Origin: a virus
Virus record (IMG/VR): IMGVR_UViG_3300009109_000006
Span: 1 to 58,417 of that record
Direction: 5' to 3' (one strand)
DNA: 58,417 nucleotides
The notes beneath the pieces were generated by a model that saw only the letters and a list, made by a program, of their open reading frames with translations, had not been told where the DNA came from and did no database searches. Positions within the stretch are counted from its first letter, which is position 1; each line of letters begins with the position of its first letter. Both the position numbers and the translations under genes were made by a program. Below, one piece after another: positions 1 to 58,417 of this stretch.

Positions 1-119
1 CACTCACACGGTGGCCGATTCAGCGGCAAGGCCAACCAACTCCTTTTCGATATGGCGCACCATGCCCCGCACATCCCCAACCACAACGCCTGTCTCACAG
101 CCGTTCCAGGGCGGCGACT
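1..119. repeat. Terminal direct repeat, left copy (assembly overlap)
   Basis: These 119 bases are identical to 58299-58417. An exact end overlap of this size is what a circularly closed assembly leaves, so the molecule is circular in the data or circularly permuted in the virion. It lies inside the VWA gene, not in a typical terminus. Confidence 0.95.
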
Positions 120-1959
120 GACGAGCGAGGTCGTCGTGACGCGCAGCGTTCCACTTACGATCATCTGTCGATGCAAGATAGATGAGGTGAGTGCTGACTC
201 CCAGGCTGCGAATGTCTCGCACAGCCCTCGTCGCACTGTCCCGCCTGAACCAGTCGCCGTCCGTGATGGCGAACATCACCTTGTGCCTTTTGTCGGAAAC
301 CGCAAACACACGGTAAGCCGCTTCCAGTGCGGCGTGTGGCAGTGTGCCGCCAACTACGGGGAAGACAGCCACCTGCTCGCCCGCCGGAGACTCTGCCCTA
401 TACAGCACAGACATCTCGTTGCTGTAGCCAACCACGGTGCAGGGGATGTCCAGCCGGTCACACGATTTCTTGATCGTCCACATAGCCTCGGACGAGGCAA
501 CCATATCTTCACCCATTGACTGCGACTGGTCAAGCAAGACAACAACTTCAATCGAAGTGGCGTCGTCCCCTGCATCTTTCCACTCGTCAAAGACATCAAG
601 GTCCACACCTCTGCTTTGCATCATGGCTTCGATGTTGACTCGCCCACTTGACACTCGCTTCACCCAGGCAGGCTCGGCGTCATATCGCAACTGCGCCATT
701 GCAGTCGTCAAACGGTCGGCAGCAGTTTTGCTCGCCGCCGCAGGAGCCTTTGAGTAGGTAGAAGCGTACTTCTTGCTGCCCGCATTGGTAAGAGCAATTT
801 TCTCCAACTCTCGGGCAGCCTGGATGGTGTCCAGAATGTCGGTGCGAGTGGCGTCAAGCGCCTCGTCCACTGCTTTAGCAGCCTGCTCTTCCAAGGTGTC
901 AGGGGTGGCCGAACCATCTCCTGCGGTGGCAGTAGTCGCCTCGGCTTTCTCTGCCTCAGCATCTTCTTCCTTGTCGCCCATGGGGCACGGCGCACTCTGG
1001 CTGCCACCATCGGCCTCATCATCAGCATCAGCCTGTTCTTGGATACGGCGCTGCTCTTTCACTGACTCAGCACTAGATGCACGCTGATGCTCGTGGCCGT
1101 GCGTGACGTTCGGAACCATGTCCTCAGACCTTTTGTGGGTGTGCGTTTCGGCCTGACGCTCAAACCAGACGGCCAACTCCCGAACCAGTTCTACTGCACG
1201 GTCGCCGTCTGACGGGAACGACAATGAACGGTACTCGTCAATGATCTTCTCCAGCATGGTGGTGTCGGCCTCACCAAATCTGGCTACAGACTTAGCCCTG
1301 GCGCGCTGCCGCATGTCTGCCGGAAGGTAGCGCCGCCCATGAAGAAGCAGGTGCCGCAAGGCCCAGTGATCCTTGGCGTATTCAGGATCGGAAGAAACCG
1401 GCGCTCCCGCGTGGTCCAGAACCCACTGAGCAACAGTCAAGGTGAAGTAGTCGCTTGACACCGGCCAACGAGCCACGAACAGGCGCTCAATCCGCTGGTC
1501 TTCCAGAAGGTTGAAGCACCGCCATGCACTTGGATGATCCTTCGTCAGCCTCCGAATATCGGGGAGGGGCTTGTGAGTGTGGCGCGGCGTATACAGAACG
1601 TGAGCCAACTCGTGGTAGTTCAGCCCTTTGCACGCTGACATCGAACGTACAAGTGCGCTGGCGTTATTCGGAGATAGCACCGTTTGCAGGTGGCTCTTGG
1701 ACAGAAAGATGGTTTCGCCATCTGTCCAGCCGGGTGGGGTAGCACCATCAAACGACCAAGTGATTGGATTGCTGAGTTTCACTGGGACAGTGCGCCCGGC
1801 AACGATGGAGTTGACTTTCGTGAACACAGCAGCGAACGACTCTATGCGAGCCGCCAACTTTGCGTTGGCTAGGCGCTGCTTTGGCGTGAGCGTGGAGTCC
1901 ACGCCCAGCACATCACTGTCGTGGGAGTCCCGATAGCGACGCCTCTTATACCGCTTCAC
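4..1959 (-). CDS. VWA-domain protein, CobT-like partner of an AAA ATPase
   Basis: A 651-residue protein with a C-terminal von Willebrand A domain. The MIDAS metal-site signature DxSxS is visible as DQSQS at residues 477-481. A long acidic, Ala/Glu-rich low-complexity stretch separates the N-terminal half from the VWA part, as in CobT-type proteins. Its start overlaps the stop of the MoxR-type ATPase gene by four bases, so the two are translationally coupled and probably form an ATPase/VWA remodelling pair. Such pairs act as metal chelatase or chaperone machines in bacteria and occur in several phages; the phage substrate is unknown. Confidence 0.88.
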   Translation of the reverse strand: MKRYKRRRYRDSHDSDVLGVDSTLTPKQRLANAKLAARIESFAAVFTKVNSIVAGRTVPVKLSNPITWSFDGATPPGWTDGETIFLSKSHLQTVLSPNNASALVRSMSACKGLNYHELAHVLYTPRHTHKPLPDIRRLTKDHPSAWRCFNLLEDQRIERLFVARWPVSSDYFTLTVAQWVLDHAGAPVSSDPEYAKDHWALRHLLLHGRRYLPADMRQRARAKSVARFGEADTTMLEKIIDEYRSLSFPSDGDRAVELVRELAVWFERQAETHTHKRSEDMVPNVTHGHEHQRASSAESVKEQRRIQEQADADDEADGGSQSAPCPMGDKEEDAEAEKAEATTATAGDGSATPDTLEEQAAKAVDEALDATRTDILDTIQAARELEKIALTNAGSKKYASTYSKAPAAASKTAADRLTTAMAQLRYDAEPAWVKRVSSGRVNIEAMMQSRGVDLDVFDEWKDAGDDATSIEVVVLLDQSQSMGEDMVASSEAMWTIKKSCDRLDIPCTVVGYSNEMSVLYRAESPAGEQVAVFPVVGGTLPHAALEAAYRVFAVSDKRHKVMFAITDGDWFRRDSATRAVRDIRSLGVSTHLIYLASTDDRKWNAARHDDLARQSPPWNGCETGVVVGDVRGMVRHIEKELVGLAAESATV

Positions 1960-2843
1960 TCGCTCACCTCCTCGGTGTTCTCGTTGTTCTGAGTGTCGTC
2001 CTCGCCGAACAGTTCGCTCTTGATGAGCGTGGCTTCCAGCGTGAGAACCTCACGCACCACCACCTGCTCGTCGGGCGAGAAAGAGTTGACGAAGTTGCCC
2101 ATGGCAAAGTCGAAGCCCAGGTTGTCGCTGGTAGCGAACTCCTCAAACTCCAACAGCATGTTGGTGCTGACCGGAGTAGTGAGGTCACCCACGGCGTGGC
2201 GCTCACGCAGCGAGCCTGCCAATGTCAGCAAAGTGTTGCTGGCCACCAGTTCGGCCTCTACGTCTGTCGAATACGGGAACGACAACTTGATGGCAAACCT
2301 GTTCCTGAACGCTTGGTTGAGCGGGCGAGTGCCATGGTAGCCACGATTCATGGTGGCGATGATCTGGCAGTTCGGGTGGGCACGAAGTTCTGTGGGGAAC
2401 GACGACCCTGACGCCTCAGGAATGCTGATGGCACGACGGCGATCCAACAGCGAGTGCAGGTAGACGGAAATCTTGGGAGGCATCATGTTCACCTCGTCCA
2501 AGTAGATGATTCCTCCATGCTCCACGGCCTTCAGGAGATCGCCCGGCACGAAGTCGAACGTGCCGTCGGGCTGGGGGGTCCAGCCGCCAATGAAGTTGCG
2601 TGGCTCCGCTGCCCCGTTGCACGGGATGTTGACCACAGGCAGGCCGACCTCGGCAGCAAAGGCCATGACCAGTGAGGTCTTGGCGCTACCGGTCGGCCCT
2701 TCGATCAGCACGTTGTGCCGCAGGGAGTGTGCCGTGGCGAGGGCGTCCAAATCACGGACACCATCGACTTCACGAGAAACGTAGTCCTCGTAGAAGAAGC
2801 GTTGCGGCACAAGGTGTGCCAGGGGATGGTCGGTGTTAGGCAT
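1956..2843 (-). CDS. MoxR/CobS-like AAA+ ATPase
   Basis: 295 residues with Walker A GPTGSAKT at 49-56 and Walker B IIYLDE at 112-117, followed by the post-Walker-B Asn of MoxR/CobS proteins. It would remodel a client protein together with the downstream VWA protein, whose start overlaps this stop. A purine-rich ribosome site (AGAAAGGAAA) lies upstream of the ATG. A perfect TTGACA sits about 50 bases upstream on the same strand (2890-2895), but I see no convincing -10 at normal spacing, so a promoter here is only possible. Confidence 0.88.
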   Translation of the reverse strand: MPNTDHPLAHLVPQRFFYEDYVSREVDGVRDLDALATAHSLRHNVLIEGPTGSAKTSLVMAFAAEVGLPVVNIPCNGAAEPRNFIGGWTPQPDGTFDFVPGDLLKAVEHGGIIYLDEVNMMPPKISVYLHSLLDRRRAISIPEASGSSFPTELRAHPNCQIIATMNRGYHGTRPLNQAFRNRFAIKLSFPYSTDVEAELVASNTLLTLAGSLRERHAVGDLTTPVSTNMLLEFEEFATSDNLGFDFAMGNFVNSFSPDEQVVVREVLTLEATLIKSELFGEDDTQNNENTEEVSE

Positions 2844-2916
2844 GGAGTGTTTCCTTTCTCCGTTGGGCTAGATGAACACTAGCAGATTGTGTCAATGGTT
2901 GTTGTCATTACTTTCT

Positions 2917-2962
2917 TCGTCCCTGCCCCGGCCTCGCACCGGGGGTGGCTGCTAGTCAGGGG
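2917..2962 (-). other. Structured intergenic element, copy A
   Basis: A GC-rich element directly after the stop of the upstream small gene. On the minus strand it reads CCCCTGACTAG, then a hairpin with stem CCCCGG/CCGGGG, then CAGGGACGA. Almost the same arrangement recurs at 4472-4524 and a looser one at 3642-3695. It could be a terminator, a processing site or a small regulatory RNA fold. Confidence 0.5.
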
Positions 2963-2974
2963 AGTGAGGGCGAA

Positions 2975-3235
2975 TCAGCCGTCCGTGTTCCACGACCGAA
3001 ACGGCTTGTGGTCCACGGTGTACTGAGCGCACTCACAGCCATCTCCCACCGGATGGTTGTGGGAGAGGATGTAGAGGTCGGTGGGCAGGTTGTCGGTTGC
3101 CGCCTTGATCTCCAGTTCCTGTTCGATCATGGCAATGCCGCCAGGGTCGCTGTCGGCATCGACAATCCACTCGTCGTCAAACGATCCGTCCACGACGACC
3201 CAGCACTCGTAGTGCCCTCCGTTGTGGGTGTTCAC
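2975..3235 (-). CDS. Small hypothetical protein
   Basis: 86 residues from a GTG at 3235. I chose this start because AGAAAGGAG precedes it at good spacing and because the GTG overlaps the upstream stop as GTGA. The protein is rich in Asp and His, with no domain I recognise. It is the last member of a chain of three tiny coupled genes. Confidence 0.72.
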   Translation of the reverse strand: MNTHNGGHYECWVVVDGSFDDEWIVDADSDPGGIAMIEQELEIKAATDNLPTDLYILSHNHPVGDGCECAQYTVDHKPFRSWNTDG

Positions 3236-3441
3236 GCCGTCTCCTTTCTGTCGGTCAGTCGGTCCACGACCATGAGGCCGTGTGCCTTGGTGCAACGGTC
3301 GCAGTAGTAGTCGCCGTGCCCCTCGTAGAAGTCATCGAAGGCGTACACCGTGGCGACGTTCACGCACCGCTCGTCGGCCTTGGGCACCCAGCCTCCTTGG
3401 CATGGCCTGCCGTGATCCGTGTGAGTGATGGTGTTCTTCAC
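3232..3441 (-). CDS. Small putative zinc-binding protein
   Basis: 69 residues from a GTG at 3441 (a second GTG lies two codons upstream). GGGGAG precedes the chosen start by five bases. The protein has a CxxC pair (YCDRC) and further Cys, so a zinc ribbon is likely; the function is unknown. It overlaps both neighbours by GTGA junctions (3441-3438 and 3235-3232). Confidence 0.7.
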   Translation of the reverse strand: MKNTITHTDHGRPCQGGWVPKADERCVNVATVYAFDDFYEGHGDYYCDRCTKAHGLMVVDRLTDRKETA

Positions 3442-3611
3442 TTGCACTCCCCACGGTGGTTGTCGAACTCAGCAACAACCTCACGGTCAGTGTCGTGCCA
3501 CCGGGCTGTCTGCCACCCGCAGGCGCAGATGCCACCATGGTGGTCGCCAAAATCAACGAACCGAAGGGCGTGGAGCGGTGTCCATGTTGAGTTGATGGAT
3601 GGAGTTTTCAT
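3438..3611 (-). CDS. Tiny protein with CACGW motif
   Basis: 57 residues. ATG at 3611 follows AGAGAGGAACCCA, and the stop overlaps the next start as GTGA. It carries a CACGW motif and a C-terminal Cys, the layout of small zinc-binding proteins frequent in actinophages. Function unknown. Its presence explains the otherwise empty space before the next gene. Confidence 0.68.
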   Translation of the reverse strand: MKTPSINSTWTPLHALRFVDFGDHHGGICACGWQTARWHDTDREVVAEFDNHRGECK

Positions 3612-3641
3612 TGGGTTCCTCTCTCTGTTTGTCGTTCATCA

Positions 3642-3695
3642 CTTAGTCCCCTGCCCCGTCGTGAGCGGGGTGCCCGGCAGACCGGGACAGGGGGG
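3642..3695 (-). other. Structured intergenic element, copy B (divergent)
   Basis: Two consecutive short hairpins (CCCGG/CCGGG and CCCCG/CGGGG) followed by CAGGGGACTA on the minus strand, again between a stop and the next gene. It resembles the elements at 2917-2962 and 4472-4524 in position and in its CACCCC-hairpin-GGGGCAGGGGAC core, but is less alike. Confidence 0.4.
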
Positions 3696-3716
3696 TTGGT
3701 TCGGCGAGGGGTCAGA

Positions 3717-3932
3717 TCACTGCTCGTCCTCGCACCCGAGGCAGTCATCGGCGCACCGCTGGTCCGGGTCCTCGTGCCGCTCGTATTCGGCGTCCTCCGC
3801 GTTAAGTGCGCCGAAGTGTCCGATGACCAACTGGTACTCCTCGTACTCCTCCCAGAAGGCTTCTCCGGGCTCGTGGACGTACTCCGTGCCGAGGGGCTCT
3901 CCGGCTTCATTGGTGACGACGGTGTATGGCAT
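3717..3932 (-). CDS. Small acidic hypothetical protein
   Basis: 71 residues from ATG 3932, which follows AAGGAG at seven bases; an in-frame ATG at 3947 has no such site. The protein is very acidic, with a C-terminal Cys-rich end (CADDCLGC). No family recognised. Confidence 0.72.
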   Translation of the reverse strand: MPYTVVTNEAGEPLGTEYVHEPGEAFWEEYEEYQLVIGHFGALNAEDAEYERHEDPDQRCADDCLGCEDEQ

Positions 3933-4008
3933 GTCTTGCTCCTTCATGGTGGTTTTCGTCGATGTCTACCCATTCGACCTTACGGTCGCCTCTGATTACG
4001 CTGATCAT
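3907..4008 (-). CDS. Possible micro-protein, 33 residues
   Basis: An ATG at 4008 overlaps the stop of the DUF3846-like gene as ATGA and opens a 33-codon frame that ends 26 bases inside the next gene. The coupling argues for translation, the short length against. It could merely carry ribosomes to the next start. Confidence 0.35.
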   Translation of the reverse strand: MISVIRGDRKVEWVDIDENHHEGARHAIHRRHQ

Positions 4009-4451
4009 GCTCGGGCCTCCATGTAGATCCGGCGGGACTCGTCCATCCGGGCGGCGCACTCAGCGACGGTCCACTCCACGCGGTGGTGGTATGGGCTGCC
4101 GTCGGCAGGCATCAACTCCAGACCGTTGCCGATCTCGTTGAGGATGAAACCCTCCGGGCACGGGACGGTGATGTTGCCGTCGTCGGTGGCCTTCTCGCCA
4201 GCGAACACGACCGGGCCGACCAACTTGTGGGCGTATCCGGTCCACTGGCGAGCGATCATGGAACCGACGAGGTTCAGGGTGAAGTCCTGACGCATCAGCC
4301 CCTCCTCGTTGACCCACGCCACGACGCCTCCGGGGAGATCGACTGCTTCGATGTAGCCGTCCACCAGAGTGGACAGGTCCGCGTAGGTGTCGTCGGTGGG
4401 GACGACGCGGAAGGCGTCGCCGTTGTCGTTGATTACGAGGTAGTTCTTCAT
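4005..4451 (-). CDS. DUF3846-like protein
   Basis: 148 residues. The pattern LVDGYIEAVDLPGGVVAWVNEEG, then NLVGSMIA and a downstream GPVVFAG, is the layout of the DUF3846 family, common in actinobacterial and phage plasmid-type regions and of unknown function. ATG follows CAAGGAGACACC. It sits in the early-looking small-gene operon. Confidence 0.75.
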   Translation of the reverse strand: MKNYLVINDNGDAFRVVPTDDTYADLSTLVDGYIEAVDLPGGVVAWVNEEGLMRQDFTLNLVGSMIARQWTGYAHKLVGPVVFAGEKATDDGNITVPCPEGFILNEIGNGLELMPADGSPYHHRVEWTVAECAARMDESRRIYMEARA

Positions 4452-4471
4452 GGTGTCTCCTTGTTGGTGGT

Positions 4472-4524
4472 TGGTAGTCGTCCCCGCCCTGGGCTTGCAC
4501 CAGGGTGCCGACTAGTCGGGGGGC
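4472..4524 (-). other. Structured intergenic element, copy C
   Basis: Directly after the stop at 4526. It reads on minus CCCCCCGACTAG, a hairpin with stem CCCTGG/CCAGGG, then CGGGGACGA, matching copy A (2917-2962) in order and in most bases. It lies just upstream of the ribosome site of the DUF3846-like gene. Confidence 0.5.
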
Positions 4525-4525
4525 G

Positions 4526-4867
4526 CTAGCAGCGTGCTGGGGTGACCTTCCTAGCCACCTTGGTGACTCGCTCTCCCCAGAACGTGTGCGCTGCAACGCA
4601 ACGGGACGCCGACGGCGTGCCCTCTACGTTGTACGGTCCATGGCAATGGACTTGGACACGGCCATCCGGTGTGGTGTCAGCCGAACGGAACTTGAACCAG
4701 CCCCTCTTGCCGCTCACCCGGAATAGCCGACCGGCAACCAGCGGGAGGCAACCGTCCAGGCGAAGTTCCTCGTGGAACTTCCACCCTGCCGCCTCCTTGG
4801 CTGCACGCTGTTCGGCATGGCACTGGCGCAGCGCCTTGGCCGCAGTAGCCGTAGCCTTTGGTGCCAT
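4526..4867 (-). CDS. Basic hypothetical protein
   Basis: 113 residues from ATG 4867, preceded by AAAGGAGTGATGAT. The protein is basic and Ala/Lys-rich at the N terminus, with a central WFKFRSAD segment. No family recognised. It is the first gene after the structured RNA block. Confidence 0.75.
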   Translation of the reverse strand: MAPKATATAAKALRQCHAEQRAAKEAAGWKFHEELRLDGCLPLVAGRLFRVSGKRGWFKFRSADTTPDGRVQVHCHGPYNVEGTPSASRCVAAHTFWGERVTKVARKVTPARC

Positions 4868-4925
4868 ATCATCACTCCTTTCAGGTCCGAACATTGAAGG
4901 CTGTTCGATGAGCCTGTAGGTCAGT

Positions 4926-4984
4926 GAGAGAGCAGTGCCAGGAGGACACACACAAGAACGGGACCACTTGGTCACTGCTCTCTC
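4926..4984 (-). repeat. Long hairpin downstream of the tRNA-like domain
   Basis: A perfect 12-bp inverted repeat (GAGAGAGCAGTG at 4926-4937 against 4973-4984) enclosing 35 bases. It begins four bases after the tRNA-like 3' end. No U-run follows, so a processing or 3'-protection element is as likely as a terminator. Confidence 0.6.
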
Positions 4985-4987
4985 TTG

Positions 4988-5066
4988 TGGAGGTGCGGGG
5001 AATCGAACCCCGGTCCATTGAGGTCCGTGTACGGCTTTACTCAATGTCGATGCCAATGCCACCCCC
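4988..5066 (-). ncRNA. tmRNA-like tRNA domain without an mRNA-like domain
   Basis: A 79-nt fold on the minus strand. The 5' GGGGGTG pairs with 3' CACCTCC to form a 7-bp acceptor stem; discriminator A is at 4988. The T arm is CGGGG-TTCGATT-CCCCG. There is no D stem; instead the 5' side reads TTGGCATCGAC, aligned with the tmRNA D-loop TGGATTCGAC, and the helix CATTGAG/CTCAATG stands where tmRNA helix P2 would be. In a real tmRNA about 250-300 nt with the tag frame follow P2; here only 17 nt close it. No CCA is encoded (the 3' side reads CCACAAG). It is not a normal tRNA, as there is no 5-bp anticodon arm with a 7-base loop. Confidence 0.65.
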
Positions 5067-5769
5067 GTGTGACCAGCCATTGCTGGCTGGTCGGGGTTTT
5101 TACGCTTGAGATGCCTGCTAGTACAGCGGGGTGCCGCTTGGGTTTTGCCAAGCCTTGGCACTGCTGGCGAGCCAGACAAACAGCACGATGCCAACGTGCT
5201 TTCCCTCACCAGGGATGTCTGCTTTGCAGGAGTTCAGTCCACTGACGGGGTACGGGTAGCGATCCTTGCTCGGCGCTAGGGAGTGTGTACTCCCTGCCGC
5301 TCACCTAAACATCCTGCTGGCTGAGTGGCTTGGGGGACAGCGTGCCTCGGTGACGGTTGGACAACCGCCGCTCAAACGAGCGGGGACGCAGAATGCTGGC
5401 TCCAAGTTCTCTAGCGGCAGGCTCAGTGAGCGTTGCGCCTCTACAGCGAACTGGGGGTATGCAGAGTCGGGACCAGACTCCATGGATGGGCAGGCGTTTC
5501 AATAGCCTCCCGGCCCCATGGCCCCTGGACGAACTCAGATTTGGAAAGAAGCGCAGATGCCACCCCTGGTCCTTGGCTGCTGGCCGCAAGCCCGGTCCTG
5601 CTTTCGGACGCTGGGTTGGTTCCCGCTATGGTCGGCACCTTGATGGTCCGGTCCCACCCTCCCCCGTAGGGGAGGCTGCCCTAGTCGCTTCGCCTGGCTT
5701 GATGTCCTGGCCGCATCTCCCGGTGTTCCCGGTGAGGCATCTGTTGGTTTTCAAGCGCCCGTTGGGCGC
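5067..5769 (-). ncRNA. Large structured non-coding RNA candidate
   Basis: About 0.7 kb without a convincing gene but full of perfect hairpins when read on minus: AGCGCCC/GGGCGCT (5754-5770), CCTCCCC/GGGGAGG (5658-5675), CCGCTC/GAGCGG (5379-5394), GGTTG/CAACC (5356-5367), GGGAGT/ACTCCC (5280-5295), AGCACG/CGTGCT (5182-5200), a nested GTGCC..GCTTGG/CCAAGC..GGCAC (about 5131-5161) and ACCAGCC/GGCTGGT (5072-5091). It starts at a good promoter and runs into the tRNA-like domain at 4988-5066. Size, complexity, phage origin and a tRNA-like neighbour recall the giant phage RNAs GOLLD and ROOL; I cannot confirm a family match. Confidence 0.6.
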
Positions 5770-5775
5770 TCACCC

Positions 5776-5804
5776 ATTCTAGCACACTCTGTCATGGGTA
5801 TCAA
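5776..5804 (-). promoter_or_regulatory. Sigma70-type promoter for the structured RNA
   Basis: On minus: -35 TTGATA (5804-5799), 17-bp spacer, -10 TAGAAT (5781-5776). Each hexamer differs from consensus by one base. The predicted start near 5769 places the first hairpin at the very 5' end of the transcript. Confidence 0.7.
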
Positions 5805-5905
5805 ATCATTGGCGTAGGGGGCAGTGGCCAGAGACACCATGGAGTCCACCTGCACTGCCCGCCCCACGGGTATAGTCGCCCAACCCAACTCAACAGGAGG
5901 ACTAG

Positions 5906-6202
5906 ATGCTCGGCTGTACCGTTGCCCGCTACCGACCGACTCGCCATGCCCGCTCGGCTGTTCGCTCATTTGAGCGAAGGGTTCAGGCTTGCTATCAGAA
6001 GAAAGGGCAGCACGTTGTACCAGCACTTTGCCGCCCTATTGCCTGCAAAAAGAACGATGGCTGCCAGAGGCATTTCTGGGAAATGAGACACCAACAAACT
6101 GCTGCTTCCAAACGGGTTGGATTGCCGGATACTTTCTGGGCGGCTGCTGCAAAAAGCGCCAGGGCGCTTAGCATTACTATTACTACTACTGAAAAGAAGT
6201 AG
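5906..6202 (+). CDS. Hypothetical basic protein
   Basis: 98 residues from an ATG preceded by AGGAGGACTAG, the best ribosome site in this intergenic region. The protein is Arg/Lys-rich with several Cys and has no recognised domain; its C-terminal ITITTTEKK is unusual. The stop overlaps the helicase start (TAGTG). Position suggests a helicase leader or replication accessory. Some doubt remains because the composition is odd. A weak TATAGT -10-like site lies at about 5870. Confidence 0.5.
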   Translation: MLGCTVARYRPTRHARSAVRSFERRVQACYQKKGQHVVPALCRPIACKKNDGCQRHFWEMRHQQTAASKRVGLPDTFWAAAAKSARALSITITTTEKK

Positions 6203-7473
6203 TGGTGTCTGGAAAAGATGAAGTTCTGTTTCTTTCAGCAGTCCTCAGACAAGGAGATGTAGTAACCCCTCTAGGCTCTGGCGTTACAAAGCATTGGTTC
6301 CACTCCTACCAAGATGAGTGGGAGTGGGTTGACTCTTATGTAAAGAGGCACCGTAAGTGCCCCTCCAAAACTCTCTTTAGAGACAGGTTCCCTGGGTTCA
6401 CTATTCTCAAATCAGATGACGTTGAATACACCATCAACCAACTGAGGGCCTCTCATATCAGGTTCTCTTTGATCGACACTGTTGACGACGTTCTGGAAAG
6501 ACTAAAAGATAGTGAAGACCCTTCTGGGGTTCTTGATTCTGCCTACCAAAGCCTGGCTTCGATTCAACTAGATGCTCATGGCGGGCAAAACGAAAGTGAG
6601 ATCATCTCCGACTGGGAAGGGACATTTTCAGAAGTTGCTCGCCGTTACGAACGGATGCAGGCCCGTGGTATGGCTGGGGTGCCTACGGGTTTTGCCACAC
6701 TGGACCTGCTAACCGGTGGCCCTCAGCCCGGCGACTACTGGATTGTGGCTGCCCGCCTCGGGCAAGGCAAGACATGGACGCTGATTCGTATGGCCTGTGC
6801 AGCCCTGTACGGCGAAGCCGTTGTTCAATACGATGCCTTAGAGCAGTCACGGGCACAGATTGCCATGAGGTGCCACACGTTCCTGTCTAGCCAGTACGGA
6901 ACTGAAGTGTTCAAGTCCATGGACCTGATGCACGGCAAGAACTTTGACCTTGTGGCATACAAGCGATTCTTGAAAGAGTTGAGCGGGAAACTGGATGGTC
7001 GTCTTGTGGTTGATGACACTTCCAGGGGGCGAGTCAGCCCGTCATCCATCGCTGCTCAGATTGAGCGCAATCGGCCGGACATCGTGTTCATCGACTACCT
7101 CACGCTTATGAACGCAGGCGGGGACGACTGGCGGGCCATGGCCGAACTCTCAGGTGAGATCAAGGGCATTGCCATGCGGTACGAGGTGCCCATCGTTGCA
7201 GCGGCTCAAATCAACCGCATGGCGATAGGCAATGATGTTCCTGGGGCTGAGCACTTGGCGGCTTCGGATGCGATTGGGCAGGACGCTGATGCCGTGGTCA
7301 CGATGCGGCAGATGAGCCAGCGTGTCATCAAAATGAAACTTGCCAAGTTTCGGCACGGAATGGACGGGCAGGCTTGGTTCAACGAGTTCTCCCCGAACAC
7401 CGGGCGGTTTGAGGAGATCAACGGCGATGACGCCAAAGACCTCATGGACGAAGACCGTGCCAACGCCGACTGA
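6202..7473 (+). CDS. DnaB-like replicative helicase
   Basis: 423 residues. The C-terminal RecA-type core has Walker A GQGKT at 187-191, Walker B DIVFIDYL at 293-300 and the downstream AAAQINRM sensor segment typical of DnaB. A reduced N-terminal domain precedes it. It would unwind DNA at the phage fork, together with the primase that follows and the phage DnaE. GTG at 6202 overlaps the preceding stop; a GTG at 6205 is equally possible. Confidence 0.9.
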   Translation: MVSGKDEVLFLSAVLRQGDVVTPLGSGVTKHWFHSYQDEWEWVDSYVKRHRKCPSKTLFRDRFPGFTILKSDDVEYTINQLRASHIRFSLIDTVDDVLERLKDSEDPSGVLDSAYQSLASIQLDAHGGQNESEIISDWEGTFSEVARRYERMQARGMAGVPTGFATLDLLTGGPQPGDYWIVAARLGQGKTWTLIRMACAALYGEAVVQYDALEQSRAQIAMRCHTFLSSQYGTEVFKSMDLMHGKNFDLVAYKRFLKELSGKLDGRLVVDDTSRGRVSPSSIAAQIERNRPDIVFIDYLTLMNAGGDDWRAMAELSGEIKGIAMRYEVPIVAAAQINRMAIGNDVPGAEHLAASDAIGQDADAVVTMRQMSQRVIKMKLAKFRHGMDGQAWFNEFSPNTGRFEEINGDDAKDLMDEDRANAD

Positions 7474-8353
7474 GGGGTTTATTTCCAAGCACCTTGATGT
7501 TCGGGCTAGGAGCGGTATTGAGTGGCAGTGCCTCTGCCCCTTTCACAACGACACCTCACCATCGCTGAGCGTCAACGTAAAAGACGGGGTGTTCATCTGC
7601 TTTGCCTGTGGGGCGAAGGGCACGGTGTCGGACATTGCGGCGCACCTTCAGGTCGGGAATGTGGTCGTCACGAAAGAGCGAGAAGACGACCGCATCTCCC
7701 GGCTTAGGAAGGAGGTGGCAGAACTGGCCTCAGAGCCTCCCAGAGCCTCTCTCGTCTACCCGGACGAGTGGCTGGGCAGGTTCGACCATCAAACCGACTA
7801 CTGGGCCTCCAGGGGCTTCTCTGAGCAAGTTCAGCGGGCGTTCCAACTGGGGTACGACCCGCTCCGCAACCATGCGGTTATCCCACTGCGGAATCAGCAC
7901 GGCGGCGTTGTGGGGGTTATCCGGCGTCAGTTGGATGACGGTGCCCACCCGCGCTACCTCTACCCGCGGGGGTTCAAGATCAGCCGCCACCTGTTTGGCG
8001 CACACGTTGCCCAGCACCATGATTCTCTAGCAGTAGTTGAAGGGTCACTGGACTGCATCGCCTGTTGGGATGCGGGTGTTCCGGCCGTGGCTCTACTGGG
8101 GTCAAGGTTGTCGCAGCACCAGGCAGATTTGCTCGGGATTTTAGGCCCCAACTTCATCGTGGCATTCACTGACCGGGACGAGGCGGGGAGAAACGCCGCC
8201 CAACAACTAGTTGATATGTTCGGGAGTCGGGTGAGTGTTCCTGAGTATCCAGCGCATTGGGTTGGCAAAGACCCGGCTGACTTGACCCCTGCTCAAAGGC
8301 TTGAAATGGCTGGTGTGGCTAGTATCATGCTGGAGACTGCTTACGGGCAGTGA
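7427..8353 (+). CDS. DnaG-type primase
   Basis: 308 residues. An N-terminal CHC2-type zinc finger (CPFH...CFAC) is followed by a Toprim domain with the catalytic Glu in VVEGSLD and the acidic pair in FTDRDEAG. The helicase-binding C terminus of bacterial DnaG is missing, as in many phage primases. I chose ATG 7427, which follows GAGGAG by 10 bases; the gene overlaps the helicase by 47 bases in another frame. Confidence 0.88.
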   Translation: MTPKTSWTKTVPTPTEGFISKHLDVRARSGIEWQCLCPFHNDTSPSLSVNVKDGVFICFACGAKGTVSDIAAHLQVGNVVVTKEREDDRISRLRKEVAELASEPPRASLVYPDEWLGRFDHQTDYWASRGFSEQVQRAFQLGYDPLRNHAVIPLRNQHGGVVGVIRRQLDDGAHPRYLYPRGFKISRHLFGAHVAQHHDSLAVVEGSLDCIACWDAGVPAVALLGSRLSQHQADLLGILGPNFIVAFTDRDEAGRNAAQQLVDMFGSRVSVPEYPAHWVGKDPADLTPAQRLEMAGVASIMLETAYGQ

Positions 8354-8387
8354 GTGTTCATACGAACCTCCTTTCATTGGGTAAAGG

Positions 8388-8418
8388 AAAGGCCAGGGCC
8401 TCAACAGCCCTGGCCTTT
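8388..8418. terminator. Strong bidirectional intrinsic terminator
   Basis: A perfect 12-bp stem AAAGGCCAGGGC/GCCCTGGCCTTT with a 7-base loop. A T-rich tract follows on plus (CTGATTGTTT), and the stem starts with AAA, so it can serve both the plus replication operon and the minus late operon that converge here. Confidence 0.85.
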
Positions 8419-8504
8419 CTGATTGTTTAGGAGTGTTGGCTGTGGCAGCGTGGTGTTGTCCTCAAACGGTGTGCCCGGCCATCACATAGCCAGCGGCAGG
8501 GCGG

Positions 8505-8705
8505 CTACTCAAGGTGCTGAACGTCGGCCTCGGTTTCGATCCAGACTCGGGCACCGCATCGGTCAGGGGTGTCAGAGTGAACGATGGTGCAGGGGCCGTC
8601 AATCCTGACTTTCTTCCAGTGAGTTGACCCCTTGTAGGTCCGGTCGATGATCGCCGGTTCGCCCCTCCTGATCTTCTGCTGGTGAACGTGGATGGTGTGC
8701 TTCAC
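8505..8705 (-). CDS. Small hypothetical protein
   Basis: 66 residues, basic N terminus, GTG start without a strong ribosome site. No family recognised. It is the last gene of the rightmost late block, next to the endolysin, so a lysis-related or host-modifying role is possible but unsupported. Confidence 0.6.
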   Translation of the reverse strand: MKHTIHVHQQKIRRGEPAIIDRTYKGSTHWKKVRIDGPCTIVHSDTPDRCGARVWIETEADVQHLE

Positions 8706-8739
8706 TGGGCCTAGCGGCTACTTGCCTGCTGCCCTCTCA

Positions 8740-8913
8740 CTACTCGTCATCTCTGGACACTTCCTCAGGCACTACCTCTTGAAGCAGGCGCTCAATCTCA
8801 GCCTCCTGCTTCTCAATGATGGCTCGCTGGGTAGCCAGTTCCAGTTGGATCATGCCGTCCACTGTCTGCTGGAGTTGCCCCATGACTTCAAGCGGGGTCA
8901 CTGATACGGACAC
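8740..8913 (-). CDS. Small coiled-coil protein
   Basis: 57 residues. GTG 8913 follows GAGGAGAAACACC. The body is a predicted amphipathic helix (IEKQEAEIERLLQE) suggesting a coiled coil. No membrane segment or signal peptide, so not an obvious spanin or holin. Confidence 0.65.
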   Translation of the reverse strand: MSVSVTPLEVMGQLQQTVDGMIQLELATQRAIIEKQEAEIERLLQEVVPEEVSRDDE

Positions 8914-8956
8914 GGTGTTTCTCCTCTGTTTGTTTGCGCTTGTTTGAGCCGGGCAA

Positions 8957-9679
8957 TCACTGGCTAGCCATCGCCTTGTAGGTCTTGGGGCCGACGATGC
9001 CGTCAGGGACGAGGCGGTTCTTACGCTGCCACGCCACAACTGCCCGCTTGGTGTTCGGACCAAACACTCCGTCTGCCTTGGCTCCAACCTGCGACTGCAC
9101 CCACTTGACGACCTTGCCTCTCATGCGAGGACGCCGCAAGCGGAGAGCCTTCTTGTAAGGAGGTGGCGGGGACGAGTGCTCAACCGGAACCGGCTGCTTC
9201 TCAACAATGGCTGTGTACGCCGAATCACCAGGGCACGCTGTGGGCTTGACATCACGGTGCCCCCGGACATTGGCGTCAGGAGTGATGTGGCCCAGGGACT
9301 GGCCCAGCCGGATCAAAGCATGGACAGAATCCACGCACTCCTTGGACACCTTCTGTTGGCCCGTGTCACCGATGATGACAATGGCGTAGGAGAGGTGGTT
9401 GTACCCCTTGGTAGCGCCGGGCTTGGCCCCCCACCCCCGGAGTTCATACACACGACCTGACCGTGGGGCGACGGCAAACGAGTATGCGATGTCCGACCAG
9501 CCTCGGGTGCCCATGTGGTACTGCTGGTACGCCCTCAAAGCCGCGGCCTCGTGGTCACGCGTGTGCCCAGCCAACTTTGTGCCTCCGTGGTGGATGAACA
9601 CCATGGTGGCTGTTCTGCGCTGGGTGTACTTCCGCTTGCGCGGCTTAGCGCCCCAGTCGGACCTGCTTAGGATTCTCAT
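8957..9679 (-). CDS. Endolysin: PGRP-type amidase with peptidoglycan-binding domain
   Basis: 240 residues. An N-acetylmuramoyl-L-alanine amidase of the PGRP/Amidase_2 fold spans about 1-160, with zinc-ligand candidates H30 (FIHHGG), H141 (GHRDVKPTACPG) and C149. After a Pro-rich linker, residues 175-238 form a PG_binding_1-type repeat (ADGVFGPNTKRAVVAWQ). It cleaves the stem-peptide linkage of the wall at lysis; there is no signal peptide, so export depends on the holin. The start overlaps the stop of the tail-tip gene. Confidence 0.9.
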   Translation of the reverse strand: MRILSRSDWGAKPRKRKYTQRRTATMVFIHHGGTKLAGHTRDHEAAALRAYQQYHMGTRGWSDIAYSFAVAPRSGRVYELRGWGAKPGATKGYNHLSYAIVIIGDTGQQKVSKECVDSVHALIRLGQSLGHITPDANVRGHRDVKPTACPGDSAYTAIVEKQPVPVEHSSPPPPYKKALRLRRPRMRGKVVKWVQSQVGAKADGVFGPNTKRAVVAWQRKNRLVPDGIVGPKTYKAMASQ

Positions 9680-11232
9680 TGTGCCTCCAGTGCCTCAATG
9701 CGGGCAGTCAGTTCAGCAATCTGGCCCGCCTGCCGCTGGGCCAGGTGGACGAGTGCTGGCACGATGCGGGCGTACTGGACGCCCTCTGGCCGCATCACCG
9801 GCTCCCCGTCGTCGTCAAGGTGGGGGACCTTGTTGCCGTCGGCGTCGAGCACCGTCATCGTCCGAGTTTCGCCGGTCTCCTCGTCGGTGACTTCCTCAGT
9901 CTGCCAGTGCTCGCTGTAGTGGACCCAGCGGGGGTTGATCTCGGCAACCTCTTCGGCGATGAAGCCGTGGTGGGACCAGTCGGAGCGGTCGAGGTCGGCC
10001 GTGGAGCGGAACCAGACGGGGCGCAGGCTCAGGGCGAGGTCGGCCTCGGTGTCCCAGAGGTCCTCGATGTCGGTCTTGTACCGCTCGGACGAGGTGGACT
10101 GGCGAATGTACCCCGACGAGTTGACGTTCACGTTCTCCGCGGTGGCGGTCGTCCTGTCCCAGACGAGATCGGAGGTGAAGTTTCGGTTGCCGGTCACCGA
10201 CTCACCGACGAGGAGGTCACGGCCCGTCGATCCGTAGACCATGAAGTCGGCCCCGTTCGTCGTTGCGGTCGCCCCGATGACCACGTTGCCAGCACCATCG
10301 AAAGTCATTTCGGTTCGGGAGTCGGAAAAGTTGCGGAACTCAATACCCGACCCCGCCGACTGCTGGAACCCGTAGGTGTCGTACCCGCTGCGCTCCATGC
10401 GGAGCGCTTCGCCGCTGCTGACAATGTGAACCTGGCTATCCGTTGGGCTGTCCGTGCCAATGCCGATCTTGCCGCTCGGGTCGATGACGAGAGCCTCGTT
10501 GGTGATCCCGGCGTAGTCGTTGCTCGTCCCGAAGATCAGCGACGACCCGCCGCCTCCCATCTTGGCCCCGATGCGGGCACTGGGTTCCTCGGCGCCCGTC
10601 GTGTAGCGGAAGTCCATCGCCACGATGTCATCGGTGGCGTGGTCCGTGTTAGTCAGGGTGAACATGCCACGGTTGGCGCTGGTGAAGTCCGTGAGGTCAT
10701 CGTCCGAGGCGATCTCGACGGCTGTGACGGGCGTGAGCGTTCCCACGCCGAGTCTCCCGCCGTACACCAGCAGGTAGTCGTCTGCCTGTTGCCACTTGAC
10801 GTAGGCCCCCGAGGTGTCCCCGTAGGCCAAGAAGTCGACGCCTGCGGAGCCGCCTGATGCTCCGAGTTTGAGGATGTCGTTGGTGGCGTCCCAGGTCATC
10901 AGTTTGTTCGCCGTGTCGCCATAGAGGACCACGTTGTGGCCTTCGTCGTCCACGCCCACGGTGACCGTGCCCTTGATGGTGTACGCCCCGGACGAGACTG
11001 ACCAAGTGTCAAGGTCAAGCAGGGGGACCCACGCCGATCCCGAATAGACCTCTAGCGTCTTATCGGTGCTGTTGTAAATCACAGCACCCTCGGACCCTGA
11101 GTCCACGCTCAGGGCATCACGAGTGGTGGTCGTTTCTTTGTTTATCGACTGGTCCTGCATGGCCTGAATCTTGGCCTGAGTGACCACATCACCTGTGGCC
11201 CATGAGTTCCAGTTGGTTGGTGCGAGTGCCAT
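9676..11232 (-). CDS. Tail fibre/tip protein with S74 chaperone domain
   Basis: 518 residues. The C-terminal part (SERYKTDI...DLALSLRPVWFR...HHGFIAEEVAEI) is a Peptidase_S74 intramolecular chaperone, which trimerises and self-cleaves to mature phage fibres and receptor-binding proteins. It ends in a coiled coil. The repetitive middle (YGDTS, GSG repeats) suits a beta-helical fibre shaft. It is the likely host-recognition protein. Confidence 0.85.
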   Translation of the reverse strand: MALAPTNWNSWATGDVVTQAKIQAMQDQSINKETTTTRDALSVDSGSEGAVIYNSTDKTLEVYSGSAWVPLLDLDTWSVSSGAYTIKGTVTVGVDDEGHNVVLYGDTANKLMTWDATNDILKLGASGGSAGVDFLAYGDTSGAYVKWQQADDYLLVYGGRLGVGTLTPVTAVEIASDDDLTDFTSANRGMFTLTNTDHATDDIVAMDFRYTTGAEEPSARIGAKMGGGGSSLIFGTSNDYAGITNEALVIDPSGKIGIGTDSPTDSQVHIVSSGEALRMERSGYDTYGFQQSAGSGIEFRNFSDSRTEMTFDGAGNVVIGATATTNGADFMVYGSTGRDLLVGESVTGNRNFTSDLVWDRTTATAENVNVNSSGYIRQSTSSERYKTDIEDLWDTEADLALSLRPVWFRSTADLDRSDWSHHGFIAEEVAEINPRWVHYSEHWQTEEVTDEETGETRTMTVLDADGNKVPHLDDDGEPVMRPEGVQYARIVPALVHLAQRQAGQIAELTARIEALEAQ

Positions 11233-12485
11233 TAGAAACCTACTTTACCTGAGTCAACTTTGCCGGTGTCCACGATGAGGAAGTCGCCCAGGATTTCGGC
11301 ATATGGGGACAGCCCAAACGTGGTCGTCCACTGGTTGCCAGTGCTGATGCGATGAGCGATGTTGTCTATCACCATGTCATCCACGATTTGAGCCGATGCC
11401 ACACCGTTCACACGGGGGGTGCGCTCAATGGTGATGGCCGTAGCAACGTCAAGTTCCAGAACTGTTGTCTGGTTGGCCGTGCTGAGAATGTTGGGTTCTA
11501 CTACCAGTCGGTCAAACCGGGCCGACGGGTCTTTGTAGACCAGTCTCAGAAAGTCGGCCATGCCCTGCACTTCAGTAGTACCAGGGGTGGTGACCCGGTT
11601 GAGCAGCCCCGTCCGGCTGAACTCTCTGATCCCGAACGATGCTTGGCTGGTGCTGTCAGAAGCAGTCTCTGGGACACCTCCCAGCACGCCGCCGGAGTCA
11701 AAGCGGGCCAGGGAGATGAGATTGAACAGCAACTCAGAGTCCGTGAACAGAGCAACTGACTGGTACGGGATGTCGCTCCCATCGTCAGAGAAAGTCACCG
11801 CTGGGGTGCCGATGTCAGTATGGCGCCCCTTGAACACAAACTTGCCTTCTCGGCTAATGAAGATGCCCTGCGCCAACTCACTGTTGGCGACTACCTGCAA
11901 CTCCTGCCAAGCGTTGGTCGTTGTCTCCTTCGCCTGAAGGGTGGCCTGACCGGTGGCTATATCACGGTTGGCCGCCCCGGTTGGCCAGAGCGGTTCACCG
12001 GAGCCGCCCCCACCGTCCGCTGTTGCCACATAGCAATCAAGGATGTTGGTAACACGAGTGCCTGACACTTCCTCAGAGAACGTGGGAGGCTTGTTAGCGC
12101 TGCTGTCCGTCAGGCTTTGCAGTGACGCCATGCTCAACTTCTGTAGCCCGTCAGTGCATTTGACCGTCACGAACGAGGCGTTAGGTCCGTCGTAGTGAAC
12201 CGTCCAACTGTCTACCGTGCCCTCAAATACCTGCTTGTCGGAGGCGCTGACGGTGCCGTAGATGCACACGGCTGACTTCAACTGGATGTTTCCGTAGTAA
12301 GCGCCTAAAGCGTACTCCGGGTCAAACCGGCGGTCTTCGTTGCGGAGAGTGATGGTCGCCGTCCCCGCTGTGCAGTGTGTGATGGACCGGCTCCTGCCAC
12401 GACGAATGTCAATTTTGGTGACGTAGGCCGACACATCGACCGTGGACCCCAGATAGACGGTGACCTTTGGAGTGACGTTAGCCAT
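11232..12485 (-). CDS. Minor tail protein (distal tail/baseplate)
   Basis: 417 residues, between tape measure and fibre gene, overlapping the neighbours by a few bases. The N terminus (VTVYLGSTVDVSAYV then RNEDRRFDP) is typical of actinophage minor tail proteins that follow the tape measure. Exact role (Dit or hub) is inferred from order only. Confidence 0.75.
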   Translation of the reverse strand: MANVTPKVTVYLGSTVDVSAYVTKIDIRRGRSRSITHCTAGTATITLRNEDRRFDPEYALGAYYGNIQLKSAVCIYGTVSASDKQVFEGTVDSWTVHYDGPNASFVTVKCTDGLQKLSMASLQSLTDSSANKPPTFSEEVSGTRVTNILDCYVATADGGGGSGEPLWPTGAANRDIATGQATLQAKETTTNAWQELQVVANSELAQGIFISREGKFVFKGRHTDIGTPAVTFSDDGSDIPYQSVALFTDSELLFNLISLARFDSGGVLGGVPETASDSTSQASFGIREFSRTGLLNRVTTPGTTEVQGMADFLRLVYKDPSARFDRLVVEPNILSTANQTTVLELDVATAITIERTPRVNGVASAQIVDDMVIDNIAHRISTGNQWTTTFGLSPYAEILGDFLIVDTGKVDSGKVGF

Positions 12486-15400
12486 CAGGTGCTCGCACTA
12501 GATGTATACATGCTGGACTCCGTGGTGACGGGTACAGGCCCGTTGGCCCGCTCATACTCACGAAGTGCTTCAACAACGGCCTCGGACACTGCCGCCGGGT
12601 CGCTCACCCCAGCGGAGATGTTGATGTTGTAGGTGCTGCCGCCACCGCCCATGGCTCCCAGTTTGCTTAGCGGGACAATGGCTTCTGGTCCGGCTTCCCC
12701 GGCAAGTACCAGTTGGGGCTTTTTGACCACCCCTCCGTTGGCCATGGCGGGCACGCTTTCCAGCCCGGCGAGGTAGTTCATTACGTTGCCCAGGCCGTGT
12801 TCTTCAATGCTCTTGTAGAACCGGTCAAGTTCTACGGCCTGCCGGTACTCGTCAAACTCTGGGAAAGCCTGCCGGGCCTCCTCCATCATCTCTCTGATGT
12901 GCTCGGTGATGAGAGCGAACTGGTCGGCCAGTGTGCCGCCCATGTCGTCAATGGCTTCAAGCGCCTTGACTACCTCCGGGGCACTACGAGCCAGTTCCAT
13001 GTAGGCGGCTTCCTGTGCCCGGACGGCTTCAACCTGTTCCAGCGCCAAGTCACGCAACCGCTCGTCAATGGCGGCGATCTGCTGCTTGACCGCTTCCTCA
13101 GCACTCAGTGCTGCTGCGGCATCCTCACTTGCCAGCGCCAGTTCTTCTTCAGCGATGGCAAGGTCCAGGGCGATTGTTTCTGCCTCAGCCTGCATCTCAG
13201 CGAGGCGTTCCTGAGCGTCAATCAGTTCCTGCGACGGAGCAATGGCGTCGGCAATGCTTTGGGTGAGGGCGTCTTGTGCTGCCGTGTACTCGGCTTCGGT
13301 GATGATCCCTGCGGCGTACCTGCGCTCTGCTGCGCTGAGGGCGTTAGCCAGCCGCTCAATCTCAGTGGCTTCGGCGGCGGTCACATCCGCAGCGGCCTCA
13401 GCCTCTGTGATGAACCCTTGGGCGATCAGCCCTCGCTCAACCGCTGTTACCTCATGGGCTTTGGCCACCAAATCGTCAATGGCGGCCTGCTGGTCCTCCA
13501 ACGCCTCTGGGGTCAGTTCCTGTTGGCGGGCAACCAGCCGCTCGTAGGTGGCTTCAAGGTCCAGCAGTGCCCTGGCCTGCCGAAGAACCGACAGTTCGTA
13601 CTCCCGCTGGAATCGGTTGCCGTCTTCTTGGAGTTTGTTGCGCTGGTCAAGAAGGGCGTTGATCTCCTCGTCAATGCGCTCAACTCTTTCTGTCGCACTG
13701 ATGTAGCCGCTAATGGCGCTAGTGCCCGTCTTCACTGCTGCGGCAGACCGCTCAATGGCCCCCAGGATTTGCTCCCAAAGGTCAACTGTTTCTTCCAGGC
13801 CACGGCCGCCACGCCCGCTCCATGGTGCCTCAGTGATCTCGGGCATCGACAGCAGCGACAGCAACTTCTCCAAGTGGGCGATAAAAGGTATGTCGGCTGG
13901 TACGCCCACTGCCGTAAGAGCCTCAATGACGGCGCTGATGGACTGGGTGTTCATCCCGCCGAATCTCATAACAACATCAACGACAACCGGGGGAGCACCG
14001 TCAATGGTCATCATCATGTCGTACATGCGGAGGAGTTCGTCAGTGTTGTACCCTGCCGCCTGACCAGCCTGCACCAGCCAGTCGCGTGCCTTCTGGAGTT
14101 CGCCACGCAAGATTTCAGTAGCGTCTGACGCTATGTCCGCAGCCTGGTTCATTTTGTGGATCGCCTCGGCGTTGGCAAATGCAGCACCCTGAACGCCAGC
14201 GATCATGCTTTCAAGTTGCTCGGCCTCATCTCCCGTGGCCCGCTGAGCGTTAGCCGCCTGGAACATGACCTGCGCCATGGCGTCAACTGAATCCCCCAGG
14301 TTGTCGGTTGTCCCAATAAGGTCAGTCGTCAGGCCAGAAGTGATCTTGATGCGGTCGTTGAGGTTCTGAAAGTCCTTCTCGGCAGTCACCACACGGCGCT
14401 CGGCTTCAGCAAGCGAAATCCCAAGTTCCTCTACTGCACCGCTCAGGGCTAGAGCGCGCACCTCCAGTTCTTCGGTTTGCAGTGCTGCCTCATGCACAAC
14501 CTTGTTGTAGGCAAGCACTTCTTCGTTGACAGTAGCGGTGATCTCACCAAACTGTTCCGCAAACTGAATCGCTTCTGCTGCTGAGCGAGAGTTGAGCCAC
14601 GCCTCCCAGTCAATACTTCTGGCAGAAGCAATGTCTGCGGCCAGCCCCGCCTCCACAGCAAACTGCTGCAACAACTCCAGGGTTCTGTCTGCGCTTGACT
14701 GCCACTCACTCACCATGTCGCCAGAGGGCGGCTCTAGCGAGTCCACGAGCAGGCGCTGGATTTGTTCCCACGAAGTCCGCTGGAATGTGCGCTTCTGCGC
14801 GTCGCCAATGAGTCGAAGGGCTACTACAAAGTTTTCTGCCTGACTGGTAGCAAGGTCATACCCCGTATTGAGTGATTTGAGATAGTCAAGCAGTGGTGGG
14901 TAGACGTACTCGCCGGTTTCCCCGGACTCTTGGACGATCCGCACAAACTCCTGCAACTCGACACTAGTCAGGCCCAACGTGTCCACAAGTTGCTGAACGT
15001 CGCTGTCGATGTTTTGGAACGGCCTGTTCCCCAGCCAGTTGCGCCATGCTTCTTGGTTGTCGGGCAGCAGCCCGTTCTGGTCGTAGAGAGCACTGTTGAT
15101 GCTGTCGATGGTGGCTTCTAGTTTCTTCCCTTCGTCATTTGCTCCCTTGAAAATCTCCATTAGGACAAATGCACCTGCTGTGAGAACGAGCAGGGGGAGG
15201 ATGGTTTTCAGGGCAGCAGACAGCCCCAGTGTGGCCGCAGTGGCTGCTACTGTGGCCTGCGTTTCAGCCGCCAGAGCAGTAACTGCACTCCAAGTGGCTG
15301 CCGCATACTTGATCTTGGCTACCGCTGCCGCACCAATGCCCGCAGCGAAGCCCAGTACGGCTTTGGCTCCCAGAGCCAGCACAAAGGCTGTGATGACCGG

Positions 15401-16561
15401 GAGCAGTGGTTCCAAAATCGCTGCAAGTGCTTTGAGGGCTACCGCAGCACCCTGAACTGCCACGTTCCAGGCTGCCCACGCAGTGATGGCACCGCCAACC
15501 TTGACAACTTCGGCTGCAACTCGTCCGGCGCTTTCAGCAATGGTAATCAGCGACTCCCCGATGCCCTGAAGGGTCTTTTGGGTGTCCTCGTCCTGAGTGA
15601 AGGCAATGAATGCGGCCATGGCGTTAGCCATCGACTGGCCAAAGTTGCTGATCCAAGTGTTGAGTTGGCTGCCTTCAGCGAGACTGGCCTTGATCCACTG
15701 GACGAACGGGTCCAGCCCCTCGTTCACGAACTGCTTGAACGCTGGGTACAGCCCGTTGCCAATAGAAATCTTGATGTCGTTCACGATTCGGACAAGTGAG
15801 CCAAGTTTCTTGACTGGCTCCTCCAAAGACTTGGCATACGCACCGGAGAGTTTCTTGCCTTCTGCCAGGGCGGCGTTCAGCACCGCCTGTGTTCTCTCTG
15901 CGTTGGTAAGTGAATCGGTCGCCTTGCCTATTTCGGCGGCGTATTCGGCTACGGCTTGCCCCACCTGAACCTGAACTCCGGCATTACGCAGCAGCAGTGA
16001 GTTTTGCCGGGCAATACCGTAAATCAGCCGGTCGAGCGTGGCTGACGAGTTGCTGTTGGAGATGACGGCCGCATCCTGAGCAACTCGGGCCAAGTCCACG
16101 GCCTGAGCAGCGTCCATGTTGTTGCGAATGAACTCGGCCAGGGTGTTCTGGGCGATACCAAGTTCGATGCCGGACTTTCGGATGTTGTGGGTGAATGTCT
16201 CTATCTGGTCGCTGCTGTACCCGACCCGGCGACCAAGCATGTTGAGAACGCTGGCCATCTGCTCGGTTCGTGCCGCCCCGAAGATGGACTCTTTGACAAA
16301 CGCTTTGAGGGCAAACGTGGCCCGCGTTACGGCATTGGACAGTTGAATGCCGAATGCCACTGCCAGCGTGGTCCTAACGAACTTGCTGAGCCGCCCACCA
16401 GCACGTTGGGCATTCCCGTAACTTTTGGTGATGGAGTTTGCAGACTGCTGGGCGCTGTTGGCCAGCGCCTGCATTGACTTGGCAGCCTTTTGAGTCTCAC
16501 GAACCCAGACGGTGGCATCAGCGGTGATCTGTGCGGCGAGATCAAGCCCTGATGTTGCCAT
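12485..16561 (-). CDS. Tape measure protein
   Basis: 1,358 residues, the longest tail gene, directly after the frameshifted tail chaperone. Hydrophobic helices lie near residues 380-480 and long Ala/Glu-rich coiled coils fill the C-terminal half. The C terminus has a GGVVKKPQLVLAGEAGPEAIVPLSK segment common to tape measures. It sets tail length (roughly 200 nm if 1.5 angstrom per residue) and is probably ejected during infection. Confidence 0.93.
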   Translation of the reverse strand: MATSGLDLAAQITADATVWVRETQKAAKSMQALANSAQQSANSITKSYGNAQRAGGRLSKFVRTTLAVAFGIQLSNAVTRATFALKAFVKESIFGAARTEQMASVLNMLGRRVGYSSDQIETFTHNIRKSGIELGIAQNTLAEFIRNNMDAAQAVDLARVAQDAAVISNSNSSATLDRLIYGIARQNSLLLRNAGVQVQVGQAVAEYAAEIGKATDSLTNAERTQAVLNAALAEGKKLSGAYAKSLEEPVKKLGSLVRIVNDIKISIGNGLYPAFKQFVNEGLDPFVQWIKASLAEGSQLNTWISNFGQSMANAMAAFIAFTQDEDTQKTLQGIGESLITIAESAGRVAAEVVKVGGAITAWAAWNVAVQGAAVALKALAAILEPLLPVITAFVLALGAKAVLGFAAGIGAAAVAKIKYAAATWSAVTALAAETQATVAATAATLGLSAALKTILPLLVLTAGAFVLMEIFKGANDEGKKLEATIDSINSALYDQNGLLPDNQEAWRNWLGNRPFQNIDSDVQQLVDTLGLTSVELQEFVRIVQESGETGEYVYPPLLDYLKSLNTGYDLATSQAENFVVALRLIGDAQKRTFQRTSWEQIQRLLVDSLEPPSGDMVSEWQSSADRTLELLQQFAVEAGLAADIASARSIDWEAWLNSRSAAEAIQFAEQFGEITATVNEEVLAYNKVVHEAALQTEELEVRALALSGAVEELGISLAEAERRVVTAEKDFQNLNDRIKITSGLTTDLIGTTDNLGDSVDAMAQVMFQAANAQRATGDEAEQLESMIAGVQGAAFANAEAIHKMNQAADIASDATEILRGELQKARDWLVQAGQAAGYNTDELLRMYDMMMTIDGAPPVVVDVVMRFGGMNTQSISAVIEALTAVGVPADIPFIAHLEKLLSLLSMPEITEAPWSGRGGRGLEETVDLWEQILGAIERSAAAVKTGTSAISGYISATERVERIDEEINALLDQRNKLQEDGNRFQREYELSVLRQARALLDLEATYERLVARQQELTPEALEDQQAAIDDLVAKAHEVTAVERGLIAQGFITEAEAAADVTAAEATEIERLANALSAAERRYAAGIITEAEYTAAQDALTQSIADAIAPSQELIDAQERLAEMQAEAETIALDLAIAEEELALASEDAAAALSAEEAVKQQIAAIDERLRDLALEQVEAVRAQEAAYMELARSAPEVVKALEAIDDMGGTLADQFALITEHIREMMEEARQAFPEFDEYRQAVELDRFYKSIEEHGLGNVMNYLAGLESVPAMANGGVVKKPQLVLAGEAGPEAIVPLSKLGAMGGGGSTYNINISAGVSDPAAVSEAVVEALREYERANGPVPVTTESSMYTSSAST

Positions 16562-16566
16562 GGTTA

Positions 16567-17114
16567 CTACCTACTCTTTGCTGCTGCCTTAGCCCGTTGT
16601 CTTGCTCGCTCCGTTTCCCACGCCACAATCCGGTCGTAGCCCGCCCAAGCCACGAGTTCCATTGAACTCAGCGGCTTGTGGCTTGGGCTTCCGTACAAGA
16701 GTTCCTCTACTGTTCGCCCTAGTCGCTCAGCGATGACGAACAGGTAGCGGTACTCAGGGTCTTCTAGGACGCTTTTCCCGCCTCATCCACCGCCTCAGGA
16801 GTCAGCCCGGAGAGTGCCATGGCCTTTTGGGCCACCTTCTCAACCGCTGCGGCTGACTTGTTCTGAAGGGCGCTGACATCATCGCCGCTGAATACCTGTT
16901 CCCCGCTTTCGGGGTCGAAGACAGTGGCGATGAGGATGCGGGGGTACAACTGCTCTAGGTCAATGTTGCCTGAATCGTCCATGGCGCTGTTGAGCATCTT
17001 GCTGCGCTCGGCAGCGGTCATGGTGCGGACCTCTACATCAACATCCCAGATGTCAATGTGGACAGTCTCCTTGCCGATGTCGTCGGCAGCAATGATTTGA
17101 TCCCTGAGGGACAC
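16567..17114 (-). CDS. Tail assembly chaperone, -1 frameshift product
   Basis: The long product (about 182 residues) of programmed frameshifting. The zero-frame gene reads to a stop at 16764; at slippery heptamer GGGAAAA (minus, 16779-16773) a -1 shift opens a frame that continues to TAG at 16567, just before the tape measure ATG. The extension (YRYLFVIAERLGRTVEELL...) is a plausible T-type domain. In siphoviruses the G and GT products chaperone the tape measure. Confidence 0.82.
16764..17114 (-). CDS. Tail assembly chaperone, short form
   Basis: 116 residues, the zero-frame product (gpG type). Small, acidic, positioned between tail tube and tape measure, as usual for this family. The last seven codons before the stop contain the slippery heptamer that yields the long form. 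Confidence 0.85.
   Translation of the reverse strand: MSLRDQIIAADDIGKETVHIDIWDVDVEVRTMTAAERSKMLNSAMDDSGNIDLEQLYPRILIATVFDPESGEQVFSGDDVSALQNKSAAAVEKVAQKAMALSGLTPEAVDEAGKAS
16773..16779 (-). promoter_or_regulatory. -1 ribosomal frameshift slippery site
   Basis: GGGAAAA on the minus strand, in phase as G GGA AAA with the short chaperone frame. This is the X XXY YYZ pattern of -1 slippage; re-pairing at GGG AAA continues into a stop-free frame of about 68 codons. Confidence 0.85.
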
Positions 17115-17147
17115 GGGGTCACTCTCCTCTGTTTGTGGTTATGGGTA

Positions 17148-17549
17148 CTAGGCGCGGGTAACGCCGCCGGTCTGCTGGAAGTCAGCAGAGAACGACACCT
17201 TGTCGGCTACCGGGCTGGACATCTCGTAACTCGTGCAGAACGCTTCAAAGGTGTAAGTGGTTGTGCCGCCGTCCGGCGAGTACACAATGGTGCCCGCAGA
17301 GCCACCGACAATGCCGCCAAGGACAACATCGTTACCGGTGGTCGCCGTTACATCCCACGACCCGCTGATGGAGCAAGAAGCGTCCTTCAACCCGGCAATG
17401 AACGCTTTCGCGTTATCCCCTAGGCTGGTGACCTCTGCTGGCTCGCCATTTTGTGTGAAGGTTACGTTGTCCACGCCAGTGATCGACCGGGCGGTGCCGC
17501 CCGAATCATCCACCGTGACCGTGGAGTCGGAACCGTGCTTGAAGGCCAT
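17148..17549 (-). CDS. Major tail (tube) protein, paralogue 1
   Basis: 133 residues. Motifs MAFKHGSDSTVTVDD...GEPAEVTSLGDNAKAFIAGLKDASCSISGSWD and a near C-terminal SSPVADKVSFSADFQ follow the plan of actinophage tail tube proteins. It shares this plan with the adjacent, larger paralogue. It lies just before the tail chaperone, the classic tube position. Confidence 0.8.
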   Translation of the reverse strand: MAFKHGSDSTVTVDDSGGTARSITGVDNVTFTQNGEPAEVTSLGDNAKAFIAGLKDASCSISGSWDVTATTGNDVVLGGIVGGSAGTIVYSPDGGTTTYTFEAFCTSYEMSSPVADKVSFSADFQQTGGVTRA

Positions 17550-17561
17550 CTCTGTCGCTCC

Positions 17562-18374
17562 TTATGCTTGTTTGGCCGAAATACGCCCGACCGAAATGAT
17601 CGGCGTGATAGTACCGCTGCTGTATCCACTAGCAGCGGAGAACTGGAATCGCAGGTACTGGTTGAGTGTGCCTGATGTCGCCCCAGCAATGCCGGACGAA
17701 AGCGCCCCGGCTGACAGCGAGGCTTCAATGGTGGTGAGGTCTGACCATGAGGAACCGTTGGTGCTGTGCTGCACCTTGATCGCTTGGGCAGCATCCGAAG
17801 TGTTGGCTGTGATGTGCCAAGCAATCAGATAGCCGCTAGTGCTGGCCGCACCGCTGTTGACCGTTGTCCCGTCCACGGTAGAGCCAGCACTGGGAGTAAC
17901 AGCCGAACCGGTTGTGAGGCTTTCGGCAGCCCAGGCGTTGGCGTACACCACTCCTGCGGTGCCACCGTCATGCCCGCATTCCCAGTCGGTGCTCACTCCA
18001 ACAACATCGGCCACCGGGCTAGAAACGTCGTAACTGGTAAGTCGAGCATACGCTCCCTTCACCCAAGAACCGGCCGCCATGGTGTACGGGACAACAGTTA
18101 CAACTGACGGGTTGGCAGTGGAGTTCAGGCCATCCAAAAACTGGTCAAACGTCTTGGTGGTCCCGGTGGGGTCGATGTCGGTAGACGCCTCATACAACCC
18201 GCCCATACTCAGGGTTCCAGAGGTCAGCCCTTTGATGAAGGTTTTGCTGCTGTTAGTGAACGTCGTAGTTTCCCCTGGCTCTCCGGCTGAAGCGATGGTC
18301 GCTTCGTTCAGGTACGAACTCAGGTTGTATGAGTCCACAAAGACCTGGGTGTCTTTTCCGTGATAGAACGCCAT
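17562..18374 (-). CDS. Major tail protein, paralogue 2 with extra domain
   Basis: 270 residues. The first ~140 align in order with the neighbour at 17148 (MAFYHGKDTQVFVDS, GEPGETTTFTNSSKTFIKGL, SSPVADVVGVSTDWE). The remaining ~130 Gly/Ser/Thr-rich residues form an added domain, perhaps surface-exposed on the tail. Which paralogue makes the tube is not decidable here. Confidence 0.78.
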   Translation of the reverse strand: MAFYHGKDTQVFVDSYNLSSYLNEATIASAGEPGETTTFTNSSKTFIKGLTSGTLSMGGLYEASTDIDPTGTTKTFDQFLDGLNSTANPSVVTVVPYTMAAGSWVKGAYARLTSYDVSSPVADVVGVSTDWECGHDGGTAGVVYANAWAAESLTTGSAVTPSAGSTVDGTTVNSGAASTSGYLIAWHITANTSDAAQAIKVQHSTNGSSWSDLTTIEASLSAGALSSGIAGATSGTLNQYLRFQFSAASGYSSGTITPIISVGRISAKQA

Positions 18375-18565
18375 TACTGCTCCTCCAAGATGCCTTGCTC
18401 AATCCAGGCGCGCAAAGTGCTAGTGGGAATCTCAGAAGCGATCTCTCCCGCAGCCACATACACATAGCCGCCGTCACGAGTTGGGTATTCGATGTTGACG
18501 GTGGCTCGGTACGCCTTGCTGCTCCGACTAGCCTTGCTGCTGCCGGTCCCCTTGTTGCTTGCCAT
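18374..18565 (-). CDS. Small head-tail region protein
   Basis: 63 residues with a basic Ser/Lys-rich N terminus and a C-terminal helix ending WIEQGILEEQ. It overlaps the tail gene start by one base. No family recognised. Confidence 0.7.
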   Translation of the reverse strand: MASNKGTGSSKASRSSKAYRATVNIEYPTRDGGYVYVAAGEIASEIPTSTLRAWIEQGILEEQ

Positions 18566-18687
18566 GGATTTGCTCCTACGAACGGGCGCACCCCACTAGC
18601 AAGTGACAAGGGAGCACACCGGCTCACGGCATCACAGACCAATGGGGACACGAAGTTCACGAAACTATAAAGATGTATGTGCTGATG

Positions 18688-18858
18688 CTAGTTCACAACA
18701 CCTTCGGGCCGGAACTCGCCTTGCCGATTTAGCCCTTTGCACCGCGGGCACTTGATTTGCCAGGGGCGGGAGGTGACCTCGGCCAGCAGTTTCTTGCACC
18801 TCCAGCACCTGACCATTTCGTCTGTGCGCGTGGGCCGCTCCCCATAGGGGTCTTTCAC
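18688..18858 (-). CDS. Com-like zinc-finger protein
   Basis: 56 residues. GTG 18858 overlaps the preceding stop as GTGA; an in-frame ATG at 18816 is an alternative. Two CxxC pairs (MVRCWRCKKLLAE...IKCPRCKGLN) match the Com family, zinc-finger proteins of Mu-like phages; Mu Com activates translation of the DNA-modification gene mom. No mom-like gene is seen here, so the target is unknown. Confidence 0.75.
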   Translation of the reverse strand: MKDPYGERPTRTDEMVRCWRCKKLLAEVTSRPWQIKCPRCKGLNRQGEFRPEGVVN

Positions 18859-19259
18859 GACAGGGCCTTCATTACCTGAAAGTTGGCAGAGAAGATGGTG
18901 TTGAAGTTCTCGTCTCTCTCCAAGAACTCAGGGCTGCCCAGCGCCTGAATCCTCAGATAGTTCACGCTGGACAAGGTGTCGTTGGATACGTTCTGGACTT
19001 GCTTCCACACCGTGTCGATGAGGGAGCGCCCGGTGCTGTAAGAGGCGTTCCTGACGTACAGCATCATTCGGGGGTTTTCCAGCACCGGCTCAGAGTTGGC
19101 TCCGTTCATGGCAAACATCGGTACGTCGGTGACCGTTTCAAAGATGGCAGCACAGTCCCCTGGAGTGTCGGGCAGCAGCCCTAGAAATAGGTTTGTGCCC
19201 AGAGTTAGGCCGGTCACGTTGGTGCCGATGTAAGTGCCAACCTCATCAAGAAGCGCCAT
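18855..19259 (-). CDS. Minor capsid / tail terminator-like protein
   Basis: 134 residues from ATG 19259, preceded by GGGGGATGGCG; an ATG six bases upstream is possible. MALLDEVGTYI...LFLGLLPDTPGDCAAIFET with a later 'MMLYVRNASY' resembles the small tail-terminator/minor capsid proteins of the connector cluster. It overlaps the upstream gene by 14 bases. Confidence 0.72.
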   Translation of the reverse strand: MALLDEVGTYIGTNVTGLTLGTNLFLGLLPDTPGDCAAIFETVTDVPMFAMNGANSEPVLENPRMMLYVRNASYSTGRSLIDTVWKQVQNVSNDTLSSVNYLRIQALGSPEFLERDENFNTIFSANFQVMKALS

Positions 19260-19716
19260 CGCCATCCCCCTGTTCAGGACCATCAGAGGTGTCGTACTGC
19301 TTCCAGGCGTTTGGGTTGGTGACCCTCTGCGACTTCTTGATGTCAGAGATCGCCCTGGCGAGGTGCTGCTCCAAAATGCGCTTGGCGCTAGCCATGTGCC
19401 CCACAAAGGGTTTCTCCAAGTACTTCACCTTGCCCTGGCCGATGCTGGGCGGTCGATCATGGACAATCCGGGCGTATGGCTCGCCGTACCCCAGGGTGAC
19501 GGTGATGCGGCCACTGGTGTCTGTGGTGGGAGGCAGTACGGTGCCTGACCTCATCAAAGCACCTGTGTCAACCGGGACATAGTTGCGCTTTGAGTCGGTC
19601 ATAATCATTTCAGCCGACCGATACAAGGCTGCTGCAATCTCACCGTTCAAGGCGTTGTTCAACGAAAGTGTGTCAATCGTCTTTGTGTCACCGGTGATCT
19701 TGATGCTGGCGCTCAC
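19246..19716 (-). CDS. Head-tail connector protein (HK97 gp10-like)
   Basis: 156 residues with the hallmark YVPVDTGALMRSG of gp10/minor capsid 2 proteins and a GYGEPYARIVHD segment. It belongs to the four-gene connector cluster between capsid and tail. Confidence 0.8.
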   Translation of the reverse strand: MSASIKITGDTKTIDTLSLNNALNGEIAAALYRSAEMIMTDSKRNYVPVDTGALMRSGTVLPPTTDTSGRITVTLGYGEPYARIVHDRPPSIGQGKVKYLEKPFVGHMASAKRILEQHLARAISDIKKSQRVTNPNAWKQYDTSDGPEQGDGDGAS

Positions 19717-20030
19717 CGGAACGTCACCACCGTATGGTCCAAGCCGCCTACCTCGGTGTGGACCGAAACCGTCTTGATCTCCGGCGCTGATGTGTCGGGC
19801 AGCACGATCTTGTCCTTCACCCCGATGGAGGTGTCGGCAATGTATGCCCGCACGGGATGAATCTGCTCCTCCACCATGCCGGAGTCGTCAAGCGTCACCG
19901 GGCGCTCCACATAAGCGGAGGCGGTGCGGCTAGAACCGTATGACCTTTCCCCGTAGTTGTTGAACGCAGAGTACGGATGGATGGTCACCGTGTCCGGCAT
20001 GAACGTGCTGAGTTGCCTGTCAAGGGCCAT
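19713..20030 (-). CDS. Head-tail stopper-like protein
   Basis: 105 residues, mostly beta strand by pattern; TVTIHPYSAFNNYGERSYGSSRTASAYVE is the layout of head closure/minor capsid 1 proteins. Start overlaps the gp10-like gene by four bases on its 3' side. Confidence 0.75.
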   Translation of the reverse strand: MALDRQLSTFMPDTVTIHPYSAFNNYGERSYGSSRTASAYVERPVTLDDSGMVEEQIHPVRAYIADTSIGVKDKIVLPDTSAPEIKTVSVHTEVGGLDHTVVTFR

Positions 20031-20053
20031 TGGCTACACCCGGCTACACATGA

Positions 20054-20503
20054 CTACACCCGGTACTGATACGGAGTGTACTCGTTGTCTGCCGAATAAC
20101 GAGGGTTATCGGTAACGCCCTTGCGCCCAAAGATCGGAATGCGGTCGGTGTCCTGCATCCGGGTGTCATGCTGTGATTTCAGCCACCCGCTCAGGTATGG
20201 AGCAACCGGATCGACTTCCTCGTTGCGGGCGAGGTCGTTGGCCAGTTCCAGATACTGGCGGTACTTGGCGCTGAAATCGGCTTGAAGGCCGCCGATTGAC
20301 CGACTCATCAGCCGTGCATACTTGGCCGCAACGGCACGGGCCGACTCGCTAGCGGCCCGAACGACTGTTCCCTGCTTCGTGATGTAGTAGTTGATCTCCT
20401 CATCGGCCAGCAACTGGTCGTTGCTGTCGGTGTCACCGATGATGAGGCGTACAGCATCCTTGCTGGACGTTGCAAGGACCGTATTGTCGTAACTCCAAGT
20501 CAT
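20054..20503 (-). CDS. Head-tail adaptor (gp6-like)
   Basis: 149 residues. DAVRLIIGDTDSNDQLLADEEINYYI followed by Ala-rich helices (ASESARAVAAKYARLMS) is the common adaptor pattern of actinophages. It would bind the portal ring below the capsid. Confidence 0.8.
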   Translation of the reverse strand: MTWSYDNTVLATSSKDAVRLIIGDTDSNDQLLADEEINYYITKQGTVVRAASESARAVAAKYARLMSRSIGGLQADFSAKYRQYLELANDLARNEEVDPVAPYLSGWLKSQHDTRMQDTDRIPIFGRKGVTDNPRYSADNEYTPYQYRV

Positions 20504-20559
20504 GGCGCACCTCTATATGCCATAGTAGGTGCTTCTGAAAGTGGGGCGTTAGCCGCCTA

Positions 20560-20931
20560 CTACGACTTCTTAGTGTTGGGCTTTTTAGGCTTTTGAGACT
20601 TGCGGGTGGGGGTGGGCTTACTGGCTGCCTTGGTGGCAGTCGCAGGAGCCTGAGCGGCTTCCTGAGCCTTCTGCACATCCTCCAACTTGATGATGCGCCG
20701 GTTGACCCCCTCAACACGGGTAGGTGCTGGGATGGGGACTCCGACGGCTAGGACTTCGAGGTATCGTCGCTCCACCATGGTGGACACCCGGTGGGCTGGC
20801 CACGCTTCGGTGTTGACCACCTCACCACGCATCAACTGGTGGCCAGTGGCGTCAAACGGACGAAGGCAGACGGCCCAGGTCGTGTCGGGGGACACGGCAC
20901 CGGCCAAAGGATCGGACACGGGCATGGTCAC
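20560..20931 (-). CDS. Hypothetical protein with basic Pro/Lys tail
   Basis: 123 residues. The N-terminal half is compact; the C-terminal 40 residues are low-complexity Ala/Pro/Lys, ending KKPNTKKS. Position between the adaptor and a putative decoration protein suggests a head role, not proven. Confidence 0.72.
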   Translation of the reverse strand: MTMPVSDPLAGAVSPDTTWAVCLRPFDATGHQLMRGEVVNTEAWPAHRVSTMVERRYLEVLAVGVPIPAPTRVEGVNRRIIKLEDVQKAQEAAQAPATATKAASKPTPTRKSQKPKKPNTKKS

Positions 20932-20946
20932 TTACCCTTCTGGTTG

Positions 20947-21396
20947 TTAGTTGGAAGAAGGAACCCAGGTGATGTACGCCGTGCCAGCAAACGAGCCGAT
21001 GGTGCCCGTGATACTGCCGGTGACAAACGACCCGGAAGCCACGGCACGAGACAGTGCCCCGTTCGTGCCACCATCGTCGGCAGAGTTGATGACCTGAGCC
21101 GTAGCCGTGGTCTTGCCGTCGATGAGCGTGTCATCACTGGTCGTCCCGTTAGCGGCGACCCCAACGTCAATGGTGGTGGTCGAACCAGATGCTGTGGTGA
21201 TGTCGATGATGACACTCTGAACGATGATGCGCTGGCCGGAAGCATTCTCCCAGGCCAGGGCACCACCGGCACCTGTGGCGGCGGTCATTGTGATGATCGA
21301 AGTGCGAGGTACAGCAGCGCCGTTGTCGGCCTTGCTGTCCTCTACGACCAGATCGCCAAAGAGTCCCTGACCCTGGGTCAAGCGGTTGTAAGACAT
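20947..21396 (-). CDS. Putative head accessory/decoration protein
   Basis: 149 residues rich in Ser/Thr/Gly/Ala with alternating beta pattern and no Cys. It follows the major capsid gene. Its style resembles the small protein at 39612-39920, but I could not align them with confidence. Confidence 0.65.
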   Translation of the reverse strand: MSYNRLTQGQGLFGDLVVEDSKADNGAAVPRTSIITMTAATGAGGALAWENASGQRIIVQSVIIDITTASGSTTTIDVGVAANGTTSDDTLIDGKTTATAQVINSADDGGTNGALSRAVASGSFVTGSITGTIGSFAGTAYITWVPSSN

Positions 21397-21417
21397 GGTG
21401 TCTTTGCTCCTTGCGGA

Positions 21418-22377
21418 CTAGGCGACGGCGTTGCTGAAGAAGTACCCCAGGTCGGCGCTGATGACCTTGTTGTCCCAGGCCATCTGGCTCTCAATCCGGT
21501 CACACCGGAGTTCCGGCATACGGAACCGGGAGATGCCCACGGTCTGGCCCAAGCCGTCCGACACGCCCCGCCACTCAAAGGTGTAGCCAGCGGTGGGGGT
21601 GAGGATGCCGGGGTTGGGTGCGACGTAGCAGAGCAAGGCGTTCTTCCCGGCCACGCTGGTCATACTGACCGAAGCGCCCTCAGCGGCGGTGTTCTTGACC
21701 GCACGGGACACCAGCACACGATCCAGGCCAAGCAGCCGGGCAATCGTGTCGGTGTCCACCGTGTTGGACGAGGTGTACTTCACCCGGTCAATGATGTCCG
21801 GGTGGTTCCGCAACTGGCGGTAGGCGTCGTAGCCCAGCACCAGAGTGTTGGGCAGCATCCCGGTAGAGGCAAGGATGGTGGCCTTACCGGCCTCCACATC
21901 CTCAATCGGGTCGCTGGAGGCGTAGGACGACCACTTGGTGAAGTCTGTTCCACCGGTCTTGTCGGTGGTCCACACGCTGGTGGTGAAGAAGTCGGTGGTC
22001 CACTGGATCTCCCGGCGAAGGAGCATCCGCTGAGTGATGAACTCAGTGGCGTCCCGGTCGGGACTCAGGGGAGCGTCAGCGTTGGCACGAGTCTGATCGT
22101 CCACATCCTTGTGGAAAGCGTAGACATCAGCGTTGTAGGTAGCAGTGCTGAGTGTGTACCCGCTACCGGCCGACGGCGAAGCCGGGGCACGAACAGCGGC
22201 CTCGTCACGGAACCAGTCACCCTTGGTGTAGACGAAGTACTTGTCGCTCTGCTTCTCTACCGGGATCGACCGGAAGACACGGTTAGCAACGAAGTTATTT
22301 TCGCTTTGAAGGAAAGCGAGGCTAATGTTCGTGAGAATCGCATCAACATGAACATCTGAGGTAGTTGGCTGAGGCAT
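21418..22377 (-). CDS. Major capsid protein
   Basis: 319 residues. VDAILTNISLAFLQSENNFVANRVFRSIPVEKQSDKYFVY and the later DVDDQTRANADAP..., WTTDFF, SDPIEDVE.. pattern match HK97-fold capsid proteins of actinophages. It lies between the decoration and connector genes, in standard order after scaffold. Confidence 0.88.
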   Translation of the reverse strand: MPQPTTSDVHVDAILTNISLAFLQSENNFVANRVFRSIPVEKQSDKYFVYTKGDWFRDEAAVRAPASPSAGSGYTLSTATYNADVYAFHKDVDDQTRANADAPLSPDRDATEFITQRMLLRREIQWTTDFFTTSVWTTDKTGGTDFTKWSSYASSDPIEDVEAGKATILASTGMLPNTLVLGYDAYRQLRNHPDIIDRVKYTSSNTVDTDTIARLLGLDRVLVSRAVKNTAAEGASVSMTSVAGKNALLCYVAPNPGILTPTAGYTFEWRGVSDGLGQTVGISRFRMPELRCDRIESQMAWDNKVISADLGYFFSNAVA

Positions 22378-22390
22378 CGGTTATGTCTCC

Positions 22391-22777
22391 TTAGGCAGCG
22401 CGAGCGCCGCTCGGGTTGAGGAACATGGTGGCAGTCTCACCGGCCGACGCAGCCTCAATTGCTACGCCCATGACGGTCACCGTGGTGTCAGTGCCTCTGG
22501 TGATGGCATCAGCCTGAGAGTCAGCCGAAGTGCCGATGACATTTCCAGCGGCCAGGGTGCCGTCAGCGACCACCTTGCTGATACCAAAGATGGTCACCTC
22601 GGCGGCCTGGCCGGAGGTCGGGTCGTTCTGGAGAATGCCAATCGGCAAGTCCGTGATGGCGGTGCAAACATTCACCGTGGTAGCACTCGCCAACTTGACG
22701 AAGTGGTACTGTTTGGAACTGAGGTCAGCAGCAGCCGTCAGGTTGCCGAACTTCAGTTGTGCGGCTTCATAAGCCAT
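22391..22777 (-). CDS. DUF2190-like capsid decoration protein
   Basis: 128 residues. DLPIGILQNDPTSGQAAEVTIFGISKVVADGTLAAGN is the signature region of DUF2190-type capsid cement proteins, which bind the outer capsid and stabilise it. It sits between scaffold and capsid. Confidence 0.82.
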   Translation of the reverse strand: MAYEAAQLKFGNLTAAADLSSKQYHFVKLASATTVNVCTAITDLPIGILQNDPTSGQAAEVTIFGISKVVADGTLAAGNVIGTSADSQADAITRGTDTTVTVMGVAIEAASAGETATMFLNPSGARAA

Positions 22778-22779
22778 GG

Positions 22780-23589
22780 TTAGCGAGCCTCCTTCAAGTA
22801 GGCGTCGTAGAGAGTCGGGTCTTCGCTGACCGCCTTGGCGATGGCGGCTTCACGGGTGAGCGTGGCGTCCTCAGCCTGGTACTGCTTGGCAGCCTGTTCA
22901 ATGCGCCCCATGCCGGAGTCGGCATCGAACGAGGGGAGAGCGCCAATCTCGTTGAAGGCAGCACCCTGCTTGATGACCTCGTTGGCAGCATCCAGAACCT
23001 GAGTGAGAGTTGCGTAGTGCTCCTCGTCCATGCTTTCGGCAGCCGCCTTCAGGACAGGGCCAAAGTCTTCGGCGCTAACCGACAAGCGGTCGTAGCCAGC
23101 GGCCTTAGCGACAAACTCTCGCTCCAGACGGTGGTCCCGTTCGGCCTTGGCAATCGCCTCGGCGGCAACGGCTCGGTCTTCGGCAGCCTTGACGAGTTCA
23201 ACAACGGCGGGGTCAGCCGACTTCAGGATGCTTTCTTCCGTCTGAGCATCACGCTGGGCCAGTTCGTCAACCTTGGCCAGCAACTCGTTGTTGGTGGTTT
23301 CAAGCGTGTCGATGTAGTCCAACATGGCAGCGATCTCATCGGACTGCTTGCTCATGTCTTCTTCCTCGTCATACTCGTCCGTAACGGCGTCGTCACGACC
23401 AGGGTTCTTGGGATGACCCTTATCCACAGGATCATCAGTAGCCTCAGATTCGGCATCCAAGGTGTCGGCTTCTGCCATTGGTGTGTCTCCTTTGTAGAGA
23501 ACGACTTTGCTGAGTTGATTGGCGGGGCGGGTAACGAGACTGATCTCGTCAAACTCCATGTCCGTCAATCTATTCCCGGTGGAAGGCAT
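22780..23589 (-). CDS. Scaffold protein with XkdF-like N-terminal tail; two possible starts
   Basis: 269 residues if begun at 23589; 232 if begun at ATG 23478. The first ~37 residues (EFDEISLVTRPANQLSKVV) look like the C-terminal tail of XkdF-type proteases; the rest is an acidic segment and long helices with coiled coil, as in scaffolds. A strong AAAGGAG lies inside the coding sequence just before ATG 23478, while the outer start has no ribosome site. A short start, or two forms, is therefore likely. Confidence 0.8.
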   Translation of the reverse strand: MPSTGNRLTDMEFDEISLVTRPANQLSKVVLYKGDTPMAEADTLDAESEATDDPVDKGHPKNPGRDDAVTDEYDEEEDMSKQSDEIAAMLDYIDTLETTNNELLAKVDELAQRDAQTEESILKSADPAVVELVKAAEDRAVAAEAIAKAERDHRLEREFVAKAAGYDRLSVSAEDFGPVLKAAAESMDEEHYATLTQVLDAANEVIKQGAAFNEIGALPSFDADSGMGRIEQAAKQYQAEDATLTREAAIAKAVSEDPTLYDAYLKEAR

Positions 23590-23689
23590 ACGGCTGCAAT
23601 GATAGAGATTGGTGTAAACACGCTGCGAATCACGGCACGGAATAGGCCCATTGCCCTATTTGCCTAGCCCGTCCAGGCTGCTCACTCCA

Positions 23690-25228
23690 TTAGTTTGTTG
23701 AAACTGGAGTGCCGCTGGCTACTGCCTCCACAAACATCTTCAAGGCACTGTCGTTCTTGGCTGCACTCGGAGTGATGTAGTAGACCGCCCCACTCTTTTG
23801 GCGCTTGCCGACCTCAGTGGGGTCAAGGAATGCACCGTCCGCATAGGAGTAATAGAGGTTGTCGTCTTTGCGACGGTACTCAACGAACTCCCCCAAATCC
23901 CAAAATGCCTGCTGGTTGGTGGAGCGAGACAAATCGGCTGCCTCTTTGTGCGAGTTCACAACGGCTGACACATCCAAAAAAACCCACTCTTGACCACCGC
24001 GCTCGCCCTTCCAAGCCCCTACATGGGCATTGGGGGTGCTCAAAGCGCCCTGGTTCTTGGCAATGTACTCTCTGACCTTCTGCGGCCCAGACCTCGCCCA
24101 CTCATCTAGAGAGAACTGGGCTTCAAGTTCTTCAAAGGTGGCTACTGCATTGCCGGAGCGGCGAAACCTGCCACGCTTTTGGTCAAACGTGAACCCGCCA
24201 TTTGCTGAGGCAAGTGCTGCGAGGTGCGACGCCCCGCCATACATTGACGCTGGAAGGTCGCCGGAGATGGTGTGCGCGGCACCGGCTGTGGTGAACCGCC
24301 CCAACTCGTCGTGGTACGGGTTGAACTTGCGGAGCAACGCAGCCTTCCTGGCAAGCCAGTCTGTCTGGCAACCAACACAGTGTGGCTGCGCCTTGCCCAC
24401 CTTGGCTTGAATGCCCATCTTGTTGGCGTAATCATTAGCGTCACGAAGCACCTCCAAAATGGGGATGCCCACTCGCACCACTTTCATGGTCAGGCCACCC
24501 AGTTTCCCGTCGTCGCTAGCGTCCATGCCCACCACTGTGGCCCAGCGGTGGTGGCCGTCAATGATATAGCCGTCTCTGCTGATGAACACCTCGCCAACGT
24601 CCAGATCAAACTTGCCTTCTTTAGCAGCCTGCAACATCCCGGCCACCTTGGCTCCCACCAACTCTGACTGGCTGGCTTTCAGGTGGGCCGCCTTGACGGT
24701 TTCACGAGTGACCTTGACCCCGCGCTTCTTCAAGTCTTTTACATATGGCTCGGCCAGATCGACCTCCCCACGCTTGTTACGCGGCATCTTGTCGGCTACT
24801 GAGTCTTTGATGGGGTCGCCCTTCAACTGGGGCATCTTGATGCGCGGAATCCCCTTGTGCTCAGCGCAGAACACGTTGGTGCCCGGCACCGACACACGGC
24901 ACAAGTCGTATGTCTTAGCCTTGTCGCCCCTTTCGCTGGCCTCTCTGACTACGTTGCGGAGTTCCACAAGCAGTGTGGACACTTGCTCCACCGACTCCAG
25001 TTCAACATGCTTGCCATCAGCCAGGTGACGAATCGCCTCATTGACATCAGAGGTCTTGATTGGGTTGCGCTTACTACCAGGCTTATCAGCGCCTGCGCTG
25101 CGCCCCGTTTTGTTGGCACCCTCGGCCCCCGTAGTGTTTCCATCAGCCGTAGTGAACCGGCCGATGTCGTCGTGATAAGGGTTGAACTTCCTTAGGTGCG
25201 CTGCTTTACGAACAAGCCACTGCGTCAT
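23690..25228 (-). CDS. Effector-array protein 1: two junction motifs, ParB-like domain plus unknown domain
   Basis: 512 residues. Junction motif KFNPYHDDIGRFTTA starts at K14 and KFNPYHDELGRFTTA at K301. Between them lies a ParB/sulfiredoxin-like domain with FISRDGYIIDGHHRWA (about 215-232). The second module begins GGFTFDQKRGRF and later has HVGAWKGE..GQEWVFLDVSAVV, a pattern I have met in phage proteins without known function. Each motif follows a short basic stretch (LVRKAAHLRK, LARKAALLRK). Presumably a head-associated protein cut at the motifs; this is inference. Confidence 0.75.
   Translation of the reverse strand: MTQWLVRKAAHLRKFNPYHDDIGRFTTADGNTTGAEGANKTGRSAGADKPGSKRNPIKTSDVNEAIRHLADGKHVELESVEQVSTLLVELRNVVREASERGDKAKTYDLCRVSVPGTNVFCAEHKGIPRIKMPQLKGDPIKDSVADKMPRNKRGEVDLAEPYVKDLKKRGVKVTRETVKAAHLKASQSELVGAKVAGMLQAAKEGKFDLDVGEVFISRDGYIIDGHHRWATVVGMDASDDGKLGGLTMKVVRVGIPILEVLRDANDYANKMGIQAKVGKAQPHCVGCQTDWLARKAALLRKFNPYHDELGRFTTAGAAHTISGDLPASMYGGASHLAALASANGGFTFDQKRGRFRRSGNAVATFEELEAQFSLDEWARSGPQKVREYIAKNQGALSTPNAHVGAWKGERGGQEWVFLDVSAVVNSHKEAADLSRSTNQQAFWDLGEFVEYRRKDDNLYYSYADGAFLDPTEVGKRQKSGAVYYITPSAAKNDSALKMFVEAVASGTPVSTN
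24286..24328 (-). repeat. Junction-motif coding repeat
   Basis: DNA encoding KFNPYHDELGRFTTA within effector-array protein 1. The first 25-30 bases after the Lys codon are nearly identical to the other copies in the window (listed in the findings). Confidence 0.85.
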
Positions 25229-25230
25229 GC

Positions 25231-26862
25231 CTACAGAAACTCCACAATGTCTCTGTCAGCGATCTCCGAATAGTCCAAGCCGCGCTCGTCTGCAATCTGC
25301 TGCCACAAGTCGTCAATGGTTCGGACACTGCTGCGGTCATAACGAGAGGTTCCTTCAGGTGCAGCGATCTCATCGTAGAACCTGTCCACCAACTGGCTCG
25401 CCACAGAAGCAATCACCTTGGGGCGTGTGTCGGTCGTCTTCCCACGGTCCCTCGCTCTTTGGGCGATGGTGTGAACTAGCCCCCTCATGTCTGCTAGAGC
25501 CTTGTCGTCAAATGCGTCCCAGGCGTCCAGCGAAGCGTCGGGATCGTCCAGCCCTTGCTTGAGATACTCCTTGTTGAGCGCCCGCACTTTTCTTATCACT
25601 CTGGCGTGATTCTCGGGCACGCGTGTCACAAGGCCCATTAGCCTCGGTGCCCCAGCATTGGTGCTAGTGCGCTCCATCCCGCTAGGGCCACCGTCTCTGG
25701 TGCCACTGCCACCCCCACGACCACCGCTGCCCTCAAACCCCGCAGTAGTCACAGCACTGTTGGCAGTCGTAAACCGCCCAAGTTCATCATGGTACGGGTT
25801 GAACTTGGCTAGCGCAGCGGAGGCCAATGCGCGGCGCTCGCGCTCTTTTCTCTCAAACCTCTCAACCATTCGCTTGCGCCCTTCACGCTCCTGGTCTTCT
25901 CTTTGAGCACGCGTGATTCCTGCGCTAACCGCCACTTCTCTCACCTGCCTTACTGTCACTTTCTCTCCCGTTTTGAGCGAAATATTGTTGGCGATGCGCC
26001 TGTAGTCGCGAGAGCCATACCTTTTGTGACCAGCAAACCTGTCGTCGGTTCTAATGGCGTCTTCAATCGTCGCTCGCAGTTCCTCCTCTGAGCGTGGCTT
26101 GCTCCCCCCAAAGCGAGGGTGGCTCTCAGCAGCCCCCGCACTTCCCTCGGCTGTAGCGAAGCGCCCTAGTTCGTCGTGATAGGGGTTGAACTTGGCGAGG
26201 AAAGCGTTGGCCAGCGTGCGCCGCTTCCGCTTCCGCTTCTCCCATTCTGTGCTGTCCACATGCACTTCAGATGGCGTCGGCTGCCCTTTCTTGAAGCGTT
26301 CGATCTGGGCAAGCCGCTTTTTGGCCTCAGCCTCAGTGTCGTACTCCCCCATGAGCCTCCCGCTTTCTGAGTACACACACCAGCGGCCATTCGGCTTCTG
26401 TCGAACCACCTTGCTGATGTCACTGCTGTTCTTGCCGATGTCGGTGTAGCCGCCGTCTGGAAGGTCGATGCGCTGACGCCTGCCAGTGCCATGGACTGAG
26501 AAGCCCACATACCCACCCTTCTTGACCTGATCCCACACACGCCCATCATTCACCCTGAACCCGATCCACCATCCGGTGGGGACGGAGCCCGGCCTGATGC
26601 CAAGAGCATCCTGCTTCTCTTTGGTGAGCACGATGGATTCCACCAGAGTGGACACGCCCTTTTGAACGTGCATCTCTCCCCCATCACGCGAATGGAGAAC
26701 GTAGTGATACGCCGCCTTCTCTAGTTCGCTTTCACTGTCGATGAAGTCGTCCTGGCGATCCAGCAGCACGAGGTCGTCGGCTGTCTTGATGACATTGGCC
26801 CAGCCAAACACCAACTGCTGGTCGTCTTCAACTTTGACAATATCGGCCCTAATCGGCTTCAT
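25231..26862 (-). CDS. XkdF-like prohead protease fused to two motif-led modules
   Basis: 543 residues from ATG 26862. Residues 1-150 match the XkdF putative phage serine protease: VFGWANVI, EMHVQKG (H65) and STLVESIVLTKE (S76 region), then GWWIGFRVND and GGYVGFSVHG. A helical linker leads to junction motifs at K224 (KFNPYHDELGRFATA) and K353, the latter followed by TTAGFEGSGGRGGGS. The two added modules are basic, helical and unrecognised. XkdF enzymes mature capsids by cleaving head proteins, so the protease carries the same motif as its neighbours, the best hint that the motif is a processing or targeting signal. Confidence 0.82.
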   Translation of the reverse strand: MKPIRADIVKVEDDQQLVFGWANVIKTADDLVLLDRQDDFIDSESELEKAAYHYVLHSRDGGEMHVQKGVSTLVESIVLTKEKQDALGIRPGSVPTGWWIGFRVNDGRVWDQVKKGGYVGFSVHGTGRRQRIDLPDGGYTDIGKNSSDISKVVRQKPNGRWCVYSESGRLMGEYDTEAEAKKRLAQIERFKKGQPTPSEVHVDSTEWEKRKRKRRTLANAFLAKFNPYHDELGRFATAEGSAGAAESHPRFGGSKPRSEEELRATIEDAIRTDDRFAGHKRYGSRDYRRIANNISLKTGEKVTVRQVREVAVSAGITRAQREDQEREGRKRMVERFERKERERRALASAALAKFNPYHDELGRFTTANSAVTTAGFEGSGGRGGGSGTRDGGPSGMERTSTNAGAPRLMGLVTRVPENHARVIRKVRALNKEYLKQGLDDPDASLDAWDAFDDKALADMRGLVHTIAQRARDRGKTTDTRPKVIASVASQLVDRFYDEIAAPEGTSRYDRSSVRTIDDLWQQIADERGLDYSEIADRDIVEFL

Positions 26863-26913
26863 TCGCGACCGTCCCTGGCAACAGAAATACAAAGACGCCC
26901 GTATGTTAGTTGT

Positions 26914-27165
26914 CTAGGCCCCTTTCAGGAAAGCCTCTGCTGGCACGAACCGAAATACCGGCGTGCCATTCATAATGGCTTGCAAGCGTTCAGTCGGAGC
27001 ATCGTCAGCGCCATACCACTTGCCCCTGGCCTGGATGGATGCAAGCGGGGTGGGTGGGTATACGGTTCCGTTGTTGGCGTTCACAATGTAGGCAGTGTCT
27101 TCAGGGGTGTTTGTGTCTTGCACTACATAGAGCGAGTCTCGGTGGCCCAACACTTTGATTGTCAC
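26914..27165 (-). CDS. Small hypothetical protein in the effector array
   Basis: 83 residues, no junction motif. Its start overlaps the stop of the DUF3626-like protein as ATGA. It could be an immunity or accessory factor for that protein, or an independent gene; no family recognised. Confidence 0.7.
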   Translation of the reverse strand: MTIKVLGHRDSLYVVQDTNTPEDTAYIVNANNGTVYPPTPLASIQARGKWYGADDAPTERLQAIMNGTPVFRFVPAEAFLKGA

Positions 27166-28637
27166 TTGGCCATCTCCTCAATAAACCGGTCACGAACTGA
27201 GTCGTTCAGGTTGGCTACGTCGTAGTCACCCTCCAAGTCGTAGCCAAAAGAGTCGTTGATGACAACCGGCCACTTACGCTTGCTTATCAAGTCCACTGCT
27301 GCCAACAAGGCATCGCTCGGACGGTGGTATCCACCGCCCGTGTCCAGCGAAACCACATCGGTGCTGATGTTGAGAGCGCCGTGAACCTGTAGTTCCACAT
27401 AGTTGCCTTCCTCAAACTCCTCGCGCACATACCCGCTGTAGTCCAGCCCCTCCCTGATGGCTCCCTGCACCCCCGGCAAACGGTCCAACCTTAACATCAC
27501 AGTGTCGGCAACTTCTCGCTCCCACAAAGAACTCCCCTGCTTAGTGTTCGCCATGGCTAGGAGCGCCCAGTTGGGGAGAGGAGACTCTTGCACACGGAAC
27601 GCTGTTTGCATCCCAAAAGAGTCGCCAATGGTGACGGTTGCCCTACTCATAGCGCTGGGGCTAAGCGCGAGCCGGTACTCGCCGTACTGCTCCACCTTGC
27701 CGTCCCACTCGTCATGTTCTGAGGTCCGTAAGTACCCGTACACTGGCCGCTGTGTGTTTGTGGCCCCCTGGGGAACATTCATCCCAGTCTCCTCAATAAA
27801 CATTCGCCGCGCGTTGTTGAATCCCACACTGGATGAGCCGCCCGCCTGAAACCCATTGAGGTATTCATCCCCAACCACCGCCTCTAGCAAGTCGTCACTC
27901 CCCACCCTGATTGCTGGTGTGGCGTAGGGGTCGTCAAGTTTGTGCCGGACGGCTGATGCAATCTCAAGCCCTAGTTCTTCGGCGGTCGGCACAACCCCCA
28001 ACTCTTGCGCCCGATCCATGTCCACATCCACCGTTCGGCCCCCATCGTGGATGCCAGTCACTAGCCCCAAGGCCACCAGTGGGGCTGCCTCCTCTTCCCC
28101 CACGCTCGTCACATACCGCACCAGTGTCTCGGTCACCAGAGATTCATAGTCGGCGATATCCACATGAAGCGACTGTTGCACTAGTTGCTTGAAGCCAGCA
28201 GCCTGCTCCTCGGTCCACACGCCCGGCTGGTAGTCCAGGCCCGGAATGTCGGCTGGCTCGTCAAGTGTGCGTTCGGCGTCCGCTTCTCTCAGTTTGTTGT
28301 ACCACCTCTGTCGGCGGTCGATGTCTCGGATGTAGCCCTCCCAATCACGCACTTCCAGGGAGGCTTCTCCACCATCAAACAACTCACCCTGGTCGGGGTC
28401 ACGCCCCATGGCCTCAAGCGCCCTCGCTCTCAGGCCCGACTTAGGGTGGTAATGAGGGCCGCCCGCAGCCCCAGTCACATCCTTGTCTGCTGTGGTGAAC
28501 CGCCCCAACTCGTCGTGGTACGGGTTGAACTTGGAGATTGAGGACGAAAGTCCTAGAGCAGCGTAGGTGTCGTCGGTGCGCTTCGGCCAGTCTTGGTTTT
28601 TGATGGAGTCGTCGAAGTTGACTTTTGGCAGTGTCAT
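27162..28637 (-). CDS. Effector-array protein: DUF3626-like domain
   Basis: 491 residues. The N terminus starts with VNFDDSIKNQDWPKRTDDTYAALG, the second repeat type found inside the giant MuF protein, and then junction motif KFNPYHDELGRFTTA at K36. The C-terminal half has RPVYGYLRTSEHDEW, EQYGEYRLAL, TIGDSFG and YVELQVHGALNISTDV, the pattern of DUF3626. It overlaps the MuF gene stop by four bases, as if detached from its C terminus. Confidence 0.75.
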   Translation of the reverse strand: MTLPKVNFDDSIKNQDWPKRTDDTYAALGLSSSISKFNPYHDELGRFTTADKDVTGAAGGPHYHPKSGLRARALEAMGRDPDQGELFDGGEASLEVRDWEGYIRDIDRRQRWYNKLREADAERTLDEPADIPGLDYQPGVWTEEQAAGFKQLVQQSLHVDIADYESLVTETLVRYVTSVGEEEAAPLVALGLVTGIHDGGRTVDVDMDRAQELGVVPTAEELGLEIASAVRHKLDDPYATPAIRVGSDDLLEAVVGDEYLNGFQAGGSSSVGFNNARRMFIEETGMNVPQGATNTQRPVYGYLRTSEHDEWDGKVEQYGEYRLALSPSAMSRATVTIGDSFGMQTAFRVQESPLPNWALLAMANTKQGSSLWEREVADTVMLRLDRLPGVQGAIREGLDYSGYVREEFEEGNYVELQVHGALNISTDVVSLDTGGGYHRPSDALLAAVDLISKRKWPVVINDSFGYDLEGDYDVANLNDSVRDRFIEEMAK

Positions 28638-31600
28638 GTCTCCAACACCGTCCTCCCCACATTGTCCGTGTAGGCAATCGTTTGAGCCTCAAAAGGCACC
28701 GTGCCATCCACAATGACCTCACCTTCTGACAAGCACCCCCACCCTTGGCTTGCCACCCCCACAATGGCACTGACTGGCACTTCAGCCTTCACGACATAGG
28801 CAACCTCGTCTGCTTCCACCCCTCCATAACGCATAAATGGGATTGCTGCCGACAAAGACCATGACCAACTGCTAAGCGGCGATGACGCGTTGACAACCTT
28901 GCTGCCAAGTTCAGAATAAGGCGTCGAGCGGCTCTTGGGTATTTGGACCCCCCGGTAGAGAGTGACCGTTTGCTGTGGCCCTCCGACATCTTTCATCGCT
29001 TCCTGTGCAAGACGCTTAGAGGCTGCCAGATACGCCTTGTTGGCAGCACTGCTCATGTGGGCCAACGTCATCACACGAGCAACAAACTTTTCGTCAGAGG
29101 AGGCAAACAGCAAGGTGGAAGCGTTCCTCACAGCCTGAGAAGCCTTGATGGGGCGTGACATGCTATCGGCCACGCTGCCCAAGTTGTGCAGGATCGCGCT
29201 CTCCGCTATCTCCTTACCGTTTTGGTAGTCGTTGTCGCTGAGGCCGTAGAACACACGGCTGCTGATCTCCTCATCAGACCAGCCAGCCTCTTGGGCCGCT
29301 GCCAGTTGGAGTGCCATGGCACCCTCGGAATGATCTCCGGCCGTTTGCGACCAGCGGCCGTGTACTTCTTCCACCAATGCTTCCGCGGCTTCCATCCCAG
29401 TGAGCCAGTAGTCCGGCTCCCAAGCGAGGAACATCTCGTTGACGGCGGCCAGTTCGTCCGGGCGCATTTCAAAGGCAGTGTTAGCAATGCCCTCGGCCTT
29501 GACTCTTGATCTGGTGCGCGTTGACAGGCCCACAACAGCAGTGGAGTTTGAGTTACGTTCGTTCAGGTCCAACTCAACTGTATAGGTCAGTCCCGCACTG
29601 AGATCCCCAGGCTCTCGCACCCAGTCGGTGTAAGTGACGGATGAGCGCACTGCCAGCGAAGGGCCATGTGCAGCCAGCAGTTCGGCTTCCCTTTGGCCCC
29701 AGCCCAGGGCGGTGCTAAGGATTTGGCTAGCGGCCAGCCTTCCCCCGGCTTGATCCGATGACGCTGTTGCCGCCCCAGTGACATTGTTGTCGGCGGTGGT
29801 AAACCTGCCCAGTTCATCATGGTAGGGGTTGAACTTCTTGATGCCCCCAGCCTCAATCTTCCCCCCCCAATATCCCCACTCAATCAGGTCATTGCCTCCA
29901 CTGCGAATAGTGTGGGCTGGAACTTCGGCAGAAAGCACTGCCCAGTTCACTCGGGAAGACACCCACATCCCCTTCCCGCTTTCATCATCTGGCCACACTG
30001 CATCAGCGTCAAAGTATTCATATACTCGGTCCTGGCCGTGCTGCTCGGCATAAGAGCGTGAAAGCGCAACCCAATCTCCTGAGTTGATCGCAGTAGTCCC
30101 CGGCGGGACTGACCTATAAACCGTGACGAGAGCGTCTGGTCGCCCACGCGCATGGCGAATAGCACTCAGCGTTTCCTGCTGTATGGCTCGGTCGCCAAAC
30201 ATATACAGGCTAGGGCTTGTGTAAACATCGTCAGGGAACCAGCCGTCGTCGTCCAGCAAGTCGTAGAGCGGTGCGCTGTCAGCGGATGGCTTGTGCATAC
30301 CTTGGTAAAGGTCGCTGGCCACCCCAGTTACGTCTTTGTCCGCAGTCGTAAACCTCCCTAGTTCATCATGGTAGGGGTTGAACTTGGCAACATCGTCAAA
30401 AGTGTTCACTTCGTTCCCGTAGTTTGAGGACGGCAGTGGGCCACTTGGCTTATCGTTCTCTACATACATCACTGTGCCGTCTGGATTGGGCAAGTACGAC
30501 CCCACCTGCTCGACAACAACAACCCACTCAACACCCTGAGTCTGTTCTCCGGGTGCATAAGTCTTGTGGCCTCGCCCTGGCTCTAGGTAGTCCTTCCACC
30601 CGACTACCTCTGGGTCAACCCCCTTGGGCTGAAAGCGGTCAACGATCTTGAACACACCCTGGGTGATGTGCTCAATAGAACCGTCGAAGCGCCACCCCTT
30701 GTTGGGTGCCCACACTGGGTTGGGATGGACCTGTGGGGCACCGGTGTCGCCCACATAAGACTTGGCCCCAGGCTTTAGGACCACTAGCACTTCCGGGGCA
30801 CCCTTTTCCCTGTCGTTATGCGTAAACCGCATAGCCATGCTTGGGTCAGGGCTAAATGCGGTGAGTGCAGTCCCATATTTGGTGCCGATGGGTGCAGACA
30901 ACAGCGGAGAGGCACGGTCAACATCAGACATCCCACGATGGAGCAAGGGTGAGGTTTCATCAGCCCCTCCAACTGCCCTCATGGCTTCGTATGCCCTGGC
31001 TACAACGCCCCCAACTGCTTCGTCAACAGTCGTCTGGGCACCATAACTTCTCGACCAACGCCATGCGTCATCTCTTTTCTCCCCAGCCCTAAGGCGGTCT
31101 AGGGTCACAGCATCAGCCGCATCGCGTTCACGCATTGCACTGGCGTCGCCGGTAGCAATTGTCTCGCTAAGGGCATCGGTGACATGCTCAACAGACTTTG
31201 GCGGTGGCAGCCCTACGATGGCTGCTGAAGCGTGGCGCAGCCGATAGTTGCCTTCCCAGTAAACCCACTCGTTGTCAAACCGGCCAAGCGCCTCCTCGGC
31301 TGAAGCGGCCCGTGTCTCCAACTGGAGGTCACCATATTGAATGGTGTACTGGACCTCGCCGCCAGCGGACTCTTGCGTTATCGAAGCGCCTTTGCTCCTT
31401 AGCGGCGTTCTGAACAACTCACGCCCTTGAGCGCTCCAGAGTTCCTCAGAGCCAGCGACCGGCGGGAGGTTTCCCCCTGAAATCGTAACGGCATAACGAG
31501 CAGTGGTGAACCTGCCTAGTTCGTCATGGTAGGGGTTGAACTTAGTGACCACCTTGTTGCGTTCTCGGTCATACACCCATTCGTCTGCGATATACGTCTC

Positions 31601-34600
31601 GCCAGTGTTATGAAGATGCTCGGCCATGCCCGCACGCCGGTCGTCTTCACGGCGCTGCCAGTACCGGGCTTCTCTTTGCTTCAGTTCAGCGTGCTGAGCC
31701 GCGGCATTAGGGGTGCCCACTTCCTGAACAAGCCGCTGGAGGTCATTGTTTGGTGCGGTGCCCAAACGACCCAAGGCATCTCTAACTCCAATGGTCCAGT
31801 GTTGTGTTGAAAAGCGCGGCTTGCCCAAACCGATTCGGTCGTACCTTGGGATGTTGGCCCACACGTCAATCGTGGAGTCATAGGGGATTTCACGACTATG
31901 GGCAGCCACTCGGACCGTAACGTCCTGGGTCTCAGTGCCCACACTCACATACTCAGCCTCAGACACTGCTGACTTGCTGTGCCTCGGACTGAAGCCGTGG
32001 TCTTGGAAGGTGCGCTTGATCGCGTTCACAAGACCCTCTGGCGTCCCGTCAAATCCCTGTTCGGGCACTCGCTGACTGCCTGTCGTGTTGTTAGCGGCAG
32101 TCGTAAAGCGCCCTCTGTCATCGTGATATGGGTTGAACTTCACAATCGGCAACGGGAGTCCCAGCGCCTCATAGGTGTCTGGCGTGCGCTTCGGCCAGTC
32201 TTGGTTTTCATCCGTGGCATCAAGGTTGATGGTGGGGATTGCTTTCCTCAGGCTCCCGGCTGGTGCTGGCCTCCCCGCCACACCCTTAGTGATGTCACTG
32301 GCTTGAGTGTCCACCTTGGCAACGAAAGAGTCGCCGTTGACAACCACCTCACCTTCAACAATGCAACCGAAGCCCTGTGAACTCACACCAACGATGGAAC
32401 TGACTGGTATCTCTGCCCGTAATACAACTCCTTCTTGGTCGTAACCCACGGCAAACTTCCGTGCCGTGGGGCGCGACACCGACCACGACGACAGTGGTGA
32501 CGACTTACTACGGATCTTTCCCCCTGTGACAGCCTGCTCGCCGCCGCCGTAAAACTCATCACCAAATAGACTTGCGACAGTTGTATACACACCCCTGAAC
32601 AGGGTGATAGTGGGGGTGTCGCCAACTGCTTCTTTCAGGCGCTTCTGGCTCACCCGCTGGTTGGCTGCTAGCACCGCCTTGTAAGCGGCCCCCAACAACT
32701 CACTATAAATAAAGGTTTGGGCAGTCACAGTGCCTATCGCTCTTGGTGGCGCACCGACAACCGGGCCAGCGACAGCAATGCTCAAGTAAGGGCTAAGTGT
32801 GTCACCCTGCACCACCGTTCTTATGGCTGCACTAGAAGTTTCGTGGTCAAGCAGTCCCGCGGTGTTGCCCCCAGCGTTCGCGATTACCTGCTTGGCTATC
32901 TCACGACCCGCAGCCACCACATCGTTTGGAGTTTCACGAAACACCCGGTTGGAAATCTGTTCGTTGTCCCAACCCTGCATCTCTGCTGCTGCCAACTGTA
33001 TTGCAAGTGCGTGTGGATTGCCACTGGAAGTGGCAGCCCACTGGCTGTGCTGCCTGGCCACGAACTTTTCAGGAGCGTTTGATGTTGTAATAAAGCCGGT
33101 CTTTCTGTTGCCGTAAGTCCCTTGATCTAGTTCTCCGTACAACTCCGCCATGGCCTGCGTACACGCCGCCCGTTCGTCGTCGGTCATCTCATCAGCGATG
33201 GCCTTAGCGCCCCGCCGCTTGATTTCTCTACGCTCGCGCCGAGTGACAACAACCTCAACCTGCGCCCCACGCGTTTGTACGCCCCGAGTAACGGGCTCCC
33301 AACCGGAAATAAACTCAACAGCACCGGCAGGAGCGTCTCTAAGCAACGCCTTGTCAGCACCAGATAGTTTGCCCAGTGATACTTCAGCCATCGAAATGGC
33401 AACTCCCCGGTTGGCCCTCATAGCATTACCACTGGTGGTGACTGCTGCGTCCGCGGTAGTGAACCTGCCCAGTTCGTCGTGATAGGGATTGAACTTGGTA
33501 ACTGCGCTGTAGACCACTGGCGTGGGGCGGCCATTGCGCTCCACCAGTTGCAAGATGGATTCGCCATCTTTGGGGCAAGTGCCCGTGTTGGTTACAGGGG
33601 CAGCAAACCGTTGCATCAACTTGTGAACTGCTGCCGGGCGCGACTTGTTTTCTTGTGCAGCCCCCTTCCTCAACTTGCTTCGCCACTGAAGGTCGTCACG
33701 CCTATCCATGGCGTCGGGCGGTGTGTAGTCACCCCACGACCCGCCACCTTGGCGTGAGGTCCGCTGCTGGGCTTCGTACCACTGCTTGCGGGTGAACTTG
33801 TACTTGCCAAGCGGCGACAAGTAAGCGTCGTTGCCTACCTTGACCACCCGTTGCATTGGATCGGCCTGTGTAGTTGGGGTGTGGCCTCGGCTCAACCCGT
33901 ACAGAACCACTTCTCCACAATCAAAGTCAGCGACCTGAACAGCCACTGCTCTCGCACACTCTTTGCCTAGCACTACCCGCAAATCTCGTGAATAGGCAGG
34001 CAGCGACTCCAGGCTTAGTGGCCCATCATGGGTGGCAAAGCCCGCCTTTGTGACTTCAAGCCCGCTGCCAAACATCTGCTTGAACTTGACGATGCGTGGC
34101 GCTCTCGCCCGGAACAAGACTGCCATCGTGTCAGCGAACTCGGCCCCTGACATGGCAATACCGGTCACAGGGTTCAGTTCGCCACTTCCGGTAGTTTCAA
34201 CCCTGAGCGAAATCCCCAGTGCTTCGTAAGTGTCAGGTGTCCGCTTCGGCCAGTCTTGGTTTTCATCCGTGGCATCAAGGTTGATGGGCAGAATGGCTTT
34301 GTGAACCTCTCCAGCCGGAGCAGGGCCACCAAGGCTTGCACTCTTTTCAAGATCGTCGCCCATCACAATGGCATCAAACGAGTCGCCATTCACAATGACT
34401 TCGCCTTCTGAAATACAGCCGAACCCGTTGGTGCTTAGCCCCACGATAGAACTGATGGGCACCTCTGCCTCTAGGACCACCCCTTTGAGGCCAGCAAATG
34501 TTTCAGCAACAGCCCTAACCGCTGACCATGACGACAGTGGGGCCGACTCACTACGGACTTTGGTGGCCGATGGCAGCCGGTACTCAACATGGGTCGGACT

Positions 34601-36418
34601 GTGGACCACTCGCTCCTTGTCAACCATCACCCCGCGGTACAGCGTGATTGTTTTAGCATCGCCCACTACCCAAGGAAGGTCGTGGCGTGTAGCGCGCTGT
34701 TCTGCTGCCAATACAGCCTTGTTGGCTGCCGCAGCAAACCGATGCTCCACCAGAGCCATGGCCGCAATCTGTGGCGTCACCGGCTGCATCCAGTTGGACG
34801 CCATGACCAGGCTGTCCTGTGGAGGCAGGTGCCGGTTGACAACTTCTTCCTGCCCAGCGCTACTCATTAGCGCCCACGGCGTGGGGTCTTTCTCAACTTG
34901 TGACACTGCCTTATCGGCAGCGGCACGAGCCACTTCCATGCCGCCTGGGTCTAGACCACGAAACACTCGGTTGGCGATCTGCTCACTGTCCCACTCTTGC
35001 ATCTCCGCTGCGGCCAACTGGAGGGCCAGCGATTTTGAGTCGCTATCTCCTGCTGTTTTCGCCCACATATCGTGGCGTTCTGCAACAACTACTTCTGCCA
35101 GGGCCAGCGCATCATTGTTCAGAGTGTCACCCCACTGACTCGCACACACCTCTATTTCTGCGTCAGTCATAAAGCCAGCCACCCATTCGGCACCCCCATC
35201 CTTGATCTCTGCGCGGTCCTCAACTCTAAAGTTGAGCGCGACGACACCATCGTCGCCGTCATCGGACAGGCTGCCAACAGCAGTCTCCTCGCTGCCATCA
35301 AATATGATTATGTCGCCCTCGCGTGCTTCTTCAAGCATCTTTTCTTCAAGCGGGTCTAGTTCCCGACCGCTCATCTGCACGCCCAGCATGGCCATAGCAA
35401 CAACCAACTCTCTGTTGGCGGCAAAAGCGTCACCACTCACACTGCCGCCCCCACGGCCGCCCCTGCCCTCAAACCCCGCAGTAGTCACAGTATTGTCTGC
35501 GGTCGTGAACCGCCCAAGTTCATCGTGATAGGGGTTGAACTTCACAATGTGCTTGGTGATCCCTGGGAATACCAGGCCCATAGCGCACCGGCATTGTGGG
35601 TGAACGTCGGTTGGTACATCCACAGGGCCAGTGTCAGTAGCCCAAGGCTGGTGTAGCCCGACCAGCACGCCGTCCATGGGAGCACACACTGGACACGTTC
35701 GCTCGTCCTGGGCTGTGATCCAGACTCGCTGTGTATCGGCTGGGAGCAACCGTCGCTTCTCTGCCTGATCCCAGAACATCTGCTGGCCGTGGCTTCGTGC
35801 TCTGGCCACTTCGGTGCGCGCAACCATCTTGGCCCTATACGACAAGAGCCGGTTGGCATAGCCGTTAGACAACTTGGCTGCCTGGCTTGGCGCTTGCCCT
35901 TGGTTCAGCAGGTTTTGCTCATACCTTTGGACCGCCACAGCGTGCTGTGGAAGTAGCCCGACATTGCGGCGAATCTGGCGCACCAGTTCATCCCGGTGCA
36001 TCCCTGTGACAATGGCTTCTTCAACTGTGTCTGCGAGAGTACGCATCGTGTTTGACTGGACATCTACAAGAGTTCGGTTTGCCAAATCTCGTGCCACAGT
36101 GATGACTGATGGCTGAGTGACATCCCAAGCCGTCTCAAACCCGACTTCTTTGGCAGTGATGGAGCCAGCGCCCTTCACGGCTTGCTGTACCAGCCGGGCG
36201 ATCTCGTCCGTATTCATGGACAACTGTTCGATACGAGCAGGCAAATCGTCGGGCACGATTTGGCCCTGCTGGAGTTGGCGCATCATGGTGGGCAAATCTC
36301 CGGTGCTGGAGAACTGCTTGATCGCGTCAAAGAAGGCGCGCCGCACCTTCCGCTCCATAGTGTCGGAGTACGCCGACAGTGCCTGGAGGAGTGCGGCCCC
36401 ACTAAAGCGCCGGGGCAT
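28634..36418 (-). CDS. Giant MuF-type minor head protein with six motif-separated effector modules
   Basis: 2,594 residues. Residues 1-292 are a MuF/SPP1 gp7-like head protein (RTEVARARSHGQQMF, WITAQDERTCPVCAPMDG, HPQCRC). Junction motifs follow at K293, K975, K1427, K1626, K2012 and K2195. Module 2 ends in an ADP-ribosyltransferase: R595 in LYRG, LSSWS 628-632, EGE 671-673. Module 3 repeats this: R1275, LSSWS from 1309, EGE 1355-1357. The last module too: R2489, LSSWS from 2515, EGE 2565-2567. The module from 1626 is a divergent ART-like domain (LLHRGM, TALTAFSPDP); that from 2012 has VTVYRSVPPG...GDWVALSRSYA, also ART-like. Bacterial MuF proteins are known toxin carriers; five enzyme-like modules in one chain is extraordinary. 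Confidence 0.85.
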   Translation of the reverse strand: MPRRFSGAALLQALSAYSDTMERKVRRAFFDAIKQFSSTGDLPTMMRQLQQGQIVPDDLPARIEQLSMNTDEIARLVQQAVKGAGSITAKEVGFETAWDVTQPSVITVARDLANRTLVDVQSNTMRTLADTVEEAIVTGMHRDELVRQIRRNVGLLPQHAVAVQRYEQNLLNQGQAPSQAAKLSNGYANRLLSYRAKMVARTEVARARSHGQQMFWDQAEKRRLLPADTQRVWITAQDERTCPVCAPMDGVLVGLHQPWATDTGPVDVPTDVHPQCRCAMGLVFPGITKHIVKFNPYHDELGRFTTADNTVTTAGFEGRGGRGGGSVSGDAFAANRELVVAMAMLGVQMSGRELDPLEEKMLEEAREGDIIIFDGSEETAVGSLSDDGDDGVVALNFRVEDRAEIKDGGAEWVAGFMTDAEIEVCASQWGDTLNNDALALAEVVVAERHDMWAKTAGDSDSKSLALQLAAAEMQEWDSEQIANRVFRGLDPGGMEVARAAADKAVSQVEKDPTPWALMSSAGQEEVVNRHLPPQDSLVMASNWMQPVTPQIAAMALVEHRFAAAANKAVLAAEQRATRHDLPWVVGDAKTITLYRGVMVDKERVVHSPTHVEYRLPSATKVRSESAPLSSWSAVRAVAETFAGLKGVVLEAEVPISSIVGLSTNGFGCISEGEVIVNGDSFDAIVMGDDLEKSASLGGPAPAGEVHKAILPINLDATDENQDWPKRTPDTYEALGISLRVETTGSGELNPVTGIAMSGAEFADTMAVLFRARAPRIVKFKQMFGSGLEVTKAGFATHDGPLSLESLPAYSRDLRVVLGKECARAVAVQVADFDCGEVVLYGLSRGHTPTTQADPMQRVVKVGNDAYLSPLGKYKFTRKQWYEAQQRTSRQGGGSWGDYTPPDAMDRRDDLQWRSKLRKGAAQENKSRPAAVHKLMQRFAAPVTNTGTCPKDGESILQLVERNGRPTPVVYSAVTKFNPYHDELGRFTTADAAVTTSGNAMRANRGVAISMAEVSLGKLSGADKALLRDAPAGAVEFISGWEPVTRGVQTRGAQVEVVVTRRERREIKRRGAKAIADEMTDDERAACTQAMAELYGELDQGTYGNRKTGFITTSNAPEKFVARQHSQWAATSSGNPHALAIQLAAAEMQGWDNEQISNRVFRETPNDVVAAGREIAKQVIANAGGNTAGLLDHETSSAAIRTVVQGDTLSPYLSIAVAGPVVGAPPRAIGTVTAQTFIYSELLGAAYKAVLAANQRVSQKRLKEAVGDTPTITLFRGVYTTVASLFGDEFYGGGEQAVTGGKIRSKSSPLSSWSVSRPTARKFAVGYDQEGVVLRAEIPVSSIVGVSSQGFGCIVEGEVVVNGDSFVAKVDTQASDITKGVAGRPAPAGSLRKAIPTINLDATDENQDWPKRTPDTYEALGLPLPIVKFNPYHDDRGRFTTAANNTTGSQRVPEQGFDGTPEGLVNAIKRTFQDHGFSPRHSKSAVSEAEYVSVGTETQDVTVRVAAHSREIPYDSTIDVWANIPRYDRIGLGKPRFSTQHWTIGVRDALGRLGTAPNNDLQRLVQEVGTPNAAAQHAELKQREARYWQRREDDRRAGMAEHLHNTGETYIADEWVYDRERNKVVTKFNPYHDELGRFTTARYAVTISGGNLPPVAGSEELWSAQGRELFRTPLRSKGASITQESAGGEVQYTIQYGDLQLETRAASAEEALGRFDNEWVYWEGNYRLRHASAAIVGLPPPKSVEHVTDALSETIATGDASAMRERDAADAVTLDRLRAGEKRDDAWRWSRSYGAQTTVDEAVGGVVARAYEAMRAVGGADETSPLLHRGMSDVDRASPLLSAPIGTKYGTALTAFSPDPSMAMRFTHNDREKGAPEVLVVLKPGAKSYVGDTGAPQVHPNPVWAPNKGWRFDGSIEHITQGVFKIVDRFQPKGVDPEVVGWKDYLEPGRGHKTYAPGEQTQGVEWVVVVEQVGSYLPNPDGTVMYVENDKPSGPLPSSNYGNEVNTFDDVAKFNPYHDELGRFTTADKDVTGVASDLYQGMHKPSADSAPLYDLLDDDGWFPDDVYTSPSLYMFGDRAIQQETLSAIRHARGRPDALVTVYRSVPPGTTAINSGDWVALSRSYAEQHGQDRVYEYFDADAVWPDDESGKGMWVSSRVNWAVLSAEVPAHTIRSGGNDLIEWGYWGGKIEAGGIKKFNPYHDELGRFTTADNNVTGAATASSDQAGGRLAASQILSTALGWGQREAELLAAHGPSLAVRSSVTYTDWVREPGDLSAGLTYTVELDLNERNSNSTAVVGLSTRTRSRVKAEGIANTAFEMRPDELAAVNEMFLAWEPDYWLTGMEAAEALVEEVHGRWSQTAGDHSEGAMALQLAAAQEAGWSDEEISSRVFYGLSDNDYQNGKEIAESAILHNLGSVADSMSRPIKASQAVRNASTLLFASSDEKFVARVMTLAHMSSAANKAYLAASKRLAQEAMKDVGGPQQTVTLYRGVQIPKSRSTPYSELGSKVVNASSPLSSWSWSLSAAIPFMRYGGVEADEVAYVVKAEVPVSAIVGVASQGWGCLSEGEVIVDGTVPFEAQTIAYTDNVGRTVLET
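29794..29836 (-). repeat. Junction-motif coding repeat (K2195)
   Basis: Encodes KFNPYHDELGRFTTADNNVTG, the junction before the last ADP-ribosyltransferase module of the giant MuF protein. Confidence 0.85.
30343..30385 (-). repeat. Junction-motif coding repeat (K2012)
   Basis: Encodes KFNPYHDELGRFTTADKDVTG before the YRSVP/GDWV module; the six residues after the motif match the DUF3626-like protein (TTADKDVTG). Confidence 0.85.
31501..31543 (-). repeat. Junction-motif coding repeat (K1626)
   Basis: Encodes KFNPYHDELGRFTTARYAVT before the divergent ART-like module. Confidence 0.85.
32098..32140 (-). repeat. Junction-motif coding repeat (K1427)
   Basis: Encodes KFNPYHDDRGRFTTAANNTTG before a ~190-residue module of unknown function. 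Confidence 0.85.
33454..33496 (-). repeat. Junction-motif coding repeat (K975)
   Basis: Encodes KFNPYHDELGRFTTADAAVTT before the second ADP-ribosyltransferase module. Confidence 0.85.
35500..35542 (-). repeat. Junction-motif coding repeat (K293)
   Basis: Encodes KFNPYHDELGRFTTADNTVTT directly after the MuF domain, followed by GFEGRGGRGGGS. This is the MuF/effector boundary. Confidence 0.85.
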
Positions 36419-36420
36419 GG

Positions 36421-37878
36421 CTACTCCTTAGTGTTGGGTGTGGGCTGCCGCTGGGCAACAGGCTCCGGTTGCTTTTCGGCAGAGCGGGCGTTGCCCTGCC
36501 CTGGCACACTTTGACCCGGAACCTGGCCTGTGCGCTGTTGACGAGCAGGGAGGCTTGCCACTTGCCGGAGGTAGTTCTCCAGTTCGTCGTCTGGGAACAG
36601 GGGCACTCCCGCCCCTGCCAGCACCTGAATGTAGTTGCCCAACTCCCCCAGCGGCGGCGTCTCAATGTCCCCGTACTCCAGCGTAGGGAGCCGGGTCATG
36701 TCGAACCCGTTCAACTTGAACAGGCGGGGAATGGCGTACTCGTTGAAGACGGTCCTGATGATCTCCAGCCACGTTCTGAGTGATGTGGCAAAGAGGTCGG
36801 TCTTGTCTACTGAAAGCGCAAAACTGCCGTGCTGCTGCTGCCCCAGCAGAATGAAGTCGGCCAGGACAGAGGTGGCAATGCGCTGGTCGTACCGCTGAAT
36901 CACTGTGTTGGTGTCAAACTCTCTGGACCCGCCAGACGAAAGCAACTCCAGCCGGTACAACTGGTGCCCGTTCTCGTCATAGATCGCCGGGAGAATCACG
37001 CCTTCTTGCTGATCCCGGCGAATGTTGGACACCATGTCTTGGTAGTCGGTGAACACCGACTTTTGCCCATCCGTAGCGTCACTCCGCATGATCTGAGGGT
37101 CAACGTACATAACTGGGAACCCAGCCAGATCACGTTCGATCCCAATGGCCTCGATTTCTTCAATCCGCTTCTTGAAGTAGTACGGCCGGTACGCAGTCCT
37201 AAGGATGGACCTGCCCTCTGGGTTGTTCTTGTTGGTGGAGGTGCGGAATAGAAGCGCCTTCTCCATGGGGATGTCCACAAGGTGATAGTGCGGGGGAGGC
37301 GACTGGCGCATCCCCAAAATGCCACCCTTCTCATCGAAAATCCACTCAATGCGGGTTTCCTGAGCACGGACGGGAATCTTGCGCCAGCCCACCCGACCAT
37401 CATCAAACCGACTGCGCTTGCTGGAGTCTTCTTGACTGGGGCCGTTACGGTGCTTGTAGACAATCTCGTGGTATGACCACCCAAACACCAGCATGGACAG
37501 AACCTCTGAGATGAGGTCTTCCCAAGAGTGGCTCATGTCGTGCATACACGAATCGACAAAAACAGCGGCCATCTCGTCGTCATGCTTCTTGGACTTGGAC
37601 TGCACTCGCCACGCCACCTGGCGCACCAGCCGGTCAATGGCGAACAGAATGGCTCCTACCACGGGGTCGTTGTCCCGCATCTCGCGGTAGACCTCGTTGG
37701 CTCTAAACCCGGCGAGTTGGGGGAGGAACTCCTCGGTGACAAAGCCTGCCGAGCGGCGAAGCCCTGTGAGGCCCGTTTCATCAAACGGGTCGAACTTTAG
37801 ATCAAACTCTTTGCCGTCGTACCCAGACCGTGCTGGGCCAGTGCCACCATCGGCACCGGTAGTGTTTGGGCTAGGCAC
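36421..37878 (-). CDS. Portal protein
   Basis: 485 residues. NDPVVGAILFAIDRLVRQVAWRV, the central FGWSYHEIVYKHR and later ILRTAYRPYYFKKRIEEIEAIGIERDLAGFP are signatures of the Mu gp29/DUF935-like portals. It forms the dodecameric vertex through which DNA is packaged and ejected. It precedes the MuF gene with a two-base gap. Confidence 0.9.
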   Translation of the reverse strand: MPSPNTTGADGGTGPARSGYDGKEFDLKFDPFDETGLTGLRRSAGFVTEEFLPQLAGFRANEVYREMRDNDPVVGAILFAIDRLVRQVAWRVQSKSKKHDDEMAAVFVDSCMHDMSHSWEDLISEVLSMLVFGWSYHEIVYKHRNGPSQEDSSKRSRFDDGRVGWRKIPVRAQETRIEWIFDEKGGILGMRQSPPPHYHLVDIPMEKALLFRTSTNKNNPEGRSILRTAYRPYYFKKRIEEIEAIGIERDLAGFPVMYVDPQIMRSDATDGQKSVFTDYQDMVSNIRRDQQEGVILPAIYDENGHQLYRLELLSSGGSREFDTNTVIQRYDQRIATSVLADFILLGQQQHGSFALSVDKTDLFATSLRTWLEIIRTVFNEYAIPRLFKLNGFDMTRLPTLEYGDIETPPLGELGNYIQVLAGAGVPLFPDDELENYLRQVASLPARQQRTGQVPGQSVPGQGNARSAEKQPEPVAQRQPTPNTKE

Positions 37879-37978
37879 CTATTGCTCCGATTGGTTCTCA
37901 TGGGGCCGGACGGCCAGCACAATAACACATGAGAGCGTCGGTACTCGCTCCGCTGTCAGCACCAATGTGGCCCCAGCG

Positions 37979-38305
37979 TCAGACCTTCCAGAACTCTTTG
38001 GCCTTGACCTCGCCGTCGTCGTCTGATCGGAGAACCCTCATCGGTTCGCTCGGATGGCGCGGACCTGGGCGACGGTGGTGAACTGTCGCGGGGGGATGCG
38101 CTGGTCGTTCATGCGGTGATCCATGACGGCGCGGACCGTCGCCCACGTCACTCGGCAGATCAACTCCTCCACGGCCGCCGCTTCCCTCAAAACCAGCCGT
38201 GGTGACCGCATTCCGGGCGGTTGTAAACCTCCCACGCTCATCGTGATAGGGGTTGAACTTGGCAACGTGTTCGGCTCGCCGCTTCAACCAGTCAAACTTT
38301 TTCAC
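37979..38305 (-). CDS. Orphan junction-motif protein, reading frame probably broken
   Basis: A 108-codon frame from GTG 38305 (after AAGAAAAGGG). Junction motif KFNPYHDERGRFTTA lies at 38260 and down, followed by TTAGFEGSGGRGG as in the protease and MuF proteins. After GGRGG the frame turns Pro/His/Arg-rich, while another frame (38038-38185) shows strong G/C third positions and a natural sequence (WATVRAVMDHRMNDQ). The last 20 codons (MRVLRSDDDG...) start by ATGA overlap with that frame's stop at 38038. Either a frameshift or overlapping tiny genes. Confidence 0.5.
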   Translation of the reverse strand: MKKFDWLKRRAEHVAKFNPYHDERGRFTTARNAVTTAGFEGSGGRGGVDLPSDVGDGPRRHGSPHERPAHPPATVHHRRPGPRHPSEPMRVLRSDDDGEVKAKEFWKV

Positions 38306-38321
38306 TTCCACAGCCCTTTTC

Positions 38322-39359
38322 TTAGTGGTCCAAGTACACACAATACTCGGCTGATACCCCGTGCTTAGGGTGAACCATGAGAAGCCACTGCGAAGGGCGT
38401 CCCACTGCGGCCAACTGCTCCTGAGCGTATGTGTTGTGACTCTCCGTGCTGCCGTTTACCCGTGCAGTAATGGTGTTCAAGGTAACTCTTGTCGGCTGGT
38501 GCCAGTGGCCGATCAAGACCTCGTTGAACTCCTCAGGGACGCCGCCAACGGCCCAGCCCCAAGTCTTCTTGGCCAGCCCGTAAAAGGGAAACCCCCCAAA
38601 CCCGCCTCCCCTGATCTGGTCACCATGGGCTAGCAGGAAGCCGTGGTCCCCGATGCGGTCCACCGCGTACCATGCCCGCTCGTCTTTCTCCCAGGGCACA
38701 TACCAAGACAGCCGCTTCTCGCCACCCATGATCTGACGGCAGATGTTGTAGAGCATCCTGTCTGCGTTGCTCTCGCCGTTGTAATCCTTTCGGGCACGCC
38801 CGCCCAGCGAACCATGGTTGCCGATCACTCCGACGACATGAACCGACTCAAACATCGTCAGGGCACGGCGCAAGAAGTTGCACAGGATGCGTGGGCCGTC
38901 AACCGTCATCTGTTGGTAGAGCGACGAGTCGATTAGGTGCGCCTGGCCAGGGAAGATCATCTCCCCCTCTACGATGTCCCCCAGCAGGTAGACCTTCAGG
39001 GTTTTGATCGGGATGGCCTCTCGGTGCATCCCCACAATCGTTTCCAGTTTGTCGGCATAGCGTTCAATCCGCTCCTCGCAGATTTCACTGCTGTACCCCG
39101 GAGTTTGCTTGCCCAACTGCCAGTCCGACAGCACTGCCACGGCGACCTGTTCGCCCTTTTTGCGACTGTCTTTCTTTGGTGCGGCTACTGGGGGAATCGT
39201 GAGTCCTGAGGAGGCATCTCTGGCAGCCCGGTAGACGGCTTCGACCAGTTCCTCCCCCCGATCTTTTGCCTTTTGAAGTTGGCGGGATAGTCGCGCAATC
39301 GTGCTGCGTAGATCATCCACTGTGGACGCTTCATTGAGACTGTCTTGGAAGTCAGCCAC
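38322..39359 (-). CDS. Metallophosphoesterase
   Basis: 345 residues with the calcineurin-like set: DWQ in VAVLSDWQLGK, GDIVEGE, GNHGS, LAHGDQ and GHWH. The N-terminal ~80 residues form a coiled coil. This class includes SbcD/Mre11-type nucleases and phage phosphatases; substrate unknown. It lies between portal-side and lysis/terminase genes. Confidence 0.82.
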   Translation of the reverse strand: MADFQDSLNEASTVDDLRSTIARLSRQLQKAKDRGEELVEAVYRAARDASSGLTIPPVAAPKKDSRKKGEQVAVAVLSDWQLGKQTPGYSSEICEERIERYADKLETIVGMHREAIPIKTLKVYLLGDIVEGEMIFPGQAHLIDSSLYQQMTVDGPRILCNFLRRALTMFESVHVVGVIGNHGSLGGRARKDYNGESNADRMLYNICRQIMGGEKRLSWYVPWEKDERAWYAVDRIGDHGFLLAHGDQIRGGGFGGFPFYGLAKKTWGWAVGGVPEEFNEVLIGHWHQPTRVTLNTITARVNGSTESHNTYAQEQLAAVGRPSQWLLMVHPKHGVSAEYCVYLDH

Positions 39360-39376
39360 ACCACCATCTCCTCAGG

Positions 39377-39598
39377 CTAGGTGATTTTTCCCTGGGTGCG
39401 CCAGCGCCTCACGGTGCTTTCGCTTACATCGACCCCCAGGTTTTGAAGTGCAGCCGCAATCGCTGAGATTGTGTAAAGCCGATTCACTAAGGCGTGTTCT
39501 AACTCTTGGCGTGAGTCTTCGTCCAACACCTCTAGAACGACATCCACCAGAGGGCGTCTTCCTGTAGGGGCACCAAGTGCCTCAGAGAAACTACTGAT
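39377..39598 (-). CDS. HTH DNA-binding protein, start uncertain
   Basis: A frame encoding SSFSEALGAPTGRRPLVDVVLEV and a C-terminal helix-turn-helix (IAAALQNLGVDVSESTVRRWRTQG). Related actinophage proteins begin near 'SFSEALG', but here no ATG/GTG exists at that point; the codon in the right place after AAAGGGG is ATC (39598). Alternatives are GTG 39547 (56 residues) or ATG 39748, which would overlap the upstream gene extensively. Confidence 0.6.
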   Translation of the reverse strand: MSSFSEALGAPTGRRPLVDVVLEVLDEDSRQELEHALVNRLYTISAIAAALQNLGVDVSESTVRRWRTQGKIT

Positions 39599-39611
39599 GG
39601 TGCAGGCCCCT

Positions 39612-39920
39612 TTACGAGAGGTGGTACACGCTACCGGACAGTGCGCCAGAGCCTGACACGTCGATGTAGATGCCGTTAGCCAGGCTGATGCCGCCGGGGC
39701 CGAACCAGTGCGAAAGAGCGCCTGCTGCCGACACTGTGAACTCGTCAATGACCGTTCCGCTGGCTGCCGAATCGTTGTCGTAAATCTTGGCCGTGGCCGT
39801 GTTGGAGCCTCCAGTTTCCCGCACTGAGATCCCCAGGTATGTGCCCTTCGTGGTCAGAACCGCCTGATCCGACCCGGTGACAGTGGTCGGCGTTGCGCCA
39901 GACTCGTATGAACGTGCCAT
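39612..39920 (-). CDS. Small beta-rich virion-like protein
   Basis: 102 residues from ATG 39920, which shares its A with the stop of the holin gene (TAATG). Ser/Thr/Gly-rich with HWFGPGGISLANGIYIDVSGSGALSGSVYHL; such proteins are common in actinophage structural blocks, often as head decoration. Function not proven. Confidence 0.7.
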   Translation of the reverse strand: MARSYESGATPTTVTGSDQAVLTTKGTYLGISVRETGGSNTATAKIYDNDSAASGTVIDEFTVSAAGALSHWFGPGGISLANGIYIDVSGSGALSGSVYHLS

Positions 39921-40117
39921 TAGTTTTCCAACTTTCCTAGGCGGGTTCGGGCGAAGGTCGTGAGCACGGTCACGATGGCCGACAGCCCGGAGATGGCGGC
40001 GGCGTGCCACGCCTCCACCCCTTCAATGGCTCCGGCAGCCATGAGTGTGCCGCCTGCGGACTGGACGGCGGTCCAGACGAGGCGCTCGGCAAGGTCACGA
40101 AAGTTGATGTTGCTCAT
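39920..40117 (-). CDS. Holin (r1t-like)
   Basis: 65 residues. FRDLAERLVWTAVQSAGGTLMAAGA and a second hydrophobic helix (AAISGLSAIVTVLTTFA) before a short basic tail (RTRLGKL) match r1t-type holins, which form the membrane lesion that lets the endolysin reach the wall. The endolysin itself is 30 kb away. Confidence 0.82.
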   Translation of the reverse strand: MSNINFRDLAERLVWTAVQSAGGTLMAAGAIEGVEAWHAAAISGLSAIVTVLTTFARTRLGKLEN

Positions 40118-40122
40118 AATAG

Positions 40123-40356
40123 TTAGTCCTTTGTCTCTAGATGACGATGATGCTCGTCATGCTTGGCGGTCCAGACATGAAGCCCGTCCACCTCGGTGTC
40201 GATCTTGTCTACTTGGCGGCTCACATGACCCAGAAGTGAGGAGTTTGAGTCATGCTGCTCGGTATTCTCTCTCCTAAGCCGCCGAATGCCAAACCATGCT
40301 GGGCCTCCCATGATGACAGCAACGGCTACAGGGGTGAGTAAATCCAGGCCACGCAT
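40123..40356 (-). CDS. Membrane-anchored coiled-coil protein
   Basis: 77 residues from ATG 40356. One N-terminal membrane helix (LLTPVAVAVIMGGPAWFGI), then a heptad-like region (LLGHVSRQVDKIDTEVDGL) and a His/Asp-rich end. Resembles the DUF2746-type small proteins next to actinophage holins. The ATG lies eight bases after a -10 box, so translation is probably leaderless. A GTG at 40425 is an alternative start. Confidence 0.7.
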   Translation of the reverse strand: MRGLDLLTPVAVAVIMGGPAWFGIRRLRRENTEQHDSNSSLLGHVSRQVDKIDTEVDGLHVWTAKHDEHHRHLETKD

Positions 40357-40364
40357 GGAGGGGC

Positions 40365-40394
40365 ATTGTACGACACATAGCGACTGGTGAGCAA
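40365..40394 (-). promoter_or_regulatory. Candidate promoter for the holin operon
   Basis: -35 TTGCTC (40394-40389), 18-bp spacer, -10 TACAAT (40370-40365) on minus, inside the end of the terminase gene. The expected start coincides with ATG 40356, which has no ribosome site, consistent with a leaderless mRNA as is common in actinobacteria. Confidence 0.5.
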
Positions 40395-40409
40395 AGGTGC
40401 GGACTCTCG

Positions 40410-41780
40410 CTATAGCGACTTCCACGGGCTGTCACGAACTCCAATGTTGGCTGGGCTAAGCACCGGCACGAAGAACTTTCTGCGAGTGGACCACGCTAGT
40501 GCTCCAGCAATGAACGTGTCCGGTGGGTGCCCTGACCCAAACAAGTCTTTTTGAGTGGCGTACTTGTGCTCGTTATGTGCAAACTCAATCCTGGGGCCAC
40601 GCAGACTCCCTTGTTCAATGCCAGCAATGTATTCCGTAAACGTGGCTTCCCGCTCCCGGCCTCTGAGAACCCGATCCACAACTAACCGACGGTCGTATGC
40701 AATGAGATCGTCCACCACATCGCCCAGGCCAGTCGCGTCGTGGACCAGCGTCCCTCCGTAGTGCATGAGCCTGAGTTCAACGTCAGCGACCATGGCTGGC
40801 CACGGCTTTCTCCCTGTCCGTTTGAACGCCACTTCAGTCCAAGGCTCTACATCTGTGCGGAACGTGCGAATGATCGTCCAGTCCCGCTCTTTTGCCCAGT
40901 CCACTCCTGTGACATAACGGCCGTCTTCTTGCGGCTCCTCAATCACAATATCCTCGTCGAGATCGCCTGCGAAAATGCCCAGGCTGGGGTCGAACGCCGC
41001 GTCAACCCGATCCGTGTCAATGGCCCGCCCCTCAAACGACGGCTCTTGCAAGTCATACTCGGTGTCCCACATTGCTTGTGAAACTTCCATGCGCTTGCGG
41101 TCAACCATGGACTGCTTCAGCCAACCGCCCGGCTCCAGTGACTCTCTCCAGCACCACTCGTACACCGGCCAGTCCTTTTGGTTAGCCCGACGAAGAATCT
41201 CCGTCATGGTGCCGTCGGGGTACTGGTGCGTGCTGGAAACGACTGTTTGAGCCTGCAAGCCTCTGGCATCCATGGGCTGCCCCTGCGACGCCTCAAACAG
41301 TTCAATCTCCATCTCGTCCACCTCATCCAGCCGGAGCCGTTGCGGGTGGGGACCGCGCACCGACTTCTGCGAAGCCATGAGTGCATAGATCCAAGCGCCG
41401 TTCGTCAGTTTGGTGTTGAAGCGAGTGGGGTCGTCTTTCAATAGTGCTACGGGAGCACGCGGCTTTTCCCACAGTTCGTGAGTGACTTCGTGAACACGCT
41501 GAGACTGGCTAGCCGAACCACCCAGCACGGTGACCTGCGCCCCCAGGGTCACGGCTTCAGTAAGAGTCAAAATGCCTAGCAGGGTGGACTTGCCGCCGAA
41601 GCCACGCGAAGCCTTCCAGACAGAGATGGGCGATCTGCCGAAGAAGGCGTCTGCAAATGCGTCAAACGGTGCTTTGTGCCCCGGACACTTAGCAGCGCGG
41701 GGAATGTTGATCCCCCAAACGGCTCGGACGAAGTACCACAACTCGTCGTCATCTTGTGGTGCGCGTGCGGCTAGTGGCAT
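40410..41780 (-). CDS. Terminase large subunit
   Basis: 456 residues. Walker A-like ASRGFGGKST, ATPase segment LRLDEVDEME (Walker B/catalytic Asp-Glu) and nuclease-domain acidic residues in VTGVDWAKERDWT and VHDATGLGD. It cuts and pumps phage DNA into the prohead. Order small terminase, zinc-ribbon genes, large terminase. Confidence 0.9.
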   Translation of the reverse strand: MPLAARAPQDDDELWYFVRAVWGINIPRAAKCPGHKAPFDAFADAFFGRSPISVWKASRGFGGKSTLLGILTLTEAVTLGAQVTVLGGSASQSQRVHEVTHELWEKPRAPVALLKDDPTRFNTKLTNGAWIYALMASQKSVRGPHPQRLRLDEVDEMEIELFEASQGQPMDARGLQAQTVVSSTHQYPDGTMTEILRRANQKDWPVYEWCWRESLEPGGWLKQSMVDRKRMEVSQAMWDTEYDLQEPSFEGRAIDTDRVDAAFDPSLGIFAGDLDEDIVIEEPQEDGRYVTGVDWAKERDWTIIRTFRTDVEPWTEVAFKRTGRKPWPAMVADVELRLMHYGGTLVHDATGLGDVVDDLIAYDRRLVVDRVLRGREREATFTEYIAGIEQGSLRGPRIEFAHNEHKYATQKDLFGSGHPPDTFIAGALAWSTRRKFFVPVLSPANIGVRDSPWKSL

Positions 41781-41956
41781 TGCCCGCTTGCCTCACAGTT
41801 CGGGCACACCCCGTCTCGCTGCTTCAGCAATCTGCGCCCGATGTACCAGCCGCAGTTCAGGCAACGAGACAACTTGGGCTTTTGGCGACGAGCCGTGTTG
41901 GCCGGTTTGCTCGTTATTGACACGATTCGCAGATGTCGGCGTTCTCCAGGCCGCAC
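41771..41956 (-). CDS. Zinc-ribbon protein
   Basis: 61 residues. C-terminal CLNCGWYIGRRLLKQRDGVCPNC forms a classic two-CxxC zinc ribbon. It overlaps the terminase start by ten bases. The start could also be GTG 41923. Probably nucleic-acid binding; function unknown. Confidence 0.65.
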   Translation of the reverse strand: MRPGERRHLRIVSITSKPANTARRQKPKLSRCLNCGWYIGRRLLKQRDGVCPNCEASGQCH

Positions 41957-42039
41957 TCCAGCGGGGTGTCGTCCTCAAACGGGTCAATCGTCGTCGTGAA
42001 CTCGGACGGGGATGGGTCGGGTGTGTGGCTCTGGCTCAT
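41914..42039 (-). CDS. Micro-protein with C-terminal cysteines
   Basis: 41 residues. ATG 42039 follows GAGGAGGCACCATTAG; it overlaps the end of the small terminase and the start of the zinc-ribbon gene. The acidic body ends LECGLENADICESCQ with three Cys, suggesting a metal site, perhaps completed with the neighbouring zinc ribbon. Confidence 0.5.
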   Translation of the reverse strand: MSQSHTPDPSPSEFTTTIDPFEDDTPLECGLENADICESCQ

Positions 42040-42583
42040 CTAATGGTGCCTCCTCAACTACTTCGGCCTCTACAACATCTTCGGCCTCAATCGCTTCCCG
42101 CATCGCGGCAATGTAAGCGTCTTTGGAGCCGTCGGCCACCATAACCGTTTCGTGCGGCCCGGTGGTGACTTCAATCTTTTCGGCGGCGTTCAGGCCGTAA
42201 AGGCGTTCCATCCGGTCCATGACGGCCAGGGCCGAATGAAACGCTGTGTTGTCTCCCTGGTTGACCTGTGGCCACACCAGCATCAGCATGTGCTCTAGCC
42301 GCCCGTAGTGGATACGCCTTAGTTCGTTGGCGTTCTCTTGCAGCGACTTCTTGATGGCGTTGTTGACTGCTTTTCTGGCACTGTCAGCAGAGGCGTAGCC
42401 CAGGTTCTCGGCAATCTGCTCATACGAGGCACCAGCAAGTTTGAGTGCCGTAGCCCGCCGTACTCTTTCTCTGCTTGAAGTGCGCCTGGACACAGTTTGA
42501 GGGTCGCTAATCACGATCTCCTCACCGTCGGAGCCGTCGTTGATGATCTCACCTTTAGGAACCCTGTCGGCTATGTCGCTCAT
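41984..42583 (-). CDS. Terminase small subunit
   Basis: 199 residues from ATG 42583, after GAGGGATGTGTTG. A helix-turn-helix (LKLAGASYEQIAENLGYASADSARKAV) is followed by helices and an acidic Glu-rich C terminus, the usual plan for the DNA-recognition subunit. TGATG overlap with the upstream gene. Confidence 0.82.
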   Translation of the reverse strand: MSDIADRVPKGEIINDGSDGEEIVISDPQTVSRRTSSRERVRRATALKLAGASYEQIAENLGYASADSARKAVNNAIKKSLQENANELRRIHYGRLEHMLMLVWPQVNQGDNTAFHSALAVMDRMERLYGLNAAEKIEVTTGPHETVMVADGSKDAYIAAMREAIEAEDVVEAEVVEEAPLDEPEPHTRPIPVRVHDDD

Positions 42584-42876
42584 CAACACATCCCTCGTGC
42601 CCGCATGATTTCATGTCGGGTCAGCGTCATTTCGTCATCCTGGCGTGCCCCGCCCCTTCTGCGCCGTTTGGCGCTTGCGCCGCCGCTAGCCCCAGCCCCT
42701 TCTGTCCTCTCTGTCCCACTTGACTCCCCCGCCCCCTCTGGCCCTGTAGGAGCCTCCGGCTCCGTTTTTGAGCAGGCACCCGTCTCAATGCTCCGCATGG
42801 CCTTAGAACGACTTGTAGCACCCTCTAAGGGGCTTTCTTGGGCACTCTGCTGGCCGCAAACGGCATCTTCGTGCAT
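42583..42876 (-). CDS. Low-complexity Glu/Gly/Ser protein before terminase
   Basis: 97 residues; GAGGACGCGTA precedes the ATG. The centre is Glu/Gly/Thr/Pro-rich, followed by a KRRRRGGARQ basic patch. Starts and stops overlap neighbours (TAATG, TGATG), which supports expression. Unknown function. Confidence 0.6.
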   Translation of the reverse strand: MHEDAVCGQQSAQESPLEGATSRSKAMRSIETGACSKTEPEAPTGPEGAGESSGTERTEGAGASGGASAKRRRRGGARQDDEMTLTRHEIMRARGMC

Positions 42877-43049
42877 TACGCGTCCTCGGTCGATTCACGG
42901 CACCATGGCGGTGCCTCGCGGCGGTCCAACCCTAGGGCACGCCTGCCTCTCGGGCGAAGCCCCGGCCCCAGCGCCCCCACTGGCTTGGCGGGTTGCTTCG
43001 ACATCAACTCGTCAAGGCGCTCAAACGCCAAACGGAACTCGCCTGCCAT
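42876..43049 (-). CDS. Small basic protein, first gene of the terminase operon
   Basis: 57 residues: MAGEFRLAFERLDELMSKQ then a Pro/Arg-rich tail. Coupled to the next gene by TAATG. No ribosome site precedes the ATG; a CGATACGTT box lies 7-16 bases upstream. Confidence 0.6.
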   Translation of the reverse strand: MAGEFRLAFERLDELMSKQPAKPVGALGPGLRPRGRRALGLDRREAPPWCRESTEDA

Positions 43050-43384
43050 GGAGGAATAACGTATCGCACGGGGTCAAACCGCATTTTTGGTGGCCCCAAA
43101 CTTTTTTTTACAAAAGTGTCCGTAGCGCCCCTTAGAGGTGGCATCGGTGGCAAAAAACCCGAGCAAAGCAGGCCGCCATGGACACCGGCCCAAAATCTCC
43201 GCCCAAAAAAATCTGAAAAACCAGAACTCACACACGGCAGGGACAACGATCCACTTTTGCCTTTCGCCGCTAACAATCTTGGGGGGGGGGTCTTCGTGCC
43301 TGGCTCGTGTTTGTGCTGGTCAGGGGCTTGTTGCTCGGGGTTTTGACCACCTGGCTGTGTTTGTGCTGGTAGGGAGGCGGCCTG
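43050..43384. other. 335-bp intergenic region with direct repeats and a G10 tract
   Basis: No convincing gene. It holds two near-identical direct repeats (CTGGCTGTGTTTGTGCTGGT at 43351-43370, and the same with one extra C at 43300-43320), ten consecutive G (43281-43290), and several A/T runs. Its place just upstream of the terminase operon makes a packaging (cos/pac) recognition region possible. Confidence 0.55.
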
Positions 43385-44002
43385 TTACGTCTGGGGCTGG
43401 AGGTGAGCCTGAGGGGGTGAGGGCAGGTCTTCTCTTTCCGGCCAAGTGTCGGCGTAAAGCATCTCTGCGGCCAGGGAGCAGATAGTGACCTCACGGAACG
43501 CTCTAGCGGCCTCTGGGCACCTGGGCAGGTTTCCGTCTACAAGCATCTCTAGGGCACTGGAGGCGTCTAGGAGTCGTACAGCAAGCCCTGAGTGTCCGGT
43601 TGTAGCCACTGATCTCCCCCACCCGGCGTGGTAGCGGGCTATCAGGCTGTTGACGAGATCAGGGGCATGTGCAGAAGGTGGTACAGGGCTGTCTGCCTGC
43701 TTGTTCAAGCCCTGTACCCCCAGCCACGACAGGAGGGCGAAGTTGAACCGGGTGGCCTCACTGTCGGCCCTGCCCTCTAGCAGCCGCTCCCAGAGCCTCA
43801 GGGTGAATGTGTTGATGCACGACCAGGGCGTGAAGTGGTAACCGGGGTGTCCTAGCAGTTGTAGTGCCCTGCTCCCCCGCTCCCACTGGGAGGCTAGAGA
43901 TTCGGCTGCTGCTGCCTGTAGTTGCTTGTCTTCCACCGGATTCTCCCTCCAACTCGGGGAGGCGTGAGGACGGCTGACTGGGCTTCTAGGGAAGTCTTGC
44001 AC
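43385..44002 (-). CDS. Hypothetical helical protein
   Basis: 205 residues from GTG 44002, preceded by GGGAG at five bases. Predominantly helical, with Trp/Leu-rich segments (INTFTLRLWERLLEG, FNFALLSWLGVQGL). No family recognised. A CGATACGTT box lies about 30 bases upstream. Confidence 0.7.
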   Translation of the reverse strand: MQDFPRSPVSRPHASPSWRENPVEDKQLQAAAAESLASQWERGSRALQLLGHPGYHFTPWSCINTFTLRLWERLLEGRADSEATRFNFALLSWLGVQGLNKQADSPVPPSAHAPDLVNSLIARYHAGWGRSVATTGHSGLAVRLLDASSALEMLVDGNLPRCPEAARAFREVTICSLAAEMLYADTWPEREDLPSPPQAHLQPQT

Positions 44003-44265
44003 ACGTTCTCCCGCCAAAGCAACGATTAGTAAACGTATCGTTGTGGGGTCAGGCTGCTGGCCTAGTGACGCCTGGTGATGTGCTCTGGATATTTTCCACC
44101 TGTACTCCTCGACTCGCTAAGTTCTGGCTCTATCTAGTCGAGAGAGTTCTGTCTCTGAGTATGAGTTTGTTTCTAAGCACAAAGGGGAAAGACTTTTGGC
44201 TTCTCTCCCGCCGTTACCTACGGGAGACACGAAAAGAGAGGTGGCTCTGCGATACGTTCTAAGCG

Positions 44266-44634
44266 GTGATCGTTGTCCTCTACGCTCCTCCTCCCGACCT
44301 GTACCTTGGAAAGTGCGCGGAGCAGGTGGCAGCACTACGGGGAGTGTGGCTAGGGGATCGCATTGTCGTAGTGACAGATTACGTTCCAGTGAGAAACAGT
44401 AGCCCTGCTCCCCGCACCACTTTTGAAGTGCGTGAGGGTGACCTCGTAGGGGTAGACAGCATCGTGGGGTTCATTCACTCCCACGATGAAGGAGAGCACG
44501 AAGCAACAGAAGCCGACCTCGCTGGCCTACCAGCCGCCATGGTTGGCGGTGTCTGGTGTAGCGGTGAGGTGAGTTGGTACACCCGCCACGGTGTAAAGCA
44601 GGTGTACGGCGTTCCCCGCTGTGATGGCTCCTAG
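44266..44634 (+). CDS. JAMM/MPN-domain metalloprotease
   Basis: 122 residues. The JAMM motif is complete: H71-S-H73, seven residues, T81, two residues, D84 (HSHDEGEHEATEAD), with a Glu upstream near residue 59 and a WCSGEVSWY strand after. JAMM enzymes cut isopeptide bonds or, in phages, often occur in tail or modification genes. It is the only plus gene in a 50-kb minus block. GTG start with CGATACGTT close upstream; no strong ribosome site. Confidence 0.78.
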   Translation: MIVVLYAPPPDLYLGKCAEQVAALRGVWLGDRIVVVTDYVPVRNSSPAPRTTFEVREGDLVGVDSIVGFIHSHDEGEHEATEADLAGLPAAMVGGVWCSGEVSWYTRHGVKQVYGVPRCDGS

Positions 44635-44861
44635 GCTCGGGCCGGGCGCTTACGCTTTGGCTTGCGCCCCTTCTTCTTAGGCTCCTCGTCGTCAGAGGTC
44701 GGCCTGGGGATTCTCAACGTCCTCGTGGTCCGGCGCTCACCTGAGGCACGGCGTGGCCTCTTTGGGCCTTTGTTCCGTGACCCTCCACCTCCGTTTGCTC
44801 TGGCCCCAGACACGACAACTTCGCCTGCATGGCTCAGGTCAACTACTTCGATCTCGTTCAC
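44631..44861 (-). CDS. Small protein with basic C-terminal tail
   Basis: 76 residues from GTG 44861 (GGAG six bases upstream; GTG 44873 is possible). Acidic N terminus, then a Lys/Arg/Pro tail (KKKGRKPKRKRPARA) as in nucleic-acid binding proteins. Its end overlaps the end of the JAMM gene by four bases. Confidence 0.6.
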   Translation of the reverse strand: MNEIEVVDLSHAGEVVVSGARANGGGGSRNKGPKRPRRASGERRTTRTLRIPRPTSDDEEPKKKGRKPKRKRPARA

Positions 44862-44897
44862 TGATGGCTCCACGAGGCTACACGCTGCTGCACCATG

Positions 44898-45641
44898 CTA
44901 TGTGACGCCCTCCGGGCTAGCGAAATCTCCATGGTGAGCAAGCAGGGCGTCCATGATGAGCGAGCAGACACGAGCAGCGCCTCGGTTGGTGTCACCGGTT
45001 GGGTCGTACTCCACAAGGTCAGAGGTGACGGTGTGGCTATCAGTGAGGGGTAGCGCCCGTATGGCACCTAGCAGTTCTTCCACCATGGCTCCTCCACCCA
45101 GCACCGGACACGGAGTTGCCCAGCCAATCTCAACAGGTGCCAGTACATCAAGGTCTACCGATACATGGACTGGCCCGCTGTCAGGGATGGCGTCATGCCC
45201 CCAGGTGGTCTGAGCACCCCGATAGTTGAACCATGTGATCCCCGAAAGCAGCCCTGCACCATCAGCAAACCTCAACCAGTTGCCATGGTCCATGAGGCTA
45301 GGGCTGTGGGTGATGTCGTACCGGTCATGGTGAGCATCAAAAAGAGCAAGGTGGACTGGCCCCTCACGCTGCGCCCGTGCCTCCAGCACCCCATACGTTA
45401 GAGAGTGATCTCCTCCAAGCACCATGACGTTCTCGTAGTCGCCAACCGCCCGGCTTACATGGTGCGCCGTCCGTATGGCGCTGGCATGGTTCACTGGCAC
45501 CTCAGCAACTCGTGGATGGTAAAGACCCTCGGCGTTGCGTGTCGCCAGAATGGCGTGCGGCCCCTGGTTGGTTCCGGTCCCCTGGCTGAAGGGGACGAGC
45601 AAGATTAGAGGAGGTTGGGGTTTCGTCGGCTGGCTTCCCAT
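44898..45641 (-). CDS. Arginase/agmatinase-family ureohydrolase
   Basis: 247 residues with all manganese-ligand motifs: GGDHS (76-80), DAHHD (102-106), SVDLD (161-165) and a Glu in LVEYDP. The family hydrolyses guanidino compounds (arginine, agmatine, others) to urea. Substrate cannot be read from the sequence. In a phage it could feed polyamine synthesis or a DNA modification. It overlaps the ParB-like gene by 37 bases. Confidence 0.85.
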   Translation of the reverse strand: MGSQPTKPQPPLILLVPFSQGTGTNQGPHAILATRNAEGLYHPRVAEVPVNHASAIRTAHHVSRAVGDYENVMVLGGDHSLTYGVLEARAQREGPVHLALFDAHHDRYDITHSPSLMDHGNWLRFADGAGLLSGITWFNYRGAQTTWGHDAIPDSGPVHVSVDLDVLAPVEIGWATPCPVLGGGAMVEELLGAIRALPLTDSHTVTSDLVEYDPTGDTNRGAARVCSLIMDALLAHHGDFASPEGVT

Positions 45642-46909
45642 GAGGCTCCTAGTAGTTCCATGCGCGTGGGCAAGAACTCTAGGTGAACGTCAACACCATG
45701 TAGCCACTGCCTCACCTCGTCCCAGCGTGAAGTGCGGCAGTAGACAAGCAGGTTTTGGATCTCTGCTCTGGCAACTTGCTTCCGCAACATCTCTACCCAG
45801 GACTTGCGCGCCTCGTCTTCGTCATGGGCGTTCGTCCTAGTGCGCGACACAATGTTTTGAACCTGAATGCTTGCCCAGGTGAGTGGGGTAGGTAGCGACC
45901 CTAGGGCGATGTCCATGAAGTCGTCCTCGGCTCTCATCTCCAAGTCGGGCATGACTCTGACTCCGGCCTCTTGCAAGTACCGCCCGATCCACCGCGAACG
46001 GAACAAGGCGTGCAGAGACAGAGCACGCGGCATGGCGTCCTGTGAGTAGTTGGGCGTGATGGCGTACTCAATCTGAGAGTTGATGGTTTTGGTCAAGTAC
46101 TTCTTCGGGTTGTTCCACCAGCATTCAAAGTATTCATCCCAGGTGTAGAAGGAGAGCATGATTTTGCTGAGGTCGTCCATTCCCGATGTGCTGTCGATGC
46201 CCCAGTTGTAGAGCCAGTATCCGTCCCACTCCATGTCTCTTGTGGCACTCCCCGCCCAGGTCGTCAGAGGCTGGGGGAGTTCTTCAATCATCATGTCCGT
46301 CCGTAGCAGCGGGATGTCCCACTCGCCATACCCCGGCCACACCATGTCCTCTTTCAGAGTCAAGATTCCCTCTAGGTCAACCTCACCGTCGCTTTCGTCG
46401 GTGCCATTGTCACCATGGTTGGCGTTTGGCAACTCGGCCAACGAGTCGCCTCCCAGGAGTGCCCCTTCTCTAACAACGTGTGAGGTAGCCGCAATGTCGC
46501 CCAAGGTGTCGTCCATCGTGGCCATGAGTGCGTCAACATCGCTGGCGTTGTAGCCCGTTCCCACCACATCGTCCAAGCCTGACAAGAGTTCTGCCAACAC
46601 CGTGTTGTCATACTCAGCAAAATCACTGGTTCGGTTGTCAGCCAGGACAATGCGAGCCGCCTCATCATCAGCAACATCGACCATGACTACGGCGATGGTG
46701 TCCCACCCCAACAGTTGAGCGGCTTGGTAGGTGTGGTTTCCGGCGAGGATCTTGCTTGTGCTTTTCTGCACCACAATCGGCTTGAACTGGCCGTTGGCTT
46801 TCAGTGACTCAGCAATGGCTTGCACATCGCCCTTGCGCGGGTTCTTGTCGTATGGCTGGAGTTCTTCCAGCGGCACCGTCCGTGTCTCAGTGAACAAGGC
46901 GTCGGTCAT
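45605..46909 (-). CDS. ParB-like domain fused to a DUF4417-like domain
   Basis: 434 residues. Residues 1-100 are a ParB/sulfiredoxin nuclease-like domain (LQPYDKNPRKGDVQAIAESLKANGQ, ILAGNHTYQAAQLLGWD, ADNRTSD). The C-terminal half (YAITPNYSQDAMPRALSLHALFRSRWIGRYLQEAGVRVMPDL) resembles DUF4417. ParB-like domains of this type often pair with DNA methylases; none is seen here. Function unknown. Confidence 0.75.
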   Translation of the reverse strand: MTDALFTETRTVPLEELQPYDKNPRKGDVQAIAESLKANGQFKPIVVQKSTSKILAGNHTYQAAQLLGWDTIAVVMVDVADDEAARIVLADNRTSDFAEYDNTVLAELLSGLDDVVGTGYNASDVDALMATMDDTLGDIAATSHVVREGALLGGDSLAELPNANHGDNGTDESDGEVDLEGILTLKEDMVWPGYGEWDIPLLRTDMMIEELPQPLTTWAGSATRDMEWDGYWLYNWGIDSTSGMDDLSKIMLSFYTWDEYFECWWNNPKKYLTKTINSQIEYAITPNYSQDAMPRALSLHALFRSRWIGRYLQEAGVRVMPDLEMRAEDDFMDIALGSLPTPLTWASIQVQNIVSRTRTNAHDEDEARKSWVEMLRKQVARAEIQNLLVYCRTSRWDEVRQWLHGVDVHLEFLPTRMELLGASWEASRRNPNLL

Positions 46910-47211
46910 AACTGCTCCCTTTGTTGCCTGAAACGCAGGCGCTCCCGCTCAGTCATGGCACCTGCAATGCCATGCTGAAGGCTGTCCTCAATAGACCAGA
47001 TGCGGCAATGGGCAAGAACCGGGCAGGCGGCGCAGATTTCCTTGGCGTCACAAACGCACTGTAACCGATCACAGCCAGAAGGGTGTTGGTCGCATCTGGT
47101 ACTACAGCGGTGCTGGAAAAACAGGTCTGTCTTTCCTTTGCACGCCGCATAGTCAAGCCACTTGCTCTCCCACCACAGAGCATCCGTAGATGGCAATGGC
47201 GGCAGCGTCAT
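46906..47211 (-). CDS. WhiB-family regulator with cysteine-rich insertion
   Basis: 101 residues. Four WhiB cysteines are visible: AACKG, then ICAACPVLAHC (CxxCx5C), and a shortened G-rich turn GIAGAMTERER. Between the first Cys and CxxC an insertion adds five Cys (HRCSTRCDQHPSGCDRLQCVC). WhiB proteins bind a 4Fe-4S cluster and sigma factor, and are restricted to actinobacteria and their phages. Start at ATG 47211 overlaps the RuvC-like gene by 59 bases. Confidence 0.85.
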   Translation of the reverse strand: MTLPPLPSTDALWWESKWLDYAACKGKTDLFFQHRCSTRCDQHPSGCDRLQCVCDAKEICAACPVLAHCRIWSIEDSLQHGIAGAMTERERLRFRQQREQL

Positions 47212-47662
47212 AGAGGTCTTGATCGCCACCTGCACGGGCGTGGAGAGTAGGCCATCGTAGTTGTACGGCAGCGCCAACCTCTGGCTTAGTGGCGTTGCCT
47301 CGTCCGGTGACTGACTTCTTCCATGATGAGACATTGGCGCTATGCGTGAAGCACCCGCGGTTGTGGAGGGCACCCTGTATGGCCCCGGAGGTAAAGGCTT
47401 GCACCATGGTGGAACGGAACCCGCCTCGGCCCAACACCGGCCACTCTACAAACGCATGTCTGGGGATATTGGCATCCCATGGCAACGAGTCCAAAAAGTC
47501 GTGTGTGGCATCCCACCCCGCGGCACAGGCTATTGGACCGGCTGGCCCCAAGCGTGGATAGGCAGCAAGGTGAAACTCGTCTTCATGGATAGCCACAAAC
47601 GCTGCTCTTGTAGAAGCAGGATCAACTCCCACCACAACGGCCTCTGGCACCCCAATCATCAT
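47153..47662 (-). CDS. RuvC-like Holliday junction resolvase
   Basis: 169 residues with an RNase H-type fold: GVDPAS (first Asp), FVEWP (Glu), VSSWKKSVTGRGNATKPEV, and the C-terminal acidic pair in DQDLYDAAAIA. It would resolve recombination or branched packaging intermediates, with RecA close by. Confidence 0.82.
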   Translation of the reverse strand: MMIGVPEAVVVGVDPASTRAAFVAIHEDEFHLAAYPRLGPAGPIACAAGWDATHDFLDSLPWDANIPRHAFVEWPVLGRGGFRSTMVQAFTSGAIQGALHNRGCFTHSANVSSWKKSVTGRGNATKPEVGAAVQLRWPTLHARAGGDQDLYDAAAIAIYGCSVVGEQVA

Positions 47663-47668
47663 GTCTCG

Positions 47669-47965
47669 CTATCCGTGCGCCAAATCGGCTTCAAGTTTCG
47701 CCATGGTGATGCGTCGGCTCCCCAGGTCTATGGCTTTGGCTGCCATCTCAGTGAACGTGCGGAGTTCTCCTGTGCGGAAACGGTACGTCTTGGTGCCTTT
47801 CATCACCACGCCGTCGGCCTCAGCCCGTTGCAACAGCATGGTGAGTTCCATCGCCCGGCTGTAGACGGCATTGGCGTACTCCATCAGTGCCATAGGGCCG
47901 GGTTGAACCGGTGGGTCGGAGTGCCCCAACAGCACACTGGTGTACTCGTCTAGTTCGTCTCTCAT
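47669..47965 (-). CDS. Hypothetical protein
   Basis: 98 residues from ATG 47965. An upstream ATG at 48106 has a perfect GGAGG, but that extension (Ser/Pro/Arg-rich) runs inside the Cas4-like gene in another frame and looks non-coding. Helical; no family recognised. Confidence 0.65.
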   Translation of the reverse strand: MRDELDEYTSVLLGHSDPPVQPGPMALMEYANAVYSRAMELTMLLQRAEADGVVMKGTKTYRFRTGELRTFTEMAAKAIDLGSRRITMAKLEADLAHG

Positions 47966-47990
47966 GGCTGTGACCGACGGGATGCCCTGC

Positions 47991-48779
47991 TCAACCCGAA
48001 AGTGCCTGACCCCAGTCGATGGCGTCTTCGGCGCTGACGGCGCTGAGACAGACATGGGAGTAGGGGCACTTGGTGAACGTCGAACCCTTACGGACTTTGC
48101 ACTCATCTAGAACCTCCGGTAGTTCGTCGTGTTCGATGGCCACGTTCAGACTGGCCAGGATGCCAACGATCTCGTCAATCGTGCTCTCATCCCTGTGAAC
48201 CTCCACTTCCAACCAGTTTTGTGTGGACTTGTCCTCGTACACCACCACCGCTTGGTCCAAGCCAGACGCCAGGAGGTAGCCATGCACCTGTTTGATATGA
48301 GCGGGGAGCGCACCATGGTTCTTGACGGTGCTGAACTGACTGGTCCCTTTCAACTCAAACATCCAAACATCTTCACCAAAGTCGCTCACCCCATCCATGG
48401 AGCCAGTCAGGCGGTACTCCTCCATGGCCACCCCAACCTCCACGCTGCTAAGCACCCCCGCCTGGAGCAGCATGATCTGCCAGCGGGCGTGCCTCCAAGT
48501 CCCATCGTTGAAGATGTTCTGGAGTTGCGGGTTGTACTCCTTCAAGCGGGGAACGTCGTAGTAGTCGAACACTTGCCTGCGCTCACACTGATACAACTGT
48601 GATGGGTGGAAGGCTCCGGCCCTGGTGCCGCCAGGGGCTAGCAATCTGAGAAGCGTTTTCTGCATCTCAGCATCAGCAACGACTACCCCCTCGTCATGGT
48701 TGGCTAGCCAGCCGGTCAGTTTGGGCGTGATCTTGCTCTGCTGCTTTGCCACCTTGGCGATCTTCTTTAGGCCACTCAC
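47991..48779 (-). CDS. Cas4/RecB-like PD-(D/E)XK nuclease with Fe-S cysteines
   Basis: 262 residues. Catalytic residues appear in GSMDGV (Asp) and WMFELKG (Glu, Lys). One Cys early (YQCERR) and three late (DECKVRKGSTFTKCPYSHVC) are the four-Cys iron-sulfur arrangement of Cas4/AddB-type exonucleases. No CRISPR array is present, so a replication or recombination role is likely. Confidence 0.82.
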   Translation of the reverse strand: MSGLKKIAKVAKQQSKITPKLTGWLANHDEGVVVADAEMQKTLLRLLAPGGTRAGAFHPSQLYQCERRQVFDYYDVPRLKEYNPQLQNIFNDGTWRHARWQIMLLQAGVLSSVEVGVAMEEYRLTGSMDGVSDFGEDVWMFELKGTSQFSTVKNHGALPAHIKQVHGYLLASGLDQAVVVYEDKSTQNWLEVEVHRDESTIDEIVGILASLNVAIEHDELPEVLDECKVRKGSTFTKCPYSHVCLSAVSAEDAIDWGQALSG

Positions 48780-49024
48780 GCCCGCCCTCCTTTGGACAAC
48801 GAGCAGTACAGCACCATGTCAGCATCCCTAAAGCGCACAACGTACACCGGTCGTTTTTCAGCCATGGTCGCCTCCTTCCACAGCGAAGTTAGTTCTGTGC
48901 CCTTGATGGTGTGTGTCTTGTTGGCATCTTTGATCTCGTAGAGAGTTTCATGGTCCGACGCATCATGCTTGATTCGGAGCGCCCCCGATGCAGGGTGCGG
49001 CTTAGCCCCTAGCGATTTGGCCAT
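48776..49024 (-). CDS. Hjc-like Holliday junction nuclease
   Basis: 82 residues from ATG 49024, nine bases after the RecA stop. YEIKDANKTHTI followed by LTSLWKEATMAEKRPVYVVRF is the PD-(D/E)XK half-site of archaeal Hjc-type and phage resolvases. Together with the RuvC-like and Cas4-like genes it makes three nucleases in 2 kb. Confidence 0.7.
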   Translation of the reverse strand: MAKSLGAKPHPASGALRIKHDASDHETLYEIKDANKTHTIKGTELTSLWKEATMAEKRPVYVVRFRDADMVLYCSLSKGGRA

Positions 49025-49035
49025 GGCCTTCTCAG

Positions 49036-50082
49036 TCAGTCTCCCGTCCCGCTGTCTGCTTCCTGGCTGCCACGGGAACTCAAGTTGGCCAGGGATTTGG
49101 CCAGACTCTCCACCATGGCTGGATTGCTCGCCAACGCCTCCCGAAACTTCGCCCGCCCCACCACCGGGTCCATGGTCATCTCGTCTGTTGTCGCCCACCA
49201 CTTTCTCCCTTCGTTATGCACTAGGCCGTCAATGGCCCCTTGCGTCATCAGAAAGCCCACGTTGTCAACCTCGCCACGGGCTAGATCGAAAGTGAACAGC
49301 ACATCCTTGGATGGTGCAGCCAGTTTGCTCTTTTCCAATGTGGCCCGAATCTTGTGGGCCGTGACAACGCTGACGTTTGTCTGCTTGCCCTCAGAGTCAT
49401 GGACCTTGGCCCCCTCTTTGACCTTGCCCGCTTTCCTCAGCGCCACCCGATGGCTGGCATAGAACGGCAGCGCCTTACCGCCAGGAACAGTTTCGGGGTC
49501 ACCAAACATTTGGCCCACATTGAGGCGCGTCTGGTTGATAAAGATGACGGCTGTGTTGGAGTTGGCCGTGGTCAGTTTCCGTAGGCCAGTAGACATGAGG
49601 GCAGCCAGTCGGGCTGGTTGGATGGTTTCGTTCGCCAGCCGCTTGTTGGCCTCTGTCTGTGGAAGCGTGGCTGCCACAGAGTCCCAGACTAGGAGGTCGA
49701 TGCCGTTACGAATCAGAACCTCTGATACGTCGATGGCTTCTTCACCCGACGATGGCGCTTGATAGATCAGGCTGCTGGTGTCCACGCCGATGTTCGTGGC
49801 CCACTCAGGGTCGTAGGCGTGTTCCGTGTCCACGATGGCACAGGTGCCACCCTGAGCCTGGCACTGAGCGATGGCTGACAGCCCCACATATGACTTCAAT
49901 GTGGAGTACGCACCGAACAGTTCAGTGAACCTCCCACGCGGGACGCCGCCACCTAACAAGTAGTCCATGGGCAGCACGCCCGTTGGGATGGTCGTGACTC
50001 GCAGCGAGTCGTCCGACCCCAGCCGGACTGTCCCAGCGCCTAGCACGCTGTTGATCTCGGCAGCGATCTCCGTCGCCTTCAT
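49036..50082 (-). CDS. RecA-like recombinase with altered Walker A
   Basis: 348 residues. RecA core with Walker B LLVWDSVAA, IFINQTRLNVG and PGGKALPFYASHR. The Walker A site reads GAYSTLKS instead of GPESSGKT: the second invariant Gly is Leu, but Lys and Ser remain. It would promote strand exchange for replication. The N-terminal oligomerisation helix is shorter than in bacterial RecA. Confidence 0.85.
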   Translation of the reverse strand: MKATEIAAEINSVLGAGTVRLGSDDSLRVTTIPTGVLPMDYLLGGGVPRGRFTELFGAYSTLKSYVGLSAIAQCQAQGGTCAIVDTEHAYDPEWATNIGVDTSSLIYQAPSSGEEAIDVSEVLIRNGIDLLVWDSVAATLPQTEANKRLANETIQPARLAALMSTGLRKLTTANSNTAVIFINQTRLNVGQMFGDPETVPGGKALPFYASHRVALRKAGKVKEGAKVHDSEGKQTNVSVVTAHKIRATLEKSKLAAPSKDVLFTFDLARGEVDNVGFLMTQGAIDGLVHNEGRKWWATTDEMTMDPVVGRAKFREALASNPAMVESLAKSLANLSSRGSQEADSGTGD

Positions 50083-50089
50083 GCCACGA

Positions 50090-50770
50090 TCACGCCGTCA
50101 CCAGCAGTGGCCGCACCACGATGGACTGATGGCCTTCGTCCCGAAGGCGAGCCATGGTGCGAAGCAAGTCTTGGTTGGCAGCCAGATGGTGTCGGCCAGT
50201 GCCGTCCGTCAGCGCCCATCCAATGTTGGTGCCATCCTCATGCGAGATGCGGGCATCGTCTGAGGTGTCGTCCCACCCCGGTGCAACCGTGATCTCAGCC
50301 CCTTCTGCTTCTGCCGGAGGCGCTTCCACCGGCTTCTGTGCAGCCTTCTGTGCAGCAGCGATATGACCGGGGAACGGACCCTTTCCCTCGGCCCAAACCC
50401 CCTTGTGGTACTCACGCACCAAGGTCAGTTCTTCGCTGTAACGCGGGTCATGCTCGCACACCGACAAAAAGTGTGCGCCCGCTCGTGTCAGCGAGATCCT
50501 CCAAGTGCCATGGCTGGAAGTGTCCCAGCCGATGAGTCCGTCTTCCACCATCTTTCGGAGAACTGCATCTTTCTCAATCTTGGTGGTGCCGGGCTTGAAC
50601 GTGTCGGGGAAGTAAGAGTGCAGCGTGCGGTAAAGGCGAGTGCGGCACTTCCCGTTGTCGTCAACGAACCGATGGCCGTACTTCCACCGAAGTATGGCCA
50701 GCATCAGGAGGCGGCTTCTCCCCCGATGGATGCCCTTGTAGAAGTTCTTGTAATCGAGGTTGGTGGTCAT
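50090..50770 (-). CDS. Winged-helix-like hypothetical protein
   Basis: 226 residues. Residues 20-115 fit a winged helix (LMLAILRWKYG...KIEKDAVLRKMVEDGLIGWD...WRISLTRAG); a Pro/Ala linker leads to a C-terminal domain. ATG follows AAGGAAACTT. Perhaps a replication accessory between DnaE and RecA. Confidence 0.75.
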   Translation of the reverse strand: MTTNLDYKNFYKGIHRGRSRLLMLAILRWKYGHRFVDDNGKCRTRLYRTLHSYFPDTFKPGTTKIEKDAVLRKMVEDGLIGWDTSSHGTWRISLTRAGAHFLSVCEHDPRYSEELTLVREYHKGVWAEGKGPFPGHIAAAQKAAQKPVEAPPAEAEGAEITVAPGWDDTSDDARISHEDGTNIGWALTDGTGRHHLAANQDLLRTMARLRDEGHQSIVVRPLLVTA

Positions 50771-50785
50771 AAGTTTCCTTTCTTT

Positions 50786-53449
50786 TCATTCTGGGTAAAC
50801 GGCGAGTGTCTTGAGCGCCCCAGCCTGTTGCAGATGCCGGAGTGTTCCTTTGAGAGTGCCGGTCTTCGACCACTCTCGGCCTCCTGTTACTGATCGGGCA
50901 GGGCACCTTGATACTAGGTCGTCAATACTACTGAATGGTGCATGGTCTGCGACACATTCTGCGGCAGCCTGTCCAACCCCCTTGACTGACTTCAGCCCCC
51001 GCCTCAATGCGTTCTTGGGCGGGTGCATGGTCCAAGACACCCCCGACTCGTTGATGTCCACGGGCAGCACTCTGATGCCCATAGCCCTGGCCTCCTTGAT
51101 GTACTTCTGCTCTTTGTCCGACCCAGCAGTGGTTTCCAGCAACGCTGCATGGAACTCCAGCGGGTGGTGAACTTTCAAGTAGGCCATCTGATACCCGAAC
51201 AAGGCATACGCCGTGGCATGGGCACGGTTGAACCCATAGGCAGCGAACCCTTCGACCAGCGACCATGCTTCGTTGATTTCGCTCTGGTCCATGCCCACCG
51301 TTTGGCACAGCCCCTCAAACTTCTCGCGGTTGGCCTGGAACGTCTTGACTGACTTATCCGCATAGCCCGCTATGGCGTGCTTCCCTTTGACGGCCTGCAA
51401 AAAGGCGTTCATCTCTGCAACGGGCATCCCCAAGTCTTTGAGGATGGCAAGCACCTGCTCTTGAAACGCCGGAACGCCATGAGTCTCCTGAAGGTGCTTC
51501 TTGAAAACCTCATGGGGGTACTGGACATTCTCAGGGTGTGCCCGATTGTGCAGGAACAGATCCGTGTACCCATGGTCACGGGTGGCTGGCCGGTAGAGGG
51601 CGTTGATAAGCACGAGGTCGGCCACTGTCTTAGCCTTCACCTCACGGCACCCCTGAGCGGCCGTAAACCCTTCAAGTTGGAAGATGCCCGTGTCAGGCCG
51701 CCCCTTTCTCAGAAAGGCCATGGTCTTCTTGTCATCCAAAGAAATGAATGATCTGTCGGAGCGTCCCAGCAACTCCAAACACCGGTGCATGGTTGTGAGG
51801 GACCGCAGCCCTAACAGGTCAATCTTGACAAACCCAGCATCCTCTACATCGTCCATGGTCATCTGAGTAACCGTCGTGTCAGACGAGGGAATCAGCATGG
51901 TCGGAATGAGGTCGTCCAGCGGGTAGTCGTCCTGGGTCAACACAAATCCAGCGGCATGGGCACCGGGTGATCGCCTAATCGGGATGTCAGACAGAGCCAT
52001 CAGTTTGTGCGCTGCCTCTATGTCCACGGCTTCCAAATCATGGGCGTTCTGGACTCGGCCCAAACGCTTGGCAAATCCGTCCCCCAGCCTCTTACGCATC
52101 CCCGCCATGTACTGCACAAACAGCCCGCCCCGCCCTGTCTCGGCATCCAGCCCTAGCCGGTTGTAGGTGCCGATCTGCACGACTCCGTACTTGTGGGCAA
52201 GGTATTCGACCACCTCATCCCGGCGCGTGTCTTCTACGTCAAGGTCAATGTCGGGAGGGCGAATCCGATCAGGTGTCAAGAACCGGTCGAAGGTCAGGCC
52301 CCACTGGAGGGGGTTCACTTGGGTGATGCCCAGGAGAAAGCAGATCAGCGATCCTGATGCCGACCCTCGGGCCATGACCAAGATGCCCGCTTTGCGGCAC
52401 CACTCCACATAGTCATGGACTAGCAAGAAGTAGTCAGCCATGCCTAGTTGCTTGACCACGCCCAGTTCATAGTCCAGCCGCTCGCAGTACTCGTCCGCAG
52501 TGTCCAACATGAGGTCGTTCATCGCCCGGTCGCACAGTTGGCGCAGTTTCCCCAGTGGCTTAGACGCCACCTTGGGAATGTGGTACCGGTAGTCGTCCAG
52601 CATGGGGAGCGTGAGTTTGTGCCGCTCCAGCAGGTCGCGATAAGACTCCTCCGCTCCAGACCAGATGTGTGGGAGTGCCTTGTAGTGCTTCTTCACCCAT
52701 GGCGTGCTGGCCAAGTGGTAACTGTCTCCAGGGAAAGAGACATCTCCAATGTCACCTGAGTAGGCGATGGACTTCATAAAATCATGGAGGGGCTTGTGAG
52801 CCTTGTCGCAGTAATGGCAGTCCTGAGTGATGATGACAGGACGCCCGATCTCGGCAGCCACTCGCCACAGCGCCTCGGCTAGAAGGTCGTCGGTCCATTC
52901 ATCACCATGGTCGGTGCAATGGTGTTGGATCTCCACATAAGTGTGAGGGAACCAGCCAGCCAACATCTGAGCCATTCGCTTGCCCTGCTCCTCGTCACGG
53001 ACGATGGCTTGCTGAACAAGGCCGAAGTAGCAGCCGGTCAGCAGAGCGATGCCATCTGCATGGCCTTCACGGCTCATGGTGGCTAAGTCAGATAGTGAGA
53101 TGCGTGGTTTGTAGTGATACTGCTCACGGCGATGCGACTGGCTGCACAGTCGCACCAGCGCCGAATAACCCTCACGGCTGAGGGCTAGCAGCGTCAGGTG
53201 ATGGCGCTTGGCGGTCTTGTCGGTGATGTCATCAACGACATACGCCTCTAGTCCAGGGAACGGGAGCAGGTTCGCTCTGCGGCACGCCTGATACAACTGG
53301 AAGCAGCCGCTCATGTTGCCATGGTCGGTGATTGCTAGCCCCGGCTGCTTGAACTTCACAGCCTTCTCCACCATGGTGCCTATGTCGGCCATGCCGTCTA
53401 GGCAGGAGAACTCACTGTGAACGTGCGTGTGGAAGAACTGGCTACTCAT
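50786..53449 (-). CDS. DNA polymerase III alpha subunit (DnaE type)
   Basis: 887 residues. PHP domain with H7, H9 and H11 (FHTHVHSEFS) and DHG; polymerase palm with GSASGSLICFLLG and catalytic PDIDLD (D400, D402); finger and HhH segments follow (GVGQAAAECV). Bacterial DnaE is about 1,160 residues; the missing C terminus is the OB/tau-binding part. It is the phage replicase, paired with DnaB- and DnaG-type proteins encoded 45 kb away (adjacent on the circle only through other genes). Confidence 0.92.
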   Translation of the reverse strand: MSSQFFHTHVHSEFSCLDGMADIGTMVEKAVKFKQPGLAITDHGNMSGCFQLYQACRRANLLPFPGLEAYVVDDITDKTAKRHHLTLLALSREGYSALVRLCSQSHRREQYHYKPRISLSDLATMSREGHADGIALLTGCYFGLVQQAIVRDEEQGKRMAQMLAGWFPHTYVEIQHHCTDHGDEWTDDLLAEALWRVAAEIGRPVIITQDCHYCDKAHKPLHDFMKSIAYSGDIGDVSFPGDSYHLASTPWVKKHYKALPHIWSGAEESYRDLLERHKLTLPMLDDYRYHIPKVASKPLGKLRQLCDRAMNDLMLDTADEYCERLDYELGVVKQLGMADYFLLVHDYVEWCRKAGILVMARGSASGSLICFLLGITQVNPLQWGLTFDRFLTPDRIRPPDIDLDVEDTRRDEVVEYLAHKYGVVQIGTYNRLGLDAETGRGGLFVQYMAGMRKRLGDGFAKRLGRVQNAHDLEAVDIEAAHKLMALSDIPIRRSPGAHAAGFVLTQDDYPLDDLIPTMLIPSSDTTVTQMTMDDVEDAGFVKIDLLGLRSLTTMHRCLELLGRSDRSFISLDDKKTMAFLRKGRPDTGIFQLEGFTAAQGCREVKAKTVADLVLINALYRPATRDHGYTDLFLHNRAHPENVQYPHEVFKKHLQETHGVPAFQEQVLAILKDLGMPVAEMNAFLQAVKGKHAIAGYADKSVKTFQANREKFEGLCQTVGMDQSEINEAWSLVEGFAAYGFNRAHATAYALFGYQMAYLKVHHPLEFHAALLETTAGSDKEQKYIKEARAMGIRVLPVDINESGVSWTMHPPKNALRRGLKSVKGVGQAAAECVADHAPFSSIDDLVSRCPARSVTGGREWSKTGTLKGTLRHLQQAGALKTLAVYPE

Positions 53450-53467
53450 GCTGCGGGGGTGTGAGCA

Positions 53468-53773
53468 TCAAATCTCCTGAACATCATCGGGGTGGAAAAA
53501 CGGTGAGTAAAGCGACTCTTGGACACTGCTGCGCCGGTCATGTTCCTGGCCTAAGCGTCGCCACTGATACGACTTCATGGTGCGCCGATACCCGGCCTGC
53601 CGCATGGCCCAATCAGTGATGTGGCGAGGGCATCGCACAACGGAATACCACTGCGGGCTAATGCCCTCCAGCCACCACATTGCCCGCTCCTCCGTCGAAA
53701 GAGCGCTCCGGCCACACTTACCGCACACCAGTACCTTGGCTGGCTTGGTGGTCTTGGATGGGCGGCGGCTCAT
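53468..53773 (-). CDS. Zinc-ribbon hypothetical protein
   Basis: 101 residues from ATG 53773 (ATG 53815 is an alternative). CGKCGR and a later Cys-Pro form a probable zinc site. Overlaps the end of the upstream HTH gene. Unknown function. Confidence 0.62.
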   Translation of the reverse strand: MSRRPSKTTKPAKVLVCGKCGRSALSTEERAMWWLEGISPQWYSVVRCPRHITDWAMRQAGYRRTMKSYQWRRLGQEHDRRSSVQESLYSPFFHPDDVQEI

Positions 53774-54083
53774 AAGGTTCACGCTCTGATCGTTGGCGGT
53801 GAGCATCAGCCCCATCAGTCTTGCTCAACCGATAGCGTTCCTCAAACGGGCACTCTGGGTCATGGCGGTACAGCGTCCCGTATTCTGAGTCCCGCATCCT
53901 CAGCACGGTAACTCCTTGGTCCTCCAGGGCACGAAGAACAAAGCCCATGGTGCGTGGAGAAAGGTTGCCGACTTGCTCGCAGATTTCAGTCCACGACACT
54001 GTTTCAGTACTGAGCAGCATGGCTGCTACACGGTGTCGCTTCGGCTCACGGTTCTTGTCGAACGGGTTGTTGGCCTCGGCCAT
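53718..54083 (-). CDS. HTH hypothetical protein
   Basis: 121 residues from ATG 54083, which follows AAGGGAGTTGCACT. A winged-helix-like region (LLSTETVSWTEICEQVGNLSPRTMGFVLRALEDQG) spans the first half. Its transcript begins with the nested hairpins at 54107-54222, so control by that element is possible. Confidence 0.75.
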   Translation of the reverse strand: MAEANNPFDKNREPKRHRVAAMLLSTETVSWTEICEQVGNLSPRTMGFVLRALEDQGVTVLRMRDSEYGTLYRHDPECPFEERYRLSKTDGADAHRQRSEREPYEPPPIQDHQASQGTGVR

Positions 54084-54106
54084 AGTGCAACTCCCTTGTG
54101 AATAAT

Positions 54107-54222
54107 GTGGTGCCGCCAAGACGGACCTCGGCTGCCGGACGGAAACTGTTCCAGCGCCGGGTGAGTGAAGGTGGTGGGGGGGGGAGAGGGCTTCACTCAC
54201 CCGCCCGCCTCGGCGGCACCAC
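54107..54222. repeat. Nested long inverted repeats (structured intergenic element)
   Basis: An outer perfect 11-bp stem (GTGGTGCCGCC 54107-54117 with 54212-54222) encloses an inner perfect 12-bp stem (GGGTGAGTGAAG 54159-54170 with 54191-54202). The inner loop is a C/T-rich (G-rich on plus) tract. It separates the SSB gene from the HTH gene. A terminator, regulatory RNA or replication structure are options. Confidence 0.75.
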
Positions 54223-54233
54223 GACCTAGCGGA

Positions 54234-54950
54234 TCAGACCTCAGCGATTTCGATGATGGCGTCAATCAAGTCGGCCTTCTTCACGCCTTCAACCGTGATG
54301 TCAAGTTGCGTGGCGATCCCACGAAGTGTCTTCAGTGGCATCTCGTCCAACTCGTCTACGTCGATGACCAACTCGTCATCTTCGTCCACATCATCATCGC
54401 CATCTTCGGTCCCCATGGTGACGGGCGGGTTGTCGAAGGGATCTTCCCCTTCAGCCACCTTGCGGGCGTCTTCCAAAACCTTTGCCAAGTCCAACAACTC
54501 ATACTTCTGAGTGTTGATCTGGCTCGGTGCCTGAGGCGTGGCGTCGTAAGTGGTGTCCAAGCCAGTGCCGTGGCGATCCAGTTCGTAGTTCCTGTCCAGC
54601 AACGTGTCGAACTTCTCGTACTTTATCATCAGCAGGTTGGCCAGCGTCTTAGCCAACTTCAAAGGCAAGACGCGATCTGTCTGAATGTCCAGGGCGTTGG
54701 TCAGGTAGCGGAATGAGGGTCGAACGCCGTCAGGAAGCACTTCGCCCTCCACCATGGGGACGAACTGCTTGTTCTCGGCGTCATAATACTCCTGATAGCC
54801 GAACCACTCCTCGGGGTTGGTGAGGAAACGGACGATCAGGCCATCTTCGCCCACATGCTTGATATAGGCTCCGCTGGCAGCCCCTCGTTTGAGAGACGCC
54901 TTGACGGCTTCGATGCTGCCCAATCGTTGGCCAGCGATTTTGTCGGTCAT
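54234..54950 (-). CDS. Single-stranded DNA-binding protein with C-terminal SAP-like domain
   Basis: 238 residues. The N-terminal ~150 (GLIVRFLTNPEEWFGYQEYYD, FRYLTNALDIQTDRVLPLKLAKTLANLLMIKYEKF) match the phage SSB type related to gp32-like folds. An acidic tract (DGDDDVDEDDELVIDVDE) leads to a SAP-like helix pair (LKTLRGIATQLDITVEGVKKADLIDAI). GGAGG lies upstream, with an ATG TAG start-stop pair between it and the true ATG. Confidence 0.82.
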   Translation of the reverse strand: MTDKIAGQRLGSIEAVKASLKRGAASGAYIKHVGEDGLIVRFLTNPEEWFGYQEYYDAENKQFVPMVEGEVLPDGVRPSFRYLTNALDIQTDRVLPLKLAKTLANLLMIKYEKFDTLLDRNYELDRHGTGLDTTYDATPQAPSQINTQKYELLDLAKVLEDARKVAEGEDPFDNPPVTMGTEDGDDDVDEDDELVIDVDELDEMPLKTLRGIATQLDITVEGVKKADLIDAIIEIAEV

Positions 54951-55036
54951 GTTCTACATGCCTCCTTCAATAAGGGTAGGGGTTCTGAGGTATTCGTCAC
55001 CATAGCAGCCACTGATGGCACTGGTGGGGACCAGCA

Positions 55037-55651
55037 CTAATCTTCCTCGTCAAAGTCCACAAGGCTGGACCCTGCGATGATGTGCAGCACGCTGTCTGGT
55101 GACATCTCGGACATCACAGCGATATAGCCAATGGCTCGGCCAGCCATGGTCGCCAAGAACCGGCTTACCAATGGCAGTGCTCCGGTCGTGTCCATCTGGT
55201 CAATGGCTACCGCCGACGCCTCTTGGTTGTCGTTCATAACCGCAGAAATGACTGCCGCCACGGCCCGCACAAGATCAACAGTTGGCTCGTTCTCCGGGTA
55301 AACCTTCTCGCGCAGAAGGTCAGACTTGTTGGTGTGGCCAGCCGTCAACAGCGTCAAGACAGATGCCTGTTCGCCTTTGTCGGCAGCCTCACGAAACAGT
55401 TGGAGGGCCAAGTCTTCGTGGCCCTGCTCAATCATCTGATGGACAAGCGAGGCCATGAGCGACACTGCCCCAAAGAACGGGATGACAAATCGGTCAGTCC
55501 ACTCGTCCTTGCCCAACTGAAAGCGCAGCCCGATGAGTGCTGTGTCTACCTGTTTGTCGCCATCCAGCCAGTCGCCCACCTCTGTGCTTATCGACACTCC
55601 GTATTCAGTCGTAAACCCTTGAGTGAGAACGGTATCTGCCACAGTCGCCAT
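55037..55651 (-). CDS. Hypothetical protein upstream of SSB
   Basis: 204 residues from ATG 55651. Helical with two hydrophobic stretches (FFGAVSLMASLVHQMI, AVAAVISAVM) that are too polar to call membrane helices. No family recognised. Confidence 0.7.
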   Translation of the reverse strand: MATVADTVLTQGFTTEYGVSISTEVGDWLDGDKQVDTALIGLRFQLGKDEWTDRFVIPFFGAVSLMASLVHQMIEQGHEDLALQLFREAADKGEQASVLTLLTAGHTNKSDLLREKVYPENEPTVDLVRAVAAVISAVMNDNQEASAVAIDQMDTTGALPLVSRFLATMAGRAIGYIAVMSEMSPDSVLHIIAGSSLVDFDEED

Positions 55652-55652
55652 G

Positions 55653-55850
55653 TTAGTTCCCAGAGGGCGACTGGTGCCCATGCTGGTGACCTTCCCAATA
55701 TGTAGTTGCACCAGCATGGGCACCCTGTTCCAGCACCACTGTGTGCGGAGCAGTTGTCGTTTGTAGGGCGGCTGGGCGGCGCTCGCCGCACTGCCAACCA
55801 ATGAGCAGCATCAGTGCCGTGCCTAGGACCAGCGCCAAGTATCGAACCAT
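55653..55850 (-). CDS. Small membrane or secreted protein
   Basis: 65 residues. One N-terminal hydrophobic helix (YLALVLGTALMLLIGW) with a Cys right after it, then a polar Ala/Thr/His tail. A lipoprotein signal is possible, but the lipobox is not canonical. ATG overlaps the upstream stop. Confidence 0.65.
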   Translation of the reverse strand: MVRYLALVLGTALMLLIGWQCGERRPAALQTTTAPHTVVLEQGAHAGATTYWEGHQHGHQSPSGN

Positions 55851-56113
55851 TACGCTTGCTTTCTACGTCGGCCGGGCTTGGTGGTTGCTTTGTACGCTTG
55901 CAACTCTTTGATGTCTGACTTGCTGTAGAGGTTGACCGTTCCTTGCCCCAGGCTCACATAGTGGGATGGGGCCGAAACTTTCCCTTCAGATCGCCACCGC
56001 TTCAAAGTACGGACAGAACGTCCCACAGATTTTGCGGCCTCAGAGACAGTGGCGTACTCCCCGTCGTATGCCCGCTTGGCCCACAAGGCAATCGTGTGTG
56101 GCTCGGGTGTCAT
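55850..56113 (-). CDS. Excisionase/MerR-like HTH protein
   Basis: 87 residues from ATG 56113, after AAAGGAGCCAGCC. WAKRAYDGEYATVSEAAKSVGRSVRTLKRWRSEGKVSA is a MerR-type helix-turn-helix; the C terminus is basic (KPGRRRKQA). No integrase is present, so a regulator is more likely than an excisionase. Confidence 0.75.
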   Translation of the reverse strand: MTPEPHTIALWAKRAYDGEYATVSEAAKSVGRSVRTLKRWRSEGKVSAPSHYVSLGQGTVNLYSKSDIKELQAYKATTKPGRRRKQA

Positions 56114-56394
56114 GGCTGGCTCCTTTTTTGGTTGCGACGGATGATGCGCTCGCACGCGTCTGAATGTCGCTGGACGGCCACCTCCATACGGAATAGGGCC
56201 GTGCGCCACGCTCGGTCAACTTCGGCCGTGTTGCGGCTGAGGTTCTCGCCCCACAACTCATCTTGTGAGGCTGGATCGTTGTCGGTCGTAGCATCCACAA
56301 TCCAGCGAATGGTGTAGCCCAGAAGGATCAAGCAAGCAGGGGCGCCCACCCACTCCCACACCCAGTCAGCAAGGTTGAACAGTGCAAAAGTCAC
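56110..56394 (-). CDS. Small membrane protein
   Basis: 94 residues with one membrane segment (APACLILLGYTIRWIV) and a helical, basic C terminus. It overlaps both neighbours by four bases. Unknown function. Confidence 0.68.
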   Translation of the reverse strand: MTFALFNLADWVWEWVGAPACLILLGYTIRWIVDATTDNDPASQDELWGENLSRNTAEVDRAWRTALFRMEVAVQRHSDACERIIRRNQKRSQP

Positions 56395-56783
56395 TCGCGC
56401 TCCCCCTCCTTGATGGTCAGCCGAACATACGGCTTCTTGGAAACTTCACGGCTGTTATTTGCCAGAGCAGATGCGTCGATCCGATCCCGCACAATAGCGT
56501 CCTCTAGCAACTTACGATCAAGCACCCTGCGAGACACAGCGCGCCACCGCTCCTCGCCCAGTTCTTCCCGCAGCCCTTCTTCGTCAATGTCCAGCGTGCT
56601 GCTCGTCACCTTAGAGCCAGTGATCTTTATGCCGTTGTAGTCAGTCTCATGTCTGTCTTGGTCGCTGTCGCTACCGTCTAACTGAGCCAAGAACGCTTCT
56701 TGGGCGTCTTGATAACGCCTGACGGCATCGTCTCGGGAGCGTTTCGCCCTGTACACCTCTACTAGTGCTTTGCTGTGATCCAT
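56391..56783 (-). CDS. Hypothetical helical protein
   Basis: 130 residues from ATG 56783. Charged N-terminal helix (EVYRAKRSRDDAVRRYQDAQEAFLAQL), then beta-like NGIKITGSKVTSSTLDI. Follows the tRNA gene directly. No family recognised. Confidence 0.7.
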   Translation of the reverse strand: MDHSKALVEVYRAKRSRDDAVRRYQDAQEAFLAQLDGSDSDQDRHETDYNGIKITGSKVTSSTLDIDEEGLREELGEERWRAVSRRVLDRKLLEDAIVRDRIDASALANNSREVSKKPYVRLTIKEGERE

Positions 56784-56809
56784 GGTGCTGTGCTGTCCTT
56801 CCGTTGTAG

Positions 56810-56900
56810 CGGAGAGGGTGGGATTCGAACCCACGAAGGGTTGTTGGACCCTTACTCCCTTAGCAGGGGAGCGCCTTCAACCTGACTCGGCCACCTCTCC
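56810..56900 (-). tRNA. tRNA-Ser (anticodon GCU)
   Basis: A 91-nt class II tRNA on minus. Acceptor GGAGAGG/CCTCTCC with discriminator G, anticodon arm CTCCC-CTGCTAA-GGGAG, long variable arm AGGGT/ACCCT and T arm GTGGG-TTCGAAT-CCCAC. Decodes AGC/AGU. No CCA encoded. Confidence 0.95.
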
Positions 56901-56959
56901 CGTCATCCGCTCCGGCACTTCTTCTTCAACTTGACTCGGCGTGATGGCAAAACGTCCTG

Positions 56960-57223
56960 TCATGGCTGCCGATGTAGGCGCACGCCGCACTGCTTGCAAC
57001 CGTGTAGCACTTGGACCGAACCACTGAGGCGGTCGTCAATAACAAGCAGGCCCTGGTCAGTGTGGCTACATGCGACACCTGGGTGGCCACATTTCGCGGC
57101 TGCCCAGCCAACAATCTCACGCGCCTGCCACCCAATAGCCAAAAGGCCAGCAGGCGCTAGAACCAGTTCCCACAGCGGGTTGGTCATTTGGAACAGTGCC
57201 AGTGTCAGTATGTGCTGGGCCAT
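56960..57223 (-). CDS. Small membrane protein with zinc-ribbon-like end
   Basis: 87 residues: one N-terminal hydrophobic segment (PLWELVLAPAGLLAIGW), then Cys/His-rich sequence (KCGHPGVACSH...GCKQCGVRLH). GGGGGCGGC precedes the ATG. It overlaps the upstream gene by 19 bases. Confidence 0.65.
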   Translation of the reverse strand: MAQHILTLALFQMTNPLWELVLAPAGLLAIGWQAREIVGWAAAKCGHPGVACSHTDQGLLVIDDRLSGSVQVLHGCKQCGVRLHRQP

Positions 57224-57519
57224 GCCGCCCCCAAGTCTTGGTCCTGTAGGTCGCCTGGGTCATCAACAGCGAAGTCCCGAAGTATGGCTTTGAGCGTGTC
57301 GATGGCTTGCTCCGCTTGCCCAAACATGATGTTGTCGGCGCTGAGCCAGTCTTGGCGCTCAAGCGCCGCGGCCCGCTCTGGTGATTCCGGGCCGCTCACT
57401 GTGAGAATGTCTTGAATCAGTGCCCGCAGCAACCTGCGCTGCCATGCAACCATCGGCGCAGTGGCCCTACGAGTGCGCTCACTGGCAGCGGGCTGTTCGC
57501 AAAAGTTGGCTTCCATCAC
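57205..57519 (-). CDS. Hypothetical helical protein
   Basis: 104 residues, mostly helical (WQRRLLRALIQDILTVS, ADNIMFGQAEQAIDTLKAILRDF). No domain recognised. Confidence 0.68.
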   Translation of the reverse strand: MMEANFCEQPAASERTRRATAPMVAWQRRLLRALIQDILTVSGPESPERAAALERQDWLSADNIMFGQAEQAIDTLKAILRDFAVDDPGDLQDQDLGAAWPSTY

Positions 57520-57537
57520 AACACCTCCTGTTCAGGG

Positions 57538-57705
57538 CTACCACCTCGTGGTGGCCCCCTCGTCTCTTATAGCGGACAGTTGTATGTCGGCGGCAAAATC
57601 TTCAGCGATGGATGAGTCGCACTGTACGCACCCCTCATCGTCACAAACCTCGCAGAACTCCACCTCATCAGGTGGTTGATAGTAAGCGTCGCTTTGGCCT
57701 GTCAT
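57538..57705 (-). CDS. Small zinc-binding protein
   Basis: 55 residues from ATG 57705 (GGGAGGGCACGCG upstream). CEVCDDEGCVQC gives two CxxC pairs. Its start overlaps the upstream stop as ATGA. Confidence 0.7.
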   Translation of the reverse strand: MTGQSDAYYQPPDEVEFCEVCDDEGCVQCDSSIAEDFAADIQLSAIRDEGATTRW

Positions 57706-57935
57706 CGCGTGCCCTCCCAGTGCGCCTGGATGGTGTCCCACAAAATGGATGGGAGGGGGGTTGTCTTGTGGAACGGGTCCATGGCCGTGCCCCAAATCTT
57801 GTCGGCAACATCACGGCGATGCTCAGTCAACAAGAGGAACAGGTGCTGGCCGTCGCGCAGCCCCTTGCTTTTGGCGGCTGGGAGCGTGCGAGCGTACTCG
57901 GCCAGGAAGGTGTCGAATGAGTCGATGGTCGTCAC
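57702..57935 (-). CDS. Hypothetical protein
   Basis: 77 residues, GTG start overlapping the upstream stop (GTGA). Compact helical sequence (FDTFLAEYARTLPAAKSKG, PSILWDTIQAHWEG). No family recognised. Confidence 0.7.
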   Translation of the reverse strand: MTTIDSFDTFLAEYARTLPAAKSKGLRDGQHLFLLLTEHRRDVADKIWGTAMDPFHKTTPLPSILWDTIQAHWEGTR

Positions 57936-58093
57936 GAAGGCTCCTCTCGGAGACGGTCGGCCCGCTCCCTCCTGGCTTCCTCACGGAGTGCAGCCATGTC
58001 AGCGTAGAACTCCTTCAGCGAACCAGTGTGTTCGCACAAGACGATCTCGTCGGTGTCATCGGTCGGTGGAACCGCGTGGTGGCGGTAGGGCAT
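57932..58093 (-). CDS. Small charged protein
   Basis: 53 residues from ATG 58093, after AAAGGACAGTTGA. Acidic middle and an Arg/Glu-rich helix (LREEARRERADRLREE). Coupled to the next gene by GTGA. High G/C at third positions supports coding. Confidence 0.7.
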   Translation of the reverse strand: MPYRHHAVPPTDDTDEIVLCEHTGSLKEFYADMAALREEARRERADRLREEPS

Positions 58094-58237
58094 TCAACTG
58101 TCCTTTCCCTGAGATGGTTGTTCTTGTCGCAACAGGGAGCGGTAATACGCTAGGTCATAGATTTTTACCATGGTCACATTCCCATTGGTTGGACCCAGTG
58201 GGCGCGAGAGGTGCGCGTACTCATCCATATACACCAC
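58094..58237 (-). CDS. Small hypothetical protein at the window end
   Basis: About 47 residues, C terminus MVKIYDLAYYRSLLRQEQPSQGKDS. I used GTG 58237 (AGGG six bases upstream). The frame stays open to 58396 and includes a Cys-rich stretch (CECHAGQQGGVCEASC), so a longer start overlapping the VWA gene across the circular junction is possible. Confidence 0.5.
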   Translation of the reverse strand: MVYMDEYAHLSRPLGPTNGNVTMVKIYDLAYYRSLLRQEQPSQGKDS

Positions 58238-58298
58238 TTCTGGCCCTGGCCATGCCGGGCAACTGGCCTCGCACACTCCTCCTTGCTGCCCAGCATGG

Positions 58299-58417
58299 CA
58301 CTCACACGGTGGCCGATTCAGCGGCAAGGCCAACCAACTCCTTTTCGATATGGCGCACCATGCCCCGCACATCCCCAACCACAACGCCTGTCTCACAGCC
58401 GTTCCAGGGCGGCGACT
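58299..58417. repeat. Terminal direct repeat, right copy (assembly overlap)
   Basis: Identical to 1-119; contains the last part of the VWA gene a second time. Remove one copy to obtain the circle. Confidence 0.95.

What the first reader, a model, noticed from the sequence alone, without database searches (positions are those of the whole stretch)
23690..38305. A 12-copy junction motif threads five adjacent proteins into one effector array
Seen: KFNPYHDELGRFTTA or a close variant is encoded at 25189, 24328, 26193, 25806, 28532, 35542, 33496, 32140, 31543, 30385, 29836 and 38260 (position of the Lys codon, all minus), in frame in five neighbouring genes around the portal. Before it is usually a short basic/Ala/Leu helix; after it a flexible Asp/Thr/Gly segment; then an unrelated or duplicated globular domain. 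Known: MuF proteins of many phages carry C-terminal toxins, and phage polyvalent proteins string effectors together. Inference: the motif marks a cleavage or capsid-loading junction, so the phage packages a set of separate effectors for injection.
Basis: partly seen in the sequence, partly recalled or inferred. Interest (0 to 1): 0.95.

Follow-up and report, generated by a model that had tools for sequence, protein, structure and literature searches.

The report
Phage effector-cartridge junction tags
A short peptide repeated twelve times in this phage marks the start of each enzyme-like module that the phage attaches to its head-associated proteins, and related or look-alike tags do the same in many other viruses, which makes it possible to ask how viruses load, release and swap the proteins they may inject.

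Summary
In detail: all 12 copies lie at the stated positions (8 are 15/15 identical), in five ORFs, and no other frame comes close. Synonymous codons are nearly random while 60 of 990 residue comparisons differ, so the peptide, not the DNA, is conserved. The DNA pattern hits 49 viral contigs, 3 of them this phage; a codon-reversed control hits none. A strong order emerges: head protein (portal, MuF, protease) or short N-terminal segment, then tag, Gly-rich linker, and often a recognisable effector (ADP-ribosyltransferase, Zeta toxin, ParB-type, 2H, lysin), though most modules match nothing known. Other phages use other tags ("dialects": QPRDExGRW, HDQSxHGNW, GHPFRGNQW, GSGNFGHxGRPG), up to nine per locus. 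Some contigs carry truncated duplicates of portal-tag genes, in two cases beside NTF2-fold immunity genes. Best reading: the tag bounds effector cartridges on head proteins and is probably a head-maturation processing site. Cleavage, packaging and injection are untested. Polyvalent proteins and MuF toxins are known; I found no mention of the tag in the searches made.

The parts
23690..25228 (-). 512-aa ORF: N-terminal helix + tag + ParB-like module (DGHHRW) + second tag + module of unknown function
   Evidence: phrog_2859 E 7.6e-18; aligned with 10 homologues, DGHHxW invariant
25145..25189 (-). tag KFNPYHDDIGRFTTA
24284..24328 (-). tag KFNPYHDELGRFTTA
25231..26892 (-). XkdF-type prohead protease (Peptidase_S78_2) followed by two tag-module units
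   Evidence: PF14550 E 1.5e-21; D35, H65, W110 and S122 invariant in 37 aligned sequences
26149..26193 (-). tag KFNPYHDELGRFATA
   Evidence: the same place holds KFNQNHDELGQF in relative L062
25762..25806 (-). tag KFNPYHDELGRFTTA
27162..28637 (-). 491-aa ORF: near-copy of a MuF-internal pre-tag segment + tag + DUF3626-like module; looks like a detached cassette
   Evidence: PF12294 E 1.4e-05, below its cut-off; direct repeat D4
28488..28532 (-). tag KFNPYHDELGRFTTA
28634..36418 (-). 2,594-aa MuF-headed protein with six tags
   Evidence: PF04233 E 1.3e-08, phrog_3517 E 5.4e-32
35498..35542 (-). tag KFNPYHDELGRFTTA directly after the MuF domain
34376..35221 (-). ADP-ribosyltransferase-like module, copy 1 (R..SSWS..EGE pattern)
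   Evidence: fold not confirmed
33452..33496 (-). tag KFNPYHDELGRFTTA
32324..33247 (-). ADP-ribosyltransferase-like module, copy 2
32096..32140 (-). tag KFNPYHDDRGRFTTA
31499..31543 (-). tag KFNPYHDELGRFTTA
30341..30385 (-). tag KFNPYHDELGRFTTA
29849..30289 (-). module E, phrog_2579-like
   Evidence: phrog_2579 E 9.7e-29; homologues in L032 and L205 also follow a tag
29792..29836 (-). tag KFNPYHDELGRFTTA
28691..29527 (-). ADP-ribosyltransferase-like module, copy 3
36421..37878 (-). portal protein (Mu type); carries no tag in this phage
   Evidence: PF06074 E 2.9e-33; no tag
37979..38341 (-). short ORF: helix + tag + decayed downstream sequence, probably a cassette remnant
38216..38260 (-). tag KFNPYHDERGRFTTA
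21418..22377 (-). major capsid protein, no tag
   Evidence: phrog_1005 E 4.9e-96; no tag
22780..23589 (-). scaffold / protease-C-terminus-like protein, no tag
   Evidence: phrog_80 E 3.3e-05; no tag

Best explanation
The peptide is a portable linear tag that marks the N-terminal boundary of a cartridge, often a recognisable effector, carried by phage head-associated proteins. A cartridge is: short helix (not always), tag (K-[FY]-N-P-[YN]-H-D-E-x-G-R-F-[TSA]-x-[AG]), Gly/Ser/Asp linker, then a domain (distance between tags in one chain: median 231 aa, 10-90% 145-473). Cartridges hang behind the portal, MuF or the maturation protease, stand alone with the tag near the N-terminus, or are strung in arrays as here. 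SHOWN: the tag, its selection at protein level, the head-protein-to-effector order, its occurrence in bacterial and archaeal viruses, different tag dialects at aligned positions, and truncated duplicate portal cassettes. INFERRED: during head maturation the phage protease (XkdF here, another protease elsewhere) cuts at or just after the tag, perhaps after [FW]-[TSA]-x-[AG], so that an effector fused to a portal ring or to a 2,594-residue chain becomes a free protein inside the capsid and leaves with the DNA. The tag edge is also where cartridges are swapped.
For: Protein-level selection: codon identity among copies 0.503 against 0.439 expected from codon usage (21 of 2000 simulations reach it, so a small excess remains), while 60 of 990 residue comparisons differ. 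Specificity: 53 stretches in 49 contigs (3 of the window's phage) against 0 for the codon-reversed control. Order, HD type: of 46 pre-tag segments 20 match Phage_portal, 5 MuF, 3 Portal_Mu, 1 XkdF, 1 S78 (27-30 of 46, overlaps possible); of 116 post-tag segments 2 match XkdF and none a portal or MuF (lower-bound Fisher p 3e-16). Post-tag matches include ART 5, ART-PolyVal 3, lysins 4, 2H 2, and single Zeta toxin, papain-fold toxin, RNase, RelA/SpoT and ParB hits. GHPF/HDQS dialects: XkdF 7, S78 7, MuF 5, portals 3 of 115 before (15-22, overlaps possible); ART 8, Zeta toxin 5 of 100 after, with XkdF 1 and MuF 1 (lower-bound p 0.004). Release is likely because effectors are fused to the portal, which stays in the virion (established biology). 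Known prohead proteases cut short N-terminal propeptides (20 and 24 aa) and the protease's own C-terminal part (PMC10052503, passages), places where tags also lie; P1 DarA, a head-packaged defence protein, is cut too (PMC12810830, passages). The XkdF tail carries an HD tag in the window and L062 and a GHPFRGNQW tag in L257, L303 and L026, in the last three directly before ParB. [TSA] at +1 and [AG] at +3 recur in four dialects outside the searched letters. Tag and linker have low confidence in both models.
Against: No virion or cleavage data. Conservation over 12-15 residues suggests binding as much as cutting. XkdF is over cut-off in only 17 of 38 HD-tag records (0 of 20 controls), S78 is not enriched (4 of 38 against 2 of 20), and 12 of 38 show neither at E<=1e-3. 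PF04860 portals are not enriched in GHPF/HDQS records (5 of 30 against 3 of 20). Effector-type domains also occur before GHPF/HDQS tags (GNAT, phosphatase, ART-PolyVal, Nudix and others), as arrays would give, but this blurs the order. Most post-tag segments match nothing, and some match non-effector families (oxidoreductase, VapB-like). In the Pro-Nvie1 portal only about 50 residues follow the tag. The known portal propeptide (SPN3US) is N-terminal, whereas tags follow portals. The window's capsid and scaffold-like proteins have no tag. XkdF's own tags are not docked in its model. Of 67 non-redundant ParB relatives found without using the tag, 31 have a recognised dialect upstream and 36 do not, and the dialect patterns were written after seeing those sequences. 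The ART assignment rests on motifs: Foldseek and a PDB profile search gave nothing useful.
Confidence: 0.5

Rival explanations
1. Loading tag without cleavage: helix plus tag docks on the portal, scaffold or inner capsid and pulls each effector into the procapsid, like a T4 capsid targeting sequence or an encapsulin cargo peptide (the latter recalled).
For: First tag within 60 aa of the ORF start (stop-to-stop ORFs, some cut by locus ends) in 55 of 117 HD, 40 of 121 GHPF, 51 of 106 HDQS and 26 of 101 QPRD ORFs; length and conservation fit binding; HD copies within a phage resemble each other more than copies between phages, 0.60 against 0.38, 0 of 2000 permutations, as a co-evolving partner or shared descent would give. 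T4 needs only 10 N-terminal residues for targeting (PMC9026906, passages).
Against: The tag is also kept behind portal and MuF, which are already in the head, and six times inside one chain, where one tag would do. No partner identified.
Confidence: 0.3
2. Passive boundary: the tag is a flexible linker and recombination boundary at which effector cartridges are exchanged, with no role in the virion.
For: Duplicate portal cassettes keep the portal C-terminus (47 of 56 non-redundant copies reach it; 15 of 56 are N-truncated); local DNA similarity next to some tags in the window (D3, D4); relative L062 keeps XkdF-helix-tag but its next module has no blastp match to the window's.
Against: Synonymous sites are near saturation, so DNA identity is not what is preserved; a passive linker would hardly keep 12 of 15 positions invariant in 12 copies.
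Confidence: 0.13
3. Self-cleaving tag: the NPxH of the HD type resembles the N-PTH autocleavage site of FlhB/YscU (recalled, not from a call).
For: N at position 3 in all 139 and P at position 4 in 90% of HD-type tags, positions largely fixed by the search patterns.
Against: The QPRD type has D/S/N at that place and the letters of the GHPF and HDQS patterns hold no NPxH; no folded domain around the tag in the model.
Confidence: 0.03

Closest known systems
Polyvalent proteins of phages and conjugative elements (Iyer et al. 2017, PMC5512222; passages seen)
   Same: Multi-domain chains with ART, ParB-like, 2H, RelA/SpoT and lysin domains beside head genes, with MuF and portal fusions, proposed to be packaged and injected; processing by zincin-like peptidases proposed there.
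   Different: 'linker', 'conserved motif', 'XkdF' and 'spacer' have 0 occurrences in its main text and the passages shown describe no junction peptide. Pfam found no peptidase domain in the window's MuF chain.
MuF polymorphic toxins (Jamet et al. 2017, PMC5576092; Bxa, PMC11699363; passages seen)
   Same: MuF N-terminus with C-terminal toxins such as ART, in the portal neighbourhood, with small immunity ORFs behind the toxin.
   Different: There MuF is the trunk; 'motif', 'linker', 'cleav' and 'orphan' have 0 occurrences in PMC5576092. Here tags delimit several modules, portal and protease also serve as trunks, and duplicate portal cassettes exist. I recognised no immunity gene in the window.
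T4 capsid targeting sequence and prohead-protease propeptides (PMC9026906, PMC10052503; passages seen)
   Same: Short N-terminal peptide on head-packaged proteins, removed by the head protease; Alt is an injected ART.
   Different: The T4 sequence is N-terminal with 10 essential residues; this tag is also internal, repeated and 12-15 residues long. Cleavage is not shown here.
Rhs/CdiA-type toxins with boundary motif and orphan cassettes (recalled)
   Same: Variable C-terminal domain behind a conserved boundary, immunity gene, displaced cassettes.
   Different: The trunk is a phage portal; whether the tag-bearing portal cassettes are toxins is inferred.

Membership tests
Polyvalent proteins | Two or more disparate domains in one chain | tested here: met
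   2,594-aa chain with MuF, three ART-like copies and further modules between tags
Polyvalent proteins | Encoded beside virion structural genes | tested here: met
   Portal, XkdF, capsid and MuF in one gene run
Polyvalent proteins | Injected into the host | not testable with these tools
   Needs virion proteomics or translocation assays
MuF polymorphic toxins | N-terminal MuF domain with C-terminal toxin-type domain | tested here: met
   PF04233 E 1.3e-08 at residues 128-280; ART-like modules by motif only
MuF polymorphic toxins | Small immunity ORF directly behind the toxin gene | tested here: not met
   In the window the MuF ORF overlaps the start of the next large ORF, so no small ORF lies directly behind it
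T4-type capsid targeting sequence | N-terminal position on packaged proteins | tested here: inconclusive
   Within 60 aa of the ORF start in 55 of 117 HD-type ORFs, farther in the rest
T4-type capsid targeting sequence | Removed by the prohead protease | not testable with these tools
   No cleavage data
XkdF / Peptidase_S78_2 | Profile match and conserved His and Ser | tested here: met
   PF14550 E 1.5e-21; H65 and S122 invariant in 37 sequences
ADP-ribosyltransferases | R-S-E active-site pattern | tested here: met
   LYRG/LFRG, SSWS and EGE in three copies
ADP-ribosyltransferases | ART fold | tested here: inconclusive
   Model mean pLDDT 70; no PDB match at E<=0.001; PDB profile search gave one chance-level match
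ParB/sulfiredoxin nucleases | DGHHRW-type motif shared by homologues | tested here: met
   DGHHxW invariant in 11 sequences; the assignment to ParB is by recall and PHROG/Pfam names of relatives, no fold test done

The most novel reading that the evidence does not exclude
Tailed viruses of bacteria and archaea share a general cargo code: short, interchangeable junction tags (HD-GRF, QPRD-GRW, HDQS-HGNW, GHPFRGNQ-W, GSGNFGHxGRPG and others), most ending in aromatic-[TSA]-x-[GA] plus a Gly-rich linker, that define where a head protein ends and an injected effector begins, are read by the head-maturation machinery, and let portal, MuF and protease act as trunks of polymorphic, swappable effector systems, including portal-based toxin-immunity sets with orphan cassettes.
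Probability: 0.45. Interest if true: 0.92.

Novelty: new variant of a known kind. Interest (0 to 1): 0.8.

Why it matters
Which phage proteins enter the host with the DNA is mostly unknown, because packaged effectors have few recognisable sequence signals outside T4-like systems. A tag that delimits effector modules would let such cargo be read directly from sequence, including domains of unknown function, and gives a precise mutational test of how a head-tethered protein is loaded and freed. Portal genes as trunks of toxin-immunity cassettes would extend polymorphic toxins beyond MuF. The dialects invite a search for the partner that reads them.

Tried and rejected
DNA-level signal (recombination site, RNA element): rejected as the main cause, because synonymous codons are near random; the bias for TTC at the first Phe fits a preference for TTC before Asn codons in these ORFs (that count includes the tags).

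Recent duplication of whole units: only copies 24328/28532 are nearly identical as DNA (44 of 45).

Further copies in capsid, scaffold-like or tail genes of the window: none.

Named phages: tblastn of tag segments found tags only in Nitrososphaera provirus Pro-Nvie1 and Myoviridae ctUhy936 (E 0.03-8; residues checked); one search gave two unrelated weak matches; three searches with other dialects gave none, perhaps because of the low-complexity filter.

Literature: string searches for tags found nothing relevant (0 papers; two unrelated papers). Topic searches led to the papers cited; I saw listings and passages only, never a whole paper. Subscription papers are not held.

Structure: the ART model gave no PDB match at E<=0.001 and the PDB profile search one chance-level hit. 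The XkdF model did not dock its tags.

Control caveats. The random-contig control is the 20 contigs of at least 9 kb out of 26 found with one random 15-mer. HD-tag records for the association tests were 37 contigs of at least 9 kb plus the window; smaller contigs, the window's own phage and one apparent duplicate of L008's contig (L024/L028) were left out, and some remaining records are related to each other (for example L008 and L020). The 22 QPRD and 30 GHPF/HDQS records were picked by me from the longer contigs. Only the KFNPYHDxxGRF pattern got a reversed control; the QPRD, GHPF and HDQS scans had none, and some QPRD hits look like chance (for example several loci with an identical short ORF ending in QPRDEHGRWIP). 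One search used contig groups partly set by hand. Loci were mostly gathered by one dialect's pattern each, so the single-dialect figure (111 of 124) is biased upwards. For one search all 115 pre-tag segments of the two dialects (at least 90 aa) were given; for, 100 of 273 post-tag segments.


Full report
OBSERVATION. The window is a 58,417-base viral record. A six-frame scan finds the 15-mer at the 12 stated codons with scores 76-85; the next best place scores 31. The 12 copies lie in five minus-strand ORFs: a ParB-like two-module protein (23690-25228), an XkdF protease with two appended modules (25231-26892), a DUF3626-like protein (27162-28637), a 2,594-aa MuF protein with six copies (28634-36418), and a 120-aa ORF upstream of the portal (37979-38341) that is probably a decayed cassette. 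The portal, capsid and scaffold-like proteins of this phage carry none.

NOT CHANCE, NOT RECENT COPYING. Among the 66 pairs of copies 60 of 990 residue positions differ, while identical residues use the same codon in 0.503 of cases against 0.439 expected from the phage's codon usage (21 of 2000 simulations reach the observed value). Most synonymous sites are thus randomised, with a small excess left, and the peptide has been held by selection on protein. In IMG/VR the DNA pattern for KFNPYHDxxGRF gave 53 stretches in 49 contigs, 3 of them the window's own phage; the same pattern with codon order reversed gave 0; the NPNHD form gave 28 stretches. In bacterial and archaeal genomes FNPxHDxxGRF gave 18 stretches, mostly Alphaproteobacteria, with one Ruminococcus, Nitrososphaeraceae and Methanosaeta contigs. 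Among named phages the tag is in the portal of the Nitrososphaera provirus Pro-Nvie1, with about 50 residues behind it, and, in variant form, in both the portal and the prohead protease of Myoviridae ctUhy936.

ORDER. From these loci and the window, 97 non-redundant tag ORFs held 123 tags. Of 46 segments before the first tag (at least 70 aa), Pfam matched Phage_portal in 20, MuF in 5, Portal_Mu in 3, XkdF in 1 and S78 in 1 (27-30 in all, since hits may overlap), and DUF6321, DUF7717, Hint_2 and VapB-like in 1 each. Of 116 segments after tags (at least 60 aa), 2 matched XkdF and none a portal or MuF. Other matches after tags: ART 5, ART-PolyVal 3, glucosaminidase 2, CHAP 2, 2H/RNA-ligase 2, AKAP7-type 2H 2, DUF3626 2, VapB-like 2, and in one segment each Zeta toxin, papain-fold toxin, CdiA-type RNase, topoisomerase IB (two models), an ATLF-type domain, RelA/SpoT, GNAT, ParB, DUF6321 and oxidoreductase models. 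Most post-tag segments matched nothing. In 55 of 117 HD-type ORFs the first tag lies within 60 aa of the ORF start, often behind a short hydrophobic stretch.

ASSOCIATION. For 38 HD-tag records (at least 9 kb, window included) and 20 random viral records: XkdF over cut-off 17 against 0; MuF (E<=1e-3) 17 against 0; portal PF04860 (E<=1e-3) 19 against 3; S78 4 against 2; any of these at E<=1e-3, 32 against 3. Tag ORFs that are themselves portals or MuF proteins contribute to this. Of 22 QPRD-tag records 3 had XkdF over cut-off, 7 S78 and 6 MuF at E<=1e-3. Of 30 GHPF/HDQS records 14 had XkdF over cut-off, but PF04860 portals were no commoner than in controls (5 of 30 against 3 of 20).

DIALECTS. 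A search with the ParB effector, which did not use the tag as a pattern, returned 80 loci (capped list), 67 non-redundant. 31 of 67 have a recognisable short tag upstream and 36 do not, 3 of these cut by the contig edge; the dialect patterns were written after seeing the data. Forms seen are HD-GRF, QPRD-GRW, HDQSxHGNW (seven copies in each of L240 and L241), GHPFRGNQ (five in L272), GSGNFGHxGRPG (four in L262), a Cys-containing form and others. The XkdF tail carries an HD tag in the window and L062 and a GHPFRGNQW tag at the aligned place in L257, L303 and L026, where ParB follows in the same ORF. Behind GHPF/HDQS tags ART (8 of 100) and Zeta toxin (5 of 100) recur; before them XkdF 7, S78 7, MuF 5 and portals 3 of 115, but also effector-type domains, as arrays would give (in one search 25 of 28 families were shown). 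Of 124 loci with two or more tags 111 use one dialect, and of 79 ORFs with two or more tags 73 do (biased upward by how loci were gathered). Mixed cases such as L010, L026 and L303 show that dialects can coexist. Outside the searched letters, +1 after the aromatic end is T/S/A in 95% of HD, 99% of HDQS, 82% of QPRD and 63% of GHPF copies, and +3 is G/A in 81%, 82%, 54% and 74%. HD-type copies within a phage are more alike at variable positions than between phages (0.60 against 0.38; 0 of 2000 permutations).

PORTAL CASSETTES. Several contigs carry several portal-like stretches. Among 56 non-redundant portal copies not at a locus edge, 32 are full, 15 lack the N-terminal part but reach the portal C-terminus, and 9 are other; a tag lies within 200 nt of the portal end in 20 of 32 and 7 of 15. 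One portal copy in L157, without a recognised tag, is fused to the toxin domain Ntox37. Of ten small ORFs lying among such cassettes, two (in L030 and L054) match the immunity family Imm-NTF2-2 over its cut-off, three have only matches below cut-off (two Cys_rich_CPCC, one unrelated) and five have none. This resembles polymorphic toxins with orphan cassettes, with a portal as trunk; that the tag-bearing portal cassettes are toxins is inferred. In the window, the 491-aa gene starts with a near-copy of a MuF-internal pre-tag segment (repeat D4) and looks like a detached cassette.

STRUCTURE. In the AlphaFold2 model of the third ART-like module with its tag, residues 1-101 have pLDDT below 50. 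In the XkdF model the two tags lie in blocks of pLDDT 31-38 and 46-67, while most of the protease domain is near or above 90. Few aligned sequences cover the tags, so this is weak evidence.

MECHANISM. The tag delimits cartridges (shown by order and recurrence). That it works in the virion is inferred from its bond to portal, MuF and protease. I favour processing over simple targeting because portal- and MuF-fused effectors are already in the head yet keep the tag, because a portal-bound effector must be released to enter a host, and because prohead proteases elsewhere cut short N-terminal propeptides, the protease's own C-terminal part and head-packaged defence proteins (PMC10052503, PMC12810830, PMC9026906; passages); the SPN3US portal propeptide, however, is N-terminal, unlike the portal tags here. 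The small residue at +3 would suit a cut there; this is a guess. A docking role, with or without cutting, is the main rival.

KNOWN AND NEW. Effector fusions to MuF, portal and the head protease, and multi-effector polyvalent proteins, are in print (PMC5512222, PMC9503650, PMC5576092, PMC3482391, PMC11699363; passages). I found no description of the junction tag, its dialects or portal-trunk cassettes in the open library with the searches. I therefore file it as a new variant of a known kind.

Noticed in passing
L008, L020, L045, L028 (26.4 and 22.2 kb contigs of one phage type): Seven portal-profile matches in one phage record, two of them with stops inside and several truncated, with tags behind some; looks like a cassette locus built on the portal gene.
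   Followed up: partly
L030:2593-2967 and L054:1390-1722: Imm-NTF2-2 immunity genes among portal-tag cassettes; nearby Cys_rich_CPCC-like ORFs are below cut-off.
   Followed up: partly
L157:5035-6438: Truncated portal fused to the toxin domain Ntox37, with no recognised tag.
   Followed up: no
L240, L241, L437, L472: Arrays of up to nine HDQSxHGNW tags in one locus, nearly as long as the window's array.
   Followed up: partly
L350, L340, L354: GHPFRGNQ tag arrays with up to nine copies in one locus; one ORF of 1,957 aa holds six.
   Followed up: no
window 34215-34300, MuF residues about 711-740: A copy of the pre-tag segment NLDATDENQDWPKRTPDTYEALG that is not followed by a tag, perhaps a lost junction.
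   Followed up: partly
window 45605-46909 and 49036-53449: ParB-like partition/nuclease gene, UvsX-like recombinase and DNA polymerase (PHROGs).
   Followed up: no
L119 (Nitrososphaera provirus Pro-Nvie1) 4429-5841: Archaeal portal protein with the tag near its C-terminus, followed by a gene annotated as RelA/SpoT-like and one annotated as protease/major capsid protein.
   Followed up: partly

What the first reader, a model, noticed from the sequence alone, without database searches (positions are those of the whole stretch)
25231..26862. The maturation protease carries the junction motif itself
Seen: the XkdF-like domain (H65, LVESIV) is followed by two motif copies at K224 and K353 with extra basic modules. 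A protease bearing the same signal as its presumed substrates suggests self-release, or docking of protease and cargo through a common site.
Basis: partly seen in the sequence, partly recalled or inferred. Interest (0 to 1): 0.75.

Follow-up and report, generated by a model that had tools for sequence, protein, structure and literature searches.

The report
Phage protease carrying tagged cargo modules
In this phage and in many others, the enzyme that matures the virus head is, like two other head proteins, joined to probable injected proteins by the same 12-residue tag, which suggests (but does not yet show) that phages use it as a common code to load such cargo into the head and cut it loose.

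Summary
Observation confirmed. ORF 25231-26862(-) is an XkdF protease (PF14550; H65 and S122 invariant) with tag KFNPYHDxLGRF at K224 and K353. The window holds 12 copies in five ORFs, all between the exonuclease and scaffold/capsid genes.

What it is: a junction tag of injected-effector modules. Among 57 non-redundant regions upstream of internal tags, 35 match Pfam head families of just three kinds: portal (20), MuF (7), maturation protease (6 XkdF, 2 S78). Downstream segments include ADP-ribosyltransferases, zeta toxins and nucleases. In free ORFs the tag sits near the N-terminus. XkdF occurs in 34/50 tag-bearing contigs versus 1/30 random ones. Protease-tag-module fusions recur in two XkdF subclades and in S78 proteases. 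In the window's subclade GRF and GHPFRGNQWT tags replace each other at the same place. The tag is conserved as protein, not as DNA.

Best mechanism: portal, MuF and protease carry cargo into the procapsid; the tag is where the protease releases it, and in free cargo it may also be a targeting leader. Cleavage is inferred, not shown. Most XkdF proteins in tagged phages carry no tag, so a shared docking site is not general.

New variant of known polyvalent/MuF/T4-internal-protein themes.

The parts
25231..26862 (-). XkdF-type head maturation protease with two tags (543 aa, 60.9 kDa, pI 9.0)
26476..26844 (-). XkdF protease domain (aa 7-129); D35 26758-26760, H65 26668-26670, S122 26497-26499 invariant
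   Evidence: AF2 mostly pLDDT 83-97, lower near H65 and S122
26290..26409 (-). small beta-beta-beta-alpha module (aa 152-191, ..RWCVYSESGRLMGEYDTEAEAKKRLAQIERFKK)
   Evidence: phrog_2859 weak match; AF2 pLDDT 82-92
26197..26253 (-). basic helix before tag 1 (aa 204-222, KRKRKRR)
26158..26193 (-). tag 1 in the protease, K224-F235 KFNPYHDELGRF
   Evidence: disordered in AF2
25807..26157 (-). module between the tags (aa 236-352), helical, basic, no Pfam match
25771..25806 (-). tag 2 in the protease, K353-F364 KFNPYHDELGRF
   Evidence: disordered in AF2
25234..25770 (-). C-terminal module (aa 365-543): Gly-rich linker then helices, pI 5.3, no significant Pfam match
25154..25189 (-). tag near the N-terminus of ORF 23690-25228, followed by ParB-like module
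24293..24328 (-). second tag in ORF 23690-25228
28497..28532 (-). N-terminal tag of ORF 27162-28637 (weak DUF3626 match behind it)
29801..29836 (-). tag 6 of the 2594-aa MuF polyvalent protein (28634-36418)
30350..30385 (-). tag 5 of the MuF polyvalent protein
31508..31543 (-). tag 4 of the MuF polyvalent protein
32105..32140 (-). tag 3 of the MuF polyvalent protein
33461..33496 (-). tag 2 of the MuF polyvalent protein
35507..35542 (-). tag 1 of the MuF polyvalent protein, right after the MuF domain
38225..38260 (-). tag in short ORF 37979-38341 upstream of the portal gene
36421..37878 (-). portal protein (Portal_Mu)
22780..23589 (-). putative scaffold (phrog_80 region); no tag
21418..22377 (-). 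major capsid protein E; no tag

Best explanation
The protein is the phage's XkdF-type head maturation protease with two extra modules joined to its C-terminus through a 12-residue tag (extended consensus [VIL]xKFNP[YNH]HDExGRF[TAS][TS][AG] plus a Gly/Ala/Ser linker). SHOWN by sequence: in many unrelated phages the same tag joins effector-type modules to one of three head proteins (portal, MuF, maturation protease) and also sits near the N-terminus of free proteins of the same kind; a second tag, KGDxxGHPFRGNQWT, can take its place. INFERRED: the three head proteins bring their cargo into the procapsid because their other half belongs there; free cargo gets in by its tag and leader, like T4 internal proteins; during maturation the protease cuts at or next to the tag, including in itself, so that cargo is set free inside the head (for 25231-26862: pieces of about 25-27, 15 and 19-21 kDa) and can leave with the DNA.
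For: (1) Carriers: of 57 non-redundant regions upstream of internal tags, 20 are portal, 7 MuF, 6 XkdF, 2 S78; downstream segments match ADP-ribosyltransferases, zeta toxin, REase and RNase toxins, 2H, ParB. (2) First tag within 60 aa of the ORF opening in 60 of 114 ORFs with a complete N-terminus; second mode at 200-600 aa. (3) XkdF in 34/50 tag contigs vs 1/30 random contigs of 25 kb or more, p 4e-9; S49 and ClpP 0/50. (4) Recurrence: tag behind XkdF in two subclades and behind S78 proteases of L278 and L250. (5) The tag is kept although portal, MuF and protease need no further targeting, which points to release rather than targeting alone. (6) In homologous fusions L104/L072 the tag is 83% identical and differs only at the two free positions, its flanks about 50%. 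(7) Tags are predicted disordered. (8) Precedents: T4 CTS cut by gp21; SPN3US protease removes its own C-terminal propeptide (PMC7411985).
Against: No cleavage data exist. Scaffold and capsid proteins, the usual substrates of such proteases, carry no tag, so the tag is not the general cleavage motif. Twelve residues are more than a cleavage site usually needs. Both tag types occur in one phage (L112). 39/53 XkdF proteins lack a tag. AF2 did not dock the tag in the active site. XkdF enrichment may partly reflect shared ancestry; the contigs are fragments. The cargo of this particular protease has no recognised domain, so 'effector' is unproved for it; it could be scaffold-like.
Confidence: 0.5

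Rival explanations
1. The tag is an encapsidation (docking) signal bound by the procapsid core or shell and is not cut; cargo stays fused or is ejected as it is.
For: N-terminal position in free cargo, length and strictness of the motif, recurring leader such as AKTFDEIL-KFNPYHD; P1 DarB needs only an N-terminal signal of 9-30 residues (PMC9024508).
Against: Does not explain why the tag is kept between portal, MuF or protease and cargo, or the strong link with XkdF.
Confidence: 0.25
2. The tag works later: it helps unfolding and ejection through the portal, or is cut in the infected cell.
For: Free and fused cargo alike would need it; the tags are flexible and followed by Gly-rich linkers.
Against: Gives no reason for the XkdF association.
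Confidence: 0.12
3. The tag is only a modular joint: a linker spread by recombination or gene fusion that has no reader.
For: Flanks of some copies are alike (TTAGFEGSGGRGG); gene fusion clearly happened.
Against: Codons are randomised to near codon-usage expectation while the protein is kept; the tag outlives its flanks; conserved across many phage groups and an archaeal provirus.
Confidence: 0.1

Closest known systems
T4 internal proteins and Alt with capsid targeting sequence (CTS), processed by gp21
   Same: Diverse injected proteins share only a short N-terminal signal (PMC3012670; PMC7411985)
   Different: Different sequence; here the tag is also internal, repeated up to six times, and joins cargo to portal, MuF and the protease itself
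Polyvalent proteins and MuF polymorphic toxins (Iyer 2017 PMC5512222; Jamet 2017 PMC5576092)
   Same: Multidomain effectors, MuF- and portal-effector fusions, late-gene context
   Different: In the text searches of these papers I found no mention of a shared tag or of the maturation protease as a carrier
Herpesvirus pUL26 assemblin with its release site (from memory; not tested here)
   Same: Serine protease, linker with self-release site, then a second domain destined for the capsid interior
   Different: Sequence differs; the partner domain here is probable cargo; no structural match was found
Salmonella phage SPN3US gp245 prohead protease
   Same: C-terminal extension removed by the protease itself and proposed to target it to the core (PMC7411985)
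   Different: Extension of 64 residues, other protease family, no tag or effector reported
Phage P1 DarB packaging signal
   Same: N-terminal signal under 30 residues sends an antirestriction protein into the head (PMC9024508)
   Different: Single protein; tag not compared by sequence here

Membership tests
XkdF / Peptidase_S78_2 (PF14550) | Profile match above the curated cut-off | tested here: met
   77 bits vs 24
XkdF / Peptidase_S78_2 (PF14550) | Conserved His and Ser | tested here: met
   H65 and S122 invariant in 34 domains
XkdF / Peptidase_S78_2 (PF14550) | Fold shared with other XkdF proteins | tested here: met
   BFVD hits to XkdF proteins, best E 4e-13
XkdF / Peptidase_S78_2 (PF14550) | Proteolytic activity | not testable with these tools
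   needs expression
T4-type capsid targeting sequence | Short N-terminal signal shared by diverse cargo | tested here: met
   60/114 ORFs have the first tag within 60 aa of the ORF opening; diverse domains follow
T4-type capsid targeting sequence | Removed by the prohead protease | not testable with these tools
   no proteomics
T4-type capsid targeting sequence | (L/I)xE cleavage motif of gp21 (from memory) | tested here: not met
   no such conserved triplet in the tag logo
Polyvalent proteins (Iyer 2017) | Several effector domains in one chain, encoded with portal and terminase genes | tested here: inconclusive
   context met (portal and MuF), but only MuF and a ParB C-terminal match are recognised in the 2594-aa ORF
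Assemblin-type protease with release site | Assemblin-like fold | tested here: inconclusive
   no PDB match for either model
Assemblin-type protease with release site | Autocleavage between protease and partner domain | not testable with these tools
   predicted fragments given

The most novel reading that the evidence does not exclude
KFNPxHDxxGRF and GHPFRGNQWT are two dialects of one packaging-and-release code (K-x-[ND]..H-x3-G-[RN]..[FW]-T) used by tailed phages of bacteria and archaea: any module behind the tag is loaded into the procapsid and cut free by the resident XkdF or S78 protease, and phages diversify their injected proteins by hanging new tagged modules on portal, MuF or the protease.
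Probability: 0.3. Interest if true: 0.87.

Novelty: new variant of a known kind. Interest (0 to 1): 0.7.

Why it matters
How phages load and free the enzymes they inject is known for few model phages (T4, P1, SPN3US). A single tag shared by portal-, MuF- and protease-fused modules and by free effectors makes the question testable in many phages at once, gives a sequence handle to find injected anti-defence proteins that no profile recognises, and would offer a short tag for loading proteins into phage heads.

Tried and rejected
DNA-level repeat or recombination signal as the main explanation: codon identities near expectation in most columns. XkdF-specific motif: rejected, since S78-protease phages carry it too. 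Motif required in the protease: rejected, 39/53 XkdF proteins lack it. Pfam assignment of the two modules behind the tags in this ORF: no significant match. PDB sequence and fold searches: nothing useful. AF2 docking of the tag in the active site: not seen, tag disordered. The first random control gave only 5 contigs and was replaced by a shorter pattern. Paper searches for an XkdF cleavage site found none.

Full report
OBSERVATION. The ORF is real and its coordinates are right: 543 aa, ATG at 26862, stop 25231-25233. XkdF (PF14550) covers aa 7-129 with E 1.5e-21, and it is the only PF14550 match in the record. H65, S122, D35 and G116 are invariant across 34 diverse XkdF domains, so the active site looks intact. 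Tags begin at K224 and K353. Twelve copies of KFNPYHDxxGRF occur in the window, all in frame on the minus strand in five ORFs between 24.3 and 38.3 kb. Neighbours are the portal (36421-37878), the MuF polyvalent protein (28634-36418, six tags), ORF 27162-28637 (one), the protease (two), ORF 23690-25228 (two) and a short ORF 37979-38341 (one); the scaffold-like ORF and capsid protein have none. Copies of the same phage in IMG/VR (L002, L003, L012, L080, L100) are not independent.

PROTEIN MOTIF, NOT DNA REPEAT. Synonymous codon identity among the 12 copies is near codon-usage expectation in most tag columns, apart from the first two codons and some Gly/Arg codons. In 128 non-redundant contexts from IMG/VR the extended consensus is [VIL]xKFNP[YNH]HDExGRF[TAS][TS][AG] followed by a Gly/Ala/Ser-rich stretch; the hydrophobic residue at -2 and the E at +7 were not fixed by the search pattern. 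Both AF2 models leave the tags disordered, at the end of basic helices.

WHERE THE TAG SITS. In 114 ORFs with a complete N-terminus the first tag lies within 60 aa of the ORF opening in 60, and 200-600 aa in for most of the rest. What lies upstream of internal tags was identified with Pfam for 57 non-redundant regions: Phage_portal 18, Portal_Mu 2, MuF 7, XkdF 6, S78 2; PHROGs agrees, adding portal and head-maturation-protease families. Of 134 non-redundant downstream segments most have no match, but those that do are ADP-ribosyltransferases, zeta toxins, DUF3626, 2H, papain-fold, RNase and REase toxins, GNAT, ParB and topoisomerase IB. The tag is thus the junction between a head protein and an effector module, and the leader of free ones.

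PROTEASE AS CARRIER. In 53 non-redundant XkdF domains, 8 proteins have the tag after the protease, 2 before it, 4 have GHPFRGNQW, 39 neither. These loci were largely fetched by tag, so the fractions are not population rates. The fused modules differ: zeta toxin (L152, E 5e-27), a long unrecognised module behind NUDIX (L072), a 2H/Acb1-like domain before the protease and an unrecognised module behind the tag (L235), ParB-like (L004, L007, L178, L215; assigned by eye and by similarity to the window's next ORF). On the tree the tagged proteins fall in two subclades, and in the window's own subclade GRF (window, L090) and GNQW (L004, L007, L178, L215) replace each other at the same place. In L103, L104 and L152 the tag inside the protease protein is preceded by the same leader (AK[TSN]FDEIL) as at the start of free tagged ORFs, which indicates fusion of a tagged gene to the protease gene. 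The layout recurs in S78 proteases: ctUhy936 has two tags, each followed by a small module; L250 has an intein-bearing S78 protease with a tag and an Ala-rich C-terminal domain.

LINK TO THE PROTEASE. XkdF is present in 34 of 50 tag-bearing contigs of 25 kb or more and 1 of 30 contigs found by a random 14-mer (p 4e-9); with Pfam's own model 32/50 vs 1/33. MuF is enriched less (28/50 vs 4/30). S78 4/50 vs 5/33; S49 and ClpP 0/50. Contigs are fragments and partly related, so this is association, not proof.

MECHANISM. Portal, MuF and protease need no extra targeting signal, yet the tag stays between them and the cargo and is better conserved than its flanks. A release site explains this; a pure docking signal does not. 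For free cargo a targeting role is likely as well. T4 (CTS cut by gp21) and SPN3US (protease removing its own C-terminal propeptide) are precedents (PMC7411985), P1 DarB for targeting (PMC9024508). Weak points: no cleavage data; scaffold and capsid proteins lack the tag; two tag types in one phage (L112); the two modules of this particular protease match nothing.

NOVELTY. Text searches of Iyer 2017 and Jamet 2017 show MuF- or portal-effector fusions but neither the tag nor the protease as carrier; the paper library is open-access only, so earlier description elsewhere cannot be excluded.

Noticed in passing
L250 2146-5790 (-): S78 prohead protease ORF of 1215 aa interrupted by an intein-like insert (by eye; a Hint_2 match appears among the regions upstream of tags), with the tag and an Ala-rich domain behind it.
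   Followed up: partly
L173, L229 and other loci: A second tag, KGDxxGHPFRGNQWT, forms arrays of up to five copies in one ORF (L229 3665-7954) and also sits near N-termini; in Xanthomonas phage Rb1 it lies in a protein annotated as internal head protein.
   Followed up: partly
L277 (Nitrososphaera provirus Pro-Nvie1) 4429-6445: Portal protein of an archaeal provirus carries the tag about 50 aa before its stop; a RelA/SpoT-domain gene overlaps its end in another frame.
   Followed up: partly
window 37979-38341 (-): Short tag-bearing ORF before the portal gene; DNA around its tag is about 78% identical over 98 bases to tag 2 of the protease gene, then the reading frame looks low-complexity. Possibly a decayed copy.
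   Followed up: partly
window 28637-35494 (-): Modules 1, 2 and 6 of the 2594-aa protein are related to each other (44% and 37% identity to module 1) and by eye look like ADP-ribosyltransferases (YRGV, SSWS, EGE), though Pfam gives no match.
   Followed up: partly
L235, L010: 2H phosphoesterase with weak similarity to anti-CBASS Acb1 fused directly in front of the XkdF protease.
   Followed up: no
L023, L033, L044, L047, L070, L105: A group of divergent XkdF domains that Pfam's model misses or barely detects but an iterated profile finds.
   Followed up: partly
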